In this document: piece by piece, positions 1 through 64,000 of the stretch
Numbering within the stretch: position 1 is the stretch's first letter
Layout of the letters: each line of letters starts with the position of its first letter
From: Coriobacteriaceae bacterium
GTDB lineage: Bacteria; Actinomycetota; Coriobacteriia; Coriobacteriales; Coriobacteriaceae
NCBI GenBank assembly: GCA_902399975.1
Contig: CABOHA010000001.1
Coordinates: 87,397 to 151,396 of the forward strand
DNA length: 64,000 bases
Direction of reading: 5' to 3'
Program-made: the position numbers and the translations under genes
Notes under the pieces: generated by a model
Seen by the model: only the letters and a program-made list of their open reading frames with translations
Told to the model about the DNA's origin: nothing
Database searches by the model: none

Positions 1-72
1 TCCAATTTGGCGCTAGCTGACGGTGATTAGGAAGTTTCAAGTCGAGTTTTACCGATTTCGACCAAGAATCGC

Positions 73-119
73 TGCTACTAAAAAGGTAACAGTACTCATA
101 TTTGCCCTTTTTTGGCCAC
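73..119 (+). repeat. Dispersed intergenic repeat, copy 1 of 3
   Basis: This stretch contains AACAGTACTCATATTTGCC followed by a T run and GGCCAC. The same core recurs at 14450-14496 (inverted) and 14620-14667 (direct). No open frame covers it. It is probably a small palindromic intergenic repeat of unknown function. Confidence 0.7.
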
Positions 120-178
120 AAGCCCTAAAACAAGCCTCGCCAAGGTCGGGAAGCGGGCCAAATCGCCGGCCTCGAGGC

Positions 179-433
179 TTATTCCACCGTTCCGTAGACG
201 GCGCCCCAGCCGTGGGCAGCCAAGGCGGAGTTGAGCTGGTCGCACAGCGACCGGCGATCGTAGCAGCCGGGCGGCAAAAGGTTCACGATTTCCATGAGGT
301 CGGGTGCCAAGTCGACGATTTCGGCCTGCACGATTAGGTCAAGCCGGTCGATGGCGTGGCGGTCGTAAAACAGTCCGTCGACCAGGCGCTGCAGGTCACC
401 GAATTCCTCGGCCTGGAACAATCCGTACTCCAT
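179..433 (-). CDS. Small hypothetical protein (84 aa)
   Basis: This is an 84-residue acidic cytoplasmic protein with no recognised family. The start was set at the ATG at 433, giving an N-terminus MEYGLFQAEEFGD, because AGGAGG lies about six bases upstream on the minus strand. A longer frame reaches 463 but has no ribosome site. The C-terminal half (PPGCYDRRSLCDQLN) looks like a compact helical region. It stands alone, divergent from the aminotransferase gene at 583. No signal peptide or membrane segment is visible. Function unknown. Confidence 0.65.
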   Translation of the reverse strand: MEYGLFQAEEFGDLQRLVDGLFYDRHAIDRLDLIVQAEIVDLAPDLMEIVNLLPPGCYDRRSLCDQLNSALAAHGWGAVYGTVE

Positions 434-582
434 AGTGCCTCCTTGGGCGCCCCACGCCGGCATGCGCGGCGATTCGTAATTTATTGCGATGGACTTAATC
501 TATCACGGCTTCATAACGTTGCGGCGGTGGCGGTCTATACTTAGACGAACTGCAACGTCCCGCTTCGCGAAAGGTCGCACCC

Positions 583-1887
583 ATGCAGACGATCTACCAG
601 AAGATGGAAACCACCGAACTCGATGCCGCCATCGAGGCGCTCAAGGCCGAGGTCGCCGAGGTCAAGGCCAAGGGTCTGGCGCTCGATATGGCCCGCGGCA
701 AGCCGTCGCCCTCCCAGGTGGACATCTCGCGCCCCATGCTCGATATCCTCAACGCCGATGCCGATCTGCACGACGGCAGCGTCGACTGCTCCAACTACGG
801 CTGCTTCGAGGGTATTCCTTCGGCACGCAAGTTGGCAGGGGAGTTCCTGGGCTGCCCCGCCGAGCAGACGCTCGTGCTGGGTTCGTCGAGCCTTTTGATC
901 GAGCATGACATCGCCGGCATGTTCTGGCGCTGTGGCTCGTGCGGCAGCGAGCCCTGGGACGCCTACGAGGCCGCGCACGACGGCAAGAAGGTCAAGTTCC
1001 TGTGCCCCGTTCCCGGCTACGATCGCCACTTTGGCATCACCGCCGACTTGGGCATCGAGAACGTCCCCGTCGCGATGACCGACAACGGCCCCGACATGGC
1101 CGAGGTTGAGCGCCTGGTTGCCACCGACGACTCCATCAAGGGCATCTGGTGCGTGCCCAAGTATTCCAACCCCACGGGCATCACCTTTAGCGAGGACACC
1201 GTGCGTCGCCTGGTCGAGATGCCCACGGCCGCGCCCGATTTCCGCATCTTCTGGGACAACGCCTACTGCGTGCACGACCTGTACGACGAGACCGACGAGC
1301 TCGCCAACATCTTCGATCTTGCCCGCGCGGCGGGCACCGAGGACCGCGTGGTGGCCTTTGCCTCGACGTCCAAGATCACCTTCCCGGGTGCCGGCATCGG
1401 CTTTATCGGTGCGAGCCCCGCGGTCATCGCCGAGTTCTCCAAGCGCCTGAAGGCTGGTCTTATTAGCGCCGACAAGCTCAACCAGCTGCGTCACGTGCGC
1501 TTCCTTCCCACCATCGAGGCGGTCAAGAAGCACATGAAAAAGCATGCCGAGTTCCTGCGCCCGCGCTTTGAGGCCGTTGAGCGCAAGCTCACCGAGGGCC
1601 TGGGCGACACGGGTTGCGCCACCTGGACGCATCCACGCGGCGGCTACTTTGTGAGCTTCGATGGTCCCGAGGGCTCGGCCCAAAAGGTCGCCGCGCTCTG
1701 CGCCGACTTGGGCGTCAAGCTCACGCCGGCTGGTGCCACCTGGCCTTATGGCAAGGATCCGCGCGACACCAACATCCGCATCGCGCCGAGCTATCCCACG
1801 GTCGAGGACCTGGAGGCTGCGCTCGATGTGCTGGTGCTGGCTGTCAAGCTCGTCGCTGCCGAGCTTGCGCGTGCCGAGCGCGCCTAA
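583..1887 (+). CDS. PLP-dependent aminotransferase, aspartate aminotransferase-like
   Basis: This 434-residue protein is a fold-type I PLP enzyme, most like the family annotated as actinobacterial aspartate aminotransferase (Asp_aminotransf, PF12897, by recollection). It should move an amino group between aspartate or a similar amino acid and 2-oxoglutarate in the cytoplasm. The N-terminal motif LALDMARGKPS is typical. SNPTGITFS and FWDNAYCVHD supply the cofactor-binding Asn and Asp/Tyr. STSKITFPGAG carries the Schiff-base lysine, Lys264. The start is the ATG at 583 with a GAAAGG-like site before it. It is monocistronic and not linked to a biosynthetic operon, so the exact substrate is inferred. 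Confidence 0.85.
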   Translation: MQTIYQKMETTELDAAIEALKAEVAEVKAKGLALDMARGKPSPSQVDISRPMLDILNADADLHDGSVDCSNYGCFEGIPSARKLAGEFLGCPAEQTLVLGSSSLLIEHDIAGMFWRCGSCGSEPWDAYEAAHDGKKVKFLCPVPGYDRHFGITADLGIENVPVAMTDNGPDMAEVERLVATDDSIKGIWCVPKYSNPTGITFSEDTVRRLVEMPTAAPDFRIFWDNAYCVHDLYDETDELANIFDLARAAGTEDRVVAFASTSKITFPGAGIGFIGASPAVIAEFSKRLKAGLISADKLNQLRHVRFLPTIEAVKKHMKKHAEFLRPRFEAVERKLTEGLGDTGCATWTHPRGGYFVSFDGPEGSAQKVAALCADLGVKLTPAGATWPYGKDPRDTNIRIAPSYPTVEDLEAALDVLVLAVKLVAAELARAERA

Positions 1888-1953
1888 CGCGTAGGGCCCC
1901 GCAAGTCCGCGCCTAGTACTATCCGCACTTTCGATACGTAAAGGAGCGTATAC

Positions 1954-2268
1954 ATGGATTTGGGTATTTCAACCAACCCCACGCCAGAGCTCTACACCAT
2001 TAAGGTAACCGGCGAGATCGATATCTCTAACGCCGATAGCCTGCGCAATGCCATCGACCTGGCGCTCGAGCAGCCCACCGAGGCCGTTGAGCTCGATTTT
2101 GCCCAGGTGAGCTACATCGATTCGACGGGCATTGGCGTGCTCGTGGGCGCCGCGCACCACGCGGTTGACCACGGCAAGCGCTTTAGCTGCACGAATGTGC
2201 AGCCCCCGGTGATGCGCGTGGTTCAGCTGTTGGGTGTCGACCAGGAGATTTCGATCACCGCTGCATAA
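1954..2268 (+). CDS. STAS-domain anti-sigma factor antagonist
   Basis: This 104-residue protein is a single STAS domain of the SpoIIAA/RsbV type. Such proteins bind and release an anti-sigma kinase depending on phosphorylation of a serine. The motif VSYIDSTGIGVLVGA around residues 49-63 holds the expected phospho-acceptor Ser in DSTG. AAGGAG lies just upstream of the ATG. No anti-sigma kinase or sigma factor is adjacent, so its partner must be encoded elsewhere. The length matches the single-domain family. A gene start only 66 bases after the aminotransferase stop leaves cotranscription possible. Confidence 0.85.
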   Translation: MDLGISTNPTPELYTIKVTGEIDISNADSLRNAIDLALEQPTEAVELDFAQVSYIDSTGIGVLVGAAHHAVDHGKRFSCTNVQPPVMRVVQLLGVDQEISITAA

Positions 2269-2314
2269 TCTTTGCCCCCAAAAGGGCGTGCCGTTTGGCA
2301 TATTTTTGTGATGC

Positions 2315-2342
2315 GCTCGGACGTTTTGGCGTCCGGGCGCTA
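2315..2342. terminator. Candidate hairpin between STAS gene and tat genes
   Basis: GCGCTCGGACG and CGTCCGGGCGC form an 11-bp stem with one G-U pair and a TTTTGG loop. A T-rich run lies on the 5' side only, so it would work better for the minus strand. It may also act as an attenuator before tatB. Confidence 0.4.
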
Positions 2343-2421
2343 TACTTGACCGAATGAATAGACGAGTTCCGGCCGAATGGCGCGGTGCGGGCTCGACTCA
2401 CATCGAGCCTTGGAGGTATGT

Positions 2422-2994
2422 GTGTTTGGTATTGGAGAGGGTGAGCTCGCGATCATCGTGGTCTTCGGCTTTTTGCTGTTTGGCCCGGATAAGCTCCCGC
2501 AGATGGGCCGCACGATCGGCCGTGCCATCCGTCAGTTCCGCGAGACGCAGGAAAAGATGACGGCCGTTGTTCAGTCCGAGATTATCGATCCGGTGAGCGA
2601 GGCCGCGTCGGCCCCGGTCAAGCCCAAGAAGACTGCTGCGACCGACGACGATTCCGATGCGGACGAGGATGCCGCCGAGACGGCAGCGCCCGCCAAGAAG
2701 GAGACCTTTGCCGAGCGTCGCGCCCGTCTTGCTGCCGAGAAGGCCGCAAGCGAGGGCGCTGCTGAGGGCGAAGGCGCTGTTGATGAGGCCGAGGGTACAG
2801 AGCCTGCTACTGCCGTCGAGCCCGAGCCTGCTGCAGAGCCCGAGCCCGAGCCGGCAGAGCCCACGACGGCTGACCTCTACGCCCGCCGTCCCCGCAAGCG
2901 CAAGGCTGTCGTCGACCAGCTCGCTCGCGAGCTCGAGGCCGAGGACGCTGCCGAGACTGCTGCCGCCGATGCCCCGAAGGGAGGCGATGAGTAA
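2422..2994 (+). CDS. tatB: Sec-independent translocase protein TatB/TatA family
   Basis: This 190-residue membrane protein is the TatA/B component of the twin-arginine translocase, which exports folded proteins with TatC. The start is GTG at 2422, five bases after GGAGG; an in-frame ATG at 2377 has no such site. Residues 5-20 form the short transmembrane helix, followed by the conserved hinge FGPDKLP and an amphipathic helix (GRTIGRAIRQFRETQ). The glutamate in the N-terminal GEGEL fits TatB better than TatA. A long low-complexity Glu/Ala/Pro region follows, ending in a basic segment (RRPRKRK). The stop overlaps the tatC start by one base, so the pair is translationally coupled. Confidence 0.85.
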   Translation: MFGIGEGELAIIVVFGFLLFGPDKLPQMGRTIGRAIRQFRETQEKMTAVVQSEIIDPVSEAASAPVKPKKTAATDDDSDADEDAAETAAPAKKETFAERRARLAAEKAASEGAAEGEGAVDEAEGTEPATAVEPEPAAEPEPEPAEPTTADLYARRPRKRKAVVDQLARELEAEDAAETAAADAPKGGDE

Positions 2995-3785
2995 TGCCTA
3001 TCGGACCTGCGCGTATGCCGCTCTTCGATCACCTGGGAGAGCTCCGTCGCCGCCTGACCATCGTGGTCGTGTCGGTGTTTGCCGCCGCCATCGTGCTGTA
3101 CTTTGCCACGCCCGTGGTGCTCGATATCCTCGAGGATCCCATCCGCTCGTTTGTGCCGGACGGTAAGTTCTACATCACCACCACGCTCGGCGGTTTTGGC
3201 CTGCGCTTCTCGCTGGCCATCAAGATGGCCGTGGTCATGTGCACGCCCATGATCATCTGGCAGATTCTGGCATTTTTCCTGCCGGCACTGCGCCCCAACG
3301 AGCGCAAATGGGTCGTACCCACGGTGCTCGCCTCGACGGTGCTGTTCTTCCTGGGCGCCATCTTCTGCTACTTCATCATTATCCCGGCGGGCTTTGAGTG
3401 GCTCATCGGCGAGACTTCGGCCGTCGCCACGGCGCTGCCCGACCTGGAGAACTACGTCAACATGGAGCTGCTCTTTATGATCGGCTTTGGTGTGGCGTTT
3501 GAGCTGCCGCTCATCATCTTCTACCTGTCTGTTTTCCACATCGTGTCTTACGCGGCCTTCCGCAGCGCCTGGCGCTACGTGTACGTAGGCCTGCTCGTGG
3601 GTTCGGCTGTGATCACGCCCGACGGCTCGCCCGTCACCCTGGGCCTTATGTACGGCGCCCTGCTCTCGCTCTACGAGATCTCGCTCGCTATCGCCCGCGT
3701 GGTCATTACCGCGCGCGAGGGCAAGGAGGGCCTGTTCGTGAGCCGTCTGGACCTGTTCTCGGACGACGAGGACGACGAGGAGTAA
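2994..3785 (+). CDS. tatC: Twin-arginine translocase subunit TatC
   Basis: TatC is the polytopic receptor that binds twin-arginine signal peptides. The 263-residue product begins with the family hallmark FDHLGELRRRL, containing the conserved Glu and Arg residues of the first cytoplasmic region. Six hydrophobic segments follow, and the FELPLIIF motif in the fourth is typical. The C-terminus is unusually acidic (LFSDDEDDEE). Its ATG shares the final A of the tatB stop codon. hypA starts only six bases after the stop, so tat and hyp genes probably share a transcript. This is consistent with Tat export of a folded metalloenzyme such as a hydrogenase, although none is encoded in this window. Confidence 0.95.
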   Translation: MPIGPARMPLFDHLGELRRRLTIVVVSVFAAAIVLYFATPVVLDILEDPIRSFVPDGKFYITTTLGGFGLRFSLAIKMAVVMCTPMIIWQILAFFLPALRPNERKWVVPTVLASTVLFFLGAIFCYFIIIPAGFEWLIGETSAVATALPDLENYVNMELLFMIGFGVAFELPLIIFYLSVFHIVSYAAFRSAWRYVYVGLLVGSAVITPDGSPVTLGLMYGALLSLYEISLAIARVVITAREGKEGLFVSRLDLFSDDEDDEE

Positions 3786-3791
3786 ATCGGT

Positions 3792-4148
3792 ATGCACGAG
3801 GTTGGCATTGTCAACGGCATACTCGATACAGTGATTCGCGCGGCGCGTGGGGCGGGGGCCTCGCGCGCCGTTTTGGTAACGCTGCGTATCGGGGATATGA
3901 CCGAAGTTGTGCGCGAGGCGCTTGACTTTGCGTGGGAGACGTTTCGCGACGAGGACCCGCTCACGCGCGGCTGCGAGCTTGCCGTGGAGGAGGTCCATCC
4001 GCAAAGCGAGTGCCTGGACTGCGGCGAGGTCTTCGACCACGACCGCTTTCATTGCCGCTGCCCCCAATGTGGCGGCGCCAACGTGCGCCTACTGCACGGC
4101 CGCGAGCTCGACATCGCAAGTATCGAAATCGAAACCCCCGACGATTAG
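3792..4148 (+). CDS. hypA: Hydrogenase nickel metallochaperone HypA
   Basis: HypA delivers nickel to [NiFe] hydrogenase with HypB. The 118-residue length is normal for the family. The N-terminus MHEVG supplies the nickel-binding His2 and Glu3. The zinc site is visible as Cys74-x2-Cys77 and Cys90-x2-Cys93, with an additional Cys88. It lies six bases after tatC and about 55 bases before hypB. No hydrogenase structural genes or hypC-F occur in this window, so they must lie elsewhere in the genome. Confidence 0.93.
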   Translation: MHEVGIVNGILDTVIRAARGAGASRAVLVTLRIGDMTEVVREALDFAWETFRDEDPLTRGCELAVEEVHPQSECLDCGEVFDHDRFHCRCPQCGGANVRLLHGRELDIASIEIETPDD

Positions 4149-4203
4149 CTCGCCAGCCACCTGGGTACGGGGTATAAATGGTAGAAGTTAAGGAGTGCCG
4201 AGT

Positions 4204-4887
4204 ATGGCCGAGAAAACGATTGATATCGCATCGCCGATTCTGTCGCGCAATGAGCGCCTGGCAGATCAGCTGCGTCAGCGATTTAAAGAGACAAACACCT
4301 ATGTGATCAACGTCTTGTCGAGCCCCGGTTCGGGCAAGACCACCACGATTTTGGGCACCAACGAACGCCTGCGCGACAAGGCCGGCCTGCGCTGTGCCGT
4401 CATCGAGGGCGATATCGCCTCGGATGTCGACGCCATCACCATGAAGGAAGCCGGCATGCCCGCCATCCAGATCAACACGGGCGGCCTGTGCCACCTCGAG
4501 GGCAACATGATCATGGAGGCCGTCGACGCCTTCGATCAGGCTGTGGGTCTGGAAAGCATTGACGTCATCTTTATCGAAAACGTGGGTAACCTGGTCTGCC
4601 CAGTCGACTTTGACCTGGGCGAGAACCTGTCCATCATGATCCTCTCGGTGCCCGAGGGCGACGACAAGCCCATCAAGTACCCGGGCATCTTCCAACACGC
4701 CGGCGCGCAGTTGCTCAACAAGGTCGACGTGGCCCCGGCTTTCGATTTTGACATGGATAGGTATACTAAGACCCTCGATGACCTCAATCCGCAGGCGCCG
4801 CGGTTTGCCGTGAGCGCGCGCAAGGGCGAGGGCATGGATGCCTGGTGCGATTGGCTCATCGGGCAGATTGAGCAAGCAAGGGCGTAA
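4204..4887 (+). CDS. hypB: Hydrogenase nickel incorporation GTPase HypB
   Basis: HypB is a SIMIBI-class GTPase that works with HypA to insert nickel into hydrogenase. The start is the ATG at 4204, eight bases after AGGAG; an upstream GTG overlaps the ribosome site. In the 227-residue protein the P-loop GSGKTT is at about residues 42-47, and EGDIASDVDA and FIENVGNLVCP are the typical switch and metal-site motifs. The N-terminus lacks the His-rich nickel-storage stretch seen in some HypB proteins. The short spacing after hypA supports an operon. Confidence 0.93.
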   Translation: MAEKTIDIASPILSRNERLADQLRQRFKETNTYVINVLSSPGSGKTTTILGTNERLRDKAGLRCAVIEGDIASDVDAITMKEAGMPAIQINTGGLCHLEGNMIMEAVDAFDQAVGLESIDVIFIENVGNLVCPVDFDLGENLSIMILSVPEGDDKPIKYPGIFQHAGAQLLNKVDVAPAFDFDMDRYTKTLDDLNPQAPRFAVSARKGEGMDAWCDWLIGQIEQARA

Positions 4888-4941
4888 ATCGGCCGCCATA
4901 CAGGTGGGCGTAGCCGCAGAGACATGAGATAGGAGCCTCTT

Positions 4942-7518
4942 TTGAAGCTCATCATCGCCGAGAAAAACGACGCCGCGCGTCAGATCGCCGAGCGGCTGTC
5001 CACGGGTAAGCCCAAAAAGGACAAGGTGTACAACACCGCCATCTACCGTTTTGAGTGGAAGGGCGAGGAGTGCGTGACCATCGGCCTTGCCGGTCACATC
5101 CTGGCGCCCGATTTTTGCGACAGCGTGCTGTTCGATAAAAAGCTGGGTTGGTATTCGGTGACCGAGGACGGTGAGATGTTGCCGGCCGATATGCCCGATG
5201 GCCTGGCCCGTCCGCCGTACGACACCAAGCGCAAGCCGTTCCTTGCCGATGGCATTTCCATCAAGGGCTGGAAGCTCGAGAGCCTGCCTTACCTCACCTG
5301 GGCGCCCGTCATTAAGCTACCGGCCGAAAGGGAACTCATTCGTTCGCTCAAGAACCTTGCTAAAAAGTCCGACAGCGTCATCATCGCCACGGACTTCGAC
5401 CGCGAGGGCGAACTGATCGGTTCGGACGCTCTCAACAAGGTGCGTGAGGTTGCGCCCGACTTGCCGGTCGCCCGTGCCCAGTATTCTTCGTTTACCAAGG
5501 CCGAGATCACGCACGCCTTCGATAATCTCGTCTCGCTCGACCAGAACCTGGCCGACGCCGGCGAGAGCCGTCAGCACATCGACCTTATCTGGGGCGCGGT
5601 GCTCACGCGCTATCTGACGCTCGCCAAGTTCGGCGGCTTCGGCAACGTGCGCTCCGCCGGCCGCGTGCAGACGCCGACGCTTGCCCTGGTGGTCGAGCGC
5701 GAGCGCGAGCGCATGGCGTTTGTGCCCGAGGACTATTGGCAGATTCGCGGCATGGGTGCTGCGCAGGGCGCTGCCGAGGATGATCGCTTTAAGATCGCGC
5801 ACAAGACAGCGCGTTTTACCGACAAGGATGCTGCCGAGACGGCGTATGGTCACGTCGACGGCGCCAGGACGGCGACCGTCGCCGCGGTGACCAAGCGCTC
5901 CCGCAAGCAGCAGCCGCCCACGCCGTTTGCGACGACCTCGCTGCAGGCCGCCGCCGCGGCCGAGGGCATCTCGCCTGCGCGTACCATGCGCATCGCCGAG
6001 TCCCTCTACATGGCGGGTCTCATCAGCTACCCGCGTGTCGACAACACCGTGTACCCCGCGACGCTCGATCTGGGCGCCGTGGTGAGCGACCTGGCAAAGA
6101 TCAACCCGGCGCTGGCGCCCGTGTGCAAAAAGGTGCTCGCCGGTCCCATGAAGCCCACGCGCGGCAAGGTCGAGACTACCGACCATCCGCCGATCTATCC
6201 CACGGGCGAGGGCGATCCGTCCACGCTCGACGGCGGCCAGCGCAAGCTCTACGACCTCATTGCCCGCCGCTTCCTGGCAACGCTCATGGGGCCCGCGACC
6301 ATCGAGAACACCAAGCTCGAGCTCGACGTCAACGGCGAGCCGTTCGTGGCCTCGGGCGACGTGCTCGTGACTCCGGGCTTCCGCGAGGCGTATCCGTACG
6401 GACTCAAGCGCGATGAGCAGATGCCGCCGCTGGAGCAGGGTGATACGGTCGACGTGTTCGACATTAAGCTCGAGGCCAAGCAGACCGAGCCGCCCGCGCG
6501 CTACAGCCAGGGCAAGCTCGTGCAGGAGATGGAAAAGCGCGGCCTGGGCACCAAGTCCACGCGCGCGAGCATCATCGAGCGCCTGTATGCCGTGCGCTAT
6601 CTCAAAAATGATCCCGTTGAGCCGAGCCGGCTGGGCATCGCCATCATCGACGCGCTGTCGCAGTTTGCCCCGCGCATCACGAGCCCCGATATGACCAGCG
6701 AGCTCGACGGCGACATGACCCGCGTGGAGCGCGGCGAGGACACCGAAGAGCATGTCGTGACGCACTCGCGCGCGCTGCTGGCCGGCGTGCTCGACGAGCT
6801 GCTCAAGCATACGCAGGAGCTGGGCGACGCCATCAGCGACGCCGTCACGGCCGATGCGCGCGTGGGCGCCTGCCCCAAGTGCGGCAAGGACCTGGTTATG
6901 AAGACGAGCGCCAAGACCCGCGGCAGCTTTATCGGCTGCATGGGTTGGCCCGACTGCGACGTGACCTATCCGGTGCCGAGTGGCGTCAAGGTGAGCCCGC
7001 TCGAGGGCGAGGCCGCCGTGTGCCCCGAGTGCGGCGCGCCGCGCATCAAGTGCCAGCCATTCCGCCAGAAGGCCTTCGAGATCTGCGTGAACCCCACGTG
7101 CCCCACCAACTACGAGCCCGATCTTAAGGTGGGCGAGTGCAAGGTGTGTGCCGAGGCCGGACGTCACGGCGACCTGATCGCGCACAAGAGCGAGAAGAGC
7201 GGCAAGCGCTTTATCCGCTGCACCAACTACGATGACTGCGGCGTGAGCTATCCGCTGCCGGCGCGCGGCAAGCTCGAGGCGACGGGCGAGACCTGTCCCG
7301 AGTGCGGCGCCCCCATCGTAGTGGTCAACACGGCGCGCGGTCCGTGGCGTATCTGCGTCAACATGGACTGCCCGACCAAGGAGAAGAGGCCCGCCCGCGG
7401 TCGCAAGACCACAACCAAGGCGAGCACGGCAAAGAAGACGACGGCTAAGAAAGCCACTGCCGCCAAGAAGACGACCGCGAAGAAGTCGACTGCCAAGAAA
7501 GCAGCCGCCGACAAGTAA
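4942..7518 (+). CDS. topA: Type IA DNA topoisomerase with zinc ribbons
   Basis: This 858-residue enzyme relaxes negative supercoils by single-strand passage. The start is TTG at 4942 behind AGGAG. The N-terminal TOPRIM domain (about residues 1-150) contains the acidic metal motif DFDREGELIG. The catalytic tyrosine is Tyr363 in LISYPRVDNTVYP, a form I associate with archaeal-type TopA rather than the usual bacterial ITYMRTDS. Three or four Cys4 zinc ribbons follow from about residue 650 (CPKCGKDL, CPECGAPR, CKVCAEAG, CPECGAPI). The last 45 residues are Lys/Ala/Thr repeats, as in high-GC actinobacteria. It probably starts its own unit, though it is close to hypB. Confidence 0.92.
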   Translation: MKLIIAEKNDAARQIAERLSTGKPKKDKVYNTAIYRFEWKGEECVTIGLAGHILAPDFCDSVLFDKKLGWYSVTEDGEMLPADMPDGLARPPYDTKRKPFLADGISIKGWKLESLPYLTWAPVIKLPAERELIRSLKNLAKKSDSVIIATDFDREGELIGSDALNKVREVAPDLPVARAQYSSFTKAEITHAFDNLVSLDQNLADAGESRQHIDLIWGAVLTRYLTLAKFGGFGNVRSAGRVQTPTLALVVERERERMAFVPEDYWQIRGMGAAQGAAEDDRFKIAHKTARFTDKDAAETAYGHVDGARTATVAAVTKRSRKQQPPTPFATTSLQAAAAAEGISPARTMRIAESLYMAGLISYPRVDNTVYPATLDLGAVVSDLAKINPALAPVCKKVLAGPMKPTRGKVETTDHPPIYPTGEGDPSTLDGGQRKLYDLIARRFLATLMGPATIENTKLELDVNGEPFVASGDVLVTPGFREAYPYGLKRDEQMPPLEQGDTVDVFDIKLEAKQTEPPARYSQGKLVQEMEKRGLGTKSTRASIIERLYAVRYLKNDPVEPSRLGIAIIDALSQFAPRITSPDMTSELDGDMTRVERGEDTEEHVVTHSRALLAGVLDELLKHTQELGDAISDAVTADARVGACPKCGKDLVMKTSAKTRGSFIGCMGWPDCDVTYPVPSGVKVSPLEGEAAVCPECGAPRIKCQPFRQKAFEICVNPTCPTNYEPDLKVGECKVCAEAGRHGDLIAHKSEKSGKRFIRCTNYDDCGVSYPLPARGKLEATGETCPECGAPIVVVNTARGPWRICVNMDCPTKEKRPARGRKTTTKASTAKKTTAKKATAAKKTTAKKSTAKKAAADK

Positions 7519-7540
7519 CGGCGCAGTCGAAACATTGCCC

Positions 7541-7582
7541 AAAAAAACGAGCGAGGACCCCGCGATCCTCGCTCGTTTTTTT
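7541..7582 (+). terminator. Rho-independent terminator after topA
   Basis: AACGAGCGAGGA and TCCTCGCTCGTT form a perfect 12-bp stem followed by seven T. A-rich sequence on the other side lets it serve the convergent gene at 7661 as well. Confidence 0.9.
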
Positions 7583-7645
7583 GACCGGCAGTTAGGGACG
7601 TTCCTTTTCTGCCGGCAGTTTAGGAACGTCCCTAACTGCCGGCTC
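7583..7645. repeat. Palindromic intergenic repeat, copy 1
   Basis: CCGGCAGTTAGGGACGTTCCT pairs with its complement at 7622-7642 around a short loop that repeats the CTGCCGGCAGTTT motif. A nearly identical copy in the same orientation is at 8703-8760, so the zinc-ribbon gene between them is flanked by direct copies. Confidence 0.8.
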
Positions 7646-7660
7646 GGGAACGACAAAGCG

Positions 7661-8644
7661 CTAGTTCACCTCGACAGGCTTGGCGCCGGGATAGCGCTCC
7701 TCAAAGTCTAGGCGGTACTTATTGTCATTGGTGCCCGCCACGTTGTCGCGCGACAGCGGCGCCACGATCTCATTCTTGTGGTCCGCAGGCTTGGCGTATT
7801 TCAGGCTGATCTCCCAGGCATCACAGATTGCGTCAATGCGGTGATCCAGGTCGTCGTACAGGGCGATGATGTCCTTCCAGGAGCTGTAGTTCTTGGAGCT
7901 CGTCGGGACGTCCAGGTCCTCGACGATGTCGTAATACTGCTCGATGGTGTCCTCCGTGCGCTCGGCGACGTCGGCGAGATTTTGACGGGTGGTTCGATCC
8001 TCTTCCAGATAGTTGCCGTTGAAGTTCTGCGCGCAGCCACGGACCTGGCTGTCGAGATCTTCGAGCAGGTCGTAGTATTCGTTCAGTCGGCGGTAGAGGT
8101 TCTGCTCAGAGAGCGTTGCTTCGCCGCCATCCTCGTCGTCATCATCGTCATCGTCGTAAAGGCTATTGGGATCGCCGAGAGGCTCAAGGTCATCATCGTC
8201 AACATCGTGGTGCAGCTTGGTAACCTCGGCGGTCGTCTGCGTACCGGCGTTGTCGAAAGGCTTGATCACAAAGAAAATGACCAGGGCGATGATGATCGCC
8301 ACCAGCACAACGATAACGGCGATAAGCGGCCCGGTGCCGCTCTTTTTGGAAGCGGGGGTCTGTGGCGAAGCGGGCGCGTATGCGGGAGCCGGCTGCTGTT
8401 GGGGCGAGCCGCTCGCGACGGGTATGCGCTGCGTGGTCTCGACGGCCTCGGTCCTTGCGGCGGGGTCGGGGCTATAGGCGAGGGGGTCGTCCGCCTTGGC
8501 TTGCGGCGCATCAAGGGAGCCGGTCTGCTCAAAAGCGGGCTGGCTATCGCTCGCGGCTGTTTGCTCAACGGGTGCACCGCACGAGGTGCAGAACTTGGCA
8601 TCATCTGCAAGACGCTTGCCGCACGAGGCGCAATACCGAGACAT
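7661..8644 (-). CDS. Zinc-ribbon, single-pass membrane protein
   Basis: This 327-residue protein starts at the ATG at 8644 (MSRYCASCGKRL), chosen because AAAGGAG lies five bases upstream; an ATG at 8662 would place that site inside the gene. An N-terminal zinc ribbon has two Cys-x2-Cys pairs (CASCG and CTSCG). A Pro/Ala/Gln-rich linker, one transmembrane helix at about residues 107-130 (LIAVIVVLVAIIIALVIFF) and an extracytoplasmic acidic domain with long Asp/Glu tracts follow. Such zinc_ribbon_2 membrane proteins are common in Coriobacteria and their role is unknown. Repeats lie on both sides. Confidence 0.8.
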   Translation of the reverse strand: MSRYCASCGKRLADDAKFCTSCGAPVEQTAASDSQPAFEQTGSLDAPQAKADDPLAYSPDPAARTEAVETTQRIPVASGSPQQQPAPAYAPASPQTPASKKSGTGPLIAVIVVLVAIIIALVIFFVIKPFDNAGTQTTAEVTKLHHDVDDDDLEPLGDPNSLYDDDDDDDEDGGEATLSEQNLYRRLNEYYDLLEDLDSQVRGCAQNFNGNYLEEDRTTRQNLADVAERTEDTIEQYYDIVEDLDVPTSSKNYSSWKDIIALYDDLDHRIDAICDAWEISLKYAKPADHKNEIVAPLSRDNVAGTNDNKYRLDFEERYPGAKPVEVN

Positions 8645-8702
8645 TGCCACTCCTTTCGCCACATTTCAATGCAATACGACGATTATACCCAGCGTACAAA
8701 AA

Positions 8703-8796
8703 AGCCGGCAGTTGGGGACGTTCCTTTTCTGCCGGCAGTTTAGGAACGTCCCTAACTGTCACCTAGTCATTTAAGAACGTCCCCAATGGCTAGGTG
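8703..8796. repeat. Palindromic intergenic repeat copy 2 plus a partial unit
   Basis: Positions 8703-8760 duplicate the element at 7583-7645. Next to it is CTAGTCATTTAAGAACGTCC followed by CCAATGGCTAGG, a related hairpin sharing the AACGTCCC core. The second unit recurs at 58749-58780, where it supplies the end of a coding region. Confidence 0.75.
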
Positions 8797-8882
8797 GGAT
8801 TTGGGACGCACCGAGCACTGGGGTATCATGGCTTGGTTGCTATAACTTGCATTTTCGCGCCTTGTAGGAAGGGGCTGCGCCC

Positions 8883-9566
8883 ATGGCTTTTGAGCCCGCT
8901 CAACATAGCTTCATTACGCTCGAGGGCGTCGACGGCGCCGGCAAGTCCACGCAGGCGCGCCTGCTGGCCCGCGCGCTCGACCTTGCCGGCTATCAGGTTG
9001 TGAGCCTGCGCGAACCGGGCGGCACCGCCATCAGCGAAAAGATCCGCGCCCTGCTGCTCGACCCCGCCAATATGGCGATGGGCGACACCTGCGAGTTGCT
9101 GCTCTACGAGGCTGCGCGTGCCCAGCTGGTGCACGAGGTCATAGCCCCCGCCCTTGCGGCCGGCAAGGTGGTCCTGTGCGATCGCTTCTACGATTCCACG
9201 ACCTGCTACCAGGCGTTTGCCGATGGCCTCGACCGCCAGATGGTGCGCGACGCCAACAACCTGGCCGTCGCGGGAACGCACCCGGCGCTCACACTCGTCT
9301 ACCACATCACGCCCGAGCAGGCGGCGCTACGCATGGCAGCCCGTGGCGCGGCAGATCGCATGGAGGCTAAGGGCATGGCATTCCAGGAGCGTGTGTACCA
9401 GGGATTTTGTGCCATTGCTGCCGAGGAGCCAAACCGCGTAAAGCTCATCGACGCCACTACGACCGTCGAGGAAGTTTTCGAGAAGACGGTCGAGCAGGTT
9501 CGCGCGTACGGTCTCGATATCCCCCAGGATGCTGTCGCCGCCGCGCTTGCCAAGGAGGCCGAGTAA
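8883..9566 (+). CDS. tmk: Thymidylate kinase
   Basis: Tmk phosphorylates dTMP to dTDP in the cytoplasm for DNA synthesis. The 227-residue protein has the P-loop GVDGAGKST at residues 15-23, the DR-containing motif LCDRFYDST, and the substrate-binding REPGGT loop just after the first helix. The length fits the family. The start is the ATG at 8883. holB begins one base after its stop, and the ribosome site of holB (AAGGAGG) lies inside the tmk 3' end, an arrangement common in bacteria. Confidence 0.96.
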   Translation: MAFEPAQHSFITLEGVDGAGKSTQARLLARALDLAGYQVVSLREPGGTAISEKIRALLLDPANMAMGDTCELLLYEAARAQLVHEVIAPALAAGKVVLCDRFYDSTTCYQAFADGLDRQMVRDANNLAVAGTHPALTLVYHITPEQAALRMAARGAADRMEAKGMAFQERVYQGFCAIAAEEPNRVKLIDATTTVEEVFEKTVEQVRAYGLDIPQDAVAAALAKEAE

Positions 9567-9567
9567 C

Positions 9568-10695
9568 ATGGCCCCCGCTCAGGCAAGCCTGCTGGCCAAG
9601 CTCGACACCCAAGAGCGCGTGCGCGACTTTTTGACCAATGCCGTCGCCAGCGGCCGTGCATCGCACGCCTACCTGTTTTTGGGCGCCCCCGGCGCGGGCA
9701 AGCTCGATGCCGCGTGGGCGCTCGCCCAAGCCTTCCTGTGCGAGCAGGACGGCTGCGGCGCATGCGACAGTTGCGTGCGCGTCTCTCGGCATACGCATCC
9801 CGACGTGCACTATTACACGCCCGAGAGCGCCACGGGCTACCTTATTGCCCAGACCCGCGAGCTGCTCGATGACGTGCCGCTGGCACCCATTCGCGCCAAG
9901 GCCAAGGTCTACATCATCGACCGTGCCGAGCAACTGCGCGCCAACACCGCCAACGCACTGCTCAAAACACTCGAGGAGCCGCCCGAGGGCGTTATGTTTA
10001 TCTTGCTGGGCACCTCGGCAGACGTGATGTTGCCCACCATCGTGAGCCGCTGCCAGTGCGTGCCGTTTCGGCTGGTGTCGCCCGCCGTCGCCGCGCAGGC
10101 CGTGAGCCGCGCCACCGGTCAGGATATCGCGCGTTGTCGCATGGCCGTCGCCGTGGCGGGAAGCCCCACGCGTGGCATCGAGTTCCTCAAGAGCGCCGAG
10201 CGTCAGGATGCTCGCCGCCAGATGGTTCGCGCCATCGATTCGCTCATCGCCGCCGACGAGGCCGACGTGCTCAGCCGCGCCAAGTCACTCATCGTTGCCG
10301 TTAAGGCGCCGCTCGCCGAGGTCAAGTCCACGCAGGAAAAGGTGCTCGAGCAAAACGCCGACTACCTGTCGCGTGGAGCATTGAAGCAGCTTGAGGACCG
10401 CAACAAGCGCGAACTCAACGCGCGCGAGCGTTCGGGTATCATGGAAGCGCTGGCGAGCGCGCGGACGCTCATGCGCGACGTGCTGCTGACACTTCAGGAC
10501 GAGGCAGCCGACGTGGTGAACGAGGATGTGCGCGACACGATCGGTCGGCTTGCCGCCGCGACCAATGTTGCGGGTGCCACCCAGGCGCTCGAGGCGGTCG
10601 CGACCGCCGAGCGCAACATCGCCAGAAACGTTACTCCCCAGCTGGCCATCGAGGTCATGCTGTTCGATATCAGGAAGGCACTGAAATGCCGTTAG
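9568..10695 (+). CDS. holB: DNA polymerase III delta' subunit
   Basis: The delta' subunit is part of the clamp loader that places the beta sliding clamp on DNA. The 375-residue protein has a degenerate P-loop (GAPGAGKLDAA), as expected because delta' does not hydrolyse ATP, and a zinc cluster CGACDSC. A sensor-like AAA+ core follows (RAEQLRANTANALLKTLEEPP, abbreviated here to its NALLKTLEEPP part as the hallmark). The ATG at 9568 was chosen because AAGGAGG precedes it. It overlaps the next gene by ten bases. Confidence 0.93.
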   Translation: MAPAQASLLAKLDTQERVRDFLTNAVASGRASHAYLFLGAPGAGKLDAAWALAQAFLCEQDGCGACDSCVRVSRHTHPDVHYYTPESATGYLIAQTRELLDDVPLAPIRAKAKVYIIDRAEQLRANTANALLKTLEEPPEGVMFILLGTSADVMLPTIVSRCQCVPFRLVSPAVAAQAVSRATGQDIARCRMAVAVAGSPTRGIEFLKSAERQDARRQMVRAIDSLIAADEADVLSRAKSLIVAVKAPLAEVKSTQEKVLEQNADYLSRGALKQLEDRNKRELNARERSGIMEALASARTLMRDVLLTLQDEAADVVNEDVRDTIGRLAAATNVAGATQALEAVATAERNIARNVTPQLAIEVMLFDIRKALKCR

Positions 10696-12386
10696 TCGTA
10701 CCCGTTAAGTTTACCTACGCCTCGCGCGACCTGTGGTTTGACCCGCAGGACCTGGATATCCTCGAGGCCGATTATGCCATTTGCTCCACCGAGCGCGGAA
10801 CCGAGATCGGCTTGGTTACGGCCGATCCCTTCGAGGTGCCGCAAGACGAGATCGGTCAGCCGCTCAAGCCCGTGCTGCGCGTGGCGAGCGACATCGACCT
10901 GCAGCTTGCCGACGACCTGGCCATCCAGGGCGACGAGGCGATGGTCGATTTCCGCCGTCTGGTCAAAGAGCTCGATCTCGAGATGAAGCCGGTGGGCGTC
11001 GAGTACCTGTTTGGCGGCGAGAAGGCCGTGTTCTACTTTGCGGCCGAGGAGCGCGTCGATTTTCGCCAGCTCGTCAAGGATCTGTCCTCGACGCTGCACA
11101 TCCGCGTCGACATGCGCCAGATCGGCGTGCGCGACGAGACCCGCCTGGTGGGCGGCTATGCCCAGTGCGGACAGGAGCTCTGCTGTACGCGCTTTGGCGG
11201 ACAGTTTGAGCCCGTCTCGATCCGCATGGCAAAAGAGCAGGACCTACCGCTCAACTCGTCCAAGATCAGCGGCGTGTGCGGCCGCCTGATGTGCTGCCTG
11301 CGCTACGAGTTCGAGGCCTACAAGGACTTTAAGAGCCGCGCGCCCAAAAAGAAGACGCTTATCGATACGCCGCTCGGCAAGGCGCGTATTCAGGAATATG
11401 ACACGCCGCGCGAGCAGCTGGTGCTGCGCCTGGAGAACGGCAAGGTCTTTAAGGTCAACCTGGCCGATATGACGTGCTCGGAGGGCTGCAAAAAGAAGGC
11501 TGCCGAGCAGGGCTGCAATTGCCGCCCCGACTGCGTGACGCGCGATGTGCTCGAGCACATCGAGTCGCCCGAGATGCGCCTGGCGCTCATGGAGCTCGAT
11601 CGCGAGAACGGCGTCGACGTGGGCGATGGCCTGTCGAGCGCCGACCGTCTTGCTGGCACGTCGATGCCCAAGCGCCGTCGTCGCGATGCCGATTCCGATG
11701 CTCGCGCCGGTCAGGGGCAGGGCGAGGGTCGTGGCCGCGGAAAGGGCCGTGGCAATGCCGCAACGCCTGAGGCCGAGGAGGCCGCTGGCGGCCGTCGCCG
11801 CCGCAAGCGTGCGGGCTCTGCCGATGCCGGCGAGGCCGCAGCCGCCGGCAAGAACGGCGCTCGCGAGCGCGAGGTTCAACAGCCCCAGCAGCAGAATCGC
11901 GGCGGTGGCATGAATCCCACGCGCCGTCGTCGCCGTCATCTGTCGAGCGAGGAGCGCGAGGACGCCTTCCGCGCCGCAGCTGCTCGCGAGGCTGGTGCCG
12001 CTTCCAAGGGTCCCTCGGCCTCCGATGCGCCTGTCGACAAGGGCGGCAAGTCACGTGGCGAGGAGGAGCGCGCGCCGCGTCCGCGCCGTCGCCATTCCTC
12101 GGGCGCACAGCAGAAGCCTTCAGTGCCCTCCGTGGCCGATCAGGTCTCGGATGGCGAGGTCAAGGTCACGCGCCGTCGTCCCGGAGATGGCGGGGGAGCT
12201 GCTGCCAAGGCTTCGCGTGGCGCCGCTCGCGACGAGCGCGAGCCGCGCGAGGATCGCGGTGGCGAGGGCTCGGCCGACCAGGGTCAAAAGCGCCGTCGTC
12301 GTCGCCGTTCCCGCAAGCCGCGCCAGGATGGTGGCGAGGGCTCGACCCCGTCTTCGGCCGCACCACAACCGCCCGCCGGCGAATAA
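10686..12386 (+). CDS. ricT: PSP1/RicT family protein with long basic tail
   Basis: This 566-residue protein carries a PSP1 C-terminal domain as in Bacillus RicT (YaaT), a member of the Ric complex that affects RNA processing by RNase Y and development. The conserved Cys-rich core reads CGQELCCTRFGG and GVCGRLMCCLRYE (about residues 160-205), probably an Fe-S or metal site. A third Cys cluster follows (CSEGCKKKAAEQGCNCRPDC). From about residue 320 the protein is low-complexity, rich in Arg, Lys, Gly and Ala, and much longer than the Firmicute homologue; it may bind nucleic acid. The usual neighbours tmk and holB support the assignment, and the 10-bp overlap with holB suggests coupling. Confidence 0.88.
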   Translation: MPLVVPVKFTYASRDLWFDPQDLDILEADYAICSTERGTEIGLVTADPFEVPQDEIGQPLKPVLRVASDIDLQLADDLAIQGDEAMVDFRRLVKELDLEMKPVGVEYLFGGEKAVFYFAAEERVDFRQLVKDLSSTLHIRVDMRQIGVRDETRLVGGYAQCGQELCCTRFGGQFEPVSIRMAKEQDLPLNSSKISGVCGRLMCCLRYEFEAYKDFKSRAPKKKTLIDTPLGKARIQEYDTPREQLVLRLENGKVFKVNLADMTCSEGCKKKAAEQGCNCRPDCVTRDVLEHIESPEMRLALMELDRENGVDVGDGLSSADRLAGTSMPKRRRRDADSDARAGQGQGEGRGRGKGRGNAATPEAEEAAGGRRRRKRAGSADAGEAAAAGKNGAREREVQQPQQQNRGGGMNPTRRRRRHLSSEEREDAFRAAAAREAGAASKGPSASDAPVDKGGKSRGEEERAPRPRRRHSSGAQQKPSVPSVADQVSDGEVKVTRRRPGDGGGAAAKASRGAARDEREPREDRGGEGSADQGQKRRRRRRSRKPRQDGGEGSTPSSAAPQPPAGE

Positions 12387-12449
12387 CGCCCGCGAGCGGA
12401 TTTAACCCGCCTTACCCCAATCGCGTCGGGGTACCATAGCGCTGAATCA

Positions 12450-12485
12450 ACAACCCTCCCTGCGACCGAACGTAGGGAGGGTTGT
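12450..12485 (+). promoter_or_regulatory. Hairpin over the comF ribosome-binding site
   Basis: ACAACCCTCCC at 12450-12460 pairs perfectly with GGGAGGGTTGT at 12475-12485, extended by four inner pairs around an ACCGAA loop. The 3' arm contains GGGAGGG, the only Shine-Dalgarno sequence for the TTG start at 12489. The hairpin could terminate the upstream unit or hide the ribosome site. Confidence 0.6.
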
Positions 12486-12488
12486 GTC

Positions 12489-13295
12489 TTGAAGAGCCAT
12501 CTAAACAAATTGAGCCGTCTGCAGGGTGCCGGCGCCCTACCGTTTGCGGACGAATTGCTGTCGTTTGCCGAGCGGGCGGCACGCGAGGCACTCGAGGCAT
12601 TGTCGCCAACACGATGTGCCGGCTGCGAGCGCGCCGGTGCGCTTATTTGCCAAGACTGCCTGGCCGCGCTCACGCTCATCGACCCACGTCATAGCTGTAC
12701 CCGATGCGGCGCCCCGTTTGGGGATTTGCTGTGCACTGAGTGTTCGGTCGAGGGCACGTCCTCGGCAATGGCGGAGGCGCTCGACCGCTGCCTGGCGTGC
12801 TCCGTCTATGCGCATCCGCTGCCGCGCATCATTAAAGCGTACAAGGACGCGGGCGAGCGACGCCTGGCGCCGTATCTGGCGGAGCTGCTCTACGACACTG
12901 CCCTGCATGCCCAGGTCGTAGCGCCCGAACGCTTAGGAGGTGTGCTGTCCGGTGCGGATGCGGTGGTGTTTGTGCCCGCGACGGCGGCAGCGTTTCGGCG
13001 GCGTGGCTTTGATCATATGGAGGCTATTGCGCGTCCATTTTGCGAGCTGTCGGGTGTTCCCCTGCTCGATGCTCTCGTCAAGTACGGGCATGGCGACCAG
13101 CGCGAACTCGGTCGTGAGGAGCGTCGCGAGCGTGCCCAAGGCATGTACGAGACGGTTGAGGACGTGCGCGGCCGCCGTCTACTGCTTATCGATGACGTTA
13201 TCACCACGGGCGCGACCATGGCAGCAGCCTCGGCGGAGCTCAAGCGTGCCGGCGCTGCGGCAGTCGATGGCCTTGCTATCGCACGTGTTTGGTAG
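12489..13295 (+). CDS. comF: ComF family phosphoribosyltransferase-like protein
   Basis: ComFC-like proteins take part in DNA uptake and transformation, although the family is also found in non-competent species. The 268-residue product has two N-terminal Cys-x2-Cys zinc-ribbon pairs (CAGC, CQDC, CTRC, CTEC) and a C-terminal PRTase fold with the PRPP-binding motif LLIDDVITTGAT. Start is TTG at 12489, eight bases after GGGAGGG. The PD-(D/E)XK-like gene at 13306 follows after ten bases, so both are likely cotranscribed. The raiA/hpf gene lies 3 kb downstream. Confidence 0.9.
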   Translation: MKSHLNKLSRLQGAGALPFADELLSFAERAAREALEALSPTRCAGCERAGALICQDCLAALTLIDPRHSCTRCGAPFGDLLCTECSVEGTSSAMAEALDRCLACSVYAHPLPRIIKAYKDAGERRLAPYLAELLYDTALHAQVVAPERLGGVLSGADAVVFVPATAAAFRRRGFDHMEAIARPFCELSGVPLLDALVKYGHGDQRELGREERRERAQGMYETVEDVRGRRLLLIDDVITTGATMAAASAELKRAGAAAVDGLAIARVW

Positions 13296-13305
13296 GGGTG
13301 GTTTT

Positions 13306-14415
13306 GTGGCAGTGAAGATTGAGCGGCGCAACGAGCCGACAGGCGAACAGCTAGCGGCTTCCGTAATCCTAACAGGCGCTTCAGCGCTGCGCATGATGCG
13401 CGCCGAGCGCCGGCAGATGGGCTATATCAGCTGGAAGGACCTTAATCCCGATGAAGAGCGCCGTGTGCTGCGCACGTCGTCGCCCTCGACCGAGGACATT
13501 TATCTTCCCGACTTGGTGCGGATTGGGGCCGCAAGCGGCGAGGTACAAGAGGATTTGTGCTTGCTGGTAGGGTCTGCAGCACAGCGCCGCCGCATTTTTG
13601 GCGTGAGCTGGTCCGTATGCTCCGGGTTGCCTGCTGGCTCGATTCTAGAGGTGGAACCGGGGGTATACAGCCTATCTCCCGAGGCCCTTTGTGTTGCCAT
13701 CGCCCGCGAGGTCGGCTGTATCCAGGCATTTGCCCTGGCCCAGGAGCTGTGCTCTAAGATTTCACTGAGCGACCGCGGGAAGTATCTGCCTCCCTACACC
13801 TCGCCTGTTACGAATAAACTTGCAAAGGACAAGGACCAGCCAGCAGACGTGGGCTACTTTGAAGTCGAGCCGGCGCTGACGCCCGATCGCCTGGCAGATT
13901 ACCTTGCGGCATGCAAGGGGAATGTGGCCAAACAGCTGCAGCGTCTGTGTCCCTATCTTTCGGAAAACCTGCTCTCGCCCATGGAGTGCATCATGCTCGC
14001 CCTGTTTTCGCTTCCGTTTTCCTATGGCGGGTTTGCCTGCGGACCTTTTAAGACCGACTACAAGGTCGAGTTCGATGACCGTGCGCAGGCAATCTCGGGG
14101 ATGCCTCATGCAGTTTGCGATGCGTATCAAGAGGCAGCCCGGTTTGACCTGGAATACAACGGTGAGCTGGGCCATTCCTCTCGGAGGGGACGTATCCATG
14201 ATGAAAAGCGCAACACGGGCTTGATTACTATGGGAATCGAGGTCGCGACGGTCAACAACGAAATGCTCTGTGACATGGAAGCGATGGAAGCGCTCGCATG
14301 GCGCATCCACCAGCGTATGCGAAAGCGGTACCGGAATCGTGTCGATGCCCGCAGGAAGAAGCAAGAGGCGTTGCTTAACACGCTGCGGGCGTGTTTTGGG
14401 CTTAAGCCGGTCTAA
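13306..14415 (+). CDS. Protein with Vsr/DUF559-like nuclease C-terminus
   Basis: This 369-residue protein has no clear named family, and the function is inferred. The GTG at 13306 was chosen because it follows a GGGGTGG site just after comF; the frame stays open further upstream but overlaps comF. The C-terminal third contains DLEYNGELGH, then GRIHDEKRNTGLITMGIEV, which resembles the catalytic core of DUF559/Vsr-type PD-(D/E)XK endonucleases (acidic residue, Glu, His, RxxDxxR). The N-terminal part could be a DNA-recognition or AbiEi-like region. The tail is strongly basic. Cotranscription with comF hints at DNA processing or defence. Confidence 0.6.
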   Translation: MAVKIERRNEPTGEQLAASVILTGASALRMMRAERRQMGYISWKDLNPDEERRVLRTSSPSTEDIYLPDLVRIGAASGEVQEDLCLLVGSAAQRRRIFGVSWSVCSGLPAGSILEVEPGVYSLSPEALCVAIAREVGCIQAFALAQELCSKISLSDRGKYLPPYTSPVTNKLAKDKDQPADVGYFEVEPALTPDRLADYLAACKGNVAKQLQRLCPYLSENLLSPMECIMLALFSLPFSYGGFACGPFKTDYKVEFDDRAQAISGMPHAVCDAYQEAARFDLEYNGELGHSSRRGRIHDEKRNTGLITMGIEVATVNNEMLCDMEAMEALAWRIHQRMRKRYRNRVDARRKKQEALLNTLRACFGLKPV

Positions 14416-14787
14416 TTCACGTCGAAAATAGGGGGTTAATCATATGCCCTGGCCAAAATATGGCAAATATGAGTACTGTCACTAAATCAGTAACAGCAAA
14501 ATCAAGGAATTTAGGACTCGGAGGCGTCATAAAGTAAGAAGATAATAAACAAATGTAGAATAACTAAGCATCAGGTTGGCGACACTGAGCGCAAAATCTG
14601 TCCGAGAGGCCAAAAATGCCTGTTACTAAATTGGTGACAGTACTCATATTTGCCATTTTTTGGCCACGGCACCCTAAGAAGGGTGTCCCGGAACTCACCG
14701 TAGGGGAGCTCCGGGCTTCACAGGGGCACGAATAGCCCACTCCGACCTGCGAAATCTGTACTCGCGATGCGAATGACGCCCCTAACC
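14416..14787. other. Gene-free stretch with an inverted repeat pair
   Basis: No convincing coding frame is seen. Positions 14450-14496 and 14620-14667 are inverted copies of one 47-bp sequence (core CAGTACTCATATTTGCC) separated by 123 bp, so the region could form a large stem-loop or be a short MITE-like insertion. Another copy is at 73-119. Confidence 0.65.
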
Positions 14788-14816
14788 TTAAACTTTAGCT
14801 TGAACTTAGCTATAAT
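14788..14816 (+). promoter_or_regulatory. Promoter of the candidate structured RNA
   Basis: A perfect -10 box TATAAT at 14811-14816 is preceded, after 17 bp, by a weak -35 TTAAAC at 14788-14793. The predicted start near 14823 coincides with the first base of the long-range closing helix. Confidence 0.65.
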
Positions 14817-14822
14817 GCGCTA

Positions 14823-15147
14823 CGTTCCTACCAGGCTGTGGTTGCGGACGGACGAAATGCCCGCCCTAGTCCAAGACAGACGCGGTCAAAGGGATCCACG
14901 TAAGCGACCGCGTGCGCGCGGCGCGATCATGGCGCGTCCTAGATGTAAGCCGCACCGTCCGTTCTACTTTCTTTGGGGCAATACCGCCTCGCGGGCGAGC
15001 GGGCCAGTCGTGAAGGTGGCTGCGGCCTCCCGAGCAAACGCCCCGGTGCGCAAGTGTGGGGTCAAATACCAGGTCAGCTGGTGGGAACAACCTGATATTC
15101 CGCGCAACGCACGGATCGTATACGACACAGAAGGCAGGGTAGTGGAC
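14823..15147 (+). ncRNA. Candidate structured RNA, possibly raiA-type
   Basis: This 325-nt non-coding stretch follows a perfect TATAAT. GTTCCTACC at 14824-14832 can pair with GGTAGTGGAC at 15138-15147 (nine pairs, one bulge), closing the whole domain. Inside are ACGCGGTC/GACCGCGT (14880-14887 with 14906-14913) and CGGACGG/CCGTCCG (14845-14851 with 14955-14961). The raiA RNA class is known from Firmicutes and Actinobacteria near raiA and, as I recall, comFC; both genes flank this site (comF at 12489, hpf/raiA at 16491). I cannot check the covariance model, so the class is inference. An in-frame extension of the downstream gene runs through it but lacks coding character. Confidence 0.5.
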
Positions 15148-15165
15148 ATGGTGAGGGGCAGCTTG

Positions 15166-16173
15166 ATGCACGCGGCTCGGTTAGGTGCTGGGACCGCAGC
15201 GGTCATCGCCGTTTTGGGCCTGAGCGGATGCGCGTTCAACCCGCTGTCTACGTTCACGACTCCCACGATCGACCAGATCGAGTACGAGACCGTCACGCCG
15301 GCGGTGTCGGACGATGCCCTGGTCACTCCCGGAACCCTGACGGTCGCCCTCGATACTTCCGATGCGCCGCAGGCCATGCAGGACGCCGACGGCGAGCTCA
15401 CGGGGTATGCGGTTGACGCCGCCCGCGCCCTCGCAAGCCGCATGGGCCTTAAGGTCGCCTTTGTCGATGCGTCCTCGGCAGGTTCCGCGCTCGGCGACAA
15501 AAAGGCTGATATCTTTATCGGCGAGATCAACTCCACGGACGGGGACGTTAGCTCGCTCGGCACCTGCCTGTACGATGCCGCTTCCGTGTTCGGTAAAACC
15601 AGCGATGGTGGGTCGCTAAGCGTTTCCACCGATACCCTTAACACGTCTACTCTGGGTGTCCAGATGTCCTCGGCCTCGCAGGAGGCGCTTGCTAAGCAGA
15701 GCATCGCCGCCAACCAAAAGACCTACTCCAACATCAACGAGTGCTTTGAGGCGCTCGAGTCCGGCGAGGTCGACTATGTAATCTGCGACTCCACGGCCGG
15801 CGGCTATCTTGCACGCCTGATGAGCGAGATCTCCTATGTCGGTGCGCTCGAGGCGCCCTCGACGCTTGGTGTTGCAGGCCTTTCGTCCAATGACGAACTG
15901 TGTCGTGCCGTGAGCGATGCCCTCGACGGTATTACGGCCGACGGCACGCTCGAGGCGGTCCACTGCGTCTGGTACGGCACGATGCCCTACGACCTCACCA
16001 CTAAGACGGTTTCGGGCGCTAACGTGCAGCCGGGCGACTCTGAGTCCAGCGAGACCACATCCTCCGGCAGCGAGTCCTCCGATTCCAACAATGAGACCGC
16101 ATCCTCCGAAGACAAATCGTCCAGCCAGGAAGACACCATCACCGACGACGACATTAACAAGCTTAATAGCTAG
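15166..16173 (+). CDS. Solute-binding lipoprotein, amino-acid ABC transporter type
   Basis: This 335-residue protein has a lipoprotein signal ending LGLSGC, so it should be anchored at the outer face of the membrane. The body resembles family 3 solute-binding proteins: GTLTVALDTSDAPQA, then GYAVDAARALASRMG, and later VDYVICDSTAGGYLA. The C-terminus is a Ser/Glu/Asp-rich low-complexity tail. The ATG at 15166 was chosen because GAGGGG lies seven bases upstream; the ATG at 15148 is an alternative. No permease or ATPase gene is adjacent, so it may be an orphan binding protein or a sensor. A terminator follows at 16240. Confidence 0.82.
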   Translation: MHAARLGAGTAAVIAVLGLSGCAFNPLSTFTTPTIDQIEYETVTPAVSDDALVTPGTLTVALDTSDAPQAMQDADGELTGYAVDAARALASRMGLKVAFVDASSAGSALGDKKADIFIGEINSTDGDVSSLGTCLYDAASVFGKTSDGGSLSVSTDTLNTSTLGVQMSSASQEALAKQSIAANQKTYSNINECFEALESGEVDYVICDSTAGGYLARLMSEISYVGALEAPSTLGVAGLSSNDELCRAVSDALDGITADGTLEAVHCVWYGTMPYDLTTKTVSGANVQPGDSESSETTSSGSESSDSNNETASSEDKSSSQEDTITDDDINKLNS

Positions 16174-16239
16174 TTATTGCTAGGGGTGGTGTCTCCTATG
16201 CGCTAGGAGAGATGCCCCTTCACGGTTTCAACACGCACT

Positions 16240-16273
16240 GCCGGGCTTCCCCAATAGAGGAGCCCGGCTTTTT
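16240..16273 (+). terminator. Terminator after the lipoprotein gene
   Basis: GCCGGGCT(T)CC and GGAGCCCGGC form a GC-rich stem followed by five T. Confidence 0.85.
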
Positions 16274-16490
16274 CATCTCTATAAAACCAGCAGGTCAAAG
16301 CCAATTTTCGGGACCAAATACAAAGTCGCCGGCTCCCTCCTATAGCGCACTTTGCCACGGAAAAGTGCGAGACTTCGGTATGCGGTATTAAGCAATCGTT
16401 ATTCGGGTCTTTGGGAATCCGCGTGATTAAATGCACGGCAATGGGTACATAGCCAGTACAGTAAGTCCCCGAGGCAGATTGGAGCCACGT

Positions 16491-17075
16491 ATGGATATCA
16501 AGGTTTCTGGACGCAAGACGACGGTAACCGATGCTCTGCGTGCGCATGTGGATGAGAAGATCGGCGAGGCGCTCAAGGTTTTCGATATCGAGCCCATGAC
16601 AGTCGACGTCGTGCTTCGTTATGAGAAGAACCCCTCGAACCCCAACCCGGCAATCGTCGAGGTCACGGTTCGTGCCCGCGGCTCTGTGATTCGCGTTGCC
16701 GAGCACGGCGCAGATATGTATGCCGCCATCGACCTCTCCGCCGATAAGGTCACCCGCCAGCTGCGCAAGTTCAAGACCAAGGTCGTGGACAACCGCCAGG
16801 GCGGTGCCAGCGCAGCGGATGTCGCGCCGGTCGAGCGCGTCGAGGATCTGGCCGACCTGCTGCTGCCCGAGGACGACGACGACCTGCTCGTCCGCGAGAA
16901 GGTCATCGATGTCACCCCGATGACTGAGGAGCAGGCGCTGGTGCAGACCGATCTGCTGGGCCACGACTTCTACGTGTTCGAGAACGCGACGACTGGCCTC
17001 ATCAATGTGGTGTATCACCGTAAGAATGGTGGATATGGCATCATCAAGCCCCGTATCGAAACACTTGACGAGTAA
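16491..17075 (+). CDS. hpf: Long-form ribosome hibernation promoting factor
   Basis: HPF (RaiA/YfiA family) binds the 30S subunit and dimerises 70S ribosomes in stationary phase. The 194-residue length indicates the long form: an N-terminal RaiA domain (residues 1-105, MDIKVSGRKTTVTDALR) and a C-terminal dimerisation domain containing GHDFYVFENATTG and NVVYHRKNGGYGIIKP. The start is the ATG at 16491 behind TTGGAG; a longer frame from 16431 lacks a site. It is monocistronic with its own terminator, and a 217-bp leader separates it from the preceding terminator. Confidence 0.95.
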   Translation: MDIKVSGRKTTVTDALRAHVDEKIGEALKVFDIEPMTVDVVLRYEKNPSNPNPAIVEVTVRARGSVIRVAEHGADMYAAIDLSADKVTRQLRKFKTKVVDNRQGGASAADVAPVERVEDLADLLLPEDDDDLLVREKVIDVTPMTEEQALVQTDLLGHDFYVFENATTGLINVVYHRKNGGYGIIKPRIETLDE

Positions 17076-17104
17076 AATACGTTAACTTGCATGAGTTAAC
17101 GGTT

Positions 17105-17136
17105 GGCGGCCATCCCATGCGGGTGGCCGCCTTTTT
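17105..17136 (+). terminator. Terminator after hpf
   Basis: GGCGGCCATCC and GGGTGGCCGCC form a stem followed by five T. Confidence 0.88.
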
Positions 17137-17154
17137 ACGTAAGGAGTCGCTTTG

Positions 17155-18108
17155 ATGGACAAGGCCGCATCCGCCGGTCATTCGGACCGTTGCCGTATCG
17201 TCGTCGATACCTGCTGCGACTTTAGCCCCGAGGTCGCCGCGAACCTCGATGTCGATATCTTGGGTTTCCCCTTCATTATCGATGGCGAGGAGCGCACGGA
17301 TGACATCTGGTCGAGCATCACACCCAAGGAGTTCTACGACCGCATGCGCGCCGGTGCCCGCGTGTCCACCTCGGCTGTGTCGCTCGGTCGCTATATCGAG
17401 TTCTTTACCGAGTGCGCCAAAGAGGGTACGCCCACGGTCTACCTGTGCTTTACCTCGGCGCTGTCGTCGAGCTACAACTCCGCGTGCCAGGCGGCGGACG
17501 CCGTGCGCGCCGAGTATCCCAACTTTGAGCTGTACGTGGTCGACAACGCTCTGCCCTGTGCGACCGGCGAGCTCTTGGCGCTTGAGGCCGTGCGCCAGCG
17601 TTCGGCGGGACTGACCGCCAAGCAGCTGGTCGACTGGGCAAACGAGGCCAAGACCTATGTCCACGGTTACTTTACGCTCGAGAGCTTTGACGCGCTGGCT
17701 GCCGGCGGCCGCATTCCGCCCGCGGCGGCACAGCTCACGGCAAAGCTCGACGTCAAACCCGAGCTGTCCTACGACCTGGCCGGCTCGCTGTCGCTGATCG
17801 GCGTCAACCGCGGTCGCAAGAAGGCGCTCAAGTCCATTCTCAAGTCGTTCCGCGAGAACTATGTGCCCGATCGCACCATGCCCATCGCCATTATGACGGC
17901 CGATGCCGAAAAGGACGGCGACTGGCTCGAGGCCGCCATCCGCAAGGAGGAAGGCTGCGCCGACGTGACCATCATCCGCAGCTCTGTGGGCCCCACCATT
18001 GGCTCGCACGTGGGCCCCGGCATGGTGGCTTGCGCGTTTTGGGGCAAGAACCGCGCCGACAAGGCGTCGCTTTCCGACCGCATCGCCCGCCGCGTGCGCG
18101 GTCAGTAG
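17155..18108 (+). CDS. DegV family fatty-acid-binding protein
   Basis: DegV proteins (FakB-like) bind a fatty acid and present it to a FakA-type kinase for entry into phospholipid synthesis. The 317-residue protein has the N-terminal RIVVDTCCDFSPE strand, the fatty-acid pocket motif STSAVSLG, and LCFTSALSSSYNSA and HVGPGMVACAFWG, typical DegV signatures. The ATG at 17155 follows AAGGAG by eight bases; TTG at 17152 is also possible. No FakA kinase gene is adjacent. It appears to be monocistronic. Confidence 0.9.
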   Translation: MDKAASAGHSDRCRIVVDTCCDFSPEVAANLDVDILGFPFIIDGEERTDDIWSSITPKEFYDRMRAGARVSTSAVSLGRYIEFFTECAKEGTPTVYLCFTSALSSSYNSACQAADAVRAEYPNFELYVVDNALPCATGELLALEAVRQRSAGLTAKQLVDWANEAKTYVHGYFTLESFDALAAGGRIPPAAAQLTAKLDVKPELSYDLAGSLSLIGVNRGRKKALKSILKSFRENYVPDRTMPIAIMTADAEKDGDWLEAAIRKEEGCADVTIIRSSVGPTIGSHVGPGMVACAFWGKNRADKASLSDRIARRVRGQ

Positions 18109-18205
18109 GCAAGTAACGCGGCCGTAATCGCCCTCGACTCACAGCCCAACGCTGGCACCGAGTATTCAACCTGGTAATAACACCCAACCCAAAAGGAAAG
18201 GTTTC

Positions 18206-19285
18206 ATGGCAAACAAGCTCTCCGTCGCATTTATCGGCACCGGAATCATGGGTGCCCCCATTGCCGGCCACATCCTGGATGCCGGCTATCCCGTCACGGT
18301 CAACAACCGCACTAAGTCCAAGGCCGCCGCGCTTATCGAGCGCGGTGCCGTTTGGGCCGATACGCCGGCAGATGCCGTGGCGAACGCCGACGTCGTCTTT
18401 ACCATGGTGGGTTATCCCTCCGAGGTCGAGGAGCTCTACCTGGCGGGCGACGGCCTGCTCGCGTGCACAAAGCCTGGCGCGGTCCTGATCGACCTCACCA
18501 CGAGCTCGCCCGAGCTCGCGCGCGATATTGCCGAGGCCGCCCAGGTTTCCGGCCGCATGGCGTTTGACTGCCCCGTCACCGGCGGCGAGTCCGGTGCTAT
18601 CGCCGGCACGCTCACGGCCATCGTGGGCGCCACCGAGAACGACATCGCCCCGGTCCGCGACATCCTTTCCACCTTTGCGGCAACTATCTGCTGCTTCGAT
18701 GGCGCCGGCAAGGGCCAGGCTGCCAAGCTCGCCAACCAGGTGTCGCTGGGCGCCTGCATGGTCGGCATGGCCGATGCGCTGGCGTTTGCCGAGCTGAGCG
18801 GCCTTGATCTGGAGAAGACCCGTCAGATGATCCTGGGCGGCACCGGCAAGTCCGGCGCCATGGAGAGCCTGGCACCCAAGGCGCTCGACGGCGATTACAA
18901 GCCCGGCTTTATGGTCGAGCACTTTATTAAGGACCTGCGCTTGGCGCTCGCCTATGCCGACGATCGCGAGCTTGCGCTGCCCGGCGCCGACGTGGCCCTT
19001 ACGCTCTACGACATGCTCGATGCCATCGGTGGTGCCAAGCTGGGCACCCAGGCCATCACGGTCCTCTATAAGGAGGAGGCCGACGCCATCGCCGCTGGTC
19101 TGGACTGGTCGCAGTATCGTCCCGAGGAGCACGGTGCCCACGAGGAAGGCTGCGGTTGCGGCGAGCATGGCGACGACCACGAGTGCTGCGGTGGCCACCA
19201 CCACGGCGAGGACCACGAGTGCTGCGGCGGTCACGGTCACGATGACGGCCACGAGTGCTGCTGCGGCCACCATCACGAGGAGTAG
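18206..19285 (+). CDS. 3-hydroxyisobutyrate dehydrogenase family, Cys/His-rich tail
   Basis: This 359-residue enzyme is an NAD(P)-dependent beta-hydroxyacid dehydrogenase, such as tartronate semialdehyde reductase (GarR) or 3-hydroxyisobutyrate dehydrogenase. The Rossmann motif IGTGIMGAP is at the N-terminus, the substrate motif CPVTGGESGA lies near residues 120-130, and the catalytic lysine is in GKGQAAKLANQ. The normal enzyme would end near residue 308. An added tail of about 50 residues has 14 His and 9 Cys, including three imperfect DHECCGGHxH units, and probably binds metal. The substrate cannot be read from the neighbours. Confidence 0.85.
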   Translation: MANKLSVAFIGTGIMGAPIAGHILDAGYPVTVNNRTKSKAAALIERGAVWADTPADAVANADVVFTMVGYPSEVEELYLAGDGLLACTKPGAVLIDLTTSSPELARDIAEAAQVSGRMAFDCPVTGGESGAIAGTLTAIVGATENDIAPVRDILSTFAATICCFDGAGKGQAAKLANQVSLGACMVGMADALAFAELSGLDLEKTRQMILGGTGKSGAMESLAPKALDGDYKPGFMVEHFIKDLRLALAYADDRELALPGADVALTLYDMLDAIGGAKLGTQAITVLYKEEADAIAAGLDWSQYRPEEHGAHEEGCGCGEHGDDHECCGGHHHGEDHECCGGHGHDDGHECCCGHHHEE

Positions 19286-19290
19286 CGCCC

Positions 19291-19719
19291 ATGAGCTGGA
19301 CGTTCGTGGTGCTTGCGCTGGTGCTCTTTCTCTTTGCGATCTACATCGGCTTTTTGTGCGGCCAGTGGGCGTGCGAAAAGCGCGTCATCACCAAGCGCGA
19401 CTACTGGATCGCCAACTTTGCAGGAGCGGCGGCAGTCGTCCTGCTGACCTGGGTGTTCTCGCTGTTCCCGCTGGTGCAGTTTGCGCCGATCGGCTGGCTC
19501 GGCGGCTTTATCGCCGGTCTTAAGATGAGCTTTGGCGAGTCCGTCGGCCCGTGGCGCAAGCACGACGAGGTTTTTAACGTCAACAAGGCCCATCGCGCCG
19601 CCGCCGATGCGGGCGACGCCGAGGAACGCCGCCGTGCGCGTCGCAATGGTGCGGCCGACCGACAGCTCATCTCGGTCACCGATGACAGCAAGGGTGCTGG
19701 CAAGCACGCTAAGAAATAG
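19291..19719 (+). CDS. Two-helix membrane protein (142 aa)
   Basis: This 142-residue protein has transmembrane helices at about residues 3-25 and 42-62, then a basic cytoplasmic C-terminal half (EERRRARRNG, GKHAKK). The start is the ATG at 19291 behind GAGGAG within the end of the preceding gene. It sits in a tight run of genes (18206, 19291, 19735, 20440) with gaps of 5-15 bases, so it is probably in one operon with the dehydrogenases. No family recognised. Confidence 0.75.
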   Translation: MSWTFVVLALVLFLFAIYIGFLCGQWACEKRVITKRDYWIANFAGAAAVVLLTWVFSLFPLVQFAPIGWLGGFIAGLKMSFGESVGPWRKHDEVFNVNKAHRAAADAGDAEERRRARRNGAADRQLISVTDDSKGAGKHAKK

Positions 19720-19734
19720 TAAGAAGAGGTAACT

Positions 19735-20433
19735 ATGGCAGAAAACAAAGACGAACAGCTCACCGACGAGGAGCTGGCACAGCTCCAGCTGGCAGAGGAG
19801 AACGAGAACGCCGTCGACCGCCTGGTCCAGGAGCTCGGCTGCCCCACGCGCCGCATCCGCCAGTTTGCCGCCCGCGTGCTGCACCTGCTTGCCGAGCGCG
19901 ATCCGCAGCGCGTCGTGCCCTGCGTGCCCGCGCTGATCGAGGCGCTCGATCGCCCCGAGGCGCAGACCCGCTGGGAGGCCCTCGATGCCTTGGCGGCACT
20001 CGCCACCACCTGCCCCGAGCAGATGGAGGACGCCTTTGAGGGTGCCGAGACCGCGCTGTTCGACGAGATCTCCTCCACGCTGCGCTATGCCGCCTTCCGC
20101 CTGCTGTGCGTGTGGGGTGCCACGAGTGTCGAGCGTTCGCGCGAGGCTTGGCCCATCCTGGACGAGGCCATCCAGTGCTACCACGGCGACCTTGAGTATC
20201 GCGACATGCTCGGTTGCCTGTACGAGTTTTGCCAGGGCGAGATCGACGCCGAGGTCGCAGAGAAGCTTGCGCTGCGCCTTAAGTTCGATGCCGAGAACGG
20301 TAAGGGCAGCTATCTCAAGGCCCGTTCGAGCGAGATTTGCGAAATGCTTGTTAAACGTTTTGGCCTGGATCTCTCCAAAAAGAAGAAGCGTGCTAGCGTT
20401 AAAAAATCTGACGACGCCGAAGACGAGGAGTAA
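19735..20433 (+). CDS. HEAT-repeat-like hypothetical protein
   Basis: This 232-residue all-helical protein has segments such as RIRQFAARVLHLLAERDP and TRWEALDALAALATTCP that look like HEAT or Armadillo-type repeats, usually protein-binding scaffolds. The tail is Lys-rich then acidic. AAGAGG precedes the start. It sits between the membrane protein at 19291 and the isocitrate/isopropylmalate dehydrogenase at 20440, six bases away. Function not known; the repeat assignment comes from the helix pattern only. Confidence 0.72.
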   Translation: MAENKDEQLTDEELAQLQLAEENENAVDRLVQELGCPTRRIRQFAARVLHLLAERDPQRVVPCVPALIEALDRPEAQTRWEALDALAALATTCPEQMEDAFEGAETALFDEISSTLRYAAFRLLCVWGATSVERSREAWPILDEAIQCYHGDLEYRDMLGCLYEFCQGEIDAEVAEKLALRLKFDAENGKGSYLKARSSEICEMLVKRFGLDLSKKKKRASVKKSDDAEDEE

Positions 20434-20439
20434 CAGATT

Positions 20440-21525
20440 ATGGCGCACGATGTAGTCCTGATTCCCGGTGACGGTATCGGTCCCGAGATTACGCAGGCTA
20501 TGCGCCGCGTGGTCGAGGCCACCGGTGTCCAGATCAACTGGAACGTCCAGGAGGCCGGCGCCGGCGTCATGGACGAGTTTGGCACGCCGCTGCCCCAACA
20601 TGTGCTCGATGCGGTTGCCGAGACCAAGGTCGCCATCAAGGGGCCCATCACCACGCCGGTCGGCACGGGTTTCCGCAGCGTTAACGTCGCCCTGCGCAAG
20701 CACTTTGACCTGTATGCCTGCGTGCGTCCCTGTCTGTCGCAGCCGGGCGACGGCTCGCGCTTCCGCGACGTTGACCTGGTCATCGTGCGCGAGAACACCG
20801 AGGACCTCTACGCCGGTATCGAATTCGATGAGGGTGCTGCCGAGGTCGAGGAGCTTTCGCAGCTCGTCGAGCGCTCGGGCCAGAAGACCTTCGCCGCGGA
20901 TTCCGCCATCTCGATCAAGCCCATCTCTATCGCCAAGAGCCGCCGTATTGTGGAGTACGCCTTTGAGTATGCCCGCCGCTGCGGCCGCAAAAAGGTGACG
21001 GCCGTGCACAAGGCCAATATCATGAAGGCGACCGACGGCCTGTTCCTGCGCGTTGCGCGCGAGGTGGCCGCCAACTATCCCGACATTGAGTTCAACGACA
21101 AGATCGTCGACGCCACCTGCATGGGCCTGGTCCAGAACCCCAACGACTTCGATGTCCTGGTGCTGCCAAACCTGTACGGCGACATCGTGAGCGACCTGTG
21201 CGCCGGCCTGGTGGGCGGCCTGGGTATGGCCCCCGGCTCCAACATCGGTGCCGACTGCGCCATCTTTGAGGCGACGCACGGCTCTGCGCCTGATATCGCG
21301 GGGCAGGATATTGCCAACCCCACGGCCGAGATCCTCTCTGCTGCGATGATGCTCGATCACCTGGGTGAGAACGATGCGGCCAATCGCATCCGCGCCGCCG
21401 TGTCCGCCACGCTCGACGAGGGCAAGCAGGTTACCGGCGACGTACGTCGTGCCCAGACCGGTTCTGTCGAGGGTGCGGTGGGTACGCAGGCCTTTGCCGA
21501 TGCCGTTATCGCGCACCTAGCTTAA
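20440..21525 (+). CDS. Isocitrate/isopropylmalate dehydrogenase family, NAD-type
   Basis: This 361-residue enzyme is a beta-decarboxylating dehydrogenase, most like NAD-dependent isocitrate dehydrogenase. The N-terminus [12 protein letters not shown] is typical. Substrate-binding arginines lie in YACVRPCLS and VIVREN, with [11 protein letters not shown] following. The metal/NAD region reads [19 protein letters not shown] and [13 protein letters not shown]. Homologous homoisocitrate or tartrate dehydrogenases cannot be excluded. It is the last gene of the tight run from 18206 and is followed by a terminator. Confidence 0.88.
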
Positions 21526-21584
21526 GGCATGCAGGCTGCAAACGCCTAAATAGTACTTAAGTGTTTGCGTATAACCTAAGAATC

Positions 21585-21615
21585 AATACGCCCGGCGCTC
21601 TGTCGGGCGTATTCT
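21585..21615 (+). terminator. Terminator after the isocitrate dehydrogenase-like gene
   Basis: AATACGCCC and GGGCGTATT form a 9-bp stem; the 3' T run is weak (ATTCTATT). Confidence 0.65.
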
Positions 21616-21651
21616 ATTGCGGACTATGTTTCCTAACAAGGAGTAACTGAT

Positions 21652-22734
21652 ATGGGTCTGATTCAAAAGAAGGACGAGAAGGACGAGATCGACGGCATCC
21701 AGATCATCGAGCGCGGCGAAGGCCCCGACGGTGATGAGGACGAGAAGATCGACCTGGTCGCCGGCACGTCTGCCGAGCACATTGCCGCCGGCACGACCGC
21801 CGAGGAGGAGGACGCTCGCCTGGAGGCAAAGATCGCCGCGGACGCCGCCGACGAGAACCTCATGCCCGAGGAGCAAGACGAGGACGACTCCGACGCGGAC
21901 GACCATGCATCCAAGCACAAGAAGACGATGATTGCCGCCTTTGTGGTCGCTATCGTGATCGCTGCGGTGGTCGGCTTCTTTATTGGCAATGGCGGCTTTG
22001 GCGGCAAGGGTGTCGGTTCGTCGACCCTGACCGAGGACCAGCTCGATTCGACCGTGGCAAGCTATAGCTACAACGGCAAGAAGAGCGATATCACCGCGCG
22101 CGAGGCCATCGAGAGCCAGTACAGCCTCGATACCGTCAAGGATAGCAACGGCAACTACACCGCCCCCTCTTCCGACGTCATCCTGTCTTACGTGCGCAAC
22201 AAGATTCTGCTCGATGCTGCTGAGGACGAGGGCATTACCGTCTCCTCTAAGGAGATGAAGAAGTACGCCGAGGATTCTATCGGCACCTCGGACTACGACA
22301 CCATGGCCAAGCAGTATGGCGTGTCCAAGGACCAGGCCAAGCAGATCGTCCGTCAGTCCGCGACGCTGCAGAAGCTCTACAAGAAGAAGGTGGGCGATGC
22401 TTCCGCGAGCATGCCGACCGCTCCGACCGAGCCTTCTGACGGCAACGAGGACACCGCGAGCAAGGATTACGCTGACTACATCATCAACCTTGCCGGCGAC
22501 GAGTGGGATAGCTCGAAGGGCACCTGGAAGGACGCCGACAGCACCTATGCTAAGGCCTTCGCCGACGATGCCTTTACCGCCGATAGCGCCACCTATAAGC
22601 AGGCCATGACCGCCTACTACACTGCCTATCAGCAGTATTCCTCGCAGGCTTCGAGCGCCAGCTCCAAGTGGACCGAGTATGCCAACGGCCTGTACGCCAA
22701 CGCCAACATCAGCATCTACGGTCTGTTTGCTTAA
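21652..22734 (+). CDS. Membrane-anchored SurA-N-like protein
   Basis: This 360-residue protein has an acidic cytoplasmic N-terminus of about 87 residues, one transmembrane helix (about 90-115, TMIAAFVVAIVIAAVVGFF) and an extracytoplasmic part. That part, with VILSYVRNKILLDAAEDEGI and later MAKQYGVSKDQAKQIVRQ, resembles the SurA N-terminal chaperone domain (SurA_N_3 type), but no PPIase domain follows. It may be a secretion chaperone or foldase relative. AAGGAG precedes the ATG. Flanked by terminators on both sides, it is monocistronic. Confidence 0.78.
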   Translation: MGLIQKKDEKDEIDGIQIIERGEGPDGDEDEKIDLVAGTSAEHIAAGTTAEEEDARLEAKIAADAADENLMPEEQDEDDSDADDHASKHKKTMIAAFVVAIVIAAVVGFFIGNGGFGGKGVGSSTLTEDQLDSTVASYSYNGKKSDITAREAIESQYSLDTVKDSNGNYTAPSSDVILSYVRNKILLDAAEDEGITVSSKEMKKYAEDSIGTSDYDTMAKQYGVSKDQAKQIVRQSATLQKLYKKKVGDASASMPTAPTEPSDGNEDTASKDYADYIINLAGDEWDSSKGTWKDADSTYAKAFADDAFTADSATYKQAMTAYYTAYQQYSSQASSASSKWTEYANGLYANANISIYGLFA

Positions 22735-22778
22735 AGGTTGCCCGAGCTTTCGAGCACGAAGTCGAAATATCTGATTGA

Positions 22779-22812
22779 GCCCGCTAGAACGCATCGTTCT
22801 GGCGGGCTTTTT
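22779..22812 (+). terminator. Terminator after the SurA-N-like gene
   Basis: GCCCGCTAGAAC and GTTCTGGCGGGC form a 12-bp stem with a GCATC loop, followed by five T. Confidence 0.9.
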
Positions 22813-22845
22813 GCGTTGAGGGCGTGATTGGCGGCTTAATTATGG

Positions 22846-23085
22846 CTATTCATCTTTAAGTCCAAAGAGGTTATCGGCTTCATCGTCAGGCATATATTCC
22901 AGCACATCGCCCGGTTGGCAGTCGAGAGCCCGGCATATCGCGTCAAGAGTTGAAAAGCGCACGGCAGAAACCTTGCCCGTCTTGATACGCGACATATTGA
23001 CCTGGGAGATACCCACGCGTTCCGCAAGCTCTTTGGATGAAATCTTGCGTTCGGCAAGCATGCGGTCGAGCCGCAGAATAATCAT
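22846..23085 (-). CDS. XRE-family transcriptional regulator (79 aa)
   Basis: This 79-residue Cro/CI-type helix-turn-helix protein reads LAERKISSKELAERVGIS, with the recognition helix SQVNMSRIKTGK, and later the common CQPGDVLEY motif. This small single-domain type (YozG-like) is usually found with a DUF2975 membrane protein, which is exactly the upstream neighbour here, nine bases away. The pair probably forms an autoregulated unit. The lower GC content than neighbouring genes suggests horizontal origin. Confidence 0.88.
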   Translation of the reverse strand: MIILRLDRMLAERKISSKELAERVGISQVNMSRIKTGKVSAVRFSTLDAICRALDCQPGDVLEYMPDDEADNLFGLKDE

Positions 23086-23094
23086 GGATTCCCC

Positions 23095-23733
23095 CTAGAG
23101 CAACTCGTCATCTTGTTTTTGCAGGATACACCCGTACTGGAAGATGCTAGCAATCAGGCTAATAATTAGGCCTGCAAAGAGCATAGAGAGGTCGAGATGC
23201 TGCCCGCCAAGTGCATCCGTAAAGCTGCCGCCAAATCCTGAGAGTATCAGCCCTGTGACTATGGCACCAAAAAGTTTCACGGCGGCGCCGCCGATAAGGA
23301 ACAAATGTCCTATTTGACGTAGTATGCGGATGCATTCGAGGTCAAAGGGCCTGCCCGCCTTTTCAATGGCGGAGAAAAACCTGTATGCGCTTAGCGCGAT
23401 GGCAAGCGCGAGGCATGCCATCATGCCGCTCCCTATGGCAGTATGACCGTCGTGCGCGACAAGCATAAGAGGAGTCTGTTCATTGGTGCCGACGAGAGCG
23501 AGAATTGGCCCTTCGCTAGCCTCAAGCTCTACGGATTGGAGACAGAACCCTTGGGAGAGGCTAGGCAATATGAGTAGATCGTAGATTGCAATGACTGCGA
23601 GGAGTCCCAGAGCGAGCGCCACGATGGTGCAGATTGTGCCCCATTTGCAGTAGCGAGTGAGCTTCCTCAGTTTGGCTATTGCCTGTTCACGGTCGATGGC
23701 TTCATTCGATTTGGATACGTTCCAGCGGATCAT
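23095..23733 (-). CDS. DUF2975 family membrane protein
   Basis: This 212-residue protein has four predicted membrane helices and the pattern of the DUF2975 family that accompanies small XRE regulators. The start is the ATG at 23733: GGAGGAGCT lies directly before it, and the upstream ATG at 23748 would put that ribosome site inside the gene. Hydrophobic segments include TIVALALGLLAVIAIYDLL and SLIASIFQYGCIL. It is the first gene of the two-gene unit with the regulator at 22846. Precise function unknown. Confidence 0.82.
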   Translation of the reverse strand: MIRWNVSKSNEAIDREQAIAKLRKLTRYCKWGTICTIVALALGLLAVIAIYDLLILPSLSQGFCLQSVELEASEGPILALVGTNEQTPLMLVAHDGHTAIGSGMMACLALAIALSAYRFFSAIEKAGRPFDLECIRILRQIGHLFLIGGAAVKLFGAIVTGLILSGFGGSFTDALGGQHLDLSMLFAGLIISLIASIFQYGCILQKQDDELL

Positions 23734-24441
23734 AGCTCCTCCAACCAATGTCTTGGATGATACTTGTATCTTATATTATACTTAATGATAAACGATAAAC
23801 AATTACAGATTAGAGTAAGAGTAAGTAATGTTTGTGAGACGAATAGCGAGAGCTTGTGGCATATTTAGGGAGTGAGAGTTTGGCACGTGGGGGATGGACG
23901 AGTATCTAAATATCCTGCAACCGCGCAAGTGCTTCATCGGGTCTCCCTAATTCATCCGGGAAAACGGCCGTAAACGATTGCAAATAACCGGTGAACGGTC
24001 GAAAACTACCGTTCACCGATAATATCGAAACTGGTTCTTACTGGTATTAAGTCAAAAAGACCAATTCACAAATCTTCACAATGACCTGCAATTTTTCTAC
24101 ACGCCATTTTTAGCCACCCTGCGTTGTTTAGACACAAAAAAAGTTCCAATCTTTCGTCAAATCATTTCGAAACGGTTTCAAAACCGCAGGTAGAAGTGTT
24201 AATGAGCGGTAAACGGTCGATTTTTCACCGTGAACGGTGCAAAAACGTTTTACTGTATGAATCAACGAAAGCAACCTCTTCTGTGGTGATATAGTGACAA
24301 CAACACGTCACGTGGTTACTACCAGTTAAGAAACCACTGGTCTTTAAAGAACGCTTTCCAAGAAGCTTTAAGGGCACTCGCCCGCTGGCTTCCGAACATC
24401 ATCGGACTCAGATCGTACACACCTTCGGAAGGGAAATTTGA
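23734..24441. promoter_or_regulatory. Long regulatory region before the amino-sugar PTS operon
   Basis: This 708-bp region has no gene. It holds a cluster of GTGAACGGT-like motifs: 23991-23999, its inverted mate at 24008-24016 (a 10-bp inverted repeat with 8-bp spacer), 24209-24217 and 24230-24238. TCGAAACGGTTTCA at 24167-24180 and AAAACGTTTT at 24242-24251 resemble LacI/CcpA-type operators. A dre-like site is at 24312-24325. A weak -10 (TATAGT, 24290-24295) precedes it. Several regulators therefore appear to converge here. Confidence 0.6.
24312..24325. promoter_or_regulatory. GntR/NagR-type operator upstream of the PTS operon
   Basis: GTGGTTACTACCAG matches the palindrome TGGT-N4-ACCA bound by NagR/DasR-type GntR regulators (established for that family). 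The same TGGTTACTACCAG string occurs at 28606-28618 before agaS, and a GntR/UTRA gene lies between them. Confidence 0.7.
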
Positions 24442-24885
24442 ATGGTTGGCTTTATTCTTACCGGTCATGGACAGTTCGCACCCGGCCTTGCAAGCGCTAT
24501 CGCTATGGTTGCCGGCGACCAACCCGCTTTTACCGTCGTTCCTTTCGAGGGCGACCAGGCTGCTTCCTACGGTGAGGATCTCCGCGCCGCTATTACCGCC
24601 ATGCGCGAGGAGTGCGATGGCGTGCTCGTCTTTACCGACCTGCTTGGCGGCACCCCGTTCAACCAGGCAATGATGATTGCCCAGGATGTCGACAACGTTG
24701 AGATTCTGACCGGCACTAACCTTCCCATGGTTATTGAGCTTCTGTTCCTCCGCGGCAATGCCACGCTCGCCGAGCTTGGCGAGCAGGCCGTGACCGTTGG
24801 CCAGACGGGCGTCACCGCCCAGACGGTCGCATCCGTTGCCAGCTCCGAGGATGAGGATATCTTCGGCGACGAGGACGGCATCTAA
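24442..24885 (+). CDS. PTS mannose-family EIIA component
   Basis: This 147-residue cytoplasmic EIIA takes phosphate from HPr and passes it to EIIB. The phospho-acceptor His9 is in ILTGHGQFAPG, the family signature, and VFTDLLGGTPFN is the second conserved segment. The ATG at 24442 is preceded by GAAGGGAAA. It is the first gene of an operon with a YajC-like gene and EIIB, EIIC and EIID, whose product with AgaS and NagA/AgaA suggests N-acetylgalactosamine, galactosamine or a related amino sugar as substrate. Confidence 0.93.
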   Translation: MVGFILTGHGQFAPGLASAIAMVAGDQPAFTVVPFEGDQAASYGEDLRAAITAMREECDGVLVFTDLLGGTPFNQAMMIAQDVDNVEILTGTNLPMVIELLFLRGNATLAELGEQAVTVGQTGVTAQTVASVASSEDEDIFGDEDGI

Positions 24886-25166
24886 TGGCCGATTTCGGAG
24901 CCAGCGTCCTGAGCTCCTCGGTTGCTCTTTTAGGCCTGCTTGTCATCATGGGCTTGATTTACACCATCTGGTCGCAAATCAACATGAAGAAGAAACAGAA
25001 GTACTTCAAAGAGCTACACACCGAGCTCAAGCCGGGTCAGGAGGTTCTTTTCGCCGGCGGTATCTACGGAACCGTCAAGGGCATCGAAGGCGAGAAGGTC
25101 CAGATTAAAGTCCGATCCGGTGCCGTCGTAGATGTTTCGCGTTACGCGATTCAGGAGATTAAGTAA
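24885..25166 (+). CDS. yajC: YajC-like membrane protein inside the PTS operon
   Basis: This 93-residue protein has one N-terminal transmembrane helix (about residues 10-28) and a small soluble domain containing LKPGQEVLFAGGIYGTVKGIEGE, which is the core of the YajC family (accessory to SecDF). The ATG overlaps the EIIA stop (TAATG), so it is translationally coupled to the PTS. Placement between EIIA and EIIB suggests a dedicated role with the transporter rather than with SecDF, but this is inference. A canonical secDF locus is not in the window. Confidence 0.85.
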   Translation: MADFGASVLSSSVALLGLLVIMGLIYTIWSQINMKKKQKYFKELHTELKPGQEVLFAGGIYGTVKGIEGEKVQIKVRSGAVVDVSRYAIQEIK

Positions 25167-25202
25167 CTGTCGTCAGCAATCAACGAAAGGAAGCTGATCA
25201 AC

Positions 25203-25685
25203 ATGGCAGAACCCAACATTCTTCTTACCCGCATCGATAACCGACTGGTTCATGGTCAGGTCGCAACCCAGTGGAACTCCACCCTGGGCTCCAACCTCAT
25301 CCTCGTCGCCAACGACGATGTGTCGACCAACACCATGCGTCAGAACCTCATGAAGATGGCCGCTCCCGCCGGCGTCGCTACGCGTTTCTTCTCCCTGCAG
25401 AAGACCATCGACGTCATTGGCAAGGCGAGCCCGCGCCAGAAGATCTTCATCGTGGCCGAAACACCGGAAGACGTGCTTACGCTCGTCAAGGGCGGTGTGC
25501 CTATAAAGAAGGTAAACATCGGCAACATGCACATGTCGGAAGGAAAGCGCCAAGTCGCCACCTCCGTCGCAGTTAACGACGAGGATGTCGCTGCGTTTAA
25601 AGAGCTGCAGGAATTGGGGGTGGAGTTGGAGATCAGGCGCGTTCCGAGCACGCCTGTTGAGGATACGAGCAAGCTCTTCTCGTAA
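25203..25685 (+). CDS. PTS mannose/fructose/GalNAc-family EIIB component
   Basis: This 160-residue EIIB transfers phosphate from EIIA to the incoming sugar. The phosphorylated His17 lies in TRIDNRLVHGQVATQW, the family signature. VKGGVPIKKVNIGNMH is the second conserved element. GAAAGGAAG precedes the ATG. An orphan paralogue at 58278 shares most of this sequence but lacks the histidine. Confidence 0.94.
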   Translation: MAEPNILLTRIDNRLVHGQVATQWNSTLGSNLILVANDDVSTNTMRQNLMKMAAPAGVATRFFSLQKTIDVIGKASPRQKIFIVAETPEDVLTLVKGGVPIKKVNIGNMHMSEGKRQVATSVAVNDEDVAAFKELQELGVELEIRRVPSTPVEDTSKLFS

Positions 25686-25774
25686 TCCTCGTGATCCACG
25701 TTGTCAGGAGTGAAACCCTGACATTCTGTACGTGAACCAAAAGTGCGTACATACATTTTGAAAGGAGGAGCAAG

Positions 25775-26575
25775 ATGGAATTCTCGATCATTCAGGTCGC
25801 ACTGGTCTTCGTTGTTACGTTCATCGCGGCAATCGACCAGTTCAACTTCCTCGAGTCTCTCTATCAGCCCATCGTCACCGGCGCCGTCATCGGTCTTATC
25901 CTTGGCGACCTCAACACCGGTCTTCTCGTGGGTGGTACCTATCAGCTCATGACGATCGGCAACATGCCGATCGGAGGCGCTCAGCCGCCTAACGCCGTCA
26001 TCGGCGGCATCATGGCAGCCATTCTCGCTATCGCTACGAAGCTCGAGCCCAACGCGGCAGTCGGCCTCGCCATTCCGTTCGCTCTGCTTGGCCAGCTTGG
26101 TGTTACCCTGGTCTTCACGCTTATGTCCCCGCTTATGTCCTCGGCCGATAACATGGCTCACAACGCGGACACCAAGGGCATCGAGCGCCTGAACTACTTC
26201 GCCATGACCCTGCTCGGCCTGATCTTCGCTATCGTCGTCACGCTGTTCTTCATCGCTGGCGCCACCATCGGTGCGACCATCGCCGCCGCCATTCCGGATT
26301 GGCTGCAGACCGGTCTCTCCGCTGCAGGCGGCATGATGCGCTTCGTCGGCTTCGCCGTCCTGCTCAAGGTTATGATGAACCGCGATATGTGGGGCTTCTT
26401 CCTCATGGGCTTTGGCCTCGCGCTCATCACCGTTGCCAACGATTCTCTGGCAACCCCTGCTCTGCTCATCCTCGCTCTCATCGGCTTCGGCATCGCCTTC
26501 TGGGACTTCCAGCAGCAGACCGAGCTGAAGGGTGCAGCTGTTTCTGACGGAGGTGACTTCGAAGATGGCATCTAA
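25775..26575 (+). CDS. PTS mannose-family EIIC permease
   Basis: This 266-residue polytopic membrane protein forms the sugar channel with EIID. Conserved features include AAIDQFNFLESLYQP near the N-terminus, VGGTYQLMTIGNMPIGGAQPP (the typical EIIC-Man motif, of which QLMTIGNMPIGG is the core) and several hydrophobic helices. AAGGAGGAG precedes the ATG. Its 3' end overlaps the EIID start by 11 bases. Confidence 0.93.
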   Translation: MEFSIIQVALVFVVTFIAAIDQFNFLESLYQPIVTGAVIGLILGDLNTGLLVGGTYQLMTIGNMPIGGAQPPNAVIGGIMAAILAIATKLEPNAAVGLAIPFALLGQLGVTLVFTLMSPLMSSADNMAHNADTKGIERLNYFAMTLLGLIFAIVVTLFFIAGATIGATIAAAIPDWLQTGLSAAGGMMRFVGFAVLLKVMMNRDMWGFFLMGFGLALITVANDSLATPALLILALIGFGIAFWDFQQQTELKGAAVSDGGDFEDGI

Positions 26576-27647
26576 TGAGTATGTGATCCCGGAGCACTAC
26601 GAGGATCTCACTCCTGCTCCGCAGCTCGACCAGAAGACCCTCAACAAGATGGCTTGGCGCTCCTGCTTCCTGCAGGCCTCGTTCAACTACGAGCGTATGC
26701 AGGCCGCTGGCTGGCTCTACTCCATCATCCCCGGTCTGGAGAAGATCCACACCAACAAGAACGACCTCGCGGCTTCCATGAGCCACAACCTGGAGTTCTT
26801 CAACACTCACCCGTTCCTCGTCACCTTTGTTATGGGTATCGTGCTTTCGCTCGAGCAGAACAAGGTTGACATCCCCACGATCCGCGCCGTCCGCGTCGCC
26901 GCAATGGGCCCGCTCGGTGGTATCGGTGACGCCCTGTTCTGGCTGACGCTCGTGCCTATCACGGCCGGCATCACCTCCAACATGGCTATCAACGGTAACG
27001 CCGCTGCGCCGCTGATCTTCCTGGTGATCTTCAACGTCGTCCAGTTCGCTCTGCGCTTCTGGCTCATGAACTGGTCCTACAAGCTTGGCACCAGCGCTAT
27101 TGACGCTCTGACCGCCAACATGCAGGCCTTTACGCGTGCCGCTTCCATCATGGGCGTCTTCGTCGTCGGTTGCCTGGTCGTCACCATGGGTGGCACCCAG
27201 ATCAACCTCCAGATCCCCAACGGCACCACCCGCGGCATTGCTGCCCACACGGTTGTCGTCTCCGAGGAGGAGGCCGAGAACTTTACCGGCCTGGAGGGTA
27301 TTGATACCGAGACCGCTGAGGCTGGCACCATGGCCATGACCGATGCCGACGGTAACGCTCTTACCGCTTCCGATGCCGACGGCAACGCTGTCGAGTGCGG
27401 CGTCACCGATCTGGGCAACGGCATGGCGTCCGTTACCTACGGTACCGTCACCGAGGATCCGGTCAACTTCTCCGTTGCCGACACCCTCAACACCATCGTC
27501 CCGAAGCTCGTCCCGCTTATGCTTACGCTGCTGCTTTACTACATGTTCGCTAAGCACAGCTGGACCCCGACCAAGGGCATTCTCCTGCTCTTCGTCCTGG
27601 GCATCCTGGGCGCTGGCCCGCTTGGTCTCTGGCCGAGCATCTGGTAA
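26565..27647 (+). CDS. PTS mannose-family EIID with large inserted domain
   Basis: EIID completes the membrane channel. The 360-residue length is well above the usual 270-300. The core motifs are present (MAWRSCFLQASFNYERMQ, FFNTHPFLVTFVMGI, AAMGPLGGIGDALFW). The extra material lies between two membrane helices at about residues 209-306 and includes SEEEAENFTGLEG and a DADGNALTASDADGNA repeat, probably extracytoplasmic. The ATG at 26565 was chosen because GGAGG precedes it. A terminator follows the operon at 27714. Confidence 0.92.
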   Translation: MASNEYVIPEHYEDLTPAPQLDQKTLNKMAWRSCFLQASFNYERMQAAGWLYSIIPGLEKIHTNKNDLAASMSHNLEFFNTHPFLVTFVMGIVLSLEQNKVDIPTIRAVRVAAMGPLGGIGDALFWLTLVPITAGITSNMAINGNAAAPLIFLVIFNVVQFALRFWLMNWSYKLGTSAIDALTANMQAFTRAASIMGVFVVGCLVVTMGGTQINLQIPNGTTRGIAAHTVVVSEEEAENFTGLEGIDTETAEAGTMAMTDADGNALTASDADGNAVECGVTDLGNGMASVTYGTVTEDPVNFSVADTLNTIVPKLVPLMLTLLLYYMFAKHSWTPTKGILLLFVLGILGAGPLGLWPSIW

Positions 27648-27713
27648 GGCTCTAGCTTGAGGGGTGTGTCCCTACGCGGCTCACACCCCGACCCCTTAAG
27701 CCATGTGTATGTT

Positions 27714-27752
27714 AAAAGCCGCGTGCTCGAAAGAGCGCGCGGCTTTTGTTTT
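27714..27752 (+). terminator. Terminator of the PTS operon
   Basis: AAAAGCCGCGTGCTC and GAGCGCGCGGCTTTT form a 15-bp stem followed by GTTTTCTT. A weaker hairpin (GGGGTGTG/CACACCCC) is just upstream at 27661. Confidence 0.88.
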
Positions 27753-27833
27753 CTTAATGATTCGGGTGTTGCGGACCGATAATGCTTAACACCCAAGGTA
27801 GTTAGCCGAGTTCGAGCAAAAAGGGAGGATAGA

Positions 27834-28565
27834 ATGACGATCGGAGCGCGCAAACAGCCCCTATACGATCAGCTGGTCGATATTCTGACCGAAAAGATTG
27901 ACCATGAATATCATGCCGGTGACATGATTCCTTCCGAGCGCGAATTATCGGAGCGCTATGGTCTCTCGCGCACCACAGTGCGCCTGGCCCTGCAGGAGTT
28001 GGAACGCTTGGGGCTGGTGGTTCGGCAGCACGGTCGCGGCACCTTTGTGACCGACCGTTCGGCAAAGGTAACCAATCTTACGCAGTCCTACAGCTTTACC
28101 GAGCAGATGCGTGCGATGGGTCGCGAACCAGAGACCACGATTCTCGATTTTTGCGAGATGGAGGCCGATAAGAATCTGGCCGAGCATATGGGGTGCCGCA
28201 TCGGCGACCGTATCTTTAAGCTCAAGCGCCTTCGTTCCGCCGACAACATGCCCATGATGGTCGAGCGCAGCTATCTGCCGGTGCGTAAGTTCTTGTCGCT
28301 CAAGCGTCCGCTCTTGGAGCGTAAACCGCTCTACGATGTGATTGAGCAAGATTTCCAACAAAAGATACGCGTGGCCGAAGAGGAGTTCTATGCGAGCATA
28401 GCCCGTCCCACCGACGCTCACCTTTTGGGAATCGTCGAGGGCTCGCCAGTGCTCGATTTGGTCAGGACTACGTATAACGAGTCAAACGAGGTTGTGGAGT
28501 ATACGCTCTCGGTTGCTCGTGCCGACCAGTTTAAGTACAAGGTTTATCACCAGCGCAACGATTAA
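27834..28565 (+). CDS. GntR family regulator with UTRA domain
   Basis: This 243-residue repressor has an N-terminal winged helix (residues 5-75: PLYDQLVDILTEKI, SERELSERYGLSRTTVRLAL) and a C-terminal UTRA ligand domain, as in NagR/DasR/AgaR2, which sense amino-sugar phosphates. The gene lies between the PTS operon and agaS, and two matching CTGGT-N4-ACCAG-type operators flank it. It most likely represses both units and is released by a hexosamine phosphate. AGGGAGGA precedes the ATG. Confidence 0.9.
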   Translation: MTIGARKQPLYDQLVDILTEKIDHEYHAGDMIPSERELSERYGLSRTTVRLALQELERLGLVVRQHGRGTFVTDRSAKVTNLTQSYSFTEQMRAMGREPETTILDFCEMEADKNLAEHMGCRIGDRIFKLKRLRSADNMPMMVERSYLPVRKFLSLKRPLLERKPLYDVIEQDFQQKIRVAEEEFYASIARPTDAHLLGIVEGSPVLDLVRTTYNESNEVVEYTLSVARADQFKYKVYHQRND

Positions 28566-28604
28566 TGATGCACTTGTTTCGTTGTGTTGATTCTTTGCAG
28601 TCAA

Positions 28605-28618
28605 CTGGTTACTACCAG
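28605..28618. promoter_or_regulatory. GntR/NagR-type operator before agaS
   Basis: CTGGTTACTACCAG is a perfect CTGGT-N4-ACCAG palindrome. It overlaps the -35 region of a promoter whose -10 is TATAAT at 28635-28640, so binding would block RNA polymerase. Confidence 0.75.
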
Positions 28619-28634
28619 ATAACCAACTGAAGTG

Positions 28635-28640
28635 TATAAT
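28635..28640 (+). promoter_or_regulatory. -10 box of agaS promoter
   Basis: A perfect TATAAT lies about 40 bp upstream of the agaS start. The corresponding -35 position is occupied by the operator at 28605-28618. Confidence 0.65.
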
Positions 28641-28679
28641 TGCACGTCAGAGGATTACTTCTAGAGAGAGGTATTAGAA

Positions 28680-29846
28680 ATGTTCGAGAAGAGTGTCGAG
28701 GAGCTCACCGAGCTCGGCGCCCAGATCACCACGGCCGAGATTGCTCAGCAGCCCGAGCTTTGGCGTGATACGCTCAACATCTATCGCGAGAACAAGGAGG
28801 CCATCGAGGCCTTTCTGGCTGAGGCTCGCGCTATGGGCGAGGGCCGTCTGTCCGTTGTCTTCACCGGTGCCGGTACGTCCGACTATGTTGGCGATACCTG
28901 CGCCCCGTACCTGCGTCACGCTGGCAACACTGATCTCTACGACTTTAAGCCCATCGCCACGACCGATATCGTGAGCGCCCCGCGCGACTTCCTGCGCGCC
29001 GAGGATCCCACGCTCGTGGTTTCCTTTGCCCGCTCTGGCAACAGCCCCGAGAGCCTTGCCGCCGTCGCCGTTGCCAAGGAGCTCGTCCACAACGTCAAGT
29101 TCCTCAACATCACCTGCGCTCCCGAGGGCAAGCTCGCTGTCGAGTCCGCTGATGACCCCAATGCGCTGACGCTGCTCATCCCGCGCGCCAACGACAAGGG
29201 CTTCGCCATGACCGGTTCCTACACCTGCATGACCCTGCTCTCTACCCTCATCTTTGACGAGGCTTCCGACGAGCAGAAGGCCGAGTGGGTCGAGACCATC
29301 GCCAAGATGGGCGAGGAGGTCATCGCTCGCGAGTCCGAGGTTGCCGATTACCTGGCTGGCGACTTCAACCGCGTGACCTACTTGGGTTCCGGCTCCTTCG
29401 GTGGCCTTGCCCAGGAGAGCCAGCTCAAGATCCTCGAGCTCGCTCACGGTCTGGTCGCTACTTCCTACGACACCTCTATGGGTTATCGTCACGGACCCAA
29501 GTCCTTCGTCGACGACAAGACCCTCGTGTTCGTGTTCGTCAACAACGATGCCTACACCCGTCAGTACGATATCGACATCCTCAACGAGATCGGTGGCGAC
29601 GAGATCGCTCAGCACACCGTTGCCGTTCAGCAGGATGGCGCTACCGTCTACGAGGGCGAGTCCTTCACCTTTAAGGGCTATGAGGCACTCCCCGAGGGCT
29701 ACCTTGCCCTGCCGTTCGTGATGTTTGCCCAGGCCATCAGCCTGCTCAACTCCGTGCGCGTGGGCAACACGCCCGATACGCCGAGCCCCACCGGCACGGT
29801 CAACCGCGTGGTTAAGGGCGTGACGATTCACCCCTTCACCGCTTAA
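28680..29846 (+). CDS. agaS: SIS-domain sugar-phosphate isomerase/deaminase AgaS
   Basis: AgaS belongs to the double-SIS family related to GlmS and acts as a galactosamine-6-phosphate deaminase/isomerase in the GalN/GalNAc pathway. The 388-residue length matches the family. SIS signatures include VVFTGAGTSDYVGD and VVSFARSGNSPESLA, with a second domain (VTYLGSGSFGGLAQES) and the conserved SMGYRHGPKSFV segment. AGAGAGG precedes the ATG. It is followed by its own terminator and then nagA/agaA. Confidence 0.9.
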   Translation: MFEKSVEELTELGAQITTAEIAQQPELWRDTLNIYRENKEAIEAFLAEARAMGEGRLSVVFTGAGTSDYVGDTCAPYLRHAGNTDLYDFKPIATTDIVSAPRDFLRAEDPTLVVSFARSGNSPESLAAVAVAKELVHNVKFLNITCAPEGKLAVESADDPNALTLLIPRANDKGFAMTGSYTCMTLLSTLIFDEASDEQKAEWVETIAKMGEEVIARESEVADYLAGDFNRVTYLGSGSFGGLAQESQLKILELAHGLVATSYDTSMGYRHGPKSFVDDKTLVFVFVNNDAYTRQYDIDILNEIGGDEIAQHTVAVQQDGATVYEGESFTFKGYEALPEGYLALPFVMFAQAISLLNSVRVGNTPDTPSPTGTVNRVVKGVTIHPFTA

Positions 29847-29876
29847 TCGCGTCCCCCCCTGTAAGGGCGCCCGTCC

Positions 29877-29914
29877 GCTCATAACGGCGGGCGGGCGCTT
29901 TTTGTTTTCACTTG
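29877..29914 (+). terminator. Terminator after agaS
   Basis: A GC-rich stem (GCGCCCGTCCGC with GGCGGGCGGGCGC) is followed by five T and GTTTT. Confidence 0.88.
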
Positions 29915-29966
29915 GACCGGGTATAAGCATCACCACAGTCAACTGCTTTAGAAGCAAGGAGTGCAT

Positions 29967-31136
29967 ATGAGCACGTACGCAATTAAGGCTGACAAGTTCT
30001 TCTTGCCGGCAGGTCCGCAGCTGGGCGGCTATCTTATGGTCGAGGATGGCGTCTTTGGCGCCTGGCAGGCCGACGAGCCCTCTTGCGAGATCAAGGACTA
30101 CACGGGATCGTGGATCGCACCGGGTATGGTTGATACCCACATCCATGGCTTCTACAACCACTCAACTACCGATAACGACCCCGAGGGTATCGATATCAGC
30201 TCGACTGAGCTCGCCCGTCGCGGTACCACCAGCTGGCTACCCACGACGTTCACCGATGGCGTCGAGCAGATCAAGGACGCCTGCGCCGCCATCGCTCAGG
30301 CGGACGAGGGTCGCGGCCCCGACTTCTGCGGTGCTCGCATTCAGGGCATCTACCTGGAGGGCCCCTTCTTTACCATGAAGCACGTGGGCGCGCAGAACCC
30401 CGCTTATCTTATCGATCCCTCCGAGGAGGTCTTTGATCAGTGGCAGGAGGCTGCGGGCGGTCGCATCGTTAAGAGCGCCATGGCGGCCGAGCGCGACGGT
30501 GCCGCTGCTTATGCGGCTGCTCTGAACGCCAAGGGTGTGGTGACCAGCATCGGTCACTCCGACGCCACCTACGATGAGTGCATCGCCGCCATCAACGCCG
30601 GTGCCAGCTGCTTTACGCATACCTATAACGGCCAGCGCGGGCTGCATCACCGTGAGCCCGGTGTCGTGGGTGCTGCTATGTCCACGTCCGAGACCTACGC
30701 CGAGATCATCTGTGACGGCAAGCACGTAAACCCTGCCGCCATCAAGGCGCTGCTGCAGGCCAAGGGCTGGCAGCACACGGTACTCATCACCGACTGCCTG
30801 GGTTGCGGCGGCATGCCCGAGGGCAGCTACACCAGTGGTGGCATGGACGTCATCATGAAGGACAACCTGTGCTGGCTCGCCGACGGCAAGAGCATTGCCG
30901 GCTCGGTGCTCACGCTTGCCCAGGGTGTCAAGAACATCGTCGACTGGGGCATCGCCAGCGCCGATATCGCCATTCGCATGGCAACCGAGGTGCCGGCACG
31001 CTCCGCGCGCATCGAGGATAAGTGCGGCAGTATCATGCCGGGTCGTGACGCCGACTTTGTCGTGTTCGACCACGAGCTCACCCTCGTCGAGACGTATGTT
31101 GGCGGCCAGAGCGTCGGCAACGCCTTTACCGAGTAA
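29967..31136 (+). CDS. nagA: N-acetylhexosamine-6-phosphate deacetylase
   Basis: This 389-residue amidohydrolase removes acetyl from GlcNAc-6-P (NagA) or GalNAc-6-P (AgaA); the agaS context favours the latter or both. The metal-site motifs are DTHIHGFYNH, the catalytic-site glutamate in YLEGPFF, GHSDATYDE, CFTHTYNGQ and the aspartate in LITDCLGCGG. The ATG at 29967 follows AAGGAG by seven bases; GTG at 29961 overlaps that site. A C-terminal remnant of a second copy lies at 33869. Confidence 0.92.
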   Translation: MSTYAIKADKFFLPAGPQLGGYLMVEDGVFGAWQADEPSCEIKDYTGSWIAPGMVDTHIHGFYNHSTTDNDPEGIDISSTELARRGTTSWLPTTFTDGVEQIKDACAAIAQADEGRGPDFCGARIQGIYLEGPFFTMKHVGAQNPAYLIDPSEEVFDQWQEAAGGRIVKSAMAAERDGAAAYAAALNAKGVVTSIGHSDATYDECIAAINAGASCFTHTYNGQRGLHHREPGVVGAAMSTSETYAEIICDGKHVNPAAIKALLQAKGWQHTVLITDCLGCGGMPEGSYTSGGMDVIMKDNLCWLADGKSIAGSVLTLAQGVKNIVDWGIASADIAIRMATEVPARSARIEDKCGSIMPGRDADFVVFDHELTLVETYVGGQSVGNAFTE

Positions 31137-31148
31137 CGATAGAAAAAG

Positions 31149-31180
31149 ACGGCGGGCCCGAATCTGCTCGGACCCGCCGT
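31149..31180. terminator. Bidirectional terminator between nagA and flavodoxin gene
   Basis: ACGGCGGGCCCGA and TCGGACCCGCCGT form an imperfect 13-bp stem, with A-rich sequence on the left. It can serve both convergent genes. Confidence 0.75.
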
Positions 31181-31211
31181 ATGGGTTAAACGCTCAAAAG
31201 CACCTTCACAG

Positions 31212-31796
31212 TTACAGCTTGTTAGCGATCTTCTTTGCCGTGCGCTTAACGCCGGCCACCAGGCCTCCTGCAGGATGCTCCTTTTCGTAGGCTAGACGCT
31301 TCTCGCGCTTGGCGTACTCTTCGACGATGATGTCGCCATACTCGTCTTCGATTTTGTCGAAGAAATCGACGGCTCCCTTAATCTCTTCGGCAGTTGGGTG
31401 TCCCTTCTGGACGCCGCCGGCGAGCTTGAACGGCCCCCACGTATCAAAGCCGGGGCAGCCGTAGACACCCATAAAGATGGCCTGCCTCATGCGGCAGATG
31501 CCATCGATATCCTTGCCGTACCACTTGTTTTTGCCACCATAGGTCATAAGGCCAAATACCTTGTCCTGCGGCTGCAGCACGTTCGTGAGCACACGTGCCA
31601 TGTCCTTGTCGATTTCGGAGTAATAGATGCCCGTGGCGACGCCGATCAGATGGTATTCGTGCAGGTCGGGGTAGTCGTTTTTACCGAGTGACTTCACGTC
31701 GAGGGTATCGATTTCGGGGTGCGCCTCGACGATGGCGTCCACGAGCTTTTTCGTATTGCCGTGGTGGCGTGAGGCATAAAGGATGATGGTTCGCAT
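31212..31796 (-). CDS. Flavodoxin-like protein
   Basis: This 194-residue protein has an N-terminal flavodoxin domain with the FMN phosphate loop YASRHHGNTKK and the aromatic stretch LIGVATGIYYSEID, then GLMTYGGKNKWYGK. It should carry electrons or act as an FMN-dependent oxidoreductase in the cytoplasm. The C-terminal 60 residues are charged and end in a basic helix (GVKRTAKKIANKL). The start is the ATG at 31796, giving a conventional MRTIILYASR N-terminus; the frame is open further upstream but lacks homology. It is convergent with nagA. Confidence 0.85.
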   Translation of the reverse strand: MRTIILYASRHHGNTKKLVDAIVEAHPEIDTLDVKSLGKNDYPDLHEYHLIGVATGIYYSEIDKDMARVLTNVLQPQDKVFGLMTYGGKNKWYGKDIDGICRMRQAIFMGVYGCPGFDTWGPFKLAGGVQKGHPTAEEIKGAVDFFDKIEDEYGDIIVEEYAKREKRLAYEKEHPAGGLVAGVKRTAKKIANKL

Positions 31797-31952
31797 AAGA
31801 AGGCCTTTCAGCTGTAATTGCATCAATGTCTGTATGGTACCCCGTTGCATGGCTGGGATACCGGACGCATCGATGAACGTGCGGGTTTGTCCTTTGGTCA
31901 GGGCCGAGACGGGTTCTTGCGAGCAAAAAGCAGTTGTTCGAAAGGATGGACA

Positions 31953-32834
31953 ATGGAATACGCTCTCTCCAACGATTCGATTTCTATCAAGGTCTCCACG
32001 GCCGGCGGCTCGTTTACCTCGATTGAGGCTGGAGGTCGCGAGTACCTGTGGCAGGGTGATCCCGCCGTGTGGTCCGGCCAGGCACCGATTTGCTTCCCGA
32101 TTTGCGGAGGCCTGCGTGATGGTAGCGCCATGACGTTTGCCGGGCATCACGTGAAGCTCGCTCGCCACGGGTTTGCGCGCAAACAGGAGTGGAAGCTGCT
32201 GAGCCAGAGCGAGAACGAGCTGGCGATGTGCCTGGCTTCGGAGGATAACGCCGCGCTGCTGAGCGATTATCCGTACCCGTTTAAGCTTGTCGCTCGTTAT
32301 GCGCTTGAGGGGGATACCGTGCGCGTCTCCTATGAGGTGACCAACGAGGGCACCGAGGACATGCCGTTCTTTATCGGTGGACACCCCGGCTTTAGGTGCC
32401 CGCTCGACGAGGGCGAGGCCTATACGGACTACGAGCTGCGCTTTGAGAAAGACGAGGCTGCGGAGCTCTGCACCGCCGTTCCCTCGACTGGATTGATTGA
32501 CGTGGCAAACCGCTCCAAGAACCCCATGGTGGGAAAGACGCTGCCCCTGTCGCACGAGCTCTTCGATTTTGCGGAGACCATCTTTGACGTGCTCGAGAGC
32601 CGACAGGTCACGCTTTCCAAAAAGGGCGAGGACAAGGGCGTTCGCCTGAGCTTTGAGGGCTTCCCGTATCTCATTGTGTGGAGTAAGCCCGAGGGCGATT
32701 TTGTGGCAGTTGAGCCCTGGGGCGGCCTTTCGACCTGCTCCGATGAGGATGACGTGCTTGAGCATAAGCGCGGCTGCCTTGTCGCCAAGCCCAAGGAGAC
32801 CGTCGTTCGCTCGTTCACGATTGAAATTCTGTAA
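31953..32834 (+). CDS. Aldose 1-epimerase family protein, LacX-like
   Basis: This 293-residue protein resembles the LacX/YeaD branch of the aldose-1-epimerase fold, which acts on sugars or sugar phosphates. Motifs include GREYLWQGDP, FPICGGL, LARHGFARKQEW and FFIGGHPGFRCP, with the catalytic-type His residues. The ATG at 31953 follows GAAAGGA. It lies between the flavodoxin gene (divergent) and the tagatose-6-phosphate-kinase-like gene, which fits a galactosamine/tagatose pathway role. The exact substrate is unknown. Confidence 0.85.
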   Translation: MEYALSNDSISIKVSTAGGSFTSIEAGGREYLWQGDPAVWSGQAPICFPICGGLRDGSAMTFAGHHVKLARHGFARKQEWKLLSQSENELAMCLASEDNAALLSDYPYPFKLVARYALEGDTVRVSYEVTNEGTEDMPFFIGGHPGFRCPLDEGEAYTDYELRFEKDEAAELCTAVPSTGLIDVANRSKNPMVGKTLPLSHELFDFAETIFDVLESRQVTLSKKGEDKGVRLSFEGFPYLIVWSKPEGDFVAVEPWGGLSTCSDEDDVLEHKRGCLVAKPKETVVRSFTIEIL

Positions 32835-32893
32835 TTCCGTTTTGTCGACTCGTATCGCGAGGCACAAGGAGCCTGCGAGATAAGGAGCTAAAA

Positions 32894-33829
32894 ATGATCC
32901 TCACCGTTACGATGAACCCGTCTGTCGATACGCGCTATCAGCTCGATGAGCTCGTTATCGACGACGTCAACCGTGTGACGCCCGAAAAGACCGCCGGCGG
33001 CAAGGGCCTCAACGTGGCCCGTGTGCTGGGTCAGCTGGGCGACGACGTCGTGGCAACCGGTCTGCTCGGCGGCCACATGGGCGCTTACATGGCCGAGCTC
33101 ATGGACGCCAACGGTATTAACAACGACTTTGTGCCCATCAAGGGCGAGACCCGCATCTGCCTCAATATCCTTCATGCCGGCAACCAGACCGAGCTGCTCG
33201 AGAGCGGCCCGACAATTGCCCCCGAGGAGCTCGATGCCTTTACCGCCAAGTTTACCGAGCTTGCGAGCAAGGCCGACGTCGTCACCATCTCGGGTTCGCT
33301 GCCCCGTGGTGTCGAGGCAGACTACTATGCCAAGATCACGGGCATTGCCGAGAACGCCGGTGCCAAGGTGCTGCTCGATACCTCGGGTGCTTCGCTCGAG
33401 GCCGCCCTTAAGTCCGAAATAAAGCCCGAGCTGGTCAAGCCTAACCTGACCGAGATCAACGGCCTTTTGGGTACGAGCTTTACCACCGACGATGTGGACG
33501 AGCTCCGCGCCGCGCTCGCCTCTGATGCCCGCTTCTCCGATATCCCCTGGGTCGTCGTGTCCATGGGCGCTGCCGGCTCCGTTGGCTTCCACAATGGCCG
33601 TGCGTTCCGCGCAAAGACGCCCGATATCCCTGCCGTTAACGCCACGGGCTCTGGTGACTCCACTATCGCTGGCTTCGCGCATGCCATTGCTGCTGGCGCG
33701 GACGACGAGACGGTGCTGCGTACCGCCAACACCTGCGGCAAGCTCAATGCCATGGATCCCATGACCGGCCATCTGGTCATGGACCGTTGGGACGAGGTCT
33801 ACAACGGCGTTGTCGTGACCGAGCTGTAA
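32894..33829 (+). CDS. lacC: PfkB family hexose-phosphate kinase, LacC-like
   Basis: This 311-residue PfkB kinase is either tagatose-6-phosphate kinase (LacC/AgaZ-side pathway) or 1-phosphofructokinase. Motifs are TMNPSVDTRYQLDEL at the N-terminus, GGKGLNVARVLGQLG, and the anion-hole and catalytic-base motif NATGSGDSTIAGFA. Given AgaS, which yields tagatose-6-phosphate from galactosamine-6-phosphate, the tagatose role fits best, but the families are hard to separate by sequence. TAAGGAG precedes the ATG. Confidence 0.85.
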   Translation: MILTVTMNPSVDTRYQLDELVIDDVNRVTPEKTAGGKGLNVARVLGQLGDDVVATGLLGGHMGAYMAELMDANGINNDFVPIKGETRICLNILHAGNQTELLESGPTIAPEELDAFTAKFTELASKADVVTISGSLPRGVEADYYAKITGIAENAGAKVLLDTSGASLEAALKSEIKPELVKPNLTEINGLLGTSFTTDDVDELRAALASDARFSDIPWVVVSMGAAGSVGFHNGRAFRAKTPDIPAVNATGSGDSTIAGFAHAIAAGADDETVLRTANTCGKLNAMDPMTGHLVMDRWDEVYNGVVVTEL

Positions 33830-33868
33830 AAGCCTGGGCGTTGGCCCCGGCATTGCTTGCTAGCTCAT

Positions 33869-33994
33869 GTCGACGACAAGTGCGGTAGCATTATGCTGGG
33901 GCGCGACGCCGAGTTTGTCGTGTTCAATCCCGACCTTACCCTGGTCGAGGCGTATGTGGGTGGCAACAGCGTCGGTAACGCGTTTGCCGAGTAG
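33869..33994 (+). pseudogene. C-terminal remnant of a second nagA
   Basis: These 41 codons plus stop encode VDDKCGSIMLGRDAEFVVF followed by a tail ending GNSVGNAFAE. They match the last 41 residues of the intact deacetylase at 29967 (about 34 identical) and end at the equivalent stop. No upstream part of the gene is present. It marks a lost tandem paralogue or a recombination scar. Confidence 0.85.
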
Positions 33995-34026
33995 CCGCCA
34001 AAGAAGCGATCCGAGAGGGGATTTAG

Positions 34027-34500
34027 ATGATTTACGGTGCATTGGGCGATATCGAGGAGTACCGCGGAATGCTCAAGGGCCTCGACGTGCTGATCGACTG
34101 GCTCGAGGAGAACGACCCGGCGCAGCTCGAGGTCGGCAGCCATCCGATTCTGGGCGACAAGGTCTATGCGAACGTCATGGCTCCCACGACGCGTCCCGAG
34201 GCCGAGGCTCACTATGAGACGCATCAGCGCTATCACGACCTGCAGATCGATGTCGAGGGTCGCGAGGCCTTTAAGGTTGCCACGGGCAGCCTAACGCTGG
34301 TCCAGGAATTTGACGAGAAGGACGACTACGATCTGGTCGATTCCGACGCCTCGATCGCCGGCGATCTTGCTGACGACAAGTTTGCGCTGTTCGTTGCCGG
34401 CGAGCCCCACATGCCCACGCTTGAGTTCCCGGGCGATGGCGCACAGCCGGTCAAGAAGATTTGCTTTAAGCTGCTTGCAGATGCTTACTGGGAGGAGTAG
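34027..34500 (+). CDS. YhcH/YjgK/YiaL family protein
   Basis: This 157-residue protein belongs to the YhcH (DUF386) family of small cupin-like proteins found in sialic acid and amino-sugar operons, where they act as sugar isomerases or anomerases. The characteristic YETHQRYHDLQIDVEG is present (YHDLQ core), with the metal-type His residues, and MPTLEFPGDGAQPVKKICFK at the C-terminus. GAGAGG precedes the ATG. It closes the amino-sugar cluster and is followed by a strong terminator. Confidence 0.9.
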   Translation: MIYGALGDIEEYRGMLKGLDVLIDWLEENDPAQLEVGSHPILGDKVYANVMAPTTRPEAEAHYETHQRYHDLQIDVEGREAFKVATGSLTLVQEFDEKDDYDLVDSDASIAGDLADDKFALFVAGEPHMPTLEFPGDGAQPVKKICFKLLADAYWEE

Positions 34501-34561
34501 CGAACTGCTCGGTTGAGCTGTTCGTCTGATGGCGTGATTCCCCTAGGGAAATCACGCTAGG

Positions 34562-34611
34562 ACCCCGCCAAACGTGCTTTCCCTAGGGGAATCACGTTTG
34601 GCGGGGTTTTC
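34562..34611. terminator. Bidirectional terminator after yhcH-like gene
   Basis: ACCCCGCCAAACGTG and CACGTTTGGCGGGGT form a perfect 15-bp stem followed by TTTCGGTTTTT; the loop contains CCCTAGGGG. A related sequence (AACGTGGCGGGGTTT) reappears at 36910. Confidence 0.88.
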
Positions 34612-34635
34612 GGTTTTTGAATAGGGAAGCATCAT

Positions 34636-35001
34636 TTATTTGCGAAGAACATCGGCTAGCCGCAGGATTGAAATCATCGACCGATAAGTGAGTTCCACTT
34701 TTTCGCCCGCAAGCAGTCGTTTCGAGCCAATCTCATCTAGCCCCACAAGCCGAGAAAACAGCGGGCCGCTCATCGTGCCCTCGTCAATTGATTCCCTTAT
34801 GGTCTTCAAAACGTCCGTATCATGAAGGGATGCCGAGCTGTAGGGGGCAACACGAGCGGAACTCTCAATTAACGACGAGACAAAAGGATGGAGATGCTTT
34901 GGACATAGTCCATCAAACACCACATCCCCATTGTCGTTCGAGCCGACCAGGCGCCAAGTATAGTGATCGACCCAGTCATCTCCGTCATATATGGCGTTCA
35001 T
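34636..35001 (-). CDS. Hypothetical protein (121 aa)
   Basis: This 121-residue protein has no recognised family. The start is the ATG at 35001 (MNAIYDGDDWVDHYTW) with GGAAG seven bases upstream; a longer frame overlaps the neighbouring gene. The C-terminus (RLVGLDEIGSKRLLAGEKVELTYR, abbreviated by its LDEIGSKRLLAGEK core) has an HTH-like pattern. It follows the secreted-protein gene at 35016 by 14 bases and is probably cotranscribed. Lower GC than core genes suggests acquisition. Confidence 0.6.
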   Translation of the reverse strand: MNAIYDGDDWVDHYTWRLVGSNDNGDVVFDGLCPKHLHPFVSSLIESSARVAPYSSASLHDTDVLKTIRESIDEGTMSGPLFSRLVGLDEIGSKRLLAGEKVELTYRSMISILRLADVLRK

Positions 35002-35015
35002 GAGCAACTTCCCGT

Positions 35016-35525
35016 CTAGAGAGAGAAACCTATTTGGACATCGGGGCGCAAGACCGCAATCCATATCGGGCCTCCAGCAGCTCCAACCCAACGCGCCACA
35101 TAGGTTCCCTTTCGTACATGTGTATCAATCTGCCCCGAAATGCCGGTGAATGCAATTCCAGACCCGTTTGTCGGATAGCAATCGACGTATTTTTGTTTTC
35201 CGCTCACAACCTTGTATAGATATATCGTTCCAGCAAAAGAGAAGGGATCGTTCGCAATTTTGTCCGGAAGAACTTGCCACCTCAAAATCCCGCTACCAAT
35301 ATGGTCAAGCTTGACCGTTCCGCCGTCCCCCTCAAAAGTGGCAAGGGGATTTACCCCAGACTGAGAGTCGGCATCGCCCTCCTTAGCAGTTATCAGCAGG
35401 CTGCCCGTATAAGACTGCTGAGGCTCACCTTCAGGACAGGCAGCCTCGGCCCAAGAAGGGCCACTCAGGCAGAACAGTCCGAGCAGCATCATTACCAACA
35501 AAAGAAAACCCTTAGTTCTTTTCAT
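35016..35525 (-). CDS. Secreted hypothetical protein
   Basis: This 169-residue protein has a classical signal peptide: MKRTKG, then a hydrophobic core (FLLLVMMLLGLFCLSG) and a likely cleavage after AEA. The mature part is about 140 residues with beta-strand character (GTIYLYKVVSGKQKYVDCY). No family recognised. The start is the ATG at 35525; a TTG four codons upstream is possible. It is the first gene of a two-gene unit with 34636. Confidence 0.65.
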   Translation of the reverse strand: MKRTKGFLLLVMMLLGLFCLSGPSWAEAACPEGEPQQSYTGSLLITAKEGDADSQSGVNPLATFEGDGGTVKLDHIGSGILRWQVLPDKIANDPFSFAGTIYLYKVVSGKQKYVDCYPTNGSGIAFTGISGQIDTHVRKGTYVARWVGAAGGPIWIAVLRPDVQIGFSL

Positions 35526-36240
35526 CTCTATCCCCAACGTCTCTCGACATTTGTATATCGTGACTATTTTAGATCTATATGGCCAATTCGAGCCCTCGCC
35601 ATGGCATTTGTTGCACTGGGTTTCTTTTCATTAATTTTTCACTTTGGTAAATCCCCGCCCCTAAGCATTAAACCCGAAGTCCACCGAGTGGGCGAAAGTA
35701 AAAGAGGGTCGAACCAGAAGCAGTTCCCGGACAATTGGCGTCCGGCCAGACACTTCGGTTCGACCCTTTCTTTCAGGATTCTGTAACAGCTGATTGAACT
35801 GCAGCGCGCTAGGGCAGGACAGTTCAAAGCTAGCGAGGCGTGTCGTCGCGAGCGTAATCGCCACGGTCGACGACGCGGTCGTCCAGCTGCCGCGGCACAG
35901 CGCCACCGCCGTGCGCCTGGCCCGCGGCGCGACAGAAGGAGACGCTGTTGGGGCCGATGGGCCAAGACCGTTGCCGACCAAGTGCCATTAGCGTTCATTA
36001 GCACATGTCAAGCCCGTCTGATTCTGTGGGTATAGGGCGGCATTTCACTGAGGTTGGAAACTCCCGCAACCATTGATTGATTTCGACATGTTCGAAATTC
36101 ATATTACGCATATGGGTAATAATCATATATAGGATCTCTCAAGTAACCTAAGTAACCGAACCGGGGCAGAAAGGCGTACAAACAAGCCGCGACGAACAGC
36201 TTCTTCCGCATTTCTTTAGGCAAGCGAAAAGAGGGATGAC
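35526..36240. other. Gene-poor stretch with a nested hairpin
   Basis: No convincing gene is seen in these 715 bp. AGGGTCGAACC at 35704-35714 pairs with GGTTCGACCCT at 35757-35767 and encloses a second stem (CCGGAC/GTCCGG), which could be a small structured RNA or a terminator read on the minus strand. A GC-rich block at 35820-35985 may be the remnant of a gene, but I could not identify it. Confidence 0.45.
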
Positions 36241-36669
36241 ATGATAGGCAAGAGCTATGCAAAGATAGCGGCCGTTGGCCTTGTGATCGGTCTTGCAATG
36301 GCACTATGCGCATCATTCGCGAAGTATAGGTCCGAGCAATCGTTTATTGATGGCGCTGAAAACGGTTTTGGCATAGACGGGATGTATGTCAACGATGGCG
36401 CGACCAGGACGTCTATGGCGATTCTTGCAGGCGAAGACATGGAATGGCAAATCTGTAATGACGATGGCTCTTGTCTGAATGGTCGTTTGGCCGCAACGAG
36501 CGATCCGAATTCGTTCGATCTTCTCGACAATGATGGAGCGGATTGCGGTTCTGTTCACCTTTCATATGCATCGCGAGATGGGATGGACGGCATCCTCTAC
36601 GTCTCCCACGAAACTGACGATTTCAAGATGCGCAAAACTAACCGAGCGCCGGCTTTTATCGAGGAGTGA
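36241..36669 (+). CDS. Membrane-anchored hypothetical protein (142 aa)
   Basis: This 142-residue protein has an N-terminal membrane helix (YAKIAAVGLVIGLAMALCA) that may be an uncleaved signal anchor. The rest is a small extracytoplasmic domain with four Cys (CNDDGSC, ADCGSV) that could form disulfides. GAGGGATGAC lies around the start. A GC-rich hairpin (36675-36703) follows the stop. No family recognised. Confidence 0.6.
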   Translation: MIGKSYAKIAAVGLVIGLAMALCASFAKYRSEQSFIDGAENGFGIDGMYVNDGATRTSMAILAGEDMEWQICNDDGSCLNGRLAATSDPNSFDLLDNDGADCGSVHLSYASRDGMDGILYVSHETDDFKMRKTNRAPAFIEE

Positions 36670-36749
36670 GAGTTCCCGGCGGCCTGCCGATCAGGCCGCC
36701 GGGGTATCGAACCCCGCATCCATCCGTATGAAGTTGATAATCGAGGAAA

Positions 36750-36778
36750 CAAAGCCGTCCCAGGCAGGACGGCTTTGG
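36750..36778 (-). terminator. Terminator of the small toxin-like gene
   Basis: AAAGCCGTCC and GGACGGCTTT form a 10-bp stem; on the minus strand it is followed by GTTTCC. It lies 23 bases after the stop of the 21-codon gene at 36801. Confidence 0.75.
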
Positions 36779-36800
36779 TCTTTAAAGGCCGGGTTTTACC

Positions 36801-36866
36801 CTAGCCCAAAATGGCCAGAATGGTCACCAGAAGAAGAGCGACGATCATAAGACGGAACTCGGACAT
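36801..36866 (-). CDS. Holin-like small hydrophobic peptide, type I toxin candidate
   Basis: This 21-residue peptide, MSEFRLMIVALLLVTILAIL plus a final Gly, consists of a short polar N-terminus and one membrane helix. This is the pattern of the putative holin-like toxins (TxpA/BsrG/Hol_Tox type). A strong ribosome site GGGAGGTGG lies before the ATG, and the transcript would be only about 130 nt, ending at the terminator at 36750. Such genes are normally paired with an antisense RNA; I did not locate its promoter with confidence. Confidence 0.6.
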   Translation of the reverse strand: MSEFRLMIVALLLVTILAILG

Positions 36867-36869
36867 AGC

Positions 36870-37025
36870 GACCACCTCCCCGGAAACTCGGGCGGGCGCG
36901 ATTCAAATCAAACGTGGCGGGGTTTCTGTTTTTGAGTAGAGGGGCTGTCGACGTGGTGATGCTTGGGTTGGCGCATGCGCACTCAAAATCGGCAACAAAA
37001 AAGCCGCCCGAAGGCGGCTATCTTG
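36870..37025. other. Left flank of the integrated element
   Basis: No gene. AGCCGCCCGAAGGCGGCT at 37002-37019 with A6 before it is a perfect terminator read on the minus strand. It sits exactly where the ancestral tRNA-Thr transcript would have ended before the element was inserted. Confidence 0.7.
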
Positions 37026-37075
37026 TGCAATGGAGCCAGCGACCGGGCTCGAACCGGTGACCCCCGCTTTACGAG
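37026..37075. repeat. attL: Left attachment site: 3' part of tRNA-Thr
   Basis: This 50-bp sequence is identical to 57990-58039, the 3' part of tRNA-Thr(CGT) from the anticodon loop to the CCA end plus five bases. The rest of the tRNA is absent here. It is the far attachment site of the integrated element. Confidence 0.92.
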
Positions 37076-37192
37076 TACGTGAATTGAACCTTTACCCAGA
37101 TAGTGCGAATTTCACTGAATTTAAAATAACTGCACGTAAATATATGTATATAGCAAATATCGAGCTAGCTATTAGAATTAGATTTCCCACCA

Positions 37193-37281
37193 ATTTCACA
37201 CTTATCGACGCTTGAAAGTGTGAAATCTTTCCATTAGGCTTGATGGCAAAGCCTTTAAAGCTTTGCCATCAAGCCTAATGG
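37193..37281. repeat. Two inverted repeats upstream of the integrase
   Basis: ATTTCACACTT/AAGTGTGAAAT form an 11-bp inverted repeat at 37193-37226. Directly after it, 37231-37252 and 37260-37281 form a perfect 22-bp inverted repeat with a 7-bp spacer (CTTTAAA). The second covers the upstream candidate starts of the integrase. They may be integrase arm sites, regulator sites or an attenuator. Confidence 0.8.
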
Positions 37282-37298
37282 AAAACCTAGTGAGGGAT

Positions 37299-38579
37299 AT
37301 GATTCAGGGATCGATAAAAAAGACCGCACGCGGAACTTCGGAGTGCATCGATAAGGCCAAGGGGGTCTATCGAATCTACTTTTCTCTGGGAAAGGACCCT
37401 GATACGGGCCGGTACCGTCGCAGCCCATCGCGTAGAGTCCATTGCAGGAGCAAGAACCCGAAAAATTGGCCGAGTGAGGTTGCCAAGGCGCTAGAGGCCT
37501 ATAGGGCTGAGCTTGAGGGCGCTTCCAGCCGGGAGAATGACGTTCTGGGTTTATCGGATTATGCAGACAGGTTTCATGCAAATAGGGAGTCGACTATGGG
37601 GTCGCCTCTTGCCTATGAACGTGAAGGATTGGATATCCGCCATATACGCGAGCTGTTCGGCAATCCCAATTTCGATCGGCTTAAATCGGATGACATTCGT
37701 GCCGTGTATGCCAAGGCTAGAAAAGACGGGCGGTTCAGCGAGAGTGAAATTCGCCGCATCCACATCAAGCTTAAACAGATTATGGAGGACGCCGTCGATA
37801 ACGACCTTGTGGGAAAGAACCCGTGCAGGGCAGTGAAGCTGCCCAAGCAGAATGTCGAGGCTCGTAAGGCGCTGAGTGCCGAGGAGGCGGCAAGGCTGCT
37901 TACGGTCCTTTTGGAAGAGAAGCCATCTTCCTTCATCACGTGCACAATGCTTCTGCTTCTATGCGGTTTGAGGAAAGGGGAGGCCCTGGGCCTCTCGTGG
38001 GAGGATTATGACCCCGATGCCAAGACCTTAAGGATAGTGAAGCAATATACGAACGATAGGACGCTGAGGCCGCCTAAATCAAAGATGAGTAGGCGCAAGA
38101 TTTCGGTGGGAGATGAGCTTGCCGACTATTTGGACAGATGGAAAGCCATTCAGCGGAGTGAGTTCGATTCATTTGCAGTGGGGCAGACCGGAGAAACGCC
38201 GATTGTCCATTCCATTGGGATTGCCGATGTCCCCGGCGGCAAACGGGCCTTTGTGACCCGGATGGACGGACATAACTATTCGAGGGCGTTTAGGCTGTTT
38301 GCAGTGAAAAACGGCTTCGGTTCTTTTAAAGAGAGCAGGGAGGTCGTTGGCAGCGACGGCGCCGCTCGCACGCGCTATACGGGCTACAGCGGGCTGAAGC
38401 CTCATGAACTGAGGCATACGCAGGCGACCCTGCTCGTTGGGGCCAATACGGATATCAAGACGATCCAAGCGCGTCTGGGCCACGCCAGCCCATCGACGAC
38501 GCTGTCCATCTATAGCCACTTTATCGAGGCCAATGACCAGAAGGCTGCGTCTGCGTTGGACAATCTGCTGAAAGGTTAG
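37299..38579 (+). CDS. int: Tyrosine integrase of the element
   Basis: This 426-residue recombinase excises and integrates the element at tRNA-Thr. The catalytic set is visible: Arg225 in CGLRKGEALGL, His369 and Arg372 in HELRH, His395 in ARLGHAS and the nucleophile Tyr405 in SIYSHF. An N-terminal arm-binding region (YRIYFSLGKDPDTGRYRR) and a SAM-like core domain (LSDYADRFHANRES) precede it. The start was set at the ATG at 37299 (GAGGG upstream); TTG at 37263 and ATG at 37278 lie inside the 22-bp inverted repeat. It lies next to the left att site, as expected. Confidence 0.95.
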   Translation: MIQGSIKKTARGTSECIDKAKGVYRIYFSLGKDPDTGRYRRSPSRRVHCRSKNPKNWPSEVAKALEAYRAELEGASSRENDVLGLSDYADRFHANRESTMGSPLAYEREGLDIRHIRELFGNPNFDRLKSDDIRAVYAKARKDGRFSESEIRRIHIKLKQIMEDAVDNDLVGKNPCRAVKLPKQNVEARKALSAEEAARLLTVLLEEKPSSFITCTMLLLLCGLRKGEALGLSWEDYDPDAKTLRIVKQYTNDRTLRPPKSKMSRRKISVGDELADYLDRWKAIQRSEFDSFAVGQTGETPIVHSIGIADVPGGKRAFVTRMDGHNYSRAFRLFAVKNGFGSFKESREVVGSDGAARTRYTGYSGLKPHELRHTQATLLVGANTDIKTIQARLGHASPSTTLSIYSHFIEANDQKAASALDNLLKG

Positions 38580-38608
38580 AAAAAGAGGCCCCATCGGGCC
38601 TCTTTTTC
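38579..38608. terminator. Bidirectional terminator after int
   Basis: GAAAAAGAGGCCC and GGGCCTCTTTTTC form a perfect 13-bp stem around CATC, with T runs in both directions, serving the convergent genes int and 38608. Confidence 0.92.
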
Positions 38609-39372
38609 TAAGCGGCATTGTTTCGGCAGATCATCGCGCCGTATGGCGGCTCCAGCTCCATTGACTGATAGTAGCTGGCATCTAGAAGATTGAAATAGCA
38701 GATGATGGGAGCAGCAAGGTGCTCGTCCTTATTTAGGTAATGCCCCTCGTCATCTGTGACCAGTTTGACCTCGTCGCGGATCACATCGGCCATGCGGGGC
38801 CAGAGTTTGGTTGCGCGTTGCAATTTATCCTTTGGGCTAAAGTCGCCATTGTGGAAGAAGACAAAATGGGGAGCGTCGTACTTTGCTCCGCCGCGAATTT
38901 CGATAATTCCGACCTGGCTGCACGATTCTGCGCAATCTTCCGGCTCCAGAAGCGTCCATGAGGAGGGAAAGACCGCGTAATCACCGCCCAAAAGATTGAC
39001 ACGCTTCATGCCCTGGGGCTCTTCTGCCTCTTTATAGTAGAGGGATAGATGGTCGTAGAGGCGCTGGAACTGTTCACGTTCCAACTCTTTAGTGCTAAAC
39101 GTCAGCTCTTCTGTCCCGTCGATGGGAAGGGCTCTCATCTCGTTAGTGATGAGTTGGATCTCCTTGGCACAAGTGTCTTCCAGGACTTTTGCAAATCGGG
39201 GCGTAAGCCCTGTAAGCAAATTGCACAGATAGTCGATCGCCTCGCCGGTGCTCCTGATCGATTCAGGGTTTTTACGGCGCAGCTCGTCGATTTTCTTGGG
39301 TGTGGTTTCCAGAACAGTTGTTCCGTACTTTATTTTTTTCATCTTGCTTCCGGATAATGGTAAACGGCCCAT
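38608..39372 (-). CDS. Hypothetical element protein (254 aa)
   Basis: This 254-residue protein has no signal peptide or membrane segment and no family I recognise. The N-terminal half is helical and charged (ETTPKKIDELRRKNPES). The C-terminal half has a mixed fold with APHFVFFHNGDFSPKDKLQ and a Trp/Met-rich stretch. The ATG at 39372 follows GGAG; an ATG at 39342 is also possible. It is transcribed towards int and away from the excisionase-like gene. Possible roles such as regulation or defence are untested. Confidence 0.65.
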   Translation of the reverse strand: MGRLPLSGSKMKKIKYGTTVLETTPKKIDELRRKNPESIRSTGEAIDYLCNLLTGLTPRFAKVLEDTCAKEIQLITNEMRALPIDGTEELTFSTKELEREQFQRLYDHLSLYYKEAEEPQGMKRVNLLGGDYAVFPSSWTLLEPEDCAESCSQVGIIEIRGGAKYDAPHFVFFHNGDFSPKDKLQRATKLWPRMADVIRDEVKLVTDDEGHYLNKDEHLAAPIICYFNLLDASYYQSMELEPPYGAMICRNNAA

Positions 39373-39632
39373 GATAACTCCAATCTCCATATAAGATTGT
39401 AATTCAGTTAGACGTAAAAATCTATGACGTTAGAAAATGAATTAGAAAAGAAATTAGATTAAAATCCCGAATCACCATGCGAAATAGTATAATGGCATTA
39501 GGTAATAGCCTGACCAGCTGGTCTGAAAGGAGTTATTTAATTCTCGGTCGTTGATTGAAAAGCCGCCCGCCCTTCCCTAACTAAGTTTGGCGACGAAGGG
39601 GGAGGGGCGAGCAAGCCCGAAAGGATTCTACC

Positions 39633-39887
39633 ATGATTGGAGAACCCCAACCGTACGTTGCTGTACAGGCATCATCTGCGGTTTCTTTTCGCCCCGACTT
39701 GGGGCGCGAACGCCTTCTCGGTATTTCCGACGTGAGCAAAATGACCGGACTCAGTCCGGTCACTGCATCGAAGCTCATGAAGGAGAGCGGGCACGCGATT
39801 GCGTTGCATCGCCGCGTTTTTATTCTCGAGTCGAGCCTGTTTGCCTATCTCCGTGAACTGGAGGTGAGCAGGCCGTGTCGTCTGTAA
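39633..39887 (+). CDS. Excisionase-like HTH protein
   Basis: This 84-residue protein contains a MerR/Xis-type helix-turn-helix: LLGISDVSKMTGLSPVTASKLM, whose VTASKLMKESG part is the likely recognition helix, followed by a strand pair (HRRVFILESS). It may be the recombination directionality factor or a DNA-binding cofactor. It overlaps the ATPase gene by 13 bases. A decayed relative is encoded on the opposite strand at 55768-55998. Confidence 0.7.
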   Translation: MIGEPQPYVAVQASSAVSFRPDLGRERLLGISDVSKMTGLSPVTASKLMKESGHAIALHRRVFILESSLFAYLRELEVSRPCRL

Positions 39888-40741
39888 AACCGATGAGCGA
39901 TGGCCTGGATAAGACCACGCTTGACATTCTTAACAATAAGCCGCTTGGCCATATTGAGCACCGTGTGCTCGATGCTCTTCTCGGCGGCGTGCGCCAATAT
40001 CTGTGCATCGTGCCGGGTGGCCCTGGCACTGGCAAGACTACCTTTATGCATCAAGTTGGGGATTGCTGGGCGATTGCAGGCCATCCGGTTGTAATATTCG
40101 AGGGCGAGCTCACCCGCGCGAGCATGCTCGCGAAGAGTCTGACCCGTATTACCGACGGTGGGCTTACGTATGAGGACATGTACAGTGGCGATATGTCCGT
40201 GGGAAAACGTGAGCAATTTGACAGGTCGGTCGATATCTATGCGCGCAGTATTGCCGAGCGCATGTTCATTATCTCCGGTGAAATCAAAAATGCGGGAATG
40301 CGGAAGGCAATCGAGGAGGTTGCCGATAGATATGGCGAGCCGCCACTGGTTATCGTCGATTACGCGCAAATCGTCTCTCTGCCCCAGGAGCTGCGCATTG
40401 CCGACGAGCGTGTCGGTCTCAAGCTCGTTGCATCGGAACTACGCCGCATTGTGGATGAGGTACATTGCCCACTGTTTGCAATATCGTCGATTAATCGAAC
40501 GAACTATGACAAACAGACCACCGGGCTTCAGGCCATAGGGGGCTGCAACATGTTTGAGTATTCGGCCGACATCGTCATGTCGCTCTCGATCAAGGGCGAC
40601 AGGCCCGAAGAGCGTAACGCCAACATGTTGCTCAAAAAACGGCCTGTAATTGCTTCGGTCACGAAAAATCGCTACGGCTCATGCGGTGTCGTAGAGTTCG
40701 AGTTCGATGCCCCCGCCGCGACGTTCACCGAGATCGCCTAA
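39875..40741 (+). CDS. DnaB/RecA-fold ATPase, replicative-helicase-like
   Basis: This 288-residue protein is equivalent to the C-terminal ATPase domain of DnaB-type helicases without the N-terminal primase-binding domain. Walker A is GGPGTGKTT at residues 48-56 and Walker B is PPLVIVDYAQIVS. A DnaB-like arginine/sensor region (ADERVGLKLVASELRRI) and LFAISSINRTNYDK follow. It starts with GTG at 39875, overlapping the HTH gene, so both are coupled. It probably supports element replication or is an ATP-dependent DNA-processing protein. Confidence 0.82.
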   Translation: MSSVKPMSDGLDKTTLDILNNKPLGHIEHRVLDALLGGVRQYLCIVPGGPGTGKTTFMHQVGDCWAIAGHPVVIFEGELTRASMLAKSLTRITDGGLTYEDMYSGDMSVGKREQFDRSVDIYARSIAERMFIISGEIKNAGMRKAIEEVADRYGEPPLVIVDYAQIVSLPQELRIADERVGLKLVASELRRIVDEVHCPLFAISSINRTNYDKQTTGLQAIGGCNMFEYSADIVMSLSIKGDRPEERNANMLLKKRPVIASVTKNRYGSCGVVEFEFDAPAATFTEIA

Positions 40742-41183
40742 TTATGGTGCTCGGGCCCCGTCATTGTGGCTCATGGCTCGTCAACAGCACCTCTACCACG
40801 GAAGTGTGCTTTCCGTTGACGATATAGGCATGGTCGGCGTGGGAGACGTGGGAATCCGACCAAAGCGAGTCGATGAGCCTGTGCTTCGGTAGTCGTTGTG
40901 CGCCCACGAGGAAACCATGAACCTGCGGCCGCTTTCCATGAGCGAATCGCGCAGCTTGAGGATCGAATCTGGGCGCTGACGCACCCCAGGAAGTCGCAGG
41001 ACGTTGAGGAAGGGTTGGACGACATGATTGCCGACGCCCAAGAAGTGGTGGCGGCGTGGAACGAAGATCACGCCCGTGACGCGCCGAGGCGAAATCAGGG
41101 AAAGAGCTGGTAGGGCGCACTTCCCACAAACGGAAACAAAAAAGGGAGCCAGACTAGGCTCCATGAAAGCAAAGGAGACAAAG
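40742..41183. other. Mostly non-coding or decayed 440 bp
   Basis: Only short frames are seen. The reverse strand of 40761-40890 encodes plausible protein text (HADHAYIVNGKHTSVVEVL) without a full gene, which suggests a remnant. A hairpin GGAGCC/GGCTCC lies at 41149-41166. Confidence 0.4.
40898..41113 (+). CDS. Small helical hypothetical protein, doubtful
   Basis: This 71-codon frame starts at GTG 40898 with a weak ribosome site. The residues AFHERIAQLEDRIWALTHP and GLDDMIADAQEVVAAWNED look like real helical protein, but the first ten residues do not. It may be a truncated gene whose original start is lost. Confidence 0.35.
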   Translation: MRPRGNHEPAAAFHERIAQLEDRIWALTHPRKSQDVEEGLDDMIADAQEVVAAWNEDHARDAPRRNQGKSW

Positions 41184-41702
41184 ATGGCATACGAGGACAC
41201 GCCAATCGAGATTCCGTTCTTGATTTGTACGGCTGACTCAGACCAAAGCCGGGTGGGTTTGGATTATCGCAGGGTTGATAAATTCCTTGCTGCGTTCGCC
41301 GAAAGCGATGATGCCTTTGAGTTCCAAAGAATTGCATGGAATAAAGATTCATGGGCTGGAAGTTGGTTCAACCGTAAGGAATTTATCAAGAACCCGACGG
41401 CGAAGATTCCGGAGGATTGGCCATACATGGTTCGCCGCGGTAGTGAGGTGGTCGCGGCGTTCTACGAGCGCGGCGATGCTGTGATGTTCGAAACGATACT
41501 GCGGTTCAAGCAGGATTGGAAAGACGAGCCGCACATTTGGATCGACTGCGAGGAGCGCGACCGTCGGGCTGCGCCCCCAGATGACTGGGTCGAGCACAGC
41601 GATGAATACTATGAAGCGCTGGCAGATCTAAGCGATGATTCGATTGAACCCAGCGACGAATGGTACGAAATGATGGATAACCCAACCGGGGTGTTCTTCT
41701 AG
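41184..41702 (+). CDS. Acidic hypothetical element protein (172 aa)
   Basis: This 172-residue protein is strongly acidic, rich in Asp, Glu, Trp and Tyr, for example IWIDCEERDRR and HSDEYYEALADLSDDS. There is no signal or membrane segment. Such composition is seen in DNA-mimic antirestriction proteins, but no motif proves this. AAAGGAG lies six bases before the ATG. A 22-bp perfect terminator hairpin follows at 41707. Confidence 0.65.
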   Translation: MAYEDTPIEIPFLICTADSDQSRVGLDYRRVDKFLAAFAESDDAFEFQRIAWNKDSWAGSWFNRKEFIKNPTAKIPEDWPYMVRRGSEVVAAFYERGDAVMFETILRFKQDWKDEPHIWIDCEERDRRAAPPDDWVEHSDEYYEALADLSDDSIEPSDEWYEMMDNPTGVFF

Positions 41703-41706
41703 TCAT

Positions 41707-41756
41707 GCCCAAACAGAAAAAGGGAGCCGATCAAGGCTCCCTTTTTCTGTTTGGGC
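41707..41756. terminator. Long perfect bidirectional terminator hairpin
   Basis: Arms at 41707-41728 and 41735-41756 are perfectly complementary (22 bp, loop GATCAA), with AAAAAGGGAGCC/GGCTCCCTTTTT at the tip. Confidence 0.92.
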
Positions 41757-42029
41757 ATCGGCTTCATGGAGCCGAGTTGCAGGGTGAGCATGAACCGCGG
41801 TTTCATCGAGTTCGACCCGAATAAGGTCGCTGGCGACAAGAGATTTTGGCGGCTGCTGAAAAAACCCTCGCCGTGTCTGTCGCACGTCACGCTCAAACGG
41901 TTTGACCTTGCGTTCGACATGCCGATCAACAGACTCGATTGCCGTTTGAGTAAAGACAGGTGCATCTACAAATCGGTCATTTGCACGGGAATCACTGAAT
42001 ACCTCGGGGTCAAGAACACACCAATTTGA
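41757..42029 (+). pseudogene. Truncated replication-initiator (Rep) remnant
   Basis: The frame reads MNRGFIEFDPNKVAGD, then KRFDLAFDMPINRL and TGITEYLGVKNT. This resembles the middle of plasmid/phage rolling-circle Rep proteins of the Rep_trans type (RxDLAfD and EYLG motifs). Both the N-terminal HTH part and the C-terminal catalytic part are missing, and the frame stops at 42029. It is probably a relic of an earlier replicon. Confidence 0.6.
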
Positions 42030-43311
42030 TTTCCCGAGCCGAGATTCTTATAAATCAGTCCTGATTTTAGTTCTAAGTTATGATCCAGACACCAACCGAA
42101 AGCTAATTGAAAAGCATGCGGAGTGCATTGAATGGCACTCCGCTGTATTGCTATTCGTTATTATTCTTGTCATTAACGGACGAAATCAACTTTCCAACCG
42201 ACTCAAATAACTCATAATGCCGTGCAATAAAACTTCAACAGGTTTTGATTTCCTTTAATTCGAACAACGTTTTCAGTTTTAAAACCACGCTTAGATTTTA
42301 TTTTTGTGCGTGTATCAAACGGTATGCGAAGTCCATTTCTTTTCAATTTCTCCTATTCGTCCTCTAATAATTCGCAGTCAGTTCATGTTTCTAAATTGAA
42401 AGAACTTGCTTTCAGATTGCCGGTAATCACTAAATACGTAGCGGTCGCGCCGTCATTTTTCGTTGCGCGAAACCTTTTTACAAGCCTTTCAAGTTAATGC
42501 CGGAGCAACTACAAACAATGATTTCAAACCAGAACGGTAATCAAATCAGCGTCCAAATCCAATTGCTGAAACCCTTTCGACCTTACAAACAGTTTGCTGT
42601 CGCGACTTGCTGCACACCCATCAGAAACCAACCTCATACTTCCAAGCCACTCGCCGGATAGGGGAGAGCACCATCTGAAGCGGATCGCAGATCGCCGTAT
42701 TCCTCTGCCAGATGCACTCTCAAAACGCACCCATCCTCGTTGCCCGCAACCCCTCGTTAGCCCTATTCCCCATCTGTTTCTTTGTCGGACATTCATCGAG
42801 ATCCCTATGCCCTGGCAGACATTTATGTTCCCCAGCTGTGGAGTTGGCGGACATTGACCAAGCACCCATTGGCTACCTGTCAGACATTCTCCAACGTCCC
42901 AATCACATGCCAGGGGATAGCAGAATTCGCCCCGAGCAGGAGCCGATCACCCCGCAGCGCGGCCGCCTTCCCTGCGGTCAGGCGGCAGGTGCTAAATGGC
43001 CTTGCCAATTGTGGATGCCGCTGCGGCAACACCCGAACCGCCCCAAAAAAGTGCTCCAAACTACCCATAAGGCCAATTAGCACGCCAGTTTCGTTCAACG
43101 TCAGACATTAAGAATGTCAGACATTGAACCTGCGGCAAAACCGCAGCTGGGGCCACAAGTGGCCTGAAATCGCTTCGCTTCGCTCGCTCACCCCACGCGA
43201 AATGTCTGCCAGGGCTGTCAGACATTGTCAGACATTGAAAATGCCTGATCGCGCGTGGGGGAACGGACGCTCGCGAAGCTCGGTACCGGCCGTGATGATT
43301 GGAGATCAGAA
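42030..43311. other. AT-rich spacer then decamer-rich region before mobC
   Basis: No convincing gene is seen in these 1,282 bp. The first 460 bp are clearly more AT-rich than the rest of the window. A hairpin GCGGAGTGC/GCACTCCGC lies at 42125-42150. From 42784 the DNA carries repeated GTCAGACATT-like decamers. Confidence 0.6.
42784..43260. repeat. oriT: Decamer array, candidate oriT or iteron region
   Basis: Eight direct copies of G(T/G)C(A/G)GACATT lie at 42784, 42814, 42846, 42879, 43100, 43116, 43217 and 43227 (ten bases each). One inverted copy is at 43201-43210. CCCCACGCG at 43191-43199 pairs with CGCGTGGGG around the last copies. The array lies directly upstream of the MobC and relaxase genes, the usual place of oriT. 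Confidence 0.65.
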
Positions 43312-44067
43312 ATGTCAGCCATTTCGCCAGATGAACTCAACGCAACCCAAGCGCCATCCGCCGCCCAGCCCTACGCCCCGCCTGCCTGGATGCAGCCCGA
43401 CCAACAGCTCGCCGAAATGTCAGCCATTTCGCCCGACCAATCAGCCACCCGCCGCATCACGGTCCGCCTCCCGAACGCCGACCTGACAGCCCTCGACGCA
43501 CGCGCTGACGCCATCAACGCCAGCCGCAGCGAATACCTCCGCACCCTCATCGCCCTGCCCGTCACGCTCGACCTGTCGTCCATCCGCCGGGCCACCCCAG
43601 GTGTCGAGTCCATCACCCGCCCGTTCGGCCCAGAACTCGCCCTCAAGCACACCGACAGCCAAACGAATAGTTTGACCGTGCAAGCAATCACGGACAGTGC
43701 TTTGGAATCTATCTCAAACGAGATCCGATCCATCGGGGTGAACTACAACCAATCCGTCCGAGCACTCAACCGCATCCTGAAAAAATACGGCAATCACCGC
43801 TCCCTCTCGCAAGACGAGCGCATAGAAATCATCGAACTCTACGAGCGCCTTTCGAAACAGAACAAGGCGATATACGAACGCTTGAAGACACTCGCCGACC
43901 AAGTCGAGTCCTTGTCCGAGACACCGTTCGTGAATCTGACCATCGCCGCTCAACCACAGGCCCCCATCAATAAACCTGATGCCGAGCATCGCCGGCGTGT
44001 TCGCGGCAAGAAACACACCACGCCACGCGATGACCAGAACGAGGACGGAGGTGACTCGGACTCATGA
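43312..44067 (+). CDS. mobC: MobC-like relaxosome accessory protein
   Basis: This 251-residue protein has a ribbon-helix-helix DNA-binding domain (TRRITVRLPNADLTALDARA, residues about 44-80) and a downstream MobC segment with GVNYNQSVRALNRIL. Such proteins melt oriT DNA for the relaxase. The ATG at 43312 follows GGAG. The N-terminus repeats MSAISPDELN/MSAISPDQSA, and the DNA coding for it carries a diverged version of the upstream decamer (ATGTCAGCCATT). It overlaps the relaxase gene by four bases. Confidence 0.82.
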   Translation: MSAISPDELNATQAPSAAQPYAPPAWMQPDQQLAEMSAISPDQSATRRITVRLPNADLTALDARADAINASRSEYLRTLIALPVTLDLSSIRRATPGVESITRPFGPELALKHTDSQTNSLTVQAITDSALESISNEIRSIGVNYNQSVRALNRILKKYGNHRSLSQDERIEIIELYERLSKQNKAIYERLKTLADQVESLSETPFVNLTIAAQPQAPINKPDAEHRRRVRGKKHTTPRDDQNEDGGDSDS

Positions 44068-45680
44068 CATACATGAAACCGCTTTCCGGACATAGCTCCG
44101 TCAAATGGATCCGCTACTACCTCTTCAAAAACGACCGCGCCTTAGACAAGGACTTTCTCAACCTCACTGACCGCGACTGGAAGGGGAGGGACTGGGCGAA
44201 GGTAATGGACCGAACTCGAGAAATCTTCGGCAACAACGTGCCGGTCAAAAAAGATACAAAGGTCCGAACCTACGAGCATATGATCATCTCGCTGGACGAG
44301 AAGGACAATAATGTCGAGCTCGACGACTTCCGAGATTTCATAAACGAGTGGGCATCCAAATGGTTTGATTCCCGAGGCCCGGAGGGCGAGGGCATCGGCC
44401 GCTTCGAGGTGGCTATCGCTTATCACGATGACAATGCTGCCCGCGAAGCCGCCGGCAAACAGGGCATCCTCCATGCCCACATCGTCATCAACAACACCGA
44501 GCTCGAAACCAAACGTCGCATTTCCGGCTTGCTTACGACCAAGGTCGTCCAGGCGATGCGAGCCGATGTGCAGACGATGTCGCTCGAGCGCGGGTGGCAT
44601 GCCTTTGCCACCGACGGCAAGTCCTACACCCAGGCCGAGATGGATGCGAGGGGCCTGAAAGTATCCCGCGGCAAGAGGCTCGACCGCGCGATGGCGGCGC
44701 TCGACAACGTACTCGCCAACGAGGCCCGTGGCGCCCAAGTCGAGGACTATGGCGAGGCCATGCAACGCAAACTGGACGAGCGCTACCCGGTTGAGAAGCT
44801 GATTCCCGAGACATACGTGGACGATCCGACCGCTGCCCGCCAGCCAGGATCCGCCAACCCCGACCAGGGCAAGTCCGACAAAGCCACCGGCTTTTCGTAC
44901 ACCACCATGAGGATCGATGATGGCCGCACCATGCGCCTTATCGTCCCCCGCGGATTCGGGGGCTCAGATACCATGGCCGAAAGGCAGATCGAGGCCCGCG
45001 AGGGCTGGTCGTGGAAGGACGACATCCGCGACCGCGTGGACGTCGCGATGCGGATCTCGAAGAGCCCCGCCGATTTCGCATCCAAGCTCAACGAGCTCGG
45101 CATCAAGATCAACTACAACCGCGACGGCGATATCGTCTACCACCACCCGAGCGACCCCGCCGCAAGAAAGGTCAAGGGCTCGACGCTCGGCAGACGATAT
45201 GCCGCGGAATCGATAGAGCAGACGATGGCCGAGAAATACGGAAGCCGCCGCCAGCGAGCCCACAACCTACCGGGCCGCGAGCGCTGGATGACCGACGTCG
45301 AGCGTTCCGCCGCCCTTGCCATCGCCAAGGCCGCGAAGCCCTGCACCCGCGAGGGCGCACAGCTCATGGACCGCCTGAAGACGACCATTCAGCAAAACGA
45401 CTCCGCGCCGCGCGACCAGGCGGGCGGCGGCTCCGGCGTCGAGTACCCGTTCTCTCTGGCCGACTCGCTCGGCATCGAATACCCCAAGGCTTCCTCGATC
45501 GGCGACCGCTGCCGCAAGAAGATGACCGAGGATGAGGTTCTCGAGGCCATGGCGGACATTCGAGACGAGTTGGGCTACGGCGATCTTGCCGCGAACAACC
45601 CGACTGGTACTTCTTCAAACACCGGCAACTCGCACCGGCAGGAGGATGCCGCCGAAATCCAGAAATCCAGGCAACGCTAA
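44064..45680 (+). CDS. HUH relaxase for element mobilization
   Basis: This 538-residue protein nicks oriT and leads the DNA strand into a recipient. The metal-binding histidine motif is HAHIVIN (His137 and His139). The likely catalytic tyrosines are Tyr18/Tyr19 in KWIRYYLFKND. The C-terminal 300 residues are charged and probably mediate interactions. It belongs to the relaxase/mobilization nuclease superfamily; the MOB subclass is unclear. ATGA overlap with mobC indicates coupling. Confidence 0.88.
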   Translation: MTYMKPLSGHSSVKWIRYYLFKNDRALDKDFLNLTDRDWKGRDWAKVMDRTREIFGNNVPVKKDTKVRTYEHMIISLDEKDNNVELDDFRDFINEWASKWFDSRGPEGEGIGRFEVAIAYHDDNAAREAAGKQGILHAHIVINNTELETKRRISGLLTTKVVQAMRADVQTMSLERGWHAFATDGKSYTQAEMDARGLKVSRGKRLDRAMAALDNVLANEARGAQVEDYGEAMQRKLDERYPVEKLIPETYVDDPTAARQPGSANPDQGKSDKATGFSYTTMRIDDGRTMRLIVPRGFGGSDTMAERQIEAREGWSWKDDIRDRVDVAMRISKSPADFASKLNELGIKINYNRDGDIVYHHPSDPAARKVKGSTLGRRYAAESIEQTMAEKYGSRRQRAHNLPGRERWMTDVERSAALAIAKAAKPCTREGAQLMDRLKTTIQQNDSAPRDQAGGGSGVEYPFSLADSLGIEYPKASSIGDRCRKKMTEDEVLEAMADIRDELGYGDLAANNPTGTSSNTGNSHRQEDAAEIQKSRQR

Positions 45681-45687
45681 GGAGCAG

Positions 45688-45879
45688 ATGATCATTGCCA
45701 TCGAATGCAAGAACGGTCGCATGAAGGAGCTCGACACGAGTGCCTTCACCGTCAACAACACCATGAGTGCAGGCGACAAGACGGCCCGAAACGTCTTGAC
45801 CGAACTCGACTTGCGCCTCAATCTCGTGGATGAGGTCGGCTTGAGGCTGGACTTCTATTGGTACGACGCGACTCCCTAG
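45688..45879 (+). CDS. Small element protein, possibly prematurely stopped
   Basis: This 63-residue protein (MIIAIECKNGRMKELDTSAF) starts at the ATG at 45688 behind AAGGAG, which lies in the relaxase stop region. It ends at TAG 45877-45879 after YWYDATP, and the frame continues with GERIEIPGLMD before losing coding character. The TAG is one C-to-T change from CAG (Gln), so the gene may be a truncated form of a longer one. Function unknown. Confidence 0.6.
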   Translation: MIIAIECKNGRMKELDTSAFTVNNTMSAGDKTARNVLTELDLRLNLVDEVGLRLDFYWYDATP

Positions 45880-45983
45880 GGAGAGCGTATCGAAATCCCC
45901 GGCCTCATGGATTCGAAGGGGACCCCGCCTGCCTTACCGCCGCATCCAGGCGTCTGGGAACCTCCGTGCTTCTCTGCTCCCGT

Positions 45984-46496
45984 ATGGGCATCAAGCAGAT
46001 TTCCCGAATCATCGTGCAGCGTGCGAACGGGACGGCAAATGTCCTCTTGCGGCAGGGCACGGGCGATTGGCTTATCAACGGGGCGAGGTTCGAGGCGCAG
46101 CACGTGTTCACCTATACGGACGGCAACGTCTCATCGACGAATTCCCAGGCGGTTTTTGTCTTCAAGTATATGAAAAATCCAACCCCTCATATGAAAAAAG
46201 CCAACCCCTCGTTGTCCGATAAGAAAACCTGCGATCTTATCGGATATCCGCTTGAAGCCTACAAGGAGATTCAGTGGGTGGAGGCGAAAAACGATGAGAG
46301 GGAGGTAGGCACACAACTCATCGACACGGGCGATGAGCAAGATTCAGATGGGATACAGGTCAAGCCTGGGGCTGGCGGCATAGGATCGCACGGAAAAACA
46401 TCCGCAGCCCCAAGTGTTCACTCTTACGCTACCACTGACACCGATCCGGCCCTCAGGGTATCGGATTCCCACATTTATCCATACATGTACGAATAA
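45984..46496 (+). CDS. Doubtful hypothetical frame, possibly a decayed gene
   Basis: From an ATG at 45984 the frame encodes GIKQISRIIVQRANGTANV and WLINGARFEAQHVFTYTDG, which is protein-like. The C-terminal half is low in coding character and no ribosome site is visible. It may be the frame-shifted continuation of the gene at 45688. TCCAACCCCTCATATGAAAA-type short direct repeats lie at 46178-46210. Confidence 0.28.
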   Translation: MGIKQISRIIVQRANGTANVLLRQGTGDWLINGARFEAQHVFTYTDGNVSSTNSQAVFVFKYMKNPTPHMKKANPSLSDKKTCDLIGYPLEAYKEIQWVEAKNDEREVGTQLIDTGDEQDSDGIQVKPGAGGIGSHGKTSAAPSVHSYATTDTDPALRVSDSHIYPYMYE

Positions 46497-46568
46497 ATGT
46501 GGGGGATATTCGGACGAAGTTGATATTCAAGCACCCCAATTGACACATCGCCGTTTGTTGGAAATGTG

Positions 46569-46600
46569 TTGACAAGGTGATATGGGGGGGGGGGTAGTGT
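46569..46600 (+). promoter_or_regulatory. Putative phase-variable promoter with G11 tract
   Basis: TTGACA at 46569-46574 matches the -35 consensus perfectly. TAGTGT at 46595-46600 is a plausible -10. The 20-bp spacer between them ends in 11 consecutive G (46584-46594). Loss of three G would give the optimal 17-bp spacing. A second TTGACA is at 46540-46545. The first gene of the surface operon starts at 46650. Confidence 0.6.
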
Positions 46601-46649
46601 TCTCCTAAATAAGGATTATCTGTGTCGCATCTGCGGGAGGCGATCGGCG

Positions 46650-47252
46650 TTGCAGCGTGCATGGAACATCTTTCTTGCTATATGCGTCGTGATTGCCGCC
46701 GCGCTCGCGGTAGCCTTTGCCGGCGTACGCCTTATCGGGTTAACCCCCTACGCCGTCCTTACGGGCTCCATGGAGCCCGAGCTCCCCGTCGGTTCCCTTA
46801 TCTTCGTGCGCTCCGTCGACCCTGCTGACATCCAGGTGGGCGACGACATCACCTTCAAGCTGCAATCCGGCTCCCTTGCCACCCACCAGGTGTGGAAGGT
46901 CGATACCGCAGCCCAGACGTTCTACACCCAGGGCATCGCGAACAAAGACCAGGACGGGAACATCATGCACGACGGCGCCCCCGTGGCCTGGTCGAACGTG
47001 GTGGGTTCCCCCGTTTTCTGCATCCCCTACCTGGGATACATCAACCGCTTCTGCACCACCCCGCCGGGGATGTACATCCTCGTCGCGGCGGTGGCGCTCG
47101 TGATCGCCGTGAGCATCGTGGTCGAGCTTGCGAACATGCGCCCCGAATCGGCGAAGACGGCGCCCACGGCCGCTGCGACCGCTGCCACCGAGGCCCCGGC
47201 TCCGGCGGGCGGCCATTTTCGGCGTTCCTCTGCTTCGGCAGATGATCGATAG
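46650..47252 (+). CDS. sipW: SipW-like signal peptidase I
   Basis: This 200-residue membrane enzyme is a type I signal peptidase of the archaeal/ER-like (SipW) class. The nucleophile is Ser40 in LTGSMEPEL. The catalytic-base position is His79 in LATHQVWKV rather than Lys, typical of this class. Transmembrane helices lie at about residues 5-30 and 130-152. SipW enzymes process TasA/camelysin-type precursors, three of which are encoded just downstream. The start is TTG at 46650 behind GGGAGG. Confidence 0.9.
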   Translation: MQRAWNIFLAICVVIAAALAVAFAGVRLIGLTPYAVLTGSMEPELPVGSLIFVRSVDPADIQVGDDITFKLQSGSLATHQVWKVDTAAQTFYTQGIANKDQDGNIMHDGAPVAWSNVVGSPVFCIPYLGYINRFCTTPPGMYILVAAVALVIAVSIVVELANMRPESAKTAPTAAATAATEAPAPAGGHFRRSSASADDR

Positions 47253-47313
47253 ACAGGTGTGTTCGGAAAGGGCCGCGTAAAGGCGCGACACCGATCGGGA
47301 GAAAGGAATCCAG

Positions 47314-48018
47314 ATGAACACGACAAGCAACACCAACCAGCGCAAAAAGCGCACGGGGCTCTTCGCGGCCCTGGCCCTCGTGCTCTGCGTCGCCATCGCC
47401 GGCGGCGTGTTCGCGTGGTACAGTGCGACCGCGCAGCGCACGAACACCTTTGCGAGCGGCAGCATTACGGAGCCGGATAAGAAGCCCGATCCCACGGACC
47501 CAACCATTCCCGGTAACGATAATGTCGAGGTCAAAGGTAACATCCAGGAGACCAAGTGGGTCGATAGCTCCAAGATCTCTGCGAACTCCGTCGTTGCCAA
47601 GAACCCGAACATCGGCGTGGGCAAGGGGTCCGATGACTCCTACGTGTTCGTGAAGGTCACGAACAATCTCGGTAATAACACCTACTTCACGCTGAACTCC
47701 AACTGGGCTCCCGTTTCTGACCAGGTTGTCAAATACACGGGTGCGGGATCTAACGCAAGCACCTATGTCAGCGGCATCTTCGTCTACACCGGTAAAGGGA
47801 CCGCGGCCAAGATTCTCAAGGGCGACGCTACCAAGGACGTCTACACCGGTGAGCTCTTCAGCGAGATTCACGCCAACGACTCCTTCACGGGCGTGGCCGA
47901 CAATGCCAAGACCATCGACATCAAGGCTTACTTCGGTGCCAAGTCCAGCGCCGGCGAGGAGCTGCCGCTGTCTGACATCCAGAATGCGGCCATCGCGAAG
48001 CTGAACGCGACCAACTAA
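47314..48018 (+). CDS. TasA/camelysin-like surface protein with SipW-type signal
   Basis: This 234-residue precursor has a basic N-terminus (NQRKKRTGLFA), a hydrophobic core and the SipW-dependent signal ending VFAWYSATAQRTNTFASG, followed by the mature beta-rich domain (SYVFVKVTNNLGNNTYFTL). TasA and CalY form extracellular fibres in Firmicutes. This is the likely major fibre subunit of the operon because it is the first substrate gene and has its own AAAGGA ribosome site. Confidence 0.85.
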   Translation: MNTTSNTNQRKKRTGLFAALALVLCVAIAGGVFAWYSATAQRTNTFASGSITEPDKKPDPTDPTIPGNDNVEVKGNIQETKWVDSSKISANSVVAKNPNIGVGKGSDDSYVFVKVTNNLGNNTYFTLNSNWAPVSDQVVKYTGAGSNASTYVSGIFVYTGKGTAAKILKGDATKDVYTGELFSEIHANDSFTGVADNAKTIDIKAYFGAKSSAGEELPLSDIQNAAIAKLNATN

Positions 48019-48096
48019 ATTCAGCTCTTTGCGGTCGCCCGTTCCGGCTTCACGCCGGGGCGGGCGGCTCGCCTGCTCTGAGGAAGGGGGTCTGGG

Positions 48097-48780
48097 ATGA
48101 CCGAGGAGAACGCGCGCGAAATCGATGCAGCGGCCGAGGTTGCGGACGAGGCGACCGAGACGGCCGCCTCCGCACCCGCCGCCAGCGACGCGCCGGCCGC
48201 TGCCGCCGCTCGCCGCAAGCGCACGACGCTGCTCGCCGGCCTTGCCGCCGTGGCCATCGTCGCCGTGATCTTCGCCGCCCAGACCATCTCCTTCATAGCA
48301 CGCGACCTGCCGCTTTCCACTAAGGGCACCTTCGGCACCGTGGGGCTCACGACCCAGATCAACACCGTCGACGCTTCCGGCAACGAGGTGTCCGCCCACG
48401 ACGGCGACCGCCTGGGCAACGAGACCGCCTCCGTCCAGCGCATCGTCCGCGCCGCCAACACGGGCAACCACCCGCTGTGGGTGCGCGTGCGCCTCACCCT
48501 CACGCTGACGGATGCCAACGGCAAACGCCACGACGTGAGCGACCTCCTCACCTGCTCCGGCGGCGACGACGCCTGGCAGCGCGGTGACGACGGTTACTGG
48601 TATCTGGTGAAACCGCTGACCGCCGGCGAGGCCTCCGCGGCACTCTGCCGCACCATCGGCGTGTCCGGCCCCTCGCGTTTCGGCGAGGGAACCTTCGAGC
48701 TCTCCGCGCAGGCGTACGGCGTGCAGAGCGAGCACAACGCGATGAGCGTCTGGGACGCGGAAGGGTGGCCCGAGGCATGA
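48097..48780 (+). CDS. TasA-like accessory surface protein
   Basis: This 227-residue protein has a long Ala/Glu-rich cytoplasmic N-terminus of about 45 residues, a transmembrane or signal helix (TTLLAGLAAVAIVAVIFAA) and an exported domain with VRAANTGNHPLWVRVRLTL, which is the same pattern as the camelysin-like proteins (strand containing VxVR). AGGAAGGGGG precedes the ATG. Its stop overlaps the adhesin start by four bases. It may be a minor subunit or anchor. Confidence 0.72.
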   Translation: MTEENAREIDAAAEVADEATETAASAPAASDAPAAAAARRKRTTLLAGLAAVAIVAVIFAAQTISFIARDLPLSTKGTFGTVGLTTQINTVDASGNEVSAHDGDRLGNETASVQRIVRAANTGNHPLWVRVRLTLTLTDANGKRHDVSDLLTCSGGDDAWQRGDDGYWYLVKPLTAGEASAALCRTIGVSGPSRFGEGTFELSAQAYGVQSEHNAMSVWDAEGWPEA

Positions 48781-51700
48781 GAGTCCACACGCCAAAGCAT
48801 ATGAACCGCGTGGTCGCCTTGGTCGCGGCCGCGTTACTCGTTGTCGCCGCGCTCGCCGGCGCAGCTCCGCAGCGGGCGCTCGCCAAGGGTCTGGAGGCCG
48901 GCAAGGAGGTCGGTACCGAGACCGAGCGCACCGACGTGGTCGAGATCAACAGTATCGCCGACCTCTTTCGCGAGATCGTCCTTTCACGCGAGAGCGACGA
49001 CGCCGGCGGTGACTTCTCCAACAAGAAGCTCGTCCTCACCACGGACATCGATCTTACCGACACCTCGACGAAGGATTTCAACGACGCCATCATCAAAGAG
49101 CTCGGCTCGCTCACCTTCGGTACCATCGACCATCCGTTTACCGGTGAGTTCGACGGCCAGGGCCACACTATCATCGGCCTTGACTACAGGCGAGATCTCT
49201 TTGTGCCCAAGGCCAATACCGGCCTGTTCGCGGCTACTGACGGCGCCTACATCCACGACATCAACTTCCGCGACGGCTACATCGGCGCCGACTACCGCGG
49301 CGGCTACATCGTGGGCTATTCCAAGAACACCACTATCGAGGGCGTGCACATCATCAACTGCACCTCGTCGGTGACCCCGGCGAACAACGCCGTCTCGCTC
49401 GTCACCAACGCGGGCCTGGCGGGCGGCATGGTCGTGGGCCAGTGCGAGGGCGGCGTCATCTACAACTGCGAGGTTCAGGGCGGCCGCGTGGTCTGCAGCG
49501 CCACGGCGGCCATATCGGGCCTGGGCGGCGAGGGCCTCTACCTGGGCGCCATTGCCGGCACCACCGATTACGGCACCGTGATCGAGTACTGCCGCGTGAC
49601 GCCGTACGCGTCTACGGACAAGGACGGCAACGCCACCTATTCCTACACCCAGGTGCATAACAAGTACGACATCGCCGTGGGCGCCGTGGCCGGCCAGGCC
49701 GTGTATGCCGGCGGTATCGCGGGTGGCATCAACAACGGCACGCAGATCATGGACTGCTTCTCCACCGCCGACTGCTACTGCTACACGGGCACCTACGTGT
49801 CGGTGGGCGCGGGTAACGTGAGCTATGTGGGCGGCATCGCGGCGCGCGCCAACTTGGGCGCCGAGCCCAAGTACAAGAAGAACGTCATCGAGCGCGTGCA
49901 CTATGCGGGCAACCTCCACTCCATGCAGTACAACGCGGTGCTCGTGATTCCTATCATCCAGTACGACGTGAACCTGTCGGGCATCGTCGAGCGTACGAGC
50001 GGCGACGACGAGATCGAGGTCCACGACGCGTACTTCAACTACTCGGCCACCAAGGACCTCCGCAGCGGGCGCACCATCATGGCGTACGGCGATCACGCGT
50101 CGGGTGAGGACTACGGTCCGGCCGACGACCACTACACCGACCGCACGTGGTGGGAGGGGCGCAACTTCGACTTCGAGGGCGACGCCGAGCGCTCGTCTAC
50201 GTATATGAGCGGCAAGAAGCACGTGAACAAGTGGACGATGGACTTTGTGAACGACATGCCGGTACACGGCGTGAGCGTGAAGGCCACGCTTGACTTTCCC
50301 GGCGCGGGTTCGGTGACCTTTGGCACGTCGAAGTTAGTGCCGGAGGTGTCTGACGAGCAGACGACCAGCGATCCCTATAACTTCGCGGTTCAGGGCGTGC
50401 TGCCGAGCGATACCGACCTGTCGCTCACCGAGGCGCTGTCCGAGCGCGAGAGCTGGAAGAACGTGCATGACGAGGCCAATGCCGGCTTCCGCTTCATGGG
50501 CTGGTACAAACAGGAGAACGTGAAGGTTAACCACATCGGCGAGGACCACAGCTACTTTGCGGGCATCACGGGCAGCACCGACAAGAAGCTCGGCACGGAC
50601 GCCGAGCTCAAGCTGCACAACAGCGGTACCGGCGTGTGGGATGACGCCGCGTACAAGGACAACGATCTCTTCGTGGCCTACTACCAGGCGCAGGTGCTCT
50701 TCCACGACGTGAGGGGTTTGCAGGTCAATACCAAGGGCGAGGCCAGCACGGACACCTCCGATGACTGGTATGACTACCAGGCGAAGCTGCCCAGCGTTTC
50801 CGAGCCGGCGGCGGACAGGGCCGCGAACGGCGTGGATAAGGATGCCACGTTCCTCGGCTGGACCACGATGCCGAGCGCGGTCGGCGGCGGCTACGCGGCC
50901 GTGACCTCCACCGAACTGCAGGCCATGAAGAGCGCCGGCGCCTTCTACCAGGGCGGCGAGGTCATCGAGAGCCCCATGGACCTCTACCCGGTCTACGCGA
51001 CCTACGGGTCGAACATCATCACGCAATTCGAGGGTTGGGATCTGAACGGCGCCACCGACCAGACCCTGCGCGATGGCGTGGGCACCACGAGCATCACCAA
51101 GACCGATAGCGGCTACGTGATCGCGGCGAAGGGCGCGGGCGAGAACGGTGCCTTCCCCGACGGCTACCACTTCCGCGGCTGGTATCACGTGGTGAATGGC
51201 AAGGAGTACAAGGTCTCCAACGACCCGGAGTACACCATTCCCGCGAGCTTGGATCTCACGCAGAGGCAGACGTACATCGCCCGCCTCGAGTACCGGGTGG
51301 AGTACTACGCCTATTCGAAGGCCAGCGGTAAGTTCCAGTACGACAAGGTCCAGACGGAGTGGGTCAACTACCAGTGGGGCTTCACGCAGAGCCATGCGAA
51401 ATCGATTGCTCCGGATAACAATAAGCAGTTCATCCTGCATTGGTCTGCCGGCCCGAAGGACGACGGCGAATGCGATGACGACTCCGATGCCATCGTCGAT
51501 GGGTTCCAGGTGACCGAGCCGCTGAAGGCATACGGGCATTGGAAGGATAATAGCAGCTACAACATTGTTATCAGAAGCGACTTCCCTCTGGCTGCCGCGC
51601 TCGAACATAATGGGACGGGCTCTGTTAGCGGTTATACGGTCAAAGCGAGCGTTCATAGCGGCTACACGTTCATCGCATGGGCGGGCCAGGGCGGTAATGT

Positions 51701-54257
51701 GGGTTGGAAAGAAGTCAACGCCGGCGCTTCCTGGAAAACCTCGGGTGCGCATGACGCCGGTCTCTACATCTATGAAGCCCACCTTGCCGCGCGGGTCGCG
51801 TTCCACGATGCGAACGGCAACAAGCTGAGCTTTGGGAATCGCGCGTATTCCAAGAACGGCACCACGGAACTCGATGCCGGCGAGAAGGACTACGTCGAGC
51901 GCCTGCTGGACGAGAAGGTTCTGCTCGATGCCGATCAGGCCAAGGCCTATACCTATCCGCTTGACGGCAAAACGGACACCGGCATCGTCCATGTGAGCGC
52001 AGCCTCGCCGACCGCTGACAAAGTGGCCGTCAAGACGGACGACGCGAACACCGCCTACACGTTCCTCGGTTGGATCGACCACAACGCTATCGACGCGGGT
52101 CAGATGGCGCAGGACGAGTGGGACTACGTGTTCGACGCGGGCGACAACACGACGAAATACATCACCTCCGACGCCGCAAAGGCCAAGCCCTACCTTGTGA
52201 AGGCGACCGACACGGTTTCGCGGTCGATGGACCTGTATCCGGTCTACATGAAGACGGCCTTTTCCGCCACCACCAACATCAAGCGGGCGGGCGTGACGGC
52301 GAGCTCCGGTCTGAACGTGCCAGCCGACCCCGCGGGGAAGATGAGCGATGCCGACAAGGACGGCAAGCGCACCGTGACCCTCACAGCCGATGCGTCCACC
52401 AGACTCTCCGCCGACAGCGACGGGCTCTACGAGCTGATGTCGTGGACGGTCGAACGCTCCGACGGCGCGACCGAGACCATCACGACGGCGGGTGACGCCG
52501 CGGTGTCCAACGACAACACGGTGCTGACCTACACGCTGCTGCCGGGTTACACCTATGTCTTCGTGGCCAACTACCAGCCGTTCGCGGTGGTGTACCACAC
52601 CAATACCGGTAAGACCAAGGTGACCGCGCGCAACGACGGCGACGCGCTGGGCGATGCCCCGACGTCCGAGTTCGACATCGACGCGATCGACCGGGCCGAG
52701 AGCTCGGCAGGCTCCGCCAAGATGCACCTCTTCGTGGGCTGGACCGCCACGGCTCCCGCGGACACCTCGCGCGAGTACGCGCTGTGGCGCGACGGCGGCG
52801 ATACCGGTCCCGCGCTTGCGCAAGCTACCACGGTGGTACACAGTTCTATGGAGCTCTGGCCGGTCTACCGTCCGACCACGGTGAGCGTGAACTCCAACAT
52901 CGACAGCCAGCTGGCCAATCCGTCCGCGATCCGCAGCCTGAAGCGCGTGGGCGATGACGGCTCTCGCGCGGCGCTTTCGGCATCCGCTTCCGACGTGGAC
53001 GGGTACCAGTTCGTCGGCTGGTACAAGGGCTATTCCAGCGATGCGGACCGCGGCACCAAGGTGACGTCGTCCGATACCTATACGCTGTCTGCCGACGAGC
53101 CGTTCTCGACCACGGTCTACACCGCTGTGTACGAGAGGGTATACGACGTGCGCTACCACGGCACAGACGGCAAGGTGCTCTACACCGTGAAGGTGAAGGC
53201 ATCCGACAACCGTTCCTTCGTGCAGACGGTGAAGGACGACAAGGGTAACGACGTCGAGACGATGATCGATTACGAGCCCTACCAGGAGATCGCGAACCAG
53301 CTCGACAAGGCCAATGCCGCCGACGGGGCCGCCACGCAGGAGATCTTCGCGGCGTGGCAGTGGATCTCGATGGATCGGGCGCTGCCGTACGGCTGGGATG
53401 AGTTCAAGAACAAGACGATTACCGGCGACATGGACATCTATCCCGTGACGTATCGGTTCACGGCCATGGACGACGCCGGCGGCGCCGCGACCGGTGACTA
53501 CACTTCCAAGCTCTCGTGGCAGATCTCGGGCGATCCCACCGCCGCGACGGACGATGCCGAGGGCGTGCACGTGGGCTTTAAGGGACTCTACCGGGGCATG
53601 AAGCTGACCGTGCACATGGACAAGGTGAGCTACGAGCCACCTGAGGTGGGCACGGGTATCGTCGGTAGTGCGGTCGAAGCGAATGCGAGCGCCGTGAACG
53701 GTGTGAAGGTCGGCCTGTACGACTCCCCGAGCATCGGCTCCGGTGGCACGGCGAACAAGATCGACGTGGAGACCACGGGCGATACGACCAAGGGCTTCAG
53801 CGCCGGCGACGCGGTCTTCACCTTCGATACAGCCGGTGAACTCACCATCTCCAAGGAGGCGCCGGCCGAGGCCGCGGGCTCCGTGGTGAGCTTCGTCGTC
53901 ACCGAGTGCAAGGACGCTTCCGGCGCGACGGCCGATGGCGCCCGGTCCATCACGGTGAGCGCCGAGCTTGCGGCGAACGCTGACGGGACCGCGGCCGTGG
54001 CTACCGTCAAGGTCCGCGCGCCCTTCGGTTACTACAAGGTTGAGGAGAACACCTGGGCCTGGCGGTTCACTCCGAGTTATACCGTGCAGGATCGCACTAC
54101 CGGCACGTGGGCTGCAGGCAACGTGGCCACGGTCTTCACCAAGGGCGAGGTCAAGGTGACCAACACCGTCTCGAACAGCAAGTGGGGTTCCGGCGAGGCG
54201 CGTGCCCAGAACATCTTCGAGGGCACGTCGGCGACCGCGAAGGGCGGTGACAAGTGA
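48777..54257 (+). CDS. Giant repeat adhesin of the surface operon
   Basis: This protein of about 1,826 residues has a signal peptide (MNRVVALVAAALLVVAALAG, cleaved near RALA). Residues about 100-390 form a beta-helix-like region with GLUG-type repeats (GGYIVGYSKNTTIEG, GGIAGGINNGTQIMD). Residues about 520-1600 hold at least eight diverged InlB/Flg_new-type units of the form F-x-GW ... M-D-LYPVY (for example FLGWTTMPS and MDLYPVYAT). The C-terminal 200 residues resemble Cna-like beta domains. There is no LPxTG or membrane anchor, so it must be held by other subunits. Overlaps at both ends (ATGA, TGATG) show tight coupling. Confidence 0.85.
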   Translation: MRVHTPKHMNRVVALVAAALLVVAALAGAAPQRALAKGLEAGKEVGTETERTDVVEINSIADLFREIVLSRESDDAGGDFSNKKLVLTTDIDLTDTSTKDFNDAIIKELGSLTFGTIDHPFTGEFDGQGHTIIGLDYRRDLFVPKANTGLFAATDGAYIHDINFRDGYIGADYRGGYIVGYSKNTTIEGVHIINCTSSVTPANNAVSLVTNAGLAGGMVVGQCEGGVIYNCEVQGGRVVCSATAAISGLGGEGLYLGAIAGTTDYGTVIEYCRVTPYASTDKDGNATYSYTQVHNKYDIAVGAVAGQAVYAGGIAGGINNGTQIMDCFSTADCYCYTGTYVSVGAGNVSYVGGIAARANLGAEPKYKKNVIERVHYAGNLHSMQYNAVLVIPIIQYDVNLSGIVERTSGDDEIEVHDAYFNYSATKDLRSGRTIMAYGDHASGEDYGPADDHYTDRTWWEGRNFDFEGDAERSSTYMSGKKHVNKWTMDFVNDMPVHGVSVKATLDFPGAGSVTFGTSKLVPEVSDEQTTSDPYNFAVQGVLPSDTDLSLTEALSERESWKNVHDEANAGFRFMGWYKQENVKVNHIGEDHSYFAGITGSTDKKLGTDAELKLHNSGTGVWDDAAYKDNDLFVAYYQAQVLFHDVRGLQVNTKGEASTDTSDDWYDYQAKLPSVSEPAADRAANGVDKDATFLGWTTMPSAVGGGYAAVTSTELQAMKSAGAFYQGGEVIESPMDLYPVYATYGSNIITQFEGWDLNGATDQTLRDGVGTTSITKTDSGYVIAAKGAGENGAFPDGYHFRGWYHVVNGKEYKVSNDPEYTIPASLDLTQRQTYIARLEYRVEYYAYSKASGKFQYDKVQTEWVNYQWGFTQSHAKSIAPDNNKQFILHWSAGPKDDGECDDDSDAIVDGFQVTEPLKAYGHWKDNSSYNIVIRSDFPLAAALEHNGTGSVSGYTVKASVHSGYTFIAWAGQGGNVGWKEVNAGASWKTSGAHDAGLYIYEAHLAARVAFHDANGNKLSFGNRAYSKNGTTELDAGEKDYVERLLDEKVLLDADQAKAYTYPLDGKTDTGIVHVSAASPTADKVAVKTDDANTAYTFLGWIDHNAIDAGQMAQDEWDYVFDAGDNTTKYITSDAAKAKPYLVKATDTVSRSMDLYPVYMKTAFSATTNIKRAGVTASSGLNVPADPAGKMSDADKDGKRTVTLTADASTRLSADSDGLYELMSWTVERSDGATETITTAGDAAVSNDNTVLTYTLLPGYTYVFVANYQPFAVVYHTNTGKTKVTARNDGDALGDAPTSEFDIDAIDRAESSAGSAKMHLFVGWTATAPADTSREYALWRDGGDTGPALAQATTVVHSSMELWPVYRPTTVSVNSNIDSQLANPSAIRSLKRVGDDGSRAALSASASDVDGYQFVGWYKGYSSDADRGTKVTSSDTYTLSADEPFSTTVYTAVYERVYDVRYHGTDGKVLYTVKVKASDNRSFVQTVKDDKGNDVETMIDYEPYQEIANQLDKANAADGAATQEIFAAWQWISMDRALPYGWDEFKNKTITGDMDIYPVTYRFTAMDDAGGAATGDYTSKLSWQISGDPTAATDDAEGVHVGFKGLYRGMKLTVHMDKVSYEPPEVGTGIVGSAVEANASAVNGVKVGLYDSPSIGSGGTANKIDVETTGDTTKGFSAGDAVFTFDTAGELTISKEAPAEAAGSVVSFVVTECKDASGATADGARSITVSAELAANADGTAAVATVKVRAPFGYYKVEENTWAWRFTPSYTVQDRTTGTWAAGNVATVFTKGEVKVTNTVSNSKWGSGEARAQNIFEGTSATAKGGDK

Positions 54258-54994
54258 TGACTGGTTTCAAGCAGTCTGAGCATCAGGGGGCGCCGCGCCA
54301 TATGGCAGTGCCGAAGGCGCGCGGTGTCGCACGGGCTTCCTCGGCTCATACGGCGCGCGGACCACGCGTCCCGCGCGGCCGGAGGGTCGACTTGCCCGTG
54401 CTGACGGCCTGCGCGGTCGTGCTCGTGCTGGCGGCGGCCGGTGGCATGTTCGCCTGGTACATGCACCAGGCGTCGCGTACCAACACCTTCCAGTCCGCCG
54501 AGCTCGTACCTTCGGTGGAGGAGAACTTCGACAAGACGACCAAGTCCAACGTGACCGTGAAGGCCAACGACACAAGCGTGCCGGTGTACATACGGGCTCA
54601 GGTAGCGATCGGCTGGGTGACGAGCGACGGTGCGGACGCTATCTTCGCCGAGCCGGTTGCGGGCACGGACTATGTGATGGCGTGGGGCGCGGCCGTGTAC
54701 GAGCGCGGTTCGGTGAGCGCCGAACAGCTCTCCGCCGGTTGCTGGGTCAAGGGCTCGGACGGCTTCTATTACTGGTCCAAGCCGGTGCAGGCGGGGAAGT
54801 CCACGGGCCAGCTTGTTGACACCTGCACGTGGAAGAGCGTGAGCGGCGCGGCCGACGGACGCAAGTTGTCGGTGGACATCTCGGCTCAGGCGCTGCAGGC
54901 CGATACCGATCCCGCGGCGTTCGATGACGCGTGGAGTGCGGCGAGCGGTTTGAAGGTTGGGAACGACGGCGTCTTGGCGGTGAGCAACTCATGA
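54257..54994 (+). CDS. TasA-like accessory protein after the adhesin
   Basis: This 245-residue protein has a basic cytoplasmic segment of about 50 residues, a hydrophobic signal with the SipW-type ending GGMFAWYMHQASRTNTFQSA, and an exported domain (VPVYIRAQVAIGWVTSDG). The WYxxxxxRTNTF match to the protein at 47314 shows both are substrates of the same signal peptidase. The ATG overlaps the adhesin stop. It is probably a minor fibre or linker subunit. Confidence 0.8.
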   Translation: MTGFKQSEHQGAPRHMAVPKARGVARASSAHTARGPRVPRGRRVDLPVLTACAVVLVLAAAGGMFAWYMHQASRTNTFQSAELVPSVEENFDKTTKSNVTVKANDTSVPVYIRAQVAIGWVTSDGADAIFAEPVAGTDYVMAWGAAVYERGSVSAEQLSAGCWVKGSDGFYYWSKPVQAGKSTGQLVDTCTWKSVSGAADGRKLSVDISAQALQADTDPAAFDDAWSAASGLKVGNDGVLAVSNS

Positions 54995-55710
54995 GAAAGT
55001 CTCGTCTCCTGTCGATCGTCCTTGCGGGGGCGCTGGCGCTGGCGGCGGTCGCGGTCATGGCTGCCGGGTTCGCGGCTTCGCCGCAGACTGCCTACGCCGA
55101 TGGCGAATCGGAACCCGCGGTCATCTACGATGCTCAGGACAAGAAGCTGTACGGTGAGGGCATCAGCGAGTCCCAGCTGGCCGAGGCGTTCTCAGACATG
55201 GTGCCGGGCGATACGCATTCGTTCACGTTTATGCTGCGTGCCGAGCATTTATCCGGCGCGGCAACGTTCTACCTCGCTTCCGACTTCACGGACGAGGTAG
55301 AGGACCTGCTCGAGGGCGCGCAGGTGAGTGTGGATGTTGACGGCTCGCGTGCGGGTGAGGGTGTGGTCGGTGAGCAGGACGCGCTGACCCAGGGCGTAAA
55401 GCTCATCATGCTGAAGGGCGACGGCACCGCCAGTGTTACCATCAACGTGACCCTGCCGACGTCTGCCGGGAATGAGACCATGGGTCGCACGCTTCCCCTC
55501 GACTGGTTGATCACCGTGGCGGATGAGAGCGACTTGGGCGGCGGGTCGACGGACGGCTCCGGCGGTGCCGAGTCGAGCAAGCCTTCAGCCCAGGGATCTC
55601 TGGGCAAGCTTCTGCCGAAGACCGGCGATGAGTCCCTGATGCCCATCGCGGTGGCTGTCTGCTGCGGTGCCATCGTGCTCGCCGCCGGCCTCGCCCTCTC
55701 CAAGCGCTAA
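54991..55710 (+). CDS. LPKTG-anchored surface protein
   Basis: This 239-residue protein has a classical signal peptide (cleavage near TAYA), an exported beta-rich domain (HSFTFMLRAEHLSGAATFYL) and a complete sortase signal: LPKTGDE, a hydrophobic helix and the tail SKR. It is the only covalently anchored product of the operon and may tether the fibre or adhesin to the wall. No sortase gene is present in the element, so a chromosomal sortase must act. ATGA overlap with the previous gene. Confidence 0.88.
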   Translation: MRKSRLLSIVLAGALALAAVAVMAAGFAASPQTAYADGESEPAVIYDAQDKKLYGEGISESQLAEAFSDMVPGDTHSFTFMLRAEHLSGAATFYLASDFTDEVEDLLEGAQVSVDVDGSRAGEGVVGEQDALTQGVKLIMLKGDGTASVTINVTLPTSAGNETMGRTLPLDWLITVADESDLGGGSTDGSGGAESSKPSAQGSLGKLLPKTGDESLMPIAVAVCCGAIVLAAGLALSKR

Positions 55711-55767
55711 CAGGTTGCGCAGTTGCGCATGGTTCTGGGTCGCTGATCGAGAACGGTATCCTCGAAT

Positions 55768-55998
55768 TCAAGCTGGGAGATGGGGGGGAGGTTGCAGGGT
55801 ATACGGCTGGTTCGCCCCCAACTCATTCAGATAGGTGAAGAAGCTCGATACAATTACGTAGAGGCGACCATGGAGTTTGAAGCAACGGCCAGTCTCCTTC
55901 ATCAGCTTTGATGCCGTCGCCTCGCCAAGGCCTGTGAGTTTGCAGATTTCCGGGACATCGAGAAGGCCCTCGCGCCCGAGAGTGATGCGGATTGATCG
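55768..55998 (-). pseudogene. Decayed excisionase-like HTH gene
   Basis: The minus frame reads LGREGLLDVPEICKLTGLG, then EATASKLMKETGRCFKLHGR and SSFFTYLNEL before a stop at 55768. It aligns with the HTH protein at 39633 (LGRERLLGISDVSKMTGLS, then VTASKLMKESG, SSLFAYLREL). No start codon exists upstream before a TAG, so the N-terminus is lost. It is a relic of a second, related element module. Confidence 0.7.
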
Positions 55999-56049
55999 GA
56001 TACCGCCGCAGTGGCATTTCGTCTACGGCGGTTCACCTGTCCCCTGCGC

Positions 56050-56055
56050 TATAAT
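56050..56055 (+). promoter_or_regulatory. -10 box before the interrupted gene at 56095
   Basis: A TATAAT stands 40 bp before the GTG start, with AAGGAG just before that start. The -35 is not obvious. Confidence 0.45.
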
Positions 56056-56094
56056 AGAACATGCGTTCGTTAGCTATTCGGAAGGAGTGCTGTC

Positions 56095-56397
56095 GTGGTG
56101 GAGAGCGGGAAATCGATCCGCTTGGTGACCGCCCTCGTGGAGTGCCGTCCGGATGGCGAATACGTCCCTTGGGGGATCAAATGGTATGACGGCGCGATAT
56201 ACCCCTTCGCCCGCATCGAGTGATACAGCCCTCGCTCATGGGCTCTCGGTCCAAAACGCCAGTCCGAATCATGGCGCGTGGTCCTAGAGAACGGCACCTG
56301 CCGAGACATCTGCCATTACGAGAACAGTTGGTATGTTGTCCATGACCCGGACAATGACACTCCCGCAGCAAGCGCCCCGCAGGGACCGTGCAAGTAG
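56095..56397 (+). pseudogene. Small gene interrupted by in-frame TGA
   Basis: From GTG at 56095, behind AAGGAG, the frame reads VESGKSIRLVTALVECRPDG ... YPFARIE, then TGA at 56221-56223, then YSPRSWALGPKRQSESWRVV ... CRDICHYENSWYVVHD to a TAG at 56395. Coding character is continuous across the TGA, so one 100-codon gene has acquired a nonsense codon. TGA is one C-to-T step from CGA (Arg). The family is unknown to me. Confidence 0.7.
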
Positions 56398-56416
56398 CGA
56401 TACTGCCGACTCGCAT

Positions 56417-56612
56417 GTTTACCGAGCTGCACGCCTACAGAGCTACACGCCTACACCCGAAACTTCCCGCCAAGCTCCCCGCAAGACAAAAGGGGTGCCT
56501 TTAATTGCACCCCGCAGTAAAGCAGCTCGTTATTATTCTTATTCTTATTCTTCTTTTTATCCCTACACCGCTACCGAGCTACACGCCTACCGAGCTTCTA
56601 GCCTACACGCCC
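56417..56612. repeat. Degenerate CGAGCTACACGCCTAC repeats and hairpins
   Basis: Copies of ACCGAGCT(A/G)CACGCCTAC lie at 56421-56456 and 56571-56612. Between them is a GGGGTGC/GCACCCC hairpin at about 56500 followed by TTATTATTCTTATTC. A further hairpin, GCAGGGAGCC/GGCTCCCTGC, is at about 56625-56650. No gene is seen from 56398 to 56834. Confidence 0.5.
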
Positions 56613-56834
56613 AGTAAACCAGCAGGGAGCCCATGAAAGGCTCCCTGCCGAGCCAAACGTCTTGTTATTATTCAAGATTGCCTTTGCGGCGGCGCCGAAA
56701 TAGCTTCAACCATCTCATCGCGGCGACTTCTCTCACGTCATCGGCCGAATCGTATCCCGCGATTCCTTCCATAGACCGACAGGATAACTATCCTTGATCC
56801 CAGGGAGACACTTCCGAGGAAGAGGTTAAGCCAA

Positions 56835-57525
56835 ATGGACCCGAACGAGAAGACCGACCAGTCCGCAATTGTTATCTGAGTTACCACCTGCCAGGGCGCG
56901 TCCTTCGAGACCTACCGCGCCGACCCGGACGCGGGTGCCGAAATCCCCCTGCCGCTGACACCCGCCGAACTCGAAGACAAGCTCGCACGCGAAGCCGCCC
57001 GCGAAGGGGTTAAACCGAAGTCCCTGCGCCTCTGTGCATGGAAATACCTCGGCCGCTTCGCGCCCCTCGAGTGGCTCCCCCTCGATGAGTTCGGCACCGC
57101 TGGGGGACGCGAACCTGCTCGCAGCTGCGGTCAAGCGCGACCCCGAAATCGACTGCGGCGTCCTCTTCCAGTACTGCGACCTCCGCGAGATCTACGGTCC
57201 GCTCGAATACCTCAACGTCGCTCTCCAGTACGATGACCTACCGTATCGCAAGTGGTCGTCCCCGCTCGACTTCAACGAGATCGGCATTGACGGCCTGACC
57301 CCGCATGAGGCGTGCGCCCTCCAGCTCGGCTGGGAACTGGCGGGCGGGAACACCACGCGCGACCGCGGCGATATGTCCGTCGCGGAACTCATAGAGCTTG
57401 GAGAGAGCGAGACGGAAGATCGGGAATTGGTTGTCTGGCGATGGGGCTTCATGGCCTCCTACGAGGGCGAAATAGACACCGCAAAGTATTCCAAAGACCA
57501 AATCCTCACGATATTGTTCCCATAA
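56835..57525 (+). pseudogene. Element gene broken by TGA and a G-run frameshift
   Basis: From ATG 56835 (GAGGAAGAGGTT upstream) the frame reads MDPNEKTDQSAIVI, TGA at 56877, then VTTCQGASFETYRADPDAG and WKYLGRFAPLEWLPLDEFG. At the five-G run near 57100 the frame shifts by +1 into NLLAAAVKRDPEIDCGV and GPLEYLNVALQYDDLPY to the stop at 57525. Removing one G restores one continuous protein of about 230 residues. I do not recognise the family; an antirestriction-type role is possible but unproven. Confidence 0.7.
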
Positions 57526-57949
57526 CATCTAGATTGCCAGCCAATTAAGGACGGCGCCGCGAAGGCCGCGCGCCTGAAGGCCAACGCCGACCTGATGGCT
57601 TCGCTCTTTAAGCACTGAAAAAAAGTACGGTTATCTATATACGAGGGCCATGCACCGTTGATGGTAATAATCCATGGTACGTGGCCCTAATTGCTGTTTG
57701 CGGCCAATAGAAGCAATGCCGTCTGACTCGGTTCGAATGATGCCGGGGTCAACTTCATTCATCGATGCGGTCCCATCCGCGTATCCTCGGCAGAAAGTGG
57801 GCTGGAGCGCGTTGCGTGGTGTCTGGTGCCTGGATGCTATGCCATGAGTTATGTAGGCGCTGTGTAACCGGAATTAAGCGTGAAATTGATTAAAAAAAGA
57901 TTTCACCTCTTTTTCACTCCTCAGGGAATGAGAAAAAGGACGAGTCAAA
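57526..57949. other. Gene-free right end of the element
   Basis: The first 90 bp encode a gene-end-like tail (AARLKANADLMASLFKH and stop at 57618), probably the relic of a truncated gene. The remainder shows no coding frame, promoter or repeat that I can support. Confidence 0.45.
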
Positions 57950-57982
57950 GAAAAAGCTCAGAAGCAATTATGCTTCTGAGCT
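57950..57982 (-). terminator. Element-supplied terminator for tRNA-Thr
   Basis: AGCTCAGAAGCA and TGCTTCTGAGCT form a 12-bp stem, followed on the minus strand by TTTTTCTTTG. It replaces the ancestral terminator now stranded at 37002-37019. Confidence 0.85.
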
Positions 57983-57989
57983 GCACTAA

Positions 57990-58039
57990 TGCAATGGAGC
58001 CAGCGACCGGGCTCGAACCGGTGACCCCCGCTTTACGAG
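57990..58039. repeat. attR: Right attachment site within tRNA-Thr
   Basis: This 50-bp sequence is identical to 37026-37075. It covers the 3' half of the tRNA gene from the anticodon loop outward, so the tRNA is rebuilt after integration. Confidence 0.92.
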
Positions 58040-58070
58040 AGCGGTGCTCTACCAACTGAGCTACGCTGGC
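57995..58070 (-). tRNA. tRNA-Thr (anticodon CGT)
   Basis: The 76-nt cloverleaf is complete: acceptor GCCAGCG/CGCTGGC, D arm GCTC...GAGC, anticodon stem CCGCT/AGCGG with loop CTCGTAA (anticodon CGT), T arm ACCGG TTCGAGC CCGGT, and an encoded CCA. It reads ACG threonine codons and is the integration target of the element. Confidence 0.96.
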
Positions 58071-58277
58071 GGCCAGGTGGTGACGCAACTGAGGCGTCAA
58101 CGGCTGTCTATGATACGGGACATCGCACATCCGCGCAAGGGTTCTGGCGGCTTTTCTCACTTTAAATGCACTAATATTGGAGACGTGATGTCTGCGGCGT
58201 TCATCTGGCGCTTGACCTGCTGTTGAGTTGGTGGCCGACGTCCCGCTCGTATGGGTCTCAAACAGAATGGGGCTGCC

Positions 58278-58757
58278 ATGGCTCAACCCAGGATCCTTCT
58301 TACACGTATTGATGACCGTTTTATTTACGGGCAAGACGTTGAGCTGTGGAACGAGGCCGTGGGCTCCAACCTTGTCCTAATCGTCAACGATGAGATCGCG
58401 GCGGATTCGCGCCAATGGGCACCCATGAGGGTCGCGGCGCCAGAAGGCGTTTGGACAAGATTTTTCTCGGTGCAAAAGGCCATCGACGTCATACATACTG
58501 CAACGCCGCGCCAATGGATTCTGATCATGGTGGCCTCACCCGCCGATGCGCTCGCCCTGGTTAAGGGTGGTGTGCCGATCGCCAAGATAAGCATCGGCCA
58601 TATGCAGGTAGGGGAGGGCAAGCACCCCATAACGCCCGCAGTCGCCGTAGACGACGCAGATGTCGCCGTCTTCAAAGAGCTGCAAGAACTCGGCATAGAG
58701 CTAGAAATCCGCTACCTTCCCAACTCCAATCCCGACCCCATCCAACTAGTCATTTAA
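58278..58757 (+). CDS. Orphan EIIB-like protein lacking the active histidine
   Basis: This 159-residue protein is a paralogue of the mannose-family EIIB at 25203 (shared LLTRIDxR, VKGGVPIxKxxIGxMxxxEGK and FKELQELGxELEIR). The phosphorylated histidine is replaced: RLVHGQV has become RFIYGQD, with Tyr17. No other PTS gene is adjacent. The last residues (QLVI and stop) come from a copy of the CTAGTCATTTAAG repeat also found at 8763. It may be a decaying duplicate or a phosphorylation-dead regulatory protein. The ATG at 58278 was chosen by comparison with the paralogue. Confidence 0.8.
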   Translation: MAQPRILLTRIDDRFIYGQDVELWNEAVGSNLVLIVNDEIAADSRQWAPMRVAAPEGVWTRFFSVQKAIDVIHTATPRQWILIMVASPADALALVKGGVPIAKISIGHMQVGEGKHPITPAVAVDDADVAVFKELQELGIELEIRYLPNSNPDPIQLVI

Positions 58758-58779
58758 GACCGTCCCCAATGAATAGGTA

Positions 58780-58816
58780 GAAAAACGCCCGTCGGCGGTG
58801 GTGCCGGCGGGCGTTG
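58780..58816. terminator. Terminator between orphan EIIB and galM
   Basis: ACGCCCGTCGG and CCGGCGGGCGT form an 11-bp stem. On the minus strand it is followed by TTTTTCTACC, so it mainly serves galM. Confidence 0.75.
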
Positions 58817-58841
58817 CTGTGCGATATGTCGCGTTGTGGGC

Positions 58842-59894
58842 TTAGTGCCTCATAAAGTGATATTCGATCACATTGCTATAGGGATGACCCGGCCCCACGA
58901 TGCCCTGGGGGAACAGCGGGCGGTGCGGCGTGTCGGGGTACATCTCGGCCTCGAGGGCAAAGCCGGCGCCCCAACCATAGTTGGCGTTGTCCTTGGCGTG
59001 CTCGTCGCCCAGCCAGTTGCCGGTGTAGAGCTGCACGCCCGGGGCAGTGGTGTAGTAGTCCATCTCACGACCGGTCCACATCTCCTCGACGTGCATCGCG
59101 CGGCGCAGGTTGCGGCCGTACTGATAGCCATCGATGCACAGGCAGTGATCGTAGCCACGGGCCTGCTTGATCTGCGGGTCGTCGGCCTCCATGCCGGGTG
59201 CGACGGGGCGAAGCTCGCGAAAGTCAAACGGCGTGCCCTCGACCGGAGCGATCTCGCCGGTGGGTATGTTCTGGTTGTTGATGGGCAGATAGTGAGCAGC
59301 GTTGACAACAAAGAAGTGCTCACAGTCCATGCCGGCGTTATGGCCGGCAAGGTTAAAGTACGTGTGGTTGGTCATGGACACGCACGTGGCGCGGTCGCTC
59401 TCGCAGCCATATTCGATGCGGAAGACGCCGGTGCGCGTCACGGTAAACACGGCCGTAAAGGTGCGGTTGCCGGGCAGGCCCAGCTCGCCATCCTCAAGCG
59501 AGGCGGTCATGCGAACGGCGTTGCGAGTCTCGTCGAGTTCAACGTCCCACACGCGCTTGTGCAGGCCGTGCTCAAGGTCGCTGTGCAGGTTGTTGGCGCC
59601 TTCGTTGGCCGGCATATGCCAGTCCGTGCCGGCGATGGTGATCGTTGCACCCGCAGTGCGGTTGGCCACGGGGCCGATGGTTGCGCCAAAGCAGGCGGGG
59701 TTGTCAAAGTAATCCTCGAGCTTATCGAAGCCCAGCACCACATCTCGCACGTTGCCGGGAATGTCGGGCACATCGATGCCCAGCACGGTGGCGCCATAGT
59801 CCATAATGCGAACGCAGATCTCGGGCCCGTTGAGGGTGTAGCGATGAACGGGGGTACCGCACGGCGCGGTGCCGAAAAGCTCGGAAGTGATCAT
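58842..59894 (-). CDS. galM: Galactose mutarotase (aldose 1-epimerase)
   Basis: GalM interconverts alpha and beta anomers of galactose or related sugars. The 350-residue length is normal. Motifs are MDYGATVLGIDVPD, GATIGPVANRTAG, the catalytic His in NEGANNLHSD, MTNHTYFNLAGH with the second catalytic His, and the catalytic Glu near the C-terminus (GAGFALEAEMYPDTPH). The start is the ATG at 59894 behind AGGAA. It is divergent from the DeoR regulator at 60100 and close to the lactose genes. Confidence 0.93.
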   Translation of the reverse strand: MITSELFGTAPCGTPVHRYTLNGPEICVRIMDYGATVLGIDVPDIPGNVRDVVLGFDKLEDYFDNPACFGATIGPVANRTAGATITIAGTDWHMPANEGANNLHSDLEHGLHKRVWDVELDETRNAVRMTASLEDGELGLPGNRTFTAVFTVTRTGVFRIEYGCESDRATCVSMTNHTYFNLAGHNAGMDCEHFFVVNAAHYLPINNQNIPTGEIAPVEGTPFDFRELRPVAPGMEADDPQIKQARGYDHCLCIDGYQYGRNLRRAMHVEEMWTGREMDYYTTAPGVQLYTGNWLGDEHAKDNANYGWGAGFALEAEMYPDTPHRPLFPQGIVGPGHPYSNVIEYHFMRH

Positions 59895-60099
59895 TTGGTT
59901 CCTAACATCGAGGTATTCCGACAAACTGTAGCGCGAACAGGCGAGATTATCACTACACCCCACTAAAGCTGGGGGTATTTTTCTCAAAAAAGTGATGATT
60001 GGAGCTGTGCGGGCGTTCATTTTTGACGCGTACGAGTCTGATACAATTTGTTCGTTACTGTTTGAATGATATGCGCGCAAAGAACGGCGAGGATTCATC

Positions 60100-60864
60100 G
60101 TGATTAAGGCAGAGCGACAGGATAAGGTTCGTCAGCTGCTCGAGGAGCAGGGCACGGTCTCGGTTAAAGAGATTTCTGATGCGTTAGGCGTCTCGGATAT
60201 GACGATCCGCCGCGATCTTGAGGAGCTTGCGAGCCTAGGCGAGATCGAGCGCGTGCACGGCGGAGCCCGCAGTGCACAGGGCCGTCCCCACGCTATGCTG
60301 CGCCATGAGTATTCGCACAGCGAAAAGCGCACTAAGCATGCCGAGGAAAAGCTGCAGATTGCGCGCCGTGCTGTGGAGCTTATCGAGGAGGGCTCGACCA
60401 TCTTTTTGGGCACGGGCACCACGGTTGAGCAGATGGCCTCGATGCTGCCGACGTTTCGCCTGCGCATTGTGACCAATTCGCTTTCGGTGTTTAACCTGCT
60501 CGAGGCGCGCGAAGACTGCGAGCTGTGCCTCGTGGGCGGTATGTACCGTCGCCGCACCGCCGCTTTTGTGGGACCAACGGCCGAGGATACCCTGCGCGCG
60601 CTGGGCATCGATGCGGCGTTTATCGGCGCCAACGGCATCTTGGACGGTGACGTGTCTACGTCCAACATGGACGAGGGCCGTATCCAGCAGCTCGCTTTTA
60701 GCAAGGCAGACTCGCGCTATCTGATCGCCGACTCCAGCAAGATCGGCAAACGCGATTTCTATACCTTCTGTCGCCTGGACAATTTAGACGCCGTGGTGTG
60801 CGAACCGGGTATCGCCGCCGAGGACCGCACTGCCATCGCGGAGCACACGCAGGTCATCTGCTAG
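60100..60864 (+). CDS. DeoR/GlpR family transcriptional regulator
   Basis: This 254-residue repressor has the typical N-terminal HTH (RQDKVRQLLEEQGTVSVKEI, then ALGVSDMTIRRDLEELA) and a C-terminal sugar-phosphate-sensing domain (IFLGTGTTVEQMAS, VTNSLSVFNLL, ADSSKIGKRDFY). The start is GTG at 60100 behind GAGGA. It lies between galM (divergent) and lacG/lacE (convergent). Its likely targets are galM and the lactose genes, with a galactose/tagatose phosphate as effector; this is inference. Confidence 0.9.
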   Translation: MIKAERQDKVRQLLEEQGTVSVKEISDALGVSDMTIRRDLEELASLGEIERVHGGARSAQGRPHAMLRHEYSHSEKRTKHAEEKLQIARRAVELIEEGSTIFLGTGTTVEQMASMLPTFRLRIVTNSLSVFNLLEAREDCELCLVGGMYRRRTAAFVGPTAEDTLRALGIDAAFIGANGILDGDVSTSNMDEGRIQQLAFSKADSRYLIADSSKIGKRDFYTFCRLDNLDAVVCEPGIAAEDRTAIAEHTQVIC

Positions 60865-60902
60865 CAAGAACGGAGGGAGATACAGGGGGCTGACCTGTGA
60901 GT

Positions 60903-61045
60903 TTGTCTCAATCTGTAACAGCTAGACGTCCAAAACCGGTTTTAGTGTTACAGATTGAGACAATTCGGCCTGGTCGGTCCCTTTCATCTCAATCTGTAAC
61001 AGGTGGGACCGAAAAACTCGGCTAGATGTTACAGATCGAGACAAA
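60903..61045. repeat. Tandem palindromic repeat of TCTCAATCTGTAACA
   Basis: Two hairpins stand in tandem. The first has 18-bp perfect arms at 60903-60920 and 60946-60963 (TTGTCTCAATCTGTAACA). The second uses the same arm sequence at 60987-61001 and 61027-61041 with one mismatch. No gene overlaps. Confidence 0.8.
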
Positions 61046-61072
61046 CGGCTCCCGGTCCGCCCAAACACAAAG

Positions 61073-61110
61073 GCCGGGGGCGGCGCGCCTTGTGACGTGC
61101 CGCCCCCGGC
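61073..61110 (-). terminator. Terminator after lacG
   Basis: GCCGGGGGCGGC and GCCGCCCCCGGC form a perfect 12-bp stem; on the minus strand it is followed by CTTTGTGTTT. Confidence 0.88.
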
Positions 61111-61163
61111 TGAGAAATGGGGACAAGTTATGTGAGCGGGGCAATGCCGCTCGTCGCGAGCCG

Positions 61164-62603
61164 CTAGTCCAGGCGACGGGTCTGCGCCACGTGCTTATAC
61201 CAGTATGCGCTTGCCTTGGGCGTGCGCTTTTGGGTTTCAAAGTCTACGTAGAAGAAGCCATAGCGCTTGTTGTAGCCGTTGGTCCAGGAGAACTGGTCCT
61301 GCAGGCTCCACAGGAAGTAGCCGCCCACGTTGACGCCCACCTCCATGGCCTTAAGCAGCCAGTGCAGGTGCTGCTCGATGTAGTCGATGCGCGGCTGGTC
61401 GTCCACAAAACCGTCCTTGTAGGGGTCCTTGTAGCCCATGCCGTTCTCGGTGATGAAGATCTGCTTGTAGTTGGGGTAGCGCTGCTTAATGTAGACGAGC
61501 AGATCGAACAGACCCTCGGGATAGATGATCCAGTCCCAGTCGGTGGTGGGGATGCCGGGCTTGTTCACATGCTCGCCAATGCCCTTGACGCGCCAGCGGC
61601 CGGTACCCTTCTCGCCCGTGCCGTTGTGGTGCAGGTCGTTCTCGCCGTCGTAGGCCTTGAGGAAACGGCACTGGTAGTTGTTGACACCCAGGTAGTCGTT
61701 GTAGAGCGCGGCCTCGCGCATAATCTCGAGGTCCTTGTCCAGGATCTCGATGGTGCCGCCCGAGACGGCAGCCAGGCGGTTGGCGCACTCGAGGGTGTCG
61801 GGGGCATAGTCGCCGCGGAAGGTGGCGTCAAGCAGGAACTGGTTTTGCAGCACGTGCTCGTTGTTGGCGGCCTTGATGTCGGCGGGGTCGTTCTCGTTGA
61901 GCGGGTACTTGAACTCCAACGACTGAATGACGCCGATCTTGCCCTTAAAGCCGCCGTTGTGGAAGGCCAGCACAGCCTTGGCGTGGGCGAGCATCATGTT
62001 GTGCTCGCACTGAAAGGCCTCGGCAAGATGCGCTTTGACGCCACCGGGGAAGGTGCCCTCGATGTAGGTGTTGGAGGCGTCCGCCCAGATCTCGTTAAAG
62101 GTGAACCAATAGGTCACCTGGTTGGCGTACTCCTTAAAGCAGAAGGTGGCAAAGTCCACAAAGGCGTCGATGGTCTCGCGGTTGAGGAAGTCGCCCTTCT
62201 CAAAGAGGGGCAGCGGCGTGTCAAAGTGATGCAGCGTGACAAACGGCTCAACGTGGTGCTTGTGGCACTCGGCGAAGAGATCGTGGTAGAACTGGACACC
62301 CTCGGGGTTGATCTCGCCGGTGCCGTTGGGGAAGATGCGGCTCCAAGCGATGGAGAGGCGGATGCCGTTGATGCCGAATTCCTCGCACAGCTCCAGGTCG
62401 ACGGGGTACTGGTTATAGAAGTCCGAAGCGGGATCGGGGGAAAAGCGCCCCTGGGCCTCCAGGAAGTCGTCCCAGGCAACCTTGCCCTTACCGTGAGTGC
62501 GGGTCTCGCCCTCTACCTGGTAGGCAGCAGTGGCGCCGCCAAAGACAAAGTCCTCGGGAAACTGCGCAGGCGGGTTGGTGACGCTAGCAGGATTAACGGA
62601 CAT
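61164..62603 (-). CDS. lacG: 6-phospho-beta-galactosidase (GH1)
   Basis: LacG hydrolyses lactose-6-phosphate, or a related phospho-beta-glycoside, after PTS uptake. The 479-residue GH1 protein has the N-terminal FVFGGATAAYQVEGETR, the acid/base Glu in WFTFNEIW and the nucleophile Glu in IFITENGMGYKDP. The segment DWDWIIYPEGLFD and the KGKVAWDDFL stretch resemble LacG of lactic acid bacteria more than BglA. It lies 66 bases after lacE, with a hairpin between them, and ends at a strong terminator. Confidence 0.92.
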   Translation of the reverse strand: MSVNPASVTNPPAQFPEDFVFGGATAAYQVEGETRTHGKGKVAWDDFLEAQGRFSPDPASDFYNQYPVDLELCEEFGINGIRLSIAWSRIFPNGTGEINPEGVQFYHDLFAECHKHHVEPFVTLHHFDTPLPLFEKGDFLNRETIDAFVDFATFCFKEYANQVTYWFTFNEIWADASNTYIEGTFPGGVKAHLAEAFQCEHNMMLAHAKAVLAFHNGGFKGKIGVIQSLEFKYPLNENDPADIKAANNEHVLQNQFLLDATFRGDYAPDTLECANRLAAVSGGTIEILDKDLEIMREAALYNDYLGVNNYQCRFLKAYDGENDLHHNGTGEKGTGRWRVKGIGEHVNKPGIPTTDWDWIIYPEGLFDLLVYIKQRYPNYKQIFITENGMGYKDPYKDGFVDDQPRIDYIEQHLHWLLKAMEVGVNVGGYFLWSLQDQFSWTNGYNKRYGFFYVDFETQKRTPKASAYWYKHVAQTRRLD

Positions 62604-62669
62604 GATGATCCAATCGTCTAAATCGAAGGGCCAACCGGCTGTTGATGGTCGGCTGGCCCTGGGCGTTAC
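62604..62669 (-). other. Intercistronic hairpin between lacE and lacG
   Basis: GGGCCAACCGG and CGGCTGGCCC can form an imperfect stem in the lacE-lacG spacer. There is no T run, so it may be a processing or stability element rather than a terminator. Confidence 0.45.
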
Positions 62670-64000
62670 TTACTTCGATAGTTGCTCGGAGACGAAGGCG
62701 AGAGACTTGTCGCCGTTCTGGGAGAGCTCGATGTACTGCTTGCCACGGCAGGCGACGCACTTGTTGCCCACACGCTCGCAGTCTTTCTGCAGGTCGGCCA
62801 GGTAGCTGGCTGCCTGCGGGGCCAGGACGACCAGGTCAAAGTCGGGGAGCATGTCGACGTGGTTGCCATAGGCTTCGGCAGCGGTCTCCAGATTGATGCC
62901 GCGCTCCTTGGCAGCCTTGGCCAGCGCGTTGGCGAGCAGACCCGAGGTTCCGCCACCCTGGCAGAGCACGAGCACGCGCTTGCCGTTGAGGTCGCTGGCG
63001 GTCGTTGCCTCGGCAGCGGGTGCTGCAGAAGCGGCAAGGGCGTCGGCCTTCACGGCCTCGGCTGCGGCGCCGGCGGCAACGCTCTTGGCATCGGCCTTGC
63101 CCTGGAAGGCGTCGTTGAGCTTGGCGGCCTTCTCGGCGTTCTTGGCGGTGAGCTCCTCCTGGGAGATCTCGGCCTCCTCGGCGCACTTCTGGGCGTCATA
63201 GGCACGGAAGAACGGGTAGTACAGGACGAAGTCGACGACCAGGATGAGGGCGAGCATCACAAAGGCGAGCGGCTGGAAGCCCAAGCCCATGATGGTGCCG
63301 ATGGGGCCGGGAACGGTCCAGGGCAGGGTGTACATAAAGCCGTTCATGCCCAAGAAGTCGATAAAGATCTTGAGGATCCAGATGTTGGCGATCGGGGCAA
63401 AGACAAACGGGACAAAGAAGACGGGGTTGAGCACGATGGGCGCGGCGAACAGCAGCGGCTCGTTGACAGCAAAGCAGACCGGGACGATGGCGGCCTTACC
63501 GACGGCGCGCATCTCCTGAGACTTGGCCAGGAAGCAGAACATAAAGACCAGGACGAGCGTGGCACCGGTGCCGCCCATGCAGACGACGAAGTACTGGGCA
63601 CCCTGGGTCAGGACAGCGGAAGCGTGCTGGCCGGCCTGGAACGCAGCCAGGTTGTCGGTCATGTTGGCAACGAGAGCGGCGGCGATGGCGGGCTCGACGA
63701 TCGAAGGGCCGTGGACGCCCACGAACCAGAAGAGGCTCATGGCGCCGTAGATCACAGCGAGGCCGATGTAGCCGTCGGCAGCGGTGAACAGGGGCTGGAA
63801 CACCTGGATGACGCCCTGGGCAAAGCAGAAGCCAAAGGCAGCGCGGAAGACGATGTCAAAGACCCAAAAGACGGTGATGCAGACGGAGAAGGGGATGATG
63901 TCCTTAAAGGTCTGCGAGATGTTGGGCGGAACCTGCTCGGGCATCTTGACGGTGATGTTGCGCTTGATGAAGAACTTGTAGATGATGCCGGTCACAAACG
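62670..64000 (-). CDS. lacE: PTS lactose-type EIICB, partial at window end
   Basis: This EIIC-EIIB fusion imports and phosphorylates lactose or a similar beta-glycoside. About 443 residues are in the window; the family is near 565 residues, so roughly the first 120 lie beyond position 64000. The EIIC part has about seven visible membrane segments and motifs VGVHGPSIVEPAIA, VCMGGTGATLVLV and AVNEPLLFAAPIVLNP. After an Ala-rich linker, the EIIB domain has the phosphorylated Cys in VLVLCQGGGTSGLLA. It lies upstream of lacG in one operon on the minus strand. Confidence 0.92.
   Translation of the reverse strand, partial: FVTGIIYKFFIKRNITVKMPEQVPPNISQTFKDIIPFSVCITVFWVFDIVFRAAFGFCFAQGVIQVFQPLFTAADGYIGLAVIYGAMSLFWFVGVHGPSIVEPAIAAALVANMTDNLAAFQAGQHASAVLTQGAQYFVVCMGGTGATLVLVFMFCFLAKSQEMRAVGKAAIVPVCFAVNEPLLFAAPIVLNPVFFVPFVFAPIANIWILKIFIDFLGMNGFMYTLPWTVPGPIGTIMGLGFQPLAFVMLALILVVDFVLYYPFFRAYDAQKCAEEAEISQEELTAKNAEKAAKLNDAFQGKADAKSVAAGAAAEAVKADALAASAAPAAEATTASDLNGKRVLVLCQGGGTSGLLANALAKAAKERGINLETAAEAYGNHVDMLPDFDLVVLAPQAASYLADLQKDCERVGNKCVACRGKQYIELSQNGDKSLAFVSEQLSK

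Follow-up and report, generated by a model that had tools for sequence, protein, structure and literature searches.

The six-gene operon described here, carried on an element integrated at a tRNA-Thr gene in a 64,000-nucleotide stretch of DNA (the window) from a Coriobacteriaceae bacterium, is of the SipW/TasA type. It may build a fibre that is anchored to the wall, tipped with a giant, adhesive-looking protein and switched by a poly-G tract, a reading given a probability of about 0.45. A broader form of the proposal is held tentatively: a donor-strand fibre of TasA type, occurring across Coriobacteriia and sometimes captured by mobilizable elements, would have a sortase-anchored, acceptor-only base of TasA fold and, as a donor-only tip, a giant adhesin of 1,800 residues whose C-terminus mimics an N-terminal donor strand, and its expression would be phase-variable through poly-G.

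The Six Genes

The genes, designated A to F, all lie on the plus strand, and the six genes and overlapping starts and stops given in the preliminary description are borne out: ATGA between C and D (48777-48780), GTGATG between D and E (54254-54259) and ATGA between E and F (54991-54994). Gene A (46650..47252), the conserved first gene, encodes a SipW-type signal peptidase. A family scan of the window copy places it with signal peptidases of the SipW/archaeal kind: it scores 84 bits against TIGR02228, above the cut-off, and 69 bits against the SipW model NF046067, below the cut-off of 190. Gene B (47314..48018) encodes a SipW substrate and putative fibre subunit, which matches the SipW-type signal model TIGR04088 at 21.8 bits (cut-off 19) in the window copy; 12 of 13 homologs match it at E <= 0.01. 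Gene C (48097..48780) encodes a BsaA-related membrane-signal protein with a divergent donor motif. The window copy of C alone gave no useful match in the family scan, 9 of 15 homologs match the BsaA family TIGR04090 at E <= 0.01, and profile comparison relates C to E at 99.4%. Gene D (48777..54257) encodes the giant protein; the ATG at 48777, within an open reading frame of 48765-54257, gives 1826 residues, the same length as the database copy P0001. Gene E (54254..54994) encodes a BsaA-family SipW substrate. The window copy scores 31 bits against TIGR04090, below the curated cut-off of 60, and all 15 homologs match at E <= 0.01 (best E 1e-13), so E resembles and probably works like BsaA without being filed as a member. 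Gene F (54991..55710) encodes an LPKTG protein and putative wall base; the ATG at 54991, within an open reading frame of 54931-55710, gives 239 residues, as in P0121.

Profile comparison of B and E gave 97.8% over 45 columns, the signal and first strand being common to both. The SipW-type signal is found by profile in E and is divergent in C. A peptidase of the SipW class adjoins SipW-type substrates, as in a SipW/TasA-type system and in agreement with the pairing proposed earlier, and models for both the peptidase (TIGR02228) and the signal (TIGR04088) are matched over their cut-offs. Profile searches of solved structures with alignments of E, B, C, F and the terminal part of D returned only chance-looking rows.

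The Giant Protein and Its C-Terminal Tail

Protein D has an ordinary signal peptide at its N-terminus, and inspection by eye of the window copy and the locus homologs found no sorting signal or anchor, as had been claimed of it. The GLUG and InlB-type repeats also attributed to it hold for the family: GLUG or InlB-type models are over cut-off in four of the five D proteins scanned. The exception is the window copy itself, whose repeats are barely seen (PF09479 at 21 bits against a cut-off of 27). A near full-length homolog with about 41% identity is the InlB B-repeat-containing protein of Eggerthella lenta, a name that denotes the repeat type only and gives no operon or function.

The C-terminal domain of D (53655..54182, plus strand) is weakly isopeptide-pilin-like. 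One lysine, one glutamate and one asparagine are invariant in 40 sequences and likewise in a set of 11. In the latter, FctA, DUF7601 and DUF5979 each match weakly in four homologs and SpaA in three to four; all these matches are absent in the window copy. Beyond the asparagine of this domain lies a conserved, donor-strand-like tail, WGSGEARAQNIF (54183..54218, plus strand). In their mature form B and E carry the motif W-x8-N-x-F at the N-terminus in 28 of 28 sequences (B 13/13, E 15/15), and a form of it is found in 11 of 15 C homologs, the window copy not being one of them. According to the available part of the report on the TasA fibre, the donor strand comprises residues 28-38, with contacts through F29, I32 and F39 (PMC9674648); the spacing in the TasA sequence agrees with that of the B and E motif. 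As far as sequence can tell, the anchorless D is a protein whose conserved C-terminal tail has the spacing of SipW-substrate N-termini, the region corresponding to the TasA donor strand, a feature newly recognised here.

The tail was assessed in several ways. Since the D sequences are related by descent and the motif had been seen before it was tested, the fairest figure is that of the register test, in which, out of 1,751 registers, the tail scores highest against both the B profile (12.5, with 5.7 for the second) and the E profile (10.7, with 7.9 for the second), with a z of 5.7. Across 135 rows of D, made up of the best 120 of 993 matches and the rows from the loci, W-x8-N-x-[FW] occurs within the last 60 residues in 130 and at no other place among 247,677 residues; in the remaining five, Y or H replaces W, or L replaces F. 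These rows are sampled from the best matches and include duplicates (the window is P0001 and locus L001 is P0003), so the fairer set is that of 25 representatives at 70% identity, all of which have the relaxed motif and 21 the strict one. When D was scanned with a matrix built from B only, the tail ranked first in 123 of the 135 rows, and with a B and E matrix in 117. In the window copy it tied for first place with residues 580-591, and at L028 and L037 it was not among the top three. No tail of this kind was found in the open reading frames of at least 400 residues of 26 other SipW- or BsaA-like loci, a weak control because only some of those loci have recognisable SipW-type substrates. When the final 221 residues of D were modelled with AlphaFold from two sequences, the pLDDT was 41.9, and the model is unusable.

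The Wall Protein and Sortases

Protein F carries the sorting motif LPKTGD (55612..55629, plus strand) and matches the LPXTG anchor model TIGR01167 at 16.2 bits (cut-off 15.9). The T-x-D of the motif is kept in 13 of 13 homologs, and the donor motif is missing from the same 13. The predicted fold of F has CanA, TasA, Hyper2, bundling-pilus and cannula subunits in ranks 1-8 of VIA-align, so that F is predicted to have a TasA-like fold, which is newly seen here; F is the subunit that was modelled, and the evidence for this fold concerns F, by predicted structure. F is the last gene in all 14 loci that reach that far. Its role as a wall tether, suggested in the preliminary description, is likely, and the predicted fold adds to it.

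In an alternative view, a pilus sortase would join D, through its isopeptide-like terminal domain, to F, with B, C and E as accessories. The weak FctA, DUF7601 and SpaA matches of D and the sorting motif of F are what such a pilus would display, and sortase domains are present in all 16 genomes searched (14 over cut-off). None is encoded among the six genes, however, and none was found by coordinates near the operon in the 15 carriers searched. The sorting signal is confined to F and is lacking in D, which differs from the shaft and tip of a sortase-dependent pilus, and the features of B and E are of the SipW type rather than the sortase type. A sortase-assembled pilus is considered very improbable.

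Another view regards the set as a matrix operon of the SipW/BsaA type, in which D is simply secreted or otherwise held, the tail is a conserved portion of D's own terminal domain, and F, a protein of the wall, has a beta-sandwich of a common kind. BsaA polymers of Clostridium perfringens, in the part of the report available, are found chiefly outside the cell and do not depend on a sortase (PMC7395162), and this view gains from the absence of a profile link between F and either E or C and from the unusable model of the D terminus. It has to accommodate a tail that lies past the asparagine of the terminal domain and gives the best register for both donor profiles, as well as an F whose top fold matches are filament subunits and whose gene closes the operon wherever that end is reached. 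A matrix of this kind is considered rather unlikely.

A Proposed Model for the Fibre

The processing, assembly, polarity, adhesion and switching of the proposed wall-anchored, giant-tipped fibre are features that we infer. SipW (A) would cleave the SipW-type signals of B and E, and probably that of C, and by analogy with the TasA fibre this would free the W-x8-N-x-F N-termini to act as donor strands. A host sortase would join F to the wall, where F, having no donor motif, would accept the first donor strand. The shaft would consist of B, E and C, each of them both donating and accepting. D would leave the cell by ordinary Sec export and use its W-x8-N-x-F tail, at the C-terminus, to occupy the one groove still open; as the tip, D would donate only. 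Its strand would enter the groove with the body of the protein on the side opposite to that of a normal subunit.

If this is correct, Collinsella, Slackia and Eggerthella would possess a fibre with a base, a shaft and a tip, and there would be a simple rule by which an anchorless giant protein is mounted. TasA-type fibres would then include organelles with a tip and a wall anchor as well as matrix polymers, and sequencing of strains or stool could reveal the state of the switch.

The Poly-G Tract Upstream of sipW

A putative phase-variable promoter lies at 46569..46600 on the plus strand, with TTGACA at 46569-46574 and TAGTGT at 46595-46600. Eleven G residues (46584-46594) close the 20-nt spacer between the two hexamers. 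The tract is the sole homopolymer of at least eight in the 64-kb window and ends 55 bases before the start codon of sipW. Sixteen loci were compared, the window being one, and in 10 of them at least nine consecutive G occur in the 400 bp before sipW, which suggests phase variation. Among the others, the tract is interrupted in L034 and L038, further away in L027 and L031 and missing in L026, and L037 has just about 157 bp of sequence upstream of sipW. In the same loci, the 6,157 bp preceding sipW contain 10 runs of at least nine, and the other 310,688 bp contain 4; in 43 further loci, 7 were counted over 769,378 bp. Related loci among them are not independent. The aligned tract has 9, 11, 9, 9 and 10 G in five congeneric genomes. 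TTGACG marks its start in L001, L034, L038 and L039, and a -10-like hexamer follows after 17-18 nt.

Gain or loss of G residues would alter the spacing of the -35-like and -10-like hexamers, and it is proposed that the changed spacing would in turn change expression. Alternatively, the tract may be a mere 5' sequence feature, for instance a structural or regulatory element, that does not switch expression. This is quite possible, if doubtful: the window spacer is 20 nt long, the -10 hexamer matches at three of six positions, the pair was not listed by a promoter scan, and the tract is absent from one locus and interrupted in two. It is countered by the strong excess of G runs before sipW, seen in different genera, by the variation in tract length among congeneric genomes, and by the TTGACG, G-rich spacer and -10-like hexamer at 17-18 nt in the four loci named above. 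The poly-G tract, noted here for the first time, suggests phase variation of the operon.

Comparison with Known Systems

The preliminary description knew of no named system with this gene order, and no description of the six-gene operon was found in the literature within a scope that left aside most subscription papers and bioRxiv preprints. The closest counterparts are compared here from those parts of their reports that were available. In the tapA-sipW-tasA operon of Bacillus subtilis a SipW-type peptidase likewise adjoins its substrates (PMC9674648, PMC10151520), and TasA, like B and E, has an N-terminal donor-strand segment with matching spacing (PMC9674648). TapA is a donor-only partner, as is proposed for D; TapA donates with its N-terminus, whereas D would donate with its C-terminus (PMC10151520). 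The available text on the Bacillus system describes no giant protein, no LPXTG base of TasA fold and, unlike here, no poly-G promoter (PMC9674648, PMC10151520).

The sipW-bsaABCRSD operon of C. perfringens also begins with sipW, forms one operon with secreted accessory proteins and encodes a BsaA-family protein, like E and, by profile, C. It differs in having its own two-component genes and another gene order, and the accessible part of the report names neither a giant nor an LPXTG gene (PMC7395162). The sortase-dependent pili of Bifidobacterium breve, as far as the available text describes them, are surface organelles of a gut actinobacterium, and their expression is dependent on a G tract. 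That tract lies inside the first gene, whereas here it is upstream of sipW and likely within a promoter spacer, and the present operon, unlike that of the pili, contains no pilus sortase (PMC9187656).

Conservation and Spread in Coriobacteriia

A search of 396 genomes of the class found relatives of D in 17. The search for the same order in other genomes, advised in the preliminary description, was rewarding: 15 of the 17 loci with a D relative show the six-gene order, and 11 have it complete, the incomplete ones being L029, with a cut sipW, and L032, L033 and L039, cut by contig ends. At L040 and L041 (genomes G232 and G190) the match to D is limited to a portion of its N-terminal region and the operon is absent; later counts omit both. 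L001 and G330 represent a single contig and enter the counts once. SipW proteins of the close clade (E up to 1e-27) occur in 13 of 246 genomes of the class, all 13 being D carriers, and subsequent SipW matches fall to about 40% identity. Carriers include, by name, Slackia and Paraeggerthella. The window's right flank aligns with a Collinsella aerofaciens record at 94.5% over 52% of the query, which makes Collinsella or a near relative the probable host.

In a D tree of 31 rows, built by a quick method, the window is on a long branch and joins P0002 first; the next copies to join come from G274 (same genus) and G162 (another family). Six other congeneric copies form a group that does not include it. 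The SipW tree places the window only as far as setting it apart from three congeneric copies. The six congeneric copies have a downstream gene in common, 0.3-0.7 kb away in five and 5.4 kb away in L032, and three Slackia-type loci have upstream genes in common. Shared chromosomal neighbours are thus seen in 9 of 15 relative loci, with none for L026, L027, L035, L036, L037 and L038. The placement in the D tree and this chromosomal setting shared among kin suggest that the window copy is not from the usual lineage of its genus and looks acquired.

The idea that the operon is a generally mobile cassette was considered and rejected. Apart from the chromosomal neighbours common to nine loci, no tRNA gene was found in the 15 fetched relative loci of 16-25 kb. 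The earlier view of a transferable cassette fails as a general rule on the same neighbours and on three sibling elements that carry other cargo. D has no match in viral contigs or plasmids, and the E and B alignments have none in viral contigs.

The Mobilizable Element

In the window, by contrast with that general rule, carriage on a mobilizable element is supported. A perfect 50-bp repeat, attL (37026..37075) and attR (57990..58039), bounds 20,964 bp, the right copy lying in and just beside the tRNA-Thr(CGT) gene (57995..58070, minus strand) that forms the integration site. On the plus strand follow a tyrosine integrase (37263..38579; PF00589, 66.9 bits, and a PHROG integrase match), a DnaB-like helicase-domain protein (39875..40741; PF03796, 75 bits), a MobC/NikA-like accessory protein (43255..44067; PF19514, 22 bits, below the cut-off of 27.5), a MobA/VirD2-like relaxase (44064..45680; PF03432, 28.2 bits against a cut-off of 24.6) with an 83% identical relative in G101, and then the operon. 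Among the element open reading frames scanned, which were part of the total, no full conjugation set was found, and 38608-39390, 41028-41702 and 57034-57525 received no name from phage or defence libraries.

Nine regions from eight congeneric genomes, picked because they matched, were compared with the window. Five have the flanks joined at the 50-bp site without the element, and the integrase, the att repeats and these empty sites in relatives are as expected of an integrative mobilizable element. In three others a sibling element occupies the same site, with integrase-helicase DNA about 81% identical and other cargo; the left end of the sibling at L076 is cut by the fetched stretch. The ninth region has the MobC-relaxase module at another place. 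A look at the sequence of the sibling-element cargo, without a family scan, found ABC-transporter-like and radical-SAM-like open reading frames.

Variation in the Operon among Relatives

Two relatives carrying the putative fibre operon have a large ORF directly upstream of the peptidase gene sipW, at 3457-5685 in locus L027 and at 16092-19355 in locus L038, and these two ORFs are ~39% identical to one another. The L027 ORF terminates in an LPXTG-like signal 4 bp short of sipW, and there is a G12 run 2.55 kb upstream, so the operon in L027 may start with an additional surface protein. In L031, the usual context of the poly-G promoter proposed to be phase-variable is found ~3.9 kb upstream of sipW, a distance ~3.6 kb greater than in the congeners, a pattern that an insertion separating the operon from its promoter would give. 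At the other end of the operon, the LPKTG protein (F) is far longer in L037 (9267-11117, 616 aa) and L038 (4175-6181, 668 aa) than elsewhere, with an extra domain preceding the sorting motif.

The Element and Its Siblings

The giant protein of the window falls in a database cluster (P0001) representing 189 member sequences. The contig of P0001 is 20,974 bp long, near the 20,964 bp of the element; it may be a contig whose ends fall at the att repeats, or else the element in circular form.

Sibling elements occupy the same tRNA-Thr site in three regions from relatives (L075, L076 and L080), with integrases 91-93% identical to that of the window element and different cargo. To judge from the look of their sequences, the cargo ORFs resemble an ABC transporter and a radical-SAM enzyme, possibly a peptide-product cluster. 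The siblings retain an unnamed ORF of the window element (38608-39390, 57-80% identity) and likewise the 100 bp adjoining attR (57890-57990); another unnamed ORF of the element lies at 57034-57525. Relatives with an empty site do not have the DNA directly left of attL (35694-36943 or 34630-36914, depending on the relative), and this stretch (34630-36943) is a second insertion or loss adjoining the element.
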